From: a virus
DNA length: 20,097 nucleotides
IMG/VR virus record: IMGVR_UViG_3300044533_000556
Span: 1 to 20,097 of that record
Strand: one strand, 5' to 3'
Below are positions 1 to 20,097 of the stretch, piece after piece; within the stretch, counting starts at the first letter, position 1; every line of letters begins with the position of its first letter. A program made the translations under genes and the position numbers. The notes under the pieces are model-generated. The model had not been told where the DNA came from. It saw only the letters and a list, made by a program, of their open reading frames with translations, and ran no database searches.

Positions 1-59
1 GGTTAGATGACCTAGAGCAAAAAATCCCATTTCGTTTTTCGAGCCAATTTGACACATGA
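1..59 (+). CDS. 3' end of an upstream coding gene (partial)
   Basis: Reading in frame from base 3, the sequence stays open and ends at a TGA at 57-59. It gives a C-terminal tail LDDLEQKIPFRFSSQFDT. The TGA overlaps the ATG at 56-58 of the next gene in an ATGA arrangement, the junction used at many other gene boundaries in this window. The two other forward frames hit stops within the first 15 bases. The peptide is too short to name a function. The overlap is the main support for a real gene end; an open frame of 19 codons on its own is weak evidence. Confidence 0.5.
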   Translation, partial: LDDLEQKIPFRFSSQFDT

Positions 60-538
60 AACTAACAACGACCAAAATCACCGAGCTCTCGCTCGACCCG
101 TCCAACGTCCGCAAACATTCGCGCCGAAATCTCGACGCGATCAAAGCCAGCCTGCGCAAATTCGGCCAACAAAAGCCAATCGTCGTAGACGCGAAAGGGA
201 TCGTCCTCGCCGGCAACGGCACGTTGACCGCAGCGCAGGAACTCGGCTGGACCGAGATCCAGATCGTGCGGACGGAACTTGCGGGCGTTGAGGCCACGGC
301 GTTTGCGATCGCGGACAATCGGACGGCGGAGCTGGCAGAGTGGGATGATAATCTAGGGGACGTGCTGAAGTCCCTGCAAGACGAGGACGTTGATTTAACT
401 GATCTTGGCTACTCAGCAGAAGACATTGCGAAAATGCAGACGCCTGACTTTGCAGCCGGAACCGTGGATGACCAAGGAAAGCTCGATGAGAAATCACCGA
501 TTGAATGTCCGCATTGCCATAAGTCTTTTACGCCGTGA
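56..538 (+). CDS. ParB/Srx-like domain protein with C-terminal CxxC knuckle
   Basis: 160 aa. The N-terminal ~100 residues match the ParB N-terminal (ParB/Srx) fold. They include the opening DPSNVRKHSRRNLDAIKASL, the phosphate-binding loop GNGTLTAAQELGW (about 53-65), and the trailing AIADNRTAELAEWDD (about 84-98) seen in phage ParB-like proteins. Classical ParB uses this fold to bind CTP and slide on DNA; the phage single-domain forms are less understood and often sit beside DNA-modification enzymes. The last residues, ECPHCHKSF (about 150-158), form one CxxC pair, a half zinc knuckle that could be completed by dimerisation. There is no helix-turn-helix parS-binding domain, so chromosome partition is unlikely. 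The gene overlaps the following Mom-family gene by 4 nt, suggesting coupled translation and a joint role in modifying or guarding phage DNA. No Shine-Dalgarno sequence precedes the ATG. Confidence 0.88.
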   Translation: MKLTTTKITELSLDPSNVRKHSRRNLDAIKASLRKFGQQKPIVVDAKGIVLAGNGTLTAAQELGWTEIQIVRTELAGVEATAFAIADNRTAELAEWDDNLGDVLKSLQDEDVDLTDLGYSAEDIAKMQTPDFAAGTVDDQGKLDEKSPIECPHCHKSFTP

Positions 539-1197
539 AAACAGAGCTGAAAATTGATTGGGCGACGCATGAATCGGCAAAGTATGCAGTTGAAAATTGG
601 CATTACAGTGAATGCCTCCCAGCCGGTAAACTCGTGAAGGTTGGCGCATGGGAATCAGGAAAGTTTATCGGCTGCGTAATTTTCGGAAGAGGCGCTAATA
701 ACAATATGGCAAAACCCTACGGGCTGACGCAGCTTGAATGTTGTGAGCTCGTCAGAATCGCGCTTACAAAACACCTCTCACCAGTCTCACGGATTGCGGC
801 GCTTGCGATGCGATTTCTTAAATCACAATCGTCAGGATTGAAACTCATTGTTAGCTATGCCGACCCAGAACAAGGACACCACGGCGGAATCTATCAGGCA
901 GGGAATTGGATTTATTGCGGAAGGTCACAGGCGCAACAGGAGGTCATTTACAAGGGCGAGGTGATGCACAAGCGGACGGCAAATGCGCTTTTTGGAACAA
1001 TTAAAGGAATGCAGAAGTCTGCTATTTTTTGGAAGCATAAGTATCTAATGCCGCTTGACGCCGAGATGCGCGCCAAGATTCTCCCTCTCGCAAAGCCTTA
1101 TCCAAAACGCGCCGGAGGTGACACCACGGACACGCCAGTCTTCCAGACTGGAGAGGGCGGCTCGACACCGACCCCGGCGCTCCAATCTTCTGAATGA
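535..1197 (+). CDS. mom: Mom-family adenine modification protein (GNAT-like)
   Basis: 220 aa starting at GTG, which overlaps the previous TGA. It carries the Mom family signature in order: WHYS (22-25), GKLVKVGAWE (31-40), FGRGA (50-54), ELVRIAL (71-77), PVSRI (83-87), and SYADPEQGHHGGIYQAGNW (107-125). Phage Mu Mom has a GNAT-related fold and converts adenine to N6-carbamoylmethyl adenine in DNA, protecting the phage from restriction enzymes; the same role is inferred here. The family core seems to end near residue 185. Residues ~186-220 are a Gly/Thr/Pro-rich tail whose DNA (1109-1184) folds like a tRNA. The body of the gene is visibly less GC-rich than the flanking terminase genes, hinting at separate acquisition. 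In Mu, mom translation needs the zinc-finger protein Com; here the upstream coupled gene also ends in a CxxC knuckle. No SD is seen, so expression probably depends on coupling. Confidence 0.85.
   Translation: MKTELKIDWATHESAKYAVENWHYSECLPAGKLVKVGAWESGKFIGCVIFGRGANNNMAKPYGLTQLECCELVRIALTKHLSPVSRIAALAMRFLKSQSSGLKLIVSYADPEQGHHGGIYQAGNWIYCGRSQAQQEVIYKGEVMHKRTANALFGTIKGMQKSAIFWKHKYLMPLDAEMRAKILPLAKPYPKRAGGDTTDTPVFQTGEGGSTPTPALQSSE
1109..1184 (+). tRNA. tRNA-Gly(UCC)-like sequence inside the mom 3' end
   Basis: A 76-nt stretch folds as a cloverleaf. The acceptor arm GCGCCGG (1109-1115) pairs perfectly with CCGGCGC (1174-1180), followed by T and an encoded CCA (1182-1184). The anticodon stem CCAGT/ACTGG (1135-1139/1147-1151) is perfect around a 7-nt loop CTTCCAG, giving anticodon TCC (1142-1144) after T33, as expected for Gly. 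The D stem has GTG/CAC with GG in its loop. The T arm is GGCGG-CTCGACA-CCGAC with one mismatch. Departures from canon: A instead of T at position 8, C instead of T at 54, a poor fourth D-stem pair, and one extra C before the 3' acceptor strand. The same bases encode mom residues ~192-217. It may be a degenerate tRNA, a captured tRNA remnant, or an RNA structure with another role. tRNAscan-SE or ARAGORN would be decisive. Confidence 0.45.
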
Positions 1198-1823
1198 GCG
1201 ACGCCGCGCAATCACCGAGCGAAATCCTCGCCCGCCGCAACGTCCAAAACATCGCGGTCAAGCTCAAGGCCGGCAAGACGCTGACGACCTCGGAGCGGAA
1301 GGCGCTCAACGAGTTTCAGGCCGAGCAGACGGGCGGCTGGGTGAAAGACCTGAGCGCACTGGCGAAGGAGCTGGGGATGTCTCGGCAGGGCATTTACGAT
1401 GTCCGCAATCGCTTTGCGGACGCGCCGAAAAAGCACGAGGACGGCAAGCGCGAGAACCTGACGGCGTGGCAAGCGTTTTGCGCCGAACACCTGATTGGCA
1501 AGGACACGGCGACCAAGAATCTCGCCGACCTCAAAGCCGAACTCATGCGCGAGCAAATCCGTCTCGCCCGGTCCAAGAACGAGCGCGAGGCCGGCGACGT
1601 GATTGATCGGGAGGTGGTCGAGGCGATGCTCGTGACGCTCGGCCAAAAGCTCGACCTGCTGCTGCGGCTCAAGCTGACGATCGAACTCGGACCTCGTGGC
1701 GTCGGGATGAACGCGGCAGAGCTGAACGTCGAGGGCGGCGCGATCTTGTCGGAGATCCGCGAAGTCGTGAACGCGAATATCGCGACGTTCGAGGCCGAGG
1801 CGCTGGACCGGTCGAGGGAGTGA
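1194..1823 (+). CDS. Terminase small subunit (Nu1-like), putative
   Basis: 209 aa, ATG overlapping the mom stop (ATGA). Residues ~52-76 contain a helix-turn-helix, LSALAKELGMSRQGIYDVRN, as expected for a DNA-recognition subunit that binds the packaging site. The middle (about 100-145) is a charged helix, ADLKAELMREQIRLARSKNE, resembling the coiled-coil segment of Nu1-type small terminases. The rest is mostly helical. Position just upstream of the gpA-family large terminase, with small genes in between, supports the call. The family role is to recognise phage DNA and load the large subunit. It is slightly longer than lambda Nu1 (181 aa). The closest alternative is another phage HTH protein without a packaging role; I judge the terminase call likely but not certain. 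Confidence 0.7.
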   Translation: MSDAAQSPSEILARRNVQNIAVKLKAGKTLTTSERKALNEFQAEQTGGWVKDLSALAKELGMSRQGIYDVRNRFADAPKKHEDGKRENLTAWQAFCAEHLIGKDTATKNLADLKAELMREQIRLARSKNEREAGDVIDREVVEAMLVTLGQKLDLLLRLKLTIELGPRGVGMNAAELNVEGGAILSEIREVVNANIATFEAEALDRSRE

Positions 1824-1879
1824 AGCGATTGTTTGAAATAGTGCTTGCAATCAATCAAACGGTGGGCATCGTCTAGCGC

Positions 1880-2044
1880 ATGAACTCAACACAAACGGAA
1901 CAAATCAAAGCGCGCGCCAAATTTCTTAAACTAGAAAAGGCTGCGCACGATGCTGATTATGCTCGGCGCTGCGCGGCGGCTCGCGAAATTGCGCTCGCGA
2001 AGATTGCGGCGCTTCAAGCAATCGAAGCCGCGCGCGCTAAATAA
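1880..2044 (+). CDS. Small hypothetical helical protein
   Basis: 54 aa, from ATG at 1880 to TAA at 2042-2044. The product is Ala/Lys/Arg-rich and predicted to be almost wholly helical (for example FLKLEKAAHDADYARRCAAA, then ALAKIAALQAIEAARAK). It follows the small terminase gene by 56 nt and ends 10 nt before a rho-independent terminator. I do not recognise a family. Codon use looks like its neighbours, and no longer overlapping frame is better. There is no Shine-Dalgarno sequence. It could be a small DNA- or protein-binding accessory protein, but nothing in the sequence shows a function. Confidence 0.55.
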   Translation: MNSTQTEQIKARAKFLKLEKAAHDADYARRCAAAREIALAKIAALQAIEAARAK

Positions 2045-2054
2045 AACCCAACCC

Positions 2055-2082
2055 GCCCCGAAGAAACTAAGGGGCTCTTTTT
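2055..2082 (+). terminator. Rho-independent terminator
   Basis: GCCCC (2055-2059) pairs with GGGGC (2071-2075) across an 11-nt loop, and is followed directly by TCTTTTT (2076-2082). It lies in the 42-nt gap between the 54-aa gene and the 106-aa gene, outside any coding sequence. The stem is short, so termination may be partial. Partial termination would let upstream transcripts feed into the large terminase while reducing them. Confidence 0.65.
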
Positions 2083-2086
2083 ACCC

Positions 2087-2407
2087 ATGAAACTTACCAA
2101 AAACGACGCGGAAGAAGTCGCGCACAAGCTCGGGGTTTTGGCAGATTCGCCAGACTTGCAAGATGATTACGGTCTTACTCAAAGCCAAGCCGATCAACTG
2201 CGAGCCAGCGTCCCGCTGTCTGGCGGTCCGTGGATAATTCCGTTGTGGGGAATGGACGCGGTGCGCGGAGAGATGGCAGACCATTGCGTTGTGCTTTCCG
2301 GCATTGCTTCCGACGCTCGCTCGAATCGTGAGTTTGGGCAAGCGTTGCGAATTTCCAAGCAAGCAAAGCGGCTTAACGCTATTTTTTCAACCGAGGGCGA
2401 AGCATGA
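2087..2407 (+). CDS. Hypothetical protein
   Basis: 106 aa. It starts 4 nt after the terminator U-tract and overlaps the next gene by 4 nt. The N-terminus (MKLTKNDAEEVAHKLGVLAD) looks helical. A central stretch, SGGPWIIPLWGMDAVRGEMA, is hydrophobic with tryptophans but short for a membrane segment. The C-terminal ~40 residues are basic and helical. I do not recognise a family. The placement between the terminase subunits matches small accessory proteins of phage packaging regions. If transcription restarts after the terminator, this gene would be translated from an almost leaderless message unless read-through supplies it. Confidence 0.65.
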   Translation: MKLTKNDAEEVAHKLGVLADSPDLQDDYGLTQSQADQLRASVPLSGGPWIIPLWGMDAVRGEMADHCVVLSGIASDARSNREFGQALRISKQAKRLNAIFSTEGEA

Positions 2408-2583
2408 CCGCCGGCGGCAAACGCACCGGCGCAGGCCGCAAGCCGCTCGCGCCTGACCAACGCTCCGTCGGCGTGACGGTGCGCCTCCGTCCGCAAGTCG
2501 CGGCGCGGTTTCGCGATTTATGTAAACGGGCGGGCGTGAGCCAGTCGTGGGCGTTCACAGCGTGGATTAACCAATCGAGGTAG
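2404..2583 (+). CDS. Small basic protein, possible ribbon-helix-helix
   Basis: 59 aa, from ATG at 2404 overlapping the previous TGA to TAG at 2581-2583. The N-terminus is a basic arm, GGKRTGAGRKPL. It is followed by SVGVTVRLRPQVAARFRDLC and KRAGVSQSWAFTAWI. A short strand followed by two helices with a Ser-rich turn between them is the pattern of Arc/CopG/MetJ ribbon-helix-helix proteins, which bind operators as dimers. A role in late-gene regulation or packaging-site binding is inference. Small proteins starting with a GGxRxGAGRK arm are common next to phage terminases. It ends 2 nt before the TTG start of the large terminase gene. Confidence 0.7.
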   Translation: MTAGGKRTGAGRKPLAPDQRSVGVTVRLRPQVAARFRDLCKRAGVSQSWAFTAWINQSR

Positions 2584-2585
2584 CT

Positions 2586-4376
2586 TTGACCGCCTCCGAC
2601 GCACTCCTCACCACGCTGCGCCTTCCGCAGCCCGACCGCTCGCCAATCTACGAATGGGCGCGGAAGCATATCGTCCTGCCGGAGAGCTACGCGACGCCGG
2701 GACCGTTCAACGTGAAAATCTCGCCGTGGCTAATTCCGATCTTTGACGCGTTGCAGAATCCACTCGTGAGGCGCGTGCACTTCCGCAAGGCCGTGCAGAT
2801 CGGCGGCACGCTCGTCGCTGACATCTGGGTGCCGTGGCTGATCTGCAACGACGCTGGGCCGATCAGCTGGACGATGCAGACGGACGAAATGATTGACCGT
2901 CACGCGAAGTCACGGCTGAACCCGATCTTCGAGTCGTGCAAGCCGGTCGCCGCGATGCTTCCGCGAGTCGGGCCGCACCGGACGACGACCGAAATCTACT
3001 TCGGCGGCTTCTTTTTTCTGCTCAACCCGGCCAACCTTTCCAGCCAACAGTCGCAGTCCATCCGCTATAAAATAAATGACGAGATTTGGCTGCCGAAGTG
3101 GCAGGAGGTTTACGGTCACGCCGTCGCCCGCGTCAGTCGCTTTGAGGAGGTCGGGCGCTCCAAGATTTACAACACGAGCCAAGCGCCGATTATGGACCTT
3201 GAGACCGGCAACGTGGAAGACACGAGCTTCCGCCAAGGCACCCAGCAGGAATGGAGCACCGAGTGTCCGGCGTGCCACAAGGTTCACCCGCTTGCCTTCG
3301 CGCTGGACAAGAACGAGGAGACCGGGCTGCGGGGCGGCGTGGTCTGGGATGCAGCGGCGCGGCGCGATGACGAGACGTGGGACGTTGCGCGAGCCGTCGA
3401 GTCCTGCCGATTCCGTTGTCCGCATTGCGGCCACGAGTCACCGGACACCGACACGACGCGGACCGGCTGGAAGCGGGCCGGGCGGTTCGTTTCGCTGAAC
3501 GAGGCTGCGCCGGCGGAGATCCAGAGCTTCCGCGTCGAGTCGCTTGTCAGCCGGCCGATGCGGCTTCTGGTCGAAGAATTCTGCGAGGCGGACAACCATT
3601 TCGTGCGCCAAGGTGACGACAAAATGAAGATCGAGTTTCGCACGAAGCGCGAGGCGCGGCCGTGGATTGTCGAGAAGAAGGTCGTCAACCTCTTCGTGCA
3701 GGCGAGCGACTACACCGTCGCTCAGTTCTCCAACGGCGAGGCAATCGACGGCGAGGTGATTCGCTTCATGGCCGTGGACCGTCAGCAAGACCACTGGTGG
3801 GTCGAAATCGGCGCTTTCAGCTCGGCGACCGGTCCGACCTACCGGCAGCTCTATTTCGGGCGCGTCGAGACGCGGGACCAACTCCGGCAGTTGCAGCACC
3901 GTTACAAGGTGCAGGACGCGTGCGTTGCCCAAGATCGCGGCTACCGACCCGCCGACGTTGACCGGGATTGCGCGGACTTCGGCTGGCGAGGGATGCGCGG
4001 ATACGCTCGCAAGACTTGGACGATGCGAGACGAGGCAAGCGACAAGCTGATCAACTTCCCGTTCAGCGAACCACGAGTGAGCGACTACCGGGGCGGAGAC
4101 GTGTTTTATTACGACTGGTCTGGCGACTATTTCAAAGACCTGCTTGCGAACGCGCTGGAAGCCAAGGGCGACCTGAAATGGCTTTTGCCGAAGGACGTGA
4201 ATCCGCTCTACCTCGAACACCTCAAGGGCGAGTCAAAGGTTGAGATTCGCACCGGCGTTTGGGAGTGGCGCGAGGTGAAAAGCAACGCGCCGAATCACGG
4301 TCTCGACACCTCGGCGATGCTGCTCTGCATGGCGACGATTGCGAACGTGATTCGCTACGCAGCTCCGAAGGAATAA
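2586..4376 (+). CDS. Terminase large subunit, gpA family
   Basis: 596 aa. The start is TTG at 2586: the frame is closed by TAA at 2568-2570, and no ATG or GTG lies between that stop and the conserved N-terminus. The ATPase part has a deviant P-loop, RKAVQIGGT (67-75), with the lysine at its start as in lambda gpA. The Walker B-like INDE is at 163-166. A zinc-ribbon insertion typical of the family uses CPAC (227-230) and CPHC (278-281). The nuclease domain has an RNase H-like strand, FMAVDRQQDHWWVEIGAF (394-411, D398), DRGYRPADVD (450-459), and a late acidic D574 in HGLDTSAM. The protein translocates DNA into the prohead and cuts concatemers. Its length is near lambda gpA (641 aa). It is followed 27 nt later by the gpW-like gene. 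Confidence 0.95.
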   Translation: MTASDALLTTLRLPQPDRSPIYEWARKHIVLPESYATPGPFNVKISPWLIPIFDALQNPLVRRVHFRKAVQIGGTLVADIWVPWLICNDAGPISWTMQTDEMIDRHAKSRLNPIFESCKPVAAMLPRVGPHRTTTEIYFGGFFFLLNPANLSSQQSQSIRYKINDEIWLPKWQEVYGHAVARVSRFEEVGRSKIYNTSQAPIMDLETGNVEDTSFRQGTQQEWSTECPACHKVHPLAFALDKNEETGLRGGVVWDAAARRDDETWDVARAVESCRFRCPHCGHESPDTDTTRTGWKRAGRFVSLNEAAPAEIQSFRVESLVSRPMRLLVEEFCEADNHFVRQGDDKMKIEFRTKREARPWIVEKKVVNLFVQASDYTVAQFSNGEAIDGEVIRFMAVDRQQDHWWVEIGAFSSATGPTYRQLYFGRVETRDQLRQLQHRYKVQDACVAQDRGYRPADVDRDCADFGWRGMRGYARKTWTMRDEASDKLINFPFSEPRVSDYRGGDVFYYDWSGDYFKDLLANALEAKGDLKWLLPKDVNPLYLEHLKGESKVEIRTGVWEWREVKSNAPNHGLDTSAMLLCMATIANVIRYAAPKE

Positions 4377-4403
4377 GGCCGGTTTGACGTTTCGAGCCTT
4401 GGT

Positions 4404-4640
4404 ATGCTCGACAACCCATTTCTCGGACTGGACACCGCGACGCTTACCGCGCTCAAGACCAAGACGATTGACGCGATTCAAGCCGTGCTCCTGAACCAAA
4501 GCTACTCGCTCAACGGCAAGAGCGTGAGCCGGGCAGACCTGACCGCGCTCAACAACATGCTCGGCAACTTGCAAGACGCCTTGACCGACGCAGCCGGAAC
4601 GTCAACCGATACGACCTTCGTGAGCTTCAACGGAAACTGA
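4404..4640 (+). CDS. gpW-like head completion protein, putative
   Basis: 78 aa, small and mostly helical: LTALKTKTIDAIQAVLLNQS, then a short turn SLNGKSVSRAD, then LTALNNMLGNLQDAL. The helix, beta-like turn ('NGKSV' before 'adL..L'), helix pattern and the size fit gpW of lambda (68 aa). Lambda gpW sits at the same place between the gpA terminase and the gpB portal and plugs the portal after DNA packaging. A weak inverted repeat, AAGGC/GCCTT, lies in the 27-nt gap upstream. No SD. The call rests on size, secondary-structure pattern and synteny. Confidence 0.6.
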   Translation: MLDNPFLGLDTATLTALKTKTIDAIQAVLLNQSYSLNGKSVSRADLTALNNMLGNLQDALTDAAGTSTDTTFVSFNGN

Positions 4641-4641
4641 C

Positions 4642-6810
4642 ATGAGCACCGACTTTTTCGACGCGTCAAAACTGGTCGCAAATAAACCGTGGATTGACCG
4701 GGCGTTGGAGAACATCGCGCCGACGTGGGCGCTCAAGCGTTTGGAGGCACGCGTCGCGAAGTCGCTTTTCGAGTATAACGCGGCGCGGACTAATCGCCTT
4801 TACACGCCCAAGCAATACACCCAGCCGGCCGAGAGTTCGCAGAATCAGCGGGACCGGGTGGTCATGATGTATGAGGCTCGCGACCTCGTGGACAACTTCC
4901 CCGAGGCGCGGGAAATTTCGCGCAAGTTCGGACTCTACCTGACGCCGCACGAGTATTCTCCGACGACCGGGGACCGCGATTACAACCGCGTGATTGACGA
5001 CTATTTCCACGCGTGGTGCAAAAACTGCGACGTGACGAACCGGCACAGCTTCAAAAAGCTCGTGCAGCTCGCAGCCGAGGAACGACCGATTGACGGCGAT
5101 TGCGGCTTTGTGATTCGGCGCAGCGGCGAGGGTTTGAAACTGCAACTGGTGCCGGCGACGCGCATCGGCAATCCGAACGAGTCAGCCGTCGCCTCGAACA
5201 ATTACTTTCAAGGCGTCGTGACGAACGACTTCGGTCAGCCAGTGGCTTACCGGATTTTCCGCGTGGACCGGAACGGCGTTTATTTCGGCGCGGAGGACAT
5301 TCCGGCGAATCAGTTTTGCCACTACTTTGACCCGTTCCGCGTTGACCAATACCGGGGCGTGACGGACCTGCACAGCGCAATCCAGACGGCGCGGATGCTG
5401 CACGAAATCTTGCAGGCGGAAAAGGCGGGCGTTCGCTTCTCGTCGCAGCAGGCGGCGCTGATCTTCAACGACCGAGGCGTCGCGAACCCGCGCAACCTTT
5501 TCCAGCCAAACCCTGCGGCGAACTTGCCGAGCGGCCAGACGCAAAAGAACGAGCTGACCGAGGTCGGCATGATTCGATATTTCCAGAACAGCGACCGCGT
5601 GGAAGTCATGCCGTCGCGTCCGTCGCAGGCTTTCACCGGATTTGTGCAGCACCTCATGCACGAGATCGCGCTAGGCGTTGGCGTGCCGGAAGGCGTGCTG
5701 TTCGGCACGCAGGAATACAAAGGGCCGAGCGTCCGCGCAGAGTTCGCTGCGGCTGATCGAGTGTTCACGAACAAGCAGGGCGTGCTGACCGACAAGGTTC
5801 TCGACCCGATCAAGGACGCCGTGATTCTCGACGCCATCGCACGCGGCGAGATTCCGCCGCCTCCGCTTCTCGCGGGCGAAACAATGGTTCAAGCACTGCG
5901 CCGAGCGACCAAGGGCGAGTGGCGCTTCCCGGCGAAGCTCAGCATCGATGTCGGCCGCGAGAGCGCCGCGAACATGAACGAGAACCGGCAGGGCGCGAAG
6001 TCGCTGCAAGAGATCGCGGCCGAGGAAGGCACCGACGCTTTCTCGCGGCTCGAACAGATCGCAATCGAGGCCGGTTTCGTGAAGGAACTCGCGGTCAAAT
6101 ACGGCGTGCCAGAGACGGCTATTCGCCTCACGACGACCTCACTCCCGAGCACGCCAGCGGCCGCAGCCGCAGCAGGCGATGCGGTGGGCGCAAGCGCAGC
6201 CGAGGCGCAGGCGGCGAGCGTCGCGGCGGCACCCGCTGCAATCGAGCCGGTTCAACAAGTGCAGAACGACGCAAATCTCGTCACGATCAACTTCGCGACC
6301 GACTCCTACATTCCGACAAACGCGATGGCGGAAAACGCTCGCCGCGCTCTCGACGTCCGCGAGCAAAAGCCAATTTCACAGCGCGGCATGACGAGTATCG
6401 GCATCGCTCGCGCTCGCGACCTCATGAACAAACGGCCAATGTCCGAGGACACCGTTCGCCGGATGAAGGCATTTTTCGACCGCCACCAAGCCGACAAGCA
6501 GGGCGAGACGTGGAAGGACCAAGGCAAGGGCTGGCAGGCGTGGCACGGCTGGGGAGGCGACGAGGGCTATTCGTGGGCGACGGCCATCGTTGAGCGTTTG
6601 AACAAGCAAGAAGTGCCGAAGGAACTTAACGCTGAACCGTTCGTGATTCGTGAGGCTCTGCTCAAAAACAAGGACGCCGCCGAGGTGTTTAAGACATTCT
6701 GCAAGACCGCTTCGCCGACGCTCGAAGAAATCGACAAGCAGCAACGCGTGGTTAAAATCTACCGCAAAGTTTCGGAGATTTTTGAGACGTTGAAAAATCG
6801 CACCAACTAA
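4642..6810 (+). CDS. Portal protein (gpB/lambda family) with extra C-terminal domain
   Basis: 722 aa. Residues 1 to ~490 are a lambda-type portal. They include YEARDLVDNFPEAREISRKF (77-96), the wing region ERPIDGDCGFVIRR (147-160), LQLVPATRI (167-175), HYFDPFRVDQYRGVTDLHSA (227-246), the long helix AEKAGVRFSSQQAAL (259-273), and GVPEGVLFGTQEYKGPSVRA (347-366). The portal forms the dodecameric ring for DNA entry and docks terminase and neck. An Ala-rich linker (about 505-535) leads to a second globular segment (about 560-655): AENARRALDVREQK, ARARDLMNKRPMSEDTVRRM, and WQAWHGWGGDEGYSWA. A helical tail runs to 722. Lambda gpB has 533 aa, so about 190 residues are added. I recall a similar Trp/Gly-rich domain in other phage structural proteins but cannot name it. 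The gene starts 1 nt after the upstream stop. Confidence 0.93.
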   Translation: MSTDFFDASKLVANKPWIDRALENIAPTWALKRLEARVAKSLFEYNAARTNRLYTPKQYTQPAESSQNQRDRVVMMYEARDLVDNFPEAREISRKFGLYLTPHEYSPTTGDRDYNRVIDDYFHAWCKNCDVTNRHSFKKLVQLAAEERPIDGDCGFVIRRSGEGLKLQLVPATRIGNPNESAVASNNYFQGVVTNDFGQPVAYRIFRVDRNGVYFGAEDIPANQFCHYFDPFRVDQYRGVTDLHSAIQTARMLHEILQAEKAGVRFSSQQAALIFNDRGVANPRNLFQPNPAANLPSGQTQKNELTEVGMIRYFQNSDRVEVMPSRPSQAFTGFVQHLMHEIALGVGVPEGVLFGTQEYKGPSVRAEFAAADRVFTNKQGVLTDKVLDPIKDAVILDAIARGEIPPPPLLAGETMVQALRRATKGEWRFPAKLSIDVGRESAANMNENRQGAKSLQEIAAEEGTDAFSRLEQIAIEAGFVKELAVKYGVPETAIRLTTTSLPSTPAAAAAAGDAVGASAAEAQAASVAAAPAAIEPVQQVQNDANLVTINFATDSYIPTNAMAENARRALDVREQKPISQRGMTSIGIARARDLMNKRPMSEDTVRRMKAFFDRHQADKQGETWKDQGKGWQAWHGWGGDEGYSWATAIVERLNKQEVPKELNAEPFVIREALLKNKDAAEVFKTFCKTASPTLEEIDKQQRVVKIYRKVSEIFETLKNRTN

Positions 6811-6811
6811 G

Positions 6812-7210
6812 ATGAGCACAAAGACCGACCACGAAGAACAGTTGGGCGCGATTATACTCCATCACGCCGAGGAATTGCAGCGCATGGCGGCGGAGATTCC
6901 CCAGCTTCGCACGGCGCTGGCCGTCGCCGAGCACGAACGCAAATCGCTGGCCGATTCTCCGAGCATGGTTTCAGCCGTTGCGAACCTCGCGCAAATCATC
7001 ACCGCGTTGCAGGGAATTTTGGCGAAACCGCCGCAAGCCCCCGAGATCAACGTGACCATTCCCGAAATCAAACTGCCAGACGCGCCAACTGCGCCGGCAA
7101 TCGTTTTCCCGGAATGGCCGAAGCCAGAAAGCAAATCGCGCATCGTTTTTCGCATCACGAAACGCGACGGACTTGGCCGGATGGCCGAAGCCGTTGCCGA
7201 GCTGGAATAA
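6812..7210 (+). CDS. Hypothetical coiled-coil/proline-rich protein
   Basis: 132 aa, ATG 1 nt after the portal stop. Residues ~8-50 are a likely coiled coil (ILHHAEELQRMAAEI, TALAVAEHERKSLAD). A second helix (about 52-70) is followed by a Pro-rich stretch, INVTIPEIKLPDAPTAPAIV, and a basic segment, RIVFRITKRDGLGRM. I do not recognise a family. The gene opens the block of appendage-like genes inserted between portal and protease. Its coil-then-extended layout would suit an adaptor or fibre-base protein, but that is inference from context. Confidence 0.65.
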   Translation: MSTKTDHEEQLGAIILHHAEELQRMAAEIPQLRTALAVAEHERKSLADSPSMVSAVANLAQIITALQGILAKPPQAPEINVTIPEIKLPDAPTAPAIVFPEWPKPESKSRIVFRITKRDGLGRMAEAVAELE

Positions 7211-7227
7211 TTTAACACACAAAAAAA

Positions 7228-8988
7228 ATGGCCGACAACGTAGGATATACACCGGGCGAAGGCGCAAGCGTCGCAGCCGACAACATCGGCGGGCATCTCT
7301 TTCAGCGCGTGAAACTCGCGCTCGGCGCGGACGGAGTGAACGACGGCGACGTCAGCGCAGCAAATCCGGTTCCGGTTACGGGCGCGGTCACGGTGGGAAA
7401 TTTCCCGGCGCAGACCGGGCTGACCGACGCGCAACTTCGGGCGAGCGCGGTTCCCGTTTCTGGAACGGTCACCGCCAACACTGGATTGTCGCAACCGCTA
7501 ACCGACGCTCAGCTTCGCGCCGCAGCGGTGCCGGTAAGCGCGGCAAGTCTCCCACTCCCGACCGGCGCAGCTACGGCGGCGTTGCAGCCGGACGTGATGA
7601 CAACGCATCCGACCTTCGGCAGTCGCGGCTCCGTCGTGCGTCAGGCTCCGGCTGATATTTGGTCGGTCGGTTTTGCTGACAGCGGATCTGGCTTGCTTGC
7701 ATCCGAATTCACGCAGCGGCGTCTCGGCACAGGCATGGGCGTGACGCAGGCGAGCAGCAACTTGCTGGTGACAACCGGCACCACCGCGAACAGTGAATTT
7801 CTGGCGCGAAGCACGACCGCGTTCAAGGGCGCGTTCACGGCTCGCCACAAAACGATTCTTTCGCAGCGCATCGCGCAAAATAACTTTGCCGTGATGATGG
7901 CGGACATGATCGGCGAGGGCTTGGCCTGCACGATCAACAGCGCGACCTCAATCACCGTCACAAAAGCGGCGCACGGATTTACGACGGTCAACGTCGGACA
8001 GTTTATGATGGTGGGCGCGATTACCGGCGCGAACGGCGTGCCGAATCGCTACGCCATCGCGTCCATCCCATCGGTGGACACGATCAACTTTACGGTCGCG
8101 GGCTGGCCAGCGTCTGGAAGCTGCACGGTGGATTTATTCGGCTGGAACTACCTCTGGACGCAATATTCCGGCACGACTGCGACCAACGCCAGCATTGACG
8201 CGCAGCGGCGCGGGTGGAACTCGGGCCTGACGACGGCAACGATTAACACGACCGCCGCGCCGGGGCACGTGATGCAAACTTACGCGGACGGGCGAAATGT
8301 CGCTTGGTCGGACGCGCTAGTCGCCAGCGCAACGACGCCAACCGTAACGACTCGCGGCAGTCGCGTTGAATCTCTGCCGGACGACGACGTGAACCTTTAC
8401 GTCTATTTGTGGAGCTACAACGGCACGAGCGCACCCGCGAGCACGACGACGTGGACGCTCGGCTTTATCGCCGTTGAGGACAACGTGAACGTGCCGACGT
8501 ATATCGCTGGCGTTCGTCCAAATGGCAATGCGGCTCCGTTGCCGGTGGCGGTGCAAGGCACAGTCGCAACGTCATTCACCCAACCGGCGCTGGTCGCAGG
8601 CTCGGCTCTAATCGGAGACGTGGGCATCCAATACCGTGGCAGCGCGACGGGCGCGGCCACGCTCACCAACGTCAACAGCCCGGCCACCCCAGTCGCGCAG
8701 CAGCTCAAATCCGGCGCAGGCAGATTGCTCGGCATCCTCGTGACTAACACCTCTGCCTCAACGCGGTGGCTCAAAATTTTTAATCTAGCTTCCGCCTCGG
8801 TCACCCCCGGCACGACGGCGGCAACGACGGAAATCGGCATTGGCGCGGGCCGCACAATTAACTGGTCGCTTGAGGGCGGTGCGGGCTTTGCGACAGGCAT
8901 CACGATTATGGTCACGGGCGGGCAGGGTCTGACCAACAACACTGGAATCACCCTCGGCGACGTAACCGGCTTTACTTCTCACGCTTAA
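7228..8988 (+). CDS. Putative virion appendage/fibre-like protein
   Basis: 586 aa. No cysteine-dense, catalytic or membrane motif is seen in the N-terminal half; the protein is rich in Thr, Ala, Gly, Val and Ser with beta-strand-like alternation, as in phage fibres and decoration proteins. The N-terminal ~120 residues hold an imperfect repeat, LTDAQLRASAVPVSG (65-79) and LTDAQLRAAAVPVS (91-104), the pattern found in many phage structural proteins. Middle region: long beta-rich segments with aromatic turns (FGWNYLWTQYSG). The last ~100 residues resemble a beta-sandwich (VTNTSASTRWLKIFNLAS). Host contact or capsid decoration is inferred from composition and its neighbour, a clear fibre-like gene. 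The leader is A-rich (CACACAAAAAAAATGG) with no SD. Confidence 0.75.
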   Translation: MADNVGYTPGEGASVAADNIGGHLFQRVKLALGADGVNDGDVSAANPVPVTGAVTVGNFPAQTGLTDAQLRASAVPVSGTVTANTGLSQPLTDAQLRAAAVPVSAASLPLPTGAATAALQPDVMTTHPTFGSRGSVVRQAPADIWSVGFADSGSGLLASEFTQRRLGTGMGVTQASSNLLVTTGTTANSEFLARSTTAFKGAFTARHKTILSQRIAQNNFAVMMADMIGEGLACTINSATSITVTKAAHGFTTVNVGQFMMVGAITGANGVPNRYAIASIPSVDTINFTVAGWPASGSCTVDLFGWNYLWTQYSGTTATNASIDAQRRGWNSGLTTATINTTAAPGHVMQTYADGRNVAWSDALVASATTPTVTTRGSRVESLPDDDVNLYVYLWSYNGTSAPASTTTWTLGFIAVEDNVNVPTYIAGVRPNGNAAPLPVAVQGTVATSFTQPALVAGSALIGDVGIQYRGSATGAATLTNVNSPATPVAQQLKSGAGRLLGILVTNTSASTRWLKIFNLASASVTPGTTAATTEIGIGAGRTINWSLEGGAGFATGITIMVTGGQGLTNNTGITLGDVTGFTSHA

Positions 8989-8992
8989 TCAA

Positions 8993-9160
8993 ATGACCGT
9001 TTCAAAACTCATTCAGCTTGCACAGCGCCGCATTGCTCGACTGGAGCAAGATCGCGTTAGTGCCGACCTCACCGGAGACACCGACGCGATGGAGCGGATT
9101 GATTCCGAAATCGCAGAAACGCAGACAACGCTTAATCAACTGCAAACGCTCTCGGAATAA
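8993..9160 (+). CDS. Small hypothetical helical protein
   Basis: 55 aa, from ATG at 8993 to TAA at 9158-9160. The product is one or two amphipathic helices (KLIQLAQRRIARLEQDRVSA, DSEIAETQTTLNQLQTLSE) with a heptad-like spacing of Leu and Ile, so probably a coiled coil. I do not recognise a family. It sits 4 nt after the 586-aa gene and 3 nt before the next small gene. It may be a small trimerisation or adaptor piece for the fibre proteins, but only position suggests this. Confidence 0.6.
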   Translation: MTVSKLIQLAQRRIARLEQDRVSADLTGDTDAMERIDSEIAETQTTLNQLQTLSE

Positions 9161-9163
9161 ACG

Positions 9164-9352
9164 ATGCTGCTGACGCTGCTCAGTTTCCAAGGCACGCCGC
9201 CACCGCCGCCGCCGCCGACACCGGACGAGTCGGACGTAATTATCGGCACCACGAGAGAGCGGCGCGTCCGAAAAATTGACGAAGAGGACTTAGAGACGCT
9301 CGAAATTTTTGCCACCACGCTTTTGATCTACCACCGCAACGGCCAACTCTGA
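9164..9352 (+). CDS. Small polyproline protein
   Basis: 62 aa. The N-terminus is hydrophobic ([10 protein letters not shown]), followed by seven consecutive prolines (12-18), an acidic turn TPDESD, a basic cluster [14 protein letters not shown], and a hydrophobic C-terminus [19 protein letters not shown]. Small proteins with a short hydrophobic start, proline run and Arg-rich patch are frequent next to phage fibre genes, in my recollection; their role is unknown. The short hydrophobic N-terminus is not a convincing signal peptide. It lies between a coiled-coil mini-gene and the 848-aa fibre gene with gaps of only 3-4 nt, so it is likely cotranscribed. Confidence 0.6.
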
Positions 9353-9356
9353 CACC

Positions 9357-11903
9357 ATGCAAGACCCACAACAGCAAATCAACAGCCTCATCGAGATGGC
9401 CGTCACGCAAAAGGCGGAACTCAAGCAGATCCTCGAATTTTTCCCAATCTTGCGCGACCACTTGTCCGGCGAGATCGAGCGCAGCCTTGAAGAGATCGAA
9501 CCGGCGATTCGCTCGGAGCTGGAAATCTTTATCGCGGCGCGAGCGACCGACGCACAGACCAAGATCAGCTCGGAGCTTTCCGCCAAAATCGACGCCATCA
9601 CTCGCAGCCTAGAATCAACGACGGCGGCGCGTTATTCCGTGCTCATGGCCGAGCGCGAGAACAACGCTTCGCTTCTGACGCAGGCCGAGGCGCGAATCGC
9701 AGAGGCGGCGTCCGCTTTGCCGAGCGCGGTCAAGGAAATCGTCACCGACGAACTCTCACGCTTTCCGCGTGCCGGCGAAATCGATCAACTGCGGAAGGAA
9801 TTTGCCGAGCCGAAGGGCCTGAACCCTCGCGGCAAGTGGACGCCGAACGACACCTATCAAAAGTTGGACCTCGTGACGTTCAACGGCGATTCGTTCGTGT
9901 CGAACATCAACGACAACCGCGAAAGACCGGGCCGGAACGCGGAGAACTGGACGCTGAACGCCGCACGCGGCAACAGTGGCGGCGGCGGCGGCATTACTAC
10001 GCTGACCGATCTTCTGCCGATCCCAACGAGCGGGCAAATCCTCGGCAGCGAAGGGCCGAGCTACGTGCCGAAGAACTTAGTGGCCGGCAGTAACATCACG
10101 ATTACCGAGACGCCGACGACGATCACGATTACCGGCGACGAGGGACAAATCGAGTTGCAGGACGGAACCGAGGCAGCGCCGTCCCTCTTCTTCGTCAGCG
10201 ATACCAACACCGGTATGTATCGCCCGGCAGCTGACACGGTGGGAATCGTTGGCGGCGGCAACGACGTGGTGCGGCTGACTGGCGTGGCGAGCGCGACGGA
10301 TTACATTGAGGTCAAGAACGGAATCGGCGTTGCCACTCCGCTCCACATTCTCGCCGAGGGCGCGAGCACGAATATCGGCGTGCATTTGCAGCCAAAGGGC
10401 AGCGGACTTTTCACGATCAGCGACGGCACCGATTTTAACAAAGGCATACGCTTTCGCAGCTCGTCCAGCGCCGCAAGCGCAGTGACTTTGATTGACGCCG
10501 TTTCGACAGCCGGCCGCGTCGTCACTCTTCCCGACGCAACCGACACGCTCGTGGGACGTGCGACCACGGACACGCTGACGAACAAGACCCTGACGAGTCC
10601 GACGATGACCGCGCCGGTGCTTGGCACACCGTCCAGCGGCACGCTGACGAGCTGCACGGGCCTACCGCTCACGACGGGCGTGACCGGCACGCTACCAGTC
10701 GCCAACGGCGGCACAGGCGTGACCACCTCGACGGGCAGCGGCGCAAACGTGCTCTCTACGTCACCGACGCTCACGACGCCAATCTCGGCGTCTCTCACCT
10801 CGCCATCCGCCACCGACCTCACCCTCGCGGGCGGCAGCTCGGGGGCGAGTTTGGTGTTGTTTCAAGGCGCGAACGGCGCGGTAGGTATCGCATCAAACGG
10901 CACTGGTTCTGTTAATATCACCCCCGGTGCATCTGGCTCGGTCAATATCAACAGCGCAAGCGGCGTTGGCAAACTTGCGGTCCGCACTGGCACCGATGAA
11001 AACGCGCATTTCCGCACCGCCACGGCCATCGGCGGAACCGGCGTGGGGCTGGATATGCTCAACAACGCCAACGGCGCAACGGTAGGCTTCACCCTTCGCG
11101 CCAGCGCCACGCGGCTCACTGGTGGCGTCGTCTCCGTCACCGACACCACCGCCAGCACGTCCACGACGACCGGAGCACTTGTCGTTGGCTCCAACGTGGG
11201 CTTATCGGGGAACTCGGGCGGCGCGAATTGGTTTGGCGGCGAGCGGCTCATTTCGCAGATGAACCAAAACGCGCCTACTCGACTTCAGGTGCGGAACGAT
11301 ACGAGCGGGACGGCTGCACAAGCTCAAGTTTCCGCAACGCTTGGCGACTTTACGACATATACGGCAATGGGTTCACTTTCTGCCGGATTTACCACGTCGG
11401 GGCTATTTGCCGCAAACGCGGGCTACATTGCCAGCAATGCGACGGCAGGGCTAAACGTCTTCACGGTGGGCGCAACGTCGCTGACTCTTGGCACCAACGG
11501 CACAGCGGCACTCACCCTCGCCTCCAACGGCGCGGCGACGTTCTCAAACTCTGTCCGCTCCACCTCCGCCACCGCAGGCATCGGCTACGCGACCGGCGCG
11601 GGCGGCGCAGTCACGCAGATCACGAGCCGCACCACGGGCGTCACGCTCAACACCGTTTCGGGCGCGATCACGCTTTTCACCGCCGCAGGCAGCGCGACGT
11701 GGCAATCCTTCACCGTCACCAATTCCGCCGTGGCCGCGACGGACACGATCATCGTCAACCAGCGCAGCGGGACCGACCTTTACATGATGTCCGTTACCGC
11801 CGTGGGCGCGGGTTCCTTCCGCATCAGCTTTGCCACTACGGGCGGCACGACCTCGGAAGCCCCCGTGCTCAACTTCTCCGTTATCAAAGCTGTCTCCGCC
11901 TAA
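9357..11903 (+). CDS. Tail fibre-like protein with carbohydrate-binding-type module
   Basis: 848 aa. Residues 1-150 are highly helical with Glu/Ala heptads, a probable coiled-coil stalk. Residues ~159-202 match the CBM5/12-like pattern, [20 protein letters not shown] ending in NWTL (W161, W198), a fold used to bind polysaccharide. A glycine run, GNSGGGGG (about 206), follows. Residues ~270-400 carry phage-fibre phrases such as [12 protein letters not shown] and [13 protein letters not shown]. Then come [13 protein letters not shown] and [12 protein letters not shown] (about 405-455), hallmark repeats of phage tail fibres. The C-terminal ~390 residues are Thr/Ser/Gly/Ala-rich beta repeats without a recognisable intramolecular chaperone or peptidase. 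It is likely the host-binding fibre or a head-attached fibre. Its placement inside the head gene cluster is unusual. Confidence 0.82.
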
Positions 11904-11915
11904 TTTTTTCCTACC

Positions 11916-12167
11916 ATGAATGACCCAATCGTCACCACCACGCTACAACGCATCCAGACTGACCCGCAGGGCGAGTCTCCTATCGCCACTGCTTTTTTCG
12001 AGAAGAAAACCGTTATCGACGGGCAGGTGTTCGTGTCGCCTTGGACAACGGTTCAATGGCCGCTCCTAAGCGACAAAACCGTCACCGTCGGCGGCAAGAC
12101 TTACAGCTACGCCGAAGTCTCGGCTGCGGTTACGGCCATCGCGCATCAGGAACTCGCCGCTTCCTAA
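11916..12167 (+). CDS. Hypothetical protein
   Basis: 83 aa. Beta-rich first half (TAFFEKKTVIDGQVFVSPWT, TVQWPLLSDKTVTVGGKTYS), then a helix (YAEVSAAVTAIAHQELAAS). I do not recognise a family. It follows the fibre gene by 12 nt and precedes a 48-aa gene by 1 nt, so it is probably cotranscribed with the fibre block. The composition fits a small virion or adaptor protein. No SD (leader TTTTTTCCTACC). Confidence 0.6.
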   Translation: MNDPIVTTTLQRIQTDPQGESPIATAFFEKKTVIDGQVFVSPWTTVQWPLLSDKTVTVGGKTYSYAEVSAAVTAIAHQELAAS

Positions 12168-12168
12168 C

Positions 12169-12315
12169 ATGAGCACTGAGCAAGCACTCCAAAACCTATA
12201 CGCAGCCGCTCGCCTTGCACCATTACCCGCCGATCAGCACGATTTGCTACGCAAGTGCGCGGAGCAGCTTGCCGAGGCTTTAAATCCAAAGGAAATGGTC
12301 GATAAACCCAAATGA
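12169..12315 (+). CDS. Small hypothetical helical protein
   Basis: 48 aa, from ATG at 12169 (1 nt after the previous stop) to TGA at 12313-12315, which overlaps the next ATG. It is almost entirely helical: EQALQNLYAAARLAPLPADQ, then HDLLRKCAEQLAEALNPKE. The spacing is typical of phage small-gene strings. No family is recognised. The 4-nt overlap with the next gene is the best support that this is translated. Confidence 0.6.
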   Translation: MSTEQALQNLYAAARLAPLPADQHDLLRKCAEQLAEALNPKEMVDKPK

Positions 12316-12842
12316 GCGGGACGGCAGACGTTAATTGGCGCAGCTACGTTGGGCCGAATGACAACGGGCTGACGGTGAACGCGGCTGAATGGCAGGCACC
12401 GCTTGACCCCGAGAACTGGGACGACTTGGTGAAGTGTTCGAACTGCACCGGGCTTGTCATCAGCGGGCTGACGATTCCAGCCAGCCGCGAGGACTCGATT
12501 GATTGCGTGCGCGGCTCTAATTACACGGTGCAGAACTGCACGGTTCACGGCTCGGTTACGATCAAGGGCGCGATCAACGGTCTGACGCTTTACGGCTCCG
12601 TCGTGAGCGGCACGATTGAGCTGGGGCAGTATGACAACTATTGGGAGCCGGGCCGCGCTCCGACGCAGAACGTTTCAATACTCGACTGCACCTCGCCGGA
12701 CGGCTCGCCGATTCGCGTCAAAGTCTGGGACGCCGAAGTGCCGTTCGTCCGAAATGCGAACGTGAAAATAACCAAAGTGCCGAAATGGATTTGGTTCCCG
12801 TATTTTCTTTTCCGCCGTTTGACGAACGACTTGAGGGTGTAA
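12312..12842 (+). CDS. Putative beta-helix-like hypothetical protein
   Basis: 176 aa. Residues ~40-125 alternate short hydrophobic strands with Asn/Thr/Gly turns (KCSNCTGLVISGLTI, SNYTVQNCTVHGSVTIKGA, LTLYGSVVSGTIELG). This is the ladder pattern of right-handed beta-helices found in phage tailspikes and pectate-lyase-like proteins. The C-terminus has a hydrophobic patch, WIWFPYFLFRRL, close to a basic tail. No catalytic signature is seen. It could be a small spike or a cap on the fibre, but I cannot assign a function. It starts in a 4-nt overlap with the 48-aa gene and stops 2 nt before the holin-like gene. Confidence 0.65.
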   Translation: MSGTADVNWRSYVGPNDNGLTVNAAEWQAPLDPENWDDLVKCSNCTGLVISGLTIPASREDSIDCVRGSNYTVQNCTVHGSVTIKGAINGLTLYGSVVSGTIELGQYDNYWEPGRAPTQNVSILDCTSPDGSPIRVKVWDAEVPFVRNANVKITKVPKWIWFPYFLFRRLTNDLRV

Positions 12843-12844
12843 CC

Positions 12845-13252
12845 ATGTTTCCTCTCGCTGAAATTCTAGGCATCGGAACGAAGCTGATCGACAAGCTCAT
12901 TCCTGACCCCGAAGCAAAGGCCAAGGCGCAGCTAGAACTGGCGACGATGGCGCAGAACGGCGAGCTGGCGAAGATGAACGCCGATCTTGAGGCATACAAG
13001 ACTGAGCAGAGCAACCTGACCGAGCGGCTCAAAGCGGACATGTCATCGGACTCGTGGATGTCCAAGAACGTGCGACCGCTAACGCTCGCGGCGATCCTCG
13101 TCGGATATTTCACTTTCGCGATGATGTCAGCCTTCGGGCACAACGCCAACGAGTCGTATGTCGCACTGCTCGGGCAGTGGGGCATGCTCATCATGAGCTT
13201 TTACTTTGGCGGCAGGACGCTCGAAAAAATCATGGAGATGCGGAAAAAATGA
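12845..13252 (+). CDS. 3TM-type holin-like membrane protein
   Basis: 135 aa, taken from ATG at 12845 because the frame upstream runs inside the preceding gene. The N-terminus (1-20) is an amphipathic helix, followed by a charged helix (DPEAKAKAQLELATMAQNGE). The signature SDSWMSKNVRPLT (68-80) leads into two membrane segments, about 80-97 and 105-122 (VALLGQWGMLIMSFYFGG), and a basic tail EMRKK. This layout matches the phage 3TM holin family. Holins make lesions in the inner membrane that release or activate the endolysin. The stop overlaps the start of a one-TM protein, a frequent pairing. No endolysin lies in the window. Placement between fibre genes and head protease is atypical for a lysis gene. 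Confidence 0.78.
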   Translation: MFPLAEILGIGTKLIDKLIPDPEAKAKAQLELATMAQNGELAKMNADLEAYKTEQSNLTERLKADMSSDSWMSKNVRPLTLAAILVGYFTFAMMSAFGHNANESYVALLGQWGMLIMSFYFGGRTLEKIMEMRKK

Positions 13253-13410
13253 ACCCCACGCACGTCAAAGACCTCGCCACCGCTTCGACTCCCGTCGTCG
13301 CCTTTACCTCACTTTCGCAGGTCAACGACGTGGCGGCGCTCATCGGGACGTTGCTGGGCATCGCGTTTTTGCTTTGGCGCTGGAAGCGCGAGGCAAGCAA
13401 GGAGCCGTGA
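13249..13410 (+). CDS. Small single-TM protein, possible second holin/antiholin
   Basis: 53 aa, from ATG at 13249 overlapping the holin-like TGA to TGA at 13408-13410. One clear membrane segment, VAALIGTLLGIAFLLW (28-43), is followed by a positive tail RWKREASKEP, which predicts an N-out/C-in orientation. Small one-TM proteins next to holins often act as second holins or antiholins; that role is inference. The residues before the membrane segment (LATASTPVVAFTSL) are weakly hydrophobic. The 4-nt overlap suggests coupled expression with the 3TM protein. Confidence 0.7.
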   Translation: MNPTHVKDLATASTPVVAFTSLSQVNDVAALIGTLLGIAFLLWRWKREASKEP

Positions 13411-13418
13411 TTTGACGG

Positions 13419-13436
13419 CCATCGCTTAGGCGATGG
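13419..13436 (+). promoter_or_regulatory. Hairpin covering the protease start codon
   Basis: CCATCGC (13419-13425) and GCGATGG (13430-13436) are perfect inverted repeats with a TTAG loop. The ATG start codon (13433-13435) lies inside the 3' arm, so folding would hide the start. With no SD present, ribosome entry may depend on opening this stem, for instance by ribosomes ending at the upstream TGA (13408-13410), which lies 8 nt before the stem. Function is inferred from position. Confidence 0.45.
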
Positions 13437-14374
13437 AACCCGTCATTACATTTGCAGCGTCCGCAGGCGTCATTGACGCACAAGCCGGCATCATTCGCGG
13501 CGTCTCGCTGATCACCAAAGGGCCGGCGCTCGGGCACGGCGTGATGATTGACGACCTGACTTTGGAGCAGGTCAAAACCGCCGCCGAGCAATACGCGGGC
13601 GGGCTCAAGGTCAAACTCGACCACTCGGGCGGCGCTGGCGATATTGTGGGCTATATCGACGCGCTGAGAATCAGCGGCGAAAAGCTGCTCGGGGATTTGC
13701 ACTTGCTGCAAAATTCGCCGCATCGCGCTTATATCTTGGAGATCGCCGAACGGATTCCAGACACGTTCGGGCTCTCAATCGCGTTCTCGGGTCCGTCCGA
13801 AAAGAGCGCGGACAAGCTCACGACTTTGCAACGGTGCTCGGAAATTTACTCGGTCGATCTCGTCAGCGAACCCGCTGCGAACCCGAACGGATTTTTTGCG
13901 CGCAAACTCAAACAATTTGAGAGCGACGCCAGCGAGTCGCCGGAAGCAGAAATCAAAATCGAAATTCCTATGAACGACGAAATGAAAAAGGCCATCGAAG
14001 GCATGATTCAGTCTGCCATGATGGGCATGACGGAAAAAGTCGCGAAGCTCGAAAGTGCTCTCGCTCCCAAAGAAGAAAAACCCGCCGCGATGAGCGCACA
14101 GAACGAAGTCGTGCAGCTCGCCGCCAACGCCGCCGCACTCGCAGCGGTCAAAGAATTTGCCAAGTCCTTTGGTGCGCCAGCCGCTCCGATTGCCTCGGCC
14201 GAAGCAGTCAAACCGGTCGCAAAGGTCGAGAAGTTTGAGGATGTCGTCGCCGCAAAAGCCGTTGAGCTAAAGGGCGACAAATCTTCGGCGATCACCTTCG
14301 CGATCAAAAATCATGCCGAACTCTACGCTGCCTATCGCGCACGCGTTCAAGCCGGCGAACTCGTCAAACTCTAA
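13433..14374 (+). CDS. Head maturation protease with C-terminal scaffold
   Basis: 313 aa. The N-terminal ~160 residues look like an assemblin-type (HK97/herpesvirus-like) prohead protease: KVKLDHSGG with H64, TFGLSIAFSG with S115, and YSVDLVSEPAANPNGFF (139-155), the usual end of the domain. H64 and S115 are the candidate catalytic pair. The C-terminal ~130 residues (about 175-313) are helical and Ala/Lys/Glu-rich, as expected for a fused scaffold (MNDEMKKAIEGMIQ, NEVVQLAANAAALAAVKEFA). The protein would guide capsid assembly, then cleave the scaffold from the prohead. An internal ATG at 13970 (M180) could start a separate scaffold product as Nu3 does inside lambda C, but no SD supports it. 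It is not the S49 type used by lambda. It precedes the decoration and capsid genes. Confidence 0.85.
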   Translation: MEPVITFAASAGVIDAQAGIIRGVSLITKGPALGHGVMIDDLTLEQVKTAAEQYAGGLKVKLDHSGGAGDIVGYIDALRISGEKLLGDLHLLQNSPHRAYILEIAERIPDTFGLSIAFSGPSEKSADKLTTLQRCSEIYSVDLVSEPAANPNGFFARKLKQFESDASESPEAEIKIEIPMNDEMKKAIEGMIQSAMMGMTEKVAKLESALAPKEEKPAAMSAQNEVVQLAANAAALAAVKEFAKSFGAPAAPIASAEAVKPVAKVEKFEDVVAAKAVELKGDKSSAITFAIKNHAELYAAYRARVQAGELVKL

Positions 14375-14386
14375 TCCAAAACTAAA

Positions 14387-14737
14387 ATGGCCACTTCATT
14401 CAATCACACCGGCACTTTCTTGGCGAACTCGGCTATCACCGCGTTTCGTCTCGTGTCGATTTCCAACAACCGAGGCGTCGGTCTTGCAGCCACGGCTTCT
14501 CTGCCCGACGGCGTTGCAACGGTTGACGCCGCTTCCGGCGATCAAATCACCGTCGAATTCCTCGGCGGCACGACCATCAAAGCAACCTTGCTCGCCGGTC
14601 CAGTGACCGTGGGGGATACTCTCTTCTCAAATGCCAACGGGAGCGTTTCCATTACAGGCACGATCACGGTCGGCAAATCTCTCACCACCGCTTCGGACGC
14701 ATCTACGATCATCGAGATGCTTCCCAAGAACATCTAA
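14387..14737 (+). CDS. Head decoration protein (gpD position)
   Basis: 116 aa, beta-rich, with the phage decoration pattern. The first half has NHTGTFLANSAITAFRLVSI, then GVATVDAASGDQITVEFLGG. The second half has AGPVTVGDTLFSNANGS followed by GKSLTTASDASTIIEMLP. Size and position between protease and major capsid are the same as lambda gpD (110 aa), a trimer that clamps the expanded capsid. It resembles the DUF2190-like decoration proteins of other phages, in my recollection. The leader is CCAAAACTAAA with no SD. It is likely made at the same high level as the capsid protein, being 19 nt upstream of it. Confidence 0.75.
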   Translation: MATSFNHTGTFLANSAITAFRLVSISNNRGVGLAATASLPDGVATVDAASGDQITVEFLGGTTIKATLLAGPVTVGDTLFSNANGSVSITGTITVGKSLTTASDASTIIEMLPKNI

Positions 14738-14756
14738 CCATTAAGAACTAATTACC

Positions 14757-15722
14757 ATGTATTCAAATTCCGCAGCCATTTTCCGTGGCGACATCGCTGG
14801 CGTAGTTGAGCAGGCAAAAGACTGGGAGGCCGGTCTGATCGGCACCTCCGTCATGCCGATTCTCGACGTGCCAGTCCGCGCCGGCCAATACCCATCGTTC
14901 GTTCTCAAAGAGGGCCAACTCCTCAAGAGCGACATCAAGAACCGCGCTCCATACAGCGATTACGCTCGTGGCACCCGCGCGTTCACTCAAGACACCTACA
15001 CCGCTCTGGAATACGGCTACGAGGAGGCGGTTGACGATACCGTCACCCTCGACGTTGCCCGCTTCTTCGACGCCGAGGTGATGGCCGCCAAGCTCGCCAA
15101 GCGCAAACTCTTGCTCGCGCACGAGCTTCGCGTCGCCGCAAAAATCTTCGACAACGCCGCGTTCACCTCGACCAACTCCGGCACCGCCTACACCGTCGCC
15201 AATTTGGCCACGTTCGACGTTGGTCAAGACGTGCAGGAAGCTCTCGACCGGATGCTTGCGCGTGGCGAGTCCACGACCAACACCCGCGTCGTCATCCCAT
15301 ACCCAGTATGGACCCGCGTCCGCGCTTCCACGAAATTCCAAAACCGTTTGCGCGGCACCGGTCTTTCGTCCGACACGATCTTGAACGCCAGCACCCAAGC
15401 AGCCGCCGAAGTGTTCGGCGTCGCCGAGGTTCTGATCGGTCGCGCCTCCTACGACAGCGCACCCGAGGGCATCGCCTTCTCCGCCGCAAACGTCTGGGCC
15501 AACACCTACATTTGGGTCGGCTCGGTCACGCAGGCAGGAGCCGGCTATTTTGGAGGGGGAGCAGGCTTCACCTTGAGCTGGGCGGAGTACGGACCGGCAA
15601 TCGGCGTCTCGACCTACCGCGAAGAGAAGATCAAGTCGAACATCGTTCGCGCCTCGCAATACACCGCCGAGAAGATCGTGAACTCGAACGCTGGTCAGCT
15701 TATCGCGACCCAGTATGCCTGA
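14757..15722 (+). CDS. Major capsid protein (gpE-like)
   Basis: 321 aa. The features are those of phage major capsid proteins of the lambda-E/HK97-fold class: an N-terminal arm, SAAIFRGDIAGVVEQAKDWE; E-loop-like Phe/Tyr/Gly strands (PVRAGQYPSFVLKEGQLL, SDYARGTRAFTQDTYTALEY); a long spine helix, DAEVMAAKLAKRKLLLAHEL (about 103-122); and A-domain strands, NTRVVIPYPVWTRVRASTKF, followed by FGVAEVLIGRASYDSAPEG. The length is near lambda gpE (341 aa). It is preceded by the decoration gene and followed by a strong terminator. The leader AACTAATTACC shows no SD. Codon choice is very uniform toward C-ending codons, as for a highly expressed gene. Confidence 0.92.
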   Translation: MYSNSAAIFRGDIAGVVEQAKDWEAGLIGTSVMPILDVPVRAGQYPSFVLKEGQLLKSDIKNRAPYSDYARGTRAFTQDTYTALEYGYEEAVDDTVTLDVARFFDAEVMAAKLAKRKLLLAHELRVAAKIFDNAAFTSTNSGTAYTVANLATFDVGQDVQEALDRMLARGESTTNTRVVIPYPVWTRVRASTKFQNRLRGTGLSSDTILNASTQAAAEVFGVAEVLIGRASYDSAPEGIAFSAANVWANTYIWVGSVTQAGAGYFGGGAGFTLSWAEYGPAIGVSTYREEKIKSNIVRASQYTAEKIVNSNAGQLIATQYA

Positions 15723-15744
15723 TCTTAACTAGGTTTGGAAAAAC

Positions 15745-15779
15745 AGCCTCACGCTTCACGGCGTGGGGCTTTTTGTTTT
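15745..15779 (+). terminator. Strong rho-independent terminator after the capsid gene
   Basis: AGCCTCACGC (15745-15754) and GCGTGGGGCT (15761-15770) form a 10-bp stem with one T-G wobble and a 6-nt loop TTCACG, followed by TTTTGTTTT (15771-15779). A run of A precedes the stem. It starts 22 nt after the capsid stop. It would cap the abundant head-gene transcript and lower expression of the glycosyltransferase and tail genes downstream. Confidence 0.88.
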
Positions 15780-15827
15780 GACCGGTCCGAGCGATCAGCA
15801 AGACCTGACGCACACAACACAACGATT

Positions 15828-17216
15828 ATGATACTTTCGCTTTGCGTAATTACCGGAAACGAGGCGGCACAAATCGGCGCGATGCTCGACAGCTTCGACG
15901 GCGTGATTGACGAGGTTTCACTCGTTCGCGCCATCGGCTCGCAGGAACCGGACGCGACCGAGCAAATCGTCCGCGACTGGTGCGCGGCGCACTCGGTCGG
16001 ATTCATCTTCTCGGAATACAAGAACGGCGCGACGGCGCAGGCGTGGAAGCACGTCGATTCGTTTGCCCAAGCACGCAACCAAGCGTTCGCGCAGGCGTGC
16101 GGCGACTGGCTTATCTGGGCCGACTGCGACGACGTGATTGCGGACGCCGAAAAGCTAAGGGACCGGCTCGCGGAGCTATCCGACGACGTGCTTATGGTCC
16201 GTTGTCCTTACGACGTGCGCGGAACGGGCAAGAAGCTCCACCGCGAACGCATCGTTCGGCGTAGCGCATTTGCAAGCGGGCGCATCTGGCACCACGACGT
16301 GCACGAAAACTTGCTCCTGCTTCCGAACGACCGGCATTTTGACTGGGCGACGCCGGTTTGGCATCATCAGCCGATTGCGATCAAGCAGGACAACCGCAAG
16401 CGCAACCTCGCGATTCTCGGGCGCAGCGTGGCGGAGTCCGCCACCCAATACTTTTACATTCACCAAGAGCACTACTGCGCCGGCAACAAGGCCGCAGCCG
16501 AGCAGTTCGGACGCATCGCGCTGAGCTTCCCAAACCTCGACGATTCGTTCCGCTACGAGGTCGGGCTCAACCTTGCGCGGCTTGTCGCTTCTCGGCGCGA
16601 GGCGATGCAGTTCGCGATGTCGGCGCACGGTGTTTTCCCTTGGTGCCGCGAGGCAATCGCGTCGGTCATCCTCTTGGCGTTCGAGCGCAACGACGGCAAG
16701 CGGGCGAGCTTTTGGGCGTCGCGGATGCTGAGCCTTCCCGAGCCTACCGAGAAAGACCGACCGTGGACCCATGAGGTCAAATGGTATGGCTGGGCCGGGC
16801 ACGACCTCGCGGCGCGGGCCTACCGCCTCGCCGGCCAACTGGACGACGCGGCGGCGTTGCAGCTCGTGTTTCACAAGCACACGGCACCGCGGATCCGGCT
16901 GACGCAAAAGACACTCGGCAACTCGACCAAATCGGTCGCCTTCCGCGACGCTTGGCTTTCGACAGCGGCGCAGCCGGAGCGCATCGAACACCGCTTCCTC
17001 GTGCGTGCCGACGACGCCGAGACGATGGGAATGGCGAAGCAGTTCCTGCACGACGTGGGCGAGCCGAGAGACGCAGCCGAGCCGGGCACGATTTGCGTCG
17101 TGGCCGAGGACGGAATGGTGCCGCCTCACAACTGGGATGAGCGCGTGCTTGCAAGCGGCTGCACGCTGATCGACTCGGAGAACATCGAACAAATTCTGGG
17201 AGCGAAAAAAGCATGA
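15828..17216 (+). CDS. Glycosyltransferase family 2-like protein
   Basis: 462 aa from ATG at 15828. An earlier in-frame start at 15735 would lie across the terminator hairpin, so I reject it. The N-terminal domain is GT2-like: ILSLCVITGNEAAQIGAMLD (2-21), VDSFAQARNQAFAQACGDWL (76-95), then WADCDD (97-102), a DxD-type motif for nucleotide-sugar and metal binding. The usual acidic strand end is changed: 'VRAIGSQEPD' (33-42) stands where many relatives have VDTGSTD. After ~200 residues a helical region (about 200-380) with TPR-like or accessory helices follows (NKAAAEQFGRIALSFPNLDD). The product probably transfers sugar to a virion or cell-surface acceptor. It is coupled to the next gene by a 4-nt overlap. 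There is no signal peptide. Confidence 0.82.
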   Translation: MILSLCVITGNEAAQIGAMLDSFDGVIDEVSLVRAIGSQEPDATEQIVRDWCAAHSVGFIFSEYKNGATAQAWKHVDSFAQARNQAFAQACGDWLIWADCDDVIADAEKLRDRLAELSDDVLMVRCPYDVRGTGKKLHRERIVRRSAFASGRIWHHDVHENLLLLPNDRHFDWATPVWHHQPIAIKQDNRKRNLAILGRSVAESATQYFYIHQEHYCAGNKAAAEQFGRIALSFPNLDDSFRYEVGLNLARLVASRREAMQFAMSAHGVFPWCREAIASVILLAFERNDGKRASFWASRMLSLPEPTEKDRPWTHEVKWYGWAGHDLAARAYRLAGQLDDAAALQLVFHKHTAPRIRLTQKTLGNSTKSVAFRDAWLSTAAQPERIEHRFLVRADDAETMGMAKQFLHDVGEPRDAAEPGTICVVAEDGMVPPHNWDERVLASGCTLIDSENIEQILGAKKA

Positions 17217-17851
17217 TTCCCGAGCCGGCAATCGTCGTCTGCACGACCAACGCGCGATGTCTCGACGTGCTCAAGGCGTCGGTCAAAGCCTACGTGCCGC
17301 GCAACATTCGCACCTACTATTTCCACGGCGTCGGGGCGACGTTCGGCGAGGCTTACAACCACGCGGCGGGGATTGCGTTCAAGGAGCATGACGAGCTGGT
17401 TATCTGCAACGACGACATCGTTTTCACGCCGACGACATGGCGCGACCTTTTCGCGGATGTGAAGCTGATCAAAGAACATTGCGAGAACGTCGGCTACGTC
17501 GCAGCGCGGTCGGACTACGCACGAGGGGCGCAGAACATCCGCTGCGGCACCGGGCGCTTGGACTTCCTGCGGTTCGAGTCAGAGCGCAGCATCATCGAGA
17601 CGCCGGTCATCGCTCCGATCTGCGCGTGGATTCACCGCGACGCATGGGTGGACTTCCCGCCGATCAACTGGTTCAGCGATGACGTGCAATGCGCCGACAT
17701 GAAGCGCCGGCACTTCATCTCACGCGCCTACGTGCATCACGTCGGCTCTCAGACGTGCGGTTACGACGCTGCCAAGTGCAAGGCCGACGCCGAGCCGTGG
17801 CTGCGGGAGAACCGGCCGGCGCTGCACGCGCAGCACTTCGGCACGGTTTGA
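17213..17851 (+). CDS. Second glycosyltransferase-like protein
   Basis: 212 aa, ATG overlapping the previous TGA. Compact alpha/beta protein: IVVCTTNARCLDVLKASVKA (7-26) forms a first strand and helix; ATFGEAYNHAAGIAF (42-56) is followed by DELVICNDDIVFTP (60-73), where NDDIV takes the DxD position of GT-A enzymes. Then come VIAPICAWIHRDAWVDF and NWFSDDVQCADM, typical of the acceptor-side acidic loop, and a C-terminal YVHHVGSQTCG. The length is short for a full GT2 enzyme but close to single-domain GT-A proteins of phages. It probably works with the upstream 462-aa protein. The acceptor is unknown. Two genes of this kind beside a capsid gene suggest virion glycosylation. Confidence 0.72.
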   Translation: MIPEPAIVVCTTNARCLDVLKASVKAYVPRNIRTYYFHGVGATFGEAYNHAAGIAFKEHDELVICNDDIVFTPTTWRDLFADVKLIKEHCENVGYVAARSDYARGAQNIRCGTGRLDFLRFESERSIIETPVIAPICAWIHRDAWVDFPPINWFSDDVQCADMKRRHFISRAYVHHVGSQTCGYDAAKCKADAEPWLRENRPALHAQHFGTV

Positions 17852-17867
17852 CGATTCGCGCAATTGT

Positions 17868-18188
17868 ATGGCCGCCGTCCGAGACTTCGACCCGACGCAG
17901 ATCAACTCCGACTTCTCCGCGATATTGGAGCAGGCCGGCATTTCGTTTACGTATCAGGGCGCGGCGGTCACCGGCATCTGGTCAGCGGCGAGCAATGCGT
18001 TTGCCGACTTCGAGGACCAACGCCGCGACGACAGCAAGTTCACGATCTTCCTTTTGACGACAAGCGTCAGCGCCGTTCCGCAGGTCACGCAGACGCTTTC
18101 GCGGGCCGGCATCACCTACTACGTTGAGCGCGTGACGTTGGACGCCGAGGGCGCAGGATGTGAGCTGAGCGTTGCTAAGGTTATATGA
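17868..18188 (+). CDS. Head-tail joining protein (FII position), putative
   Basis: 106 aa. N-terminal helix QINSDFSAILEQAGISFTYQ, then beta-rich segments TFIFLL-like (KFTIFLLTTS, ITYYVERVTL, GCELSVAKVI). Size and place, after the capsid and just before the Z-position gene, fit lambda gpFII (117 aa), the neck protein that joins the completed head to the tail. Sequence resemblance to FII is not obvious by eye, so the call is positional. It ends in a 4-nt overlap with the next gene. Separated from the glycosyltransferase stop by 16 nt without an SD. Confidence 0.55.
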   Translation: MAAVRDFDPTQINSDFSAILEQAGISFTYQGAAVTGIWSAASNAFADFEDQRRDDSKFTIFLLTTSVSAVPQVTQTLSRAGITYYVERVTLDAEGAGCELSVAKVI

Positions 18189-19087
18189 TTTCGATCTTCT
18201 CAGACACCAAGAAGCTCGAATATGCGCTGGCGAGACTCGCCGACGCTGCGAAAGTCGATCTTGGTCTGGTCATTAAGCAGGAAGGCGCTTACGTCGCCCG
18301 AACGATTATGCAGATCACGCCTCCGACCGGCGACAAGATCGCAAACGGCGGGCAAATTCCTTTGGTCACGGGCGGTTCAATTACCAAAACAAAAGCGGGC
18401 GGACTCAGCACGAACGCACGCAAGCAGGGCGAGAACGCAATTCTGGGTGACTTGTTCGGAGGTCGAAAACTAGCGAAAGAAAAAAGCATCGGTCTTTTTC
18501 AGAAGATCGGAAACTCAACGGAAGTTCCGCCACGCGACGGACAGAATGAAACGATGGGCGTGAACCTTGGCTGGGAGGGCTCGAAGAAAATCCGCATTTA
18601 TCGCAAGTTCTGGCAACCGGGCGCATCCATCGCGCAGATGCGGGCGTTTCATCACGCGAACAGAAATGCACGCGGGAGGCCGAAACAGGTCACGCGCAGC
18701 GCAATCGGTCGCTGGCAGGTGCAGGACCAAATGTGGGTCACGAATCAGGCGGCGGATGCCTATCTCAAATACGTTCAAAAAAAGGTCGGTCTCGGTAAGG
18801 CTGGATTTGCTGCGGCTGCAATGGCGTGCGGCGTTCGCGTGCCAGCTTGGATTCGTCGGCACATGGCAAAGGCTGGAACCGCTCAAGTGCAATTTGGGCA
18901 GAATCCTTTCGTGAGCGCACGGACCACCGGCAACAAGATTCCCGACCTACAGCGCGTGGTTGATTCGGCTCTTAAAATTCGCTACAAGGTCACGCTCTCG
19001 AAATACCGCGCTGTTCTCGCCAACCGCGCCGTCAATCTTGGATTCGCAAAAGTAAAAGGCGGCATGGTCATACCCAAAGAAGCATGA
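18185..19087 (+). CDS. Minor tail protein, Z/HK97gp10-like position
   Basis: 300 aa. N-terminus FSDTKKLEYALARLADAAKV, then LVIKQEGAYVARTIMQITPP, the helix pattern of the HK97 gp10/lambda Z type (a helical neck or tail-completion protein ending near a Pro motif). A later segment resembles the Z-type 'lGKAGfaaAA..cGv.vP.Wi.rH' phrase: GLGKAGFAAAAMACGVRVPA. The C-terminus is very basic (SKYRAVLANRAVNLGFAKVK). Lambda Z is 192 aa, so ~100 residues are added in the middle (about 70-190), which is Lys/Arg/Gly-rich. This gene is also visibly less GC-rich than its neighbours. It overlaps the next gene by 4 nt. Confidence 0.62.
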   Translation: MISIFSDTKKLEYALARLADAAKVDLGLVIKQEGAYVARTIMQITPPTGDKIANGGQIPLVTGGSITKTKAGGLSTNARKQGENAILGDLFGGRKLAKEKSIGLFQKIGNSTEVPPRDGQNETMGVNLGWEGSKKIRIYRKFWQPGASIAQMRAFHHANRNARGRPKQVTRSAIGRWQVQDQMWVTNQAADAYLKYVQKKVGLGKAGFAAAAMACGVRVPAWIRRHMAKAGTAQVQFGQNPFVSARTTGNKIPDLQRVVDSALKIRYKVTLSKYRAVLANRAVNLGFAKVKGGMVIPKEA

Positions 19088-19515
19088 GCACCCGAACAAA
19101 CATCCGCAACGCCACCGCCAACGCCTTGACCGGCGCTCTCGTCGTTCCGACCGCGAACATCTTGCGCGGGCGCAACAACACGATTGCAAGCGTCAGCTTT
19201 CCCTCCGCCGCCGTTTACGCGGTCAGCGAGCAGATCGAGGTCCGCACGCTCGGGCCGAGCAACCGCACGCAATACCGACAGCTCCAACTCGTCGTGGACT
19301 ACTTCACCGCCGAAAGCGGCACCTACCTGATTGACGACCTTTTCGACACCGGCAGCGCAGCGGTCGAGGCGGCCGTGCTCGCCGACGTTACGCTCGGCGG
19401 GCAGTGTCAGGACCTGCATTTGACGAGCGTCGAATATACGATTGAACCAGACGAGGACCGGCGCTTCGGCTCGGCTCGGCACACTTTCAACTGCATCTAT
19501 TTTTCAACCGACTAA
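19084..19515 (+). CDS. Tail terminator-like protein (U position)
   Basis: 143 aa. Helix at the start, TRTNIRNATANALTGAL, then strands ASVSFPSAAVYAVSEQIEVR, the pattern of tail terminators of the gpU class (lambda gpU 131 aa), which cap the tail tube and set its end. The strand-helix order continues with RQLQLVVDYFTAESGTYLID, then FDTGSAAVEAAVLADVTLGG, and a closing strand YTIEPDEDRRFGSARHTFNC. It sits between the Z- and V-position genes as in lambda. The assignment uses fold pattern, length and order; there is no diagnostic motif. Confidence 0.65.
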   Translation: MSTRTNIRNATANALTGALVVPTANILRGRNNTIASVSFPSAAVYAVSEQIEVRTLGPSNRTQYRQLQLVVDYFTAESGTYLIDDLFDTGSAAVEAAVLADVTLGGQCQDLHLTSVEYTIEPDEDRRFGSARHTFNCIYFSTD

Positions 19516-19524
19516 CCTCATTTT

Positions 19525-19911
19525 ATGGCAACCAAACTTGGCCGCGACGGCCTAATCAAATTATCCAGCACCACCATCGGCGAGCTTCGCAACTACGCTC
19601 TGACCCACACCTCCGACACCGTAGAAGATTCGGTAATCGGCGACACCTACCGCACCCGGCTTGCTTCCATGAAAACTTGGAGCGCGTCGGGCGATCTTTA
19701 CTGGGACGAAGGCGACGCCGGTCAGCTTCTGATCACCATCGGCAGCTCGGTCACGCTGAACCTTTATCCAGAAGGCGCGACGACCGGCGACGTTTACTAT
19801 TCCGGCGCCGCCATCGTGACCCAGTTTAATGTGAGCGCCAGCTTTGACGGCATCGTAGAAGGTCAAATTAGTTTCGAGGGAAATGGAGTGCTTTCTGTGC
19901 TCACGGCTTAA
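19525..19911 (+). CDS. Major tail tube protein, putative
   Basis: 128 aa, nearly all beta-strand: NYALTHTSDTVEDSVIGDTY, then TWSASGDLYWDEGDAGQLLI, then YYSGAAIVTQFNVSASFDGI and VEGQISFEGNGVLSVLTA. This 'distinguish, W.SASGDLYWDeGD..Q' layout is characteristic of phage tail tube proteins, which stack as hexamer rings around the DNA channel. It is shorter than lambda gpV (246 aa), which carries an extra C-terminal Ig domain. Position after the terminator-like protein and before the tail-chaperone-like gene fits. Leader CCTCATTTT with no SD. The last stretch GQISFEGNGVLS is the usual tube-protein ending. Confidence 0.8.
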   Translation: MATKLGRDGLIKLSSTTIGELRNYALTHTSDTVEDSVIGDTYRTRLASMKTWSASGDLYWDEGDAGQLLITIGSSVTLNLYPEGATTGDVYYSGAAIVTQFNVSASFDGIVEGQISFEGNGVLSVLTA

Positions 19912-19937
19912 TTTAGCAGGCAAAACACACCACACAC

Positions 19938-20097
19938 ATGGACGCAATTGACCTCGTCAGAGAACACTTCGCCTCACTCGGCACGCGCAAAATCGACGTG
20001 CCGGAGTGGAAGCTCGTCGTGCACGCAACGCCGGTCACGCTCTCGGAAAAAAACCGGCTCTATCGTCGCAGCAAAGAGAACGACATGGAGCTGCTCG
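19938..20097 (+). CDS. Tail assembly chaperone-like protein (partial, 3' end outside)
   Basis: 53 codons are visible from ATG at 19938 before the window ends in the same frame. MDAIDLVREHFASLGTRKID, then VPEWKLVVHATPVTLSEKNR. The 'KIDVPEW...V..TPVTLSEKN' phrase is typical of tail assembly chaperones, which bind the tape-measure protein while the tube polymerises. It lies directly after the tube gene, as lambda G lies after V. Lambda G/GT uses a programmed frameshift; the relevant 3' part is outside this window, so it cannot be checked. Leader CACCACACACATGG has no SD. Confidence 0.7.
   Translation, partial: MDAIDLVREHFASLGTRKIDVPEWKLVVHATPVTLSEKNRLYRRSKENDMELL

Follow-up and report, generated by a model that had tools for sequence, protein, structure and literature searches.

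A tRNA-Gly-like RNA in and beside phage mom genes, with a proposed role as glycyl donor for Mom

A 76-bp tRNA-Gly-like "pseudo-tRNA" has been described in a mom homologue of the Dehalococcoides ssrA genomic islands (McMurdie et al. 2011; PMC3146451). A ParB-domain gene is adjacent at that locus and a "DCC" anticodon lies in a 5-nt loop; the element, found in one genus and one fosmid, served as a primer target and was given no Mom-linked function (PMC3146451). FemXAB enzymes add glycine from tRNA-Gly, and the non-proteinogenic tRNA-Gly isoacceptors of S. aureus could supply them (PMC4052509). For Mom, the product of the Mu enzyme is given as alpha-N-(deoxyribosylpurin-6-yl)glycinamide, an adenine N6-glycinamide (Swinton 1983), and the donor has only been surmised in the literature, as an acyl-CoA "such as glycyl coA" (PMC7824862). 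A literature search that left preprints and most subscription journals outside its scope found no link between Mom and glycyl-tRNA.

The window, that is the whole stretch of DNA analysed (20,097 bases), carries mom between a ParB-like gene and a presumed small terminase gene (terS). These three genes and that of the large terminase subunit lie in one common orientation (Table 1), and mom is preceded by a ParB-like gene in several named phages too. The conserved Mom core ends at about position 1107, and translation of the element yields the remaining tail. The mom stop and the start of the next gene overlap as ATGA (1194-1197), which suggests translational coupling of the two. Processing of the element by RNase P would cleave the transcript immediately 5' of terS.

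Table 1. Coordinates of the features of the mom locus and of the tRNA-Gly-like element in the window.
Feature	Position	Strand	Remark
Whole window, complete virus record	1..20,097		20,097 bases
ParB-like gene, 5' of mom	56..538	+	weak match, under Pfam cut-off
mom gene, Mom family, GNAT fold	535..1197	+	Pfam PF25680, E 6.3e-43, residues 5-191
Whole tRNA-Gly(UCC)-like element, CCA encoded	1109..1184	+	fold, homologue alignment, covariance model
Acceptor stem 5' strand GCGCCGG	1109..1115	+	G1 C2 G3 in GlyRS identity pairs
D arm, 3-bp stem GTG/CAC, 10-nt loop	1118..1133	+	double changes in homologues
Anticodon arm CCAGT-C-TTCCA-G-ACTGG	1135..1151	+	all five stem pairs covary
32:38 pair, C1140-G1146	1140, 1146	+	
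Anticodon TCC	1142..1144	+	loop CTTCCAG
T arm GGCGG-CTCGACA-CCGACC	1156..1173	+	bulged A at 1171
Acceptor 3' strand CCGGCGC, discriminator U73 and CCA	1174..1184	+	U73 at 1181, CCA at 1182-1184
Gene 3' of mom, presumed terminase small subunit	1194..1823	+	precedes terminase large subunit
Terminase large subunit	2586..4376	+	

A sequence-only reading of the window had proposed a tRNA-Gly-like cloverleaf inside the mom frame. The perfect 7-bp acceptor stem, the perfect 5-bp anticodon stem with its CTTCCAG loop and TCC, the GG in the D loop, the T arm, the terminal TCCA and the location within the mom ORF were all found as claimed, and two of the weak points it had named, A8 and C54, are present as described. 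The D stem is one of 3 bp. The best fit to the T stem, from RNAalifold, has 5 bp (GGCGG/CCG-A-CC) and a single A that bulges out between pairs 50:64 and 51:63; it superseded a 6-bp stem with a G-A mismatch. ARAGORN called no tRNA and Rfam (RF00005) gave no match at the element of the window; recognition as a canonical tRNA is confined to some homologues, called tRNA-Gly by ARAGORN. Single-sequence folding gave a modest signal (z -1.9), with a minimum-energy fold that is not the cloverleaf. A covariance model from which the window and its near-identical relatives had been left out scored it at 85.9 bits (E 3.7e-19). The reading had suggested a search with tRNA models and a look for compensatory changes: the standard models were silent, but the compensatory changes proved massive and the custom covariance model found the element readily. 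The comparative evidence settles that the element is a real structured RNA.

The element is kept at the 3' ends of mom genes across hundreds of phage contigs, and a related sequence was present at a fixed site past the last conserved codons in nearly all of 80 mom-bearing viral contigs. Mutually compensating acceptor stems were seen without any structural filter (GCGCCGG/CCGGCGC, GCGCATC/GATGCGC, GCGTGTG/CACACGC and GCGTACA/TGTACGC). Type I elements have 76 nt and a D arm, and D-arm-less types have 69 and 70 nt. The alignment of 60 type I homologues was free of gaps, with 98.7% of pair cells paired, a percentage inflated by the scanner that chose the rows, which demands paired stems. Both sides had changed at 14 of the 20 pairs, with 224 double-change cells against 56 +/- 6 after shuffling. 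The covariation score was 0.52; shuffled alignments gave 0.13, and sliding the partners gave no more than 0.12. Five of the seven acceptor pairs of type I covary and the first two are invariant; the D stem alternates between GTG/CAC and GCA/TGC by double changes and the D arm is replaced in the D-arm-less types, which display the same strong compensatory covariation.

Features outside the criteria of the scanner provide a cleaner test, because it selects paired stems. Among 187 unique elements, which contain 67 different acceptor stems and 118 different anticodon stems, positions 32 and 38 are paired in 179 (CG 80, GC 47, AU 28, UA 19), a pairing that played no part in their selection, and all 170 that have a T-stem bulge carry A as the bulged base. 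Applied with no anticodon required to 249 deduplicated mom 3' regions, a set in which some loci were recruited through the element, the scanner found the structure in 217, of which 210 had an NCC anticodon and 209 the glycine acceptor features as well. Dinucleotide shuffling left 5 structures in 249 (1 NCC), the reverse complements gave 31 in 249 (1 NCC) and the regions upstream of the 249 loci 16 (2 NCC). When only loci recruited through mom were counted, the structure was present in 114 of 132, with NCC in 110 of the 114. A chance hairpin was ruled out by the covariation and by the shuffle and reverse-complement controls. Judged from these alignments, the whole RNA is under selection, because the compensatory covariation is strong in all three types.

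The sequence-only reading had guessed that the structure might be conserved if other phages have similar "GEGGSTPTPALQ" protein tails, and its conservation is borne out by the homologues and the covariation. The tail itself, to judge from the reading frames, is a by-product of the RNA, as the frame that encodes it differs from phage to phage. The element begins at differing codon positions according to type, so that one RNA gives different protein tails (for example KRAGSDT..EGGSTPTPALQ and KRAKQAM..RQGGTDPHAP). In some phages mom stops ahead of the element or within it: in Arthrobacter phage TaeYoung the element overlaps just the final bases of mom, and in Salinibacter phage B2_17 an annotated tRNA-Gly lies 33 nt 3' of the gene. 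A conserved protein tail was ruled out by the different frames and by the elements past the stop. In Psychrobacter phage Y8A, two tandem D-arm-less elements occupy the interval from mom to the small terminase gene (L254:1353-1493).

Could the element act in cis, as a fold of the mom-terS transcript that controls the translation, stability or processing of either gene, perhaps through GlyRS binding, like the tRNA mimicry of thrS mRNA? It would be well placed to do so, within the mom ORF in 173 of the 187 unique elements and just 5' of terS, with the mom stop running into the terS start, and Mom is toxic upon artificial expression and kept silent in lysogens of Mu. Other Mom clades depart from this arrangement, however. 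The tRNA-Gly of the Y8A clade (clade B) are on the mom strand in 7 of 15 cases and opposite in 8, Microbacterium phage Pickles13 has a near-canonical tRNA-Gly(CCC) after mom on the opposite strand, one locus (L235) has the element upstream of mom, and in some phages mom is followed by one or more unrelated genes and not by terminase. The opposite-strand copies are unable to act in cis on the mom mRNA, yet they retain the glycine identity set. We regard cis action as unlikely; this includes the structure governing mom or terminase translation that the sequence-only reading had offered, since the opposite-strand and upstream copies and the differing downstream genes do not suit it. Because the frames differ and copies occur past the stop, 5' of mom or on the other strand, selection is, on this distribution, on a trans-acting RNA and not on the protein.

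The glycine identity set of bacteria has been determined experimentally as U73, G1-C72, C2-G71, G3-C70, C35 and C36 (PMC9976931; PMC9908026). The element of the window has the entire set, which is nearly invariant in the 187 unique elements despite their varied stems: G1 in 186, C2 in 187, G71 and C72 in 186-187 and U73 in 186, with CCA in 170. G1, C2, G71, C72 and U73 were not among the demands of the scanner. C35 and C36 were a criterion in selecting these 187, and the unselected figure is the NCC in 110 of 114 given above. A covariance model of mom elements only was run against 200 bacterial genomes, and all 20 of the matches examined were tRNA-Gly(UCC); tRNA-Thr and tRNA-Tyr adjoin most of these, yet the model did not pick them. 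By profile as well as by look, the element is a tRNA-Gly derivative.

Features needed by a canonical elongator, namely U33 in a 7-nt loop, an open 32:38 and an unbulged T stem, are found together neither in the window nor in most of the family. U33 is kept in 72 of the 187 unique elements; the window keeps it but has the C32-G38 pair and the bulged A. U54 and U55 are lost or altered, and the D arm is missing in about half of the elements. T-stem pairs are determinants of EF-Tu binding (PMC4052509). The T-stem bulge falls inside the region read by EF-Tu, which suggests weak binding, and the bulged A is a candidate contact for Mom or GlyRS or a candidate EF-Tu antideterminant. At wobble position 34 the base is U or A and occasionally C; G occurs there in 1 of the 187 unique elements, although GCC is a common bacterial tRNA-Gly anticodon. 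By its features the RNA seems suited to glycylation but not to decoding. An identity set that is kept while decoding features erode is as expected for a tRNA that is charged yet unused by the ribosome, and these features make it highly probable that the element is a tRNA mimic, conserved and tied to mom, which can be glycylated but does not decode. Among the options of the sequence-only reading, a functional tRNA overlapping a coding gene came closest, although this RNA looks apt for glycylation and not for decoding.

Phages often carry tRNAs, and an ordinary tRNA-Gly that boosts the translation of glycine codons would account for those copies that are near-canonical, called by ARAGORN or annotated as tRNA-Gly. 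It would not account for the Watson-Crick closure of 32:38, the loss of U33 in most elements, the frequent A34, the bulged T stem or the D arm absent in about half, nor for a location almost exclusively beside mom and an isotype that is exclusively glycine: within about 400 nt of 212 mom genes ARAGORN called 28 tRNA-Gly, 3 tRNAs without isotype and none of any other isotype. We consider this very unlikely. A glycylated decoy, which drains or ties up GlyRS or EF-Tu or shields the phage from tRNA-targeting defences and is linked to Mom only through the operon, would agree with the intact GlyRS identity set and the lost decoding features, but it leaves the near-exclusive linkage to Mom over divergent clades unexplained, as well as the choice of glycine, and seems quite unlikely.

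The linkage was counted in 212 deduplicated mom genes, none of which was recruited via the element. Automatically, it was found in 113 of 137 mom genes of the clade of the window, 28 of 59 of the Y8A clade, 2 of 2 of the Pan3 group and 0 of 14 of the Mu clade. Visual inspection of the loci that the automatic count had missed recovered many more elements, several of which have a loop of 6 or 8 nt (examples are L475, L487, L502, L506, L514, L520, L538 and L543); in the clade of the window, several misses are first copies in tandem mom pairs. The tandem paralogues at L012, L061, L091 (identical to L024), L124 and L135 have the element only at the second copy. When viral contigs were searched with the 3' half of the element, Mom was upstream in 192 of the 194 matches that had at least 300 nt of upstream sequence. 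The Mom of Y8A is closer to Mu Mom than to that of the window, and its nearest Mom proteins carry the element too.

No element was found beside mom in Mu, Aeromonas pAEv1818, Pseudomonas JD024, Riggi, VSiP, P12002L, DSL-LC03, Liebe, PMBT69, EfaS_159, JeffCo or CRP-902. Some copies of the Mu end gave scanner matches (37.5, with an anticodon other than NCC), which represent an inverted repeat at the right end of Mu. In Enterococcus phage phiEf11 the 137-nt non-coding gap 3' of mom (L081:2106-2243) shows no clear tRNA-Gly fold; it contains nested inverted repeats and may hold a different RNA in place of the element. One minus-strand locus (L323) has a complete element 3' of a ParB gene and no recognisable mom within the 14 kb examined. 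Another (L296, minus strand) has an extra stretch of ORF between the Mom match and the element, about 400 nt ahead of the latter, possibly two mom-type genes or one broken mom.

Two loci without mom keep only the 3' half of the element, one at the end of a truncated ParB-like gene (L277:186-215) and one at the end of an unrelated ORF just 5' of a ParB gene (L362, minus strand). They look like scars left where mom was lost, with the breakpoint inside the RNA. Such half copies, and the common use of tRNA genes as integration sites, are what a relic or a recombination or integration site derived from tRNA-Gly would offer; the compensatory covariation in all three types and the retention of the element with mom in many contexts make this extremely improbable, and the covariation likewise rejects the tRNA remnant left by recombination that the sequence-only reading had listed.

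The Mom of the window matches PF25680 with 147 bits (cut-off 27) over residues 5-191, the whole domain. Its AlphaFold model (pLDDT 89) has Mu Mom (8bv8) as the best PDB match, with a TM score of 0.75-0.78, and the two are homologous, with about 21% identity in the structural alignment. The glycinamide product is known for Mu Mom alone, and the Mom of the window is likened to it by homology and fold. The loop TKHLSP, which precedes the helix at residues 84-98, is without the conserved glycines of the classical GNAT pyrophosphate motif. Foldseek against the PDB, consulted for a FemX-like fold, ranks ordinary GNATs next after Mu Mom. Because these neighbours are mostly CoA- or ACP-dependent GNATs, the modelled Mom fold does not appear to favour a tRNA donor.

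The best explanation of the whole, which we hold to be reasonably probable, is a dedicated tRNA-Gly-derived RNA that is charged by the host GlyRS and serves as glycyl donor for Mom. Host tRNA-processing enzymes would excise the element from the mom transcript, GlyRS would charge it with glycine, the charged RNA would be withheld from EF-Tu and the ribosome, and Mom would transfer the glycyl group from the RNA to adenine in phage DNA. We infer this transfer because Mom has a GNAT fold, the Mu product is built on glycine, the Gly-tRNA is dedicated and FemXAB offer a parallel. That the element RNA is the glycine donor for Mom is, on the sequence evidence, fairly likely. It is also somewhat more likely than not that Mom enzymes are glycyl-tRNA:DNA adenine transferases, many of whose genes encode their own donor tRNA inside or beside them. 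We propose that acyl transfer from Gly-tRNA to adenine N6 would give -CO-CH2-NH2 (glycyl), which is isomeric with the -CH2-CO-NH2 (carbamoylmethyl) known from Mu; a Smiles-type rearrangement, in which the free amine attacks purine C6, would convert the one to the other. This need for a rearrangement to reach the Mu product counts against the donor role. The Mu clade and several distant Mom phages, having no adjacent element, would need host Gly-tRNA or another donor, and host Gly-tRNA is what Mu would use.

The sequence-only reading had not linked the element to the glycine-derived product of Mom. The adenine modification was described in 1983, and a glycylatable tRNA tied to mom now indicates Gly-tRNA as the donor. 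If true, aminoacyl-tRNAs serve DNA modification besides proteins, cell walls and lipids, a gene can hold its own co-substrate tRNA inside its reading frame, and this would be the first tRNA known to provide a DNA building block. The elements also identify a family of tRNA-derived RNA whose members standard annotation mostly overlooks.

Compared with the known systems, the element has in common with bacterial elongator tRNA-Gly(UCC) the acceptor identity pairs, U73, C35 C36 and the cloverleaf; the elongator has U33, an open 7-nt loop and an unbulged T stem, which most mom elements have lost or altered. Mu Mom shares the enzyme homology and fold, but Mu is without an adjacent tRNA-Gly-like element. 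The non-proteinogenic tRNA-Gly of S. aureus resembles the element in its weakened EF-Tu and decoding features and in a putative role of feeding a dedicated transferase, as is proposed for the element, but there the acceptor is the peptidoglycan precursor, not DNA, and the tRNA genes lie outside the enzyme gene. The Dehalococcoides locus, compared by its description only, is like the window in its tRNA-Gly-like fold within mom and its NCC-type anticodon in a pentaloop. What differs from that report is the occurrence in phages of many hosts, the covariation, the identity set, the independence of strand and a proposed mechanism.
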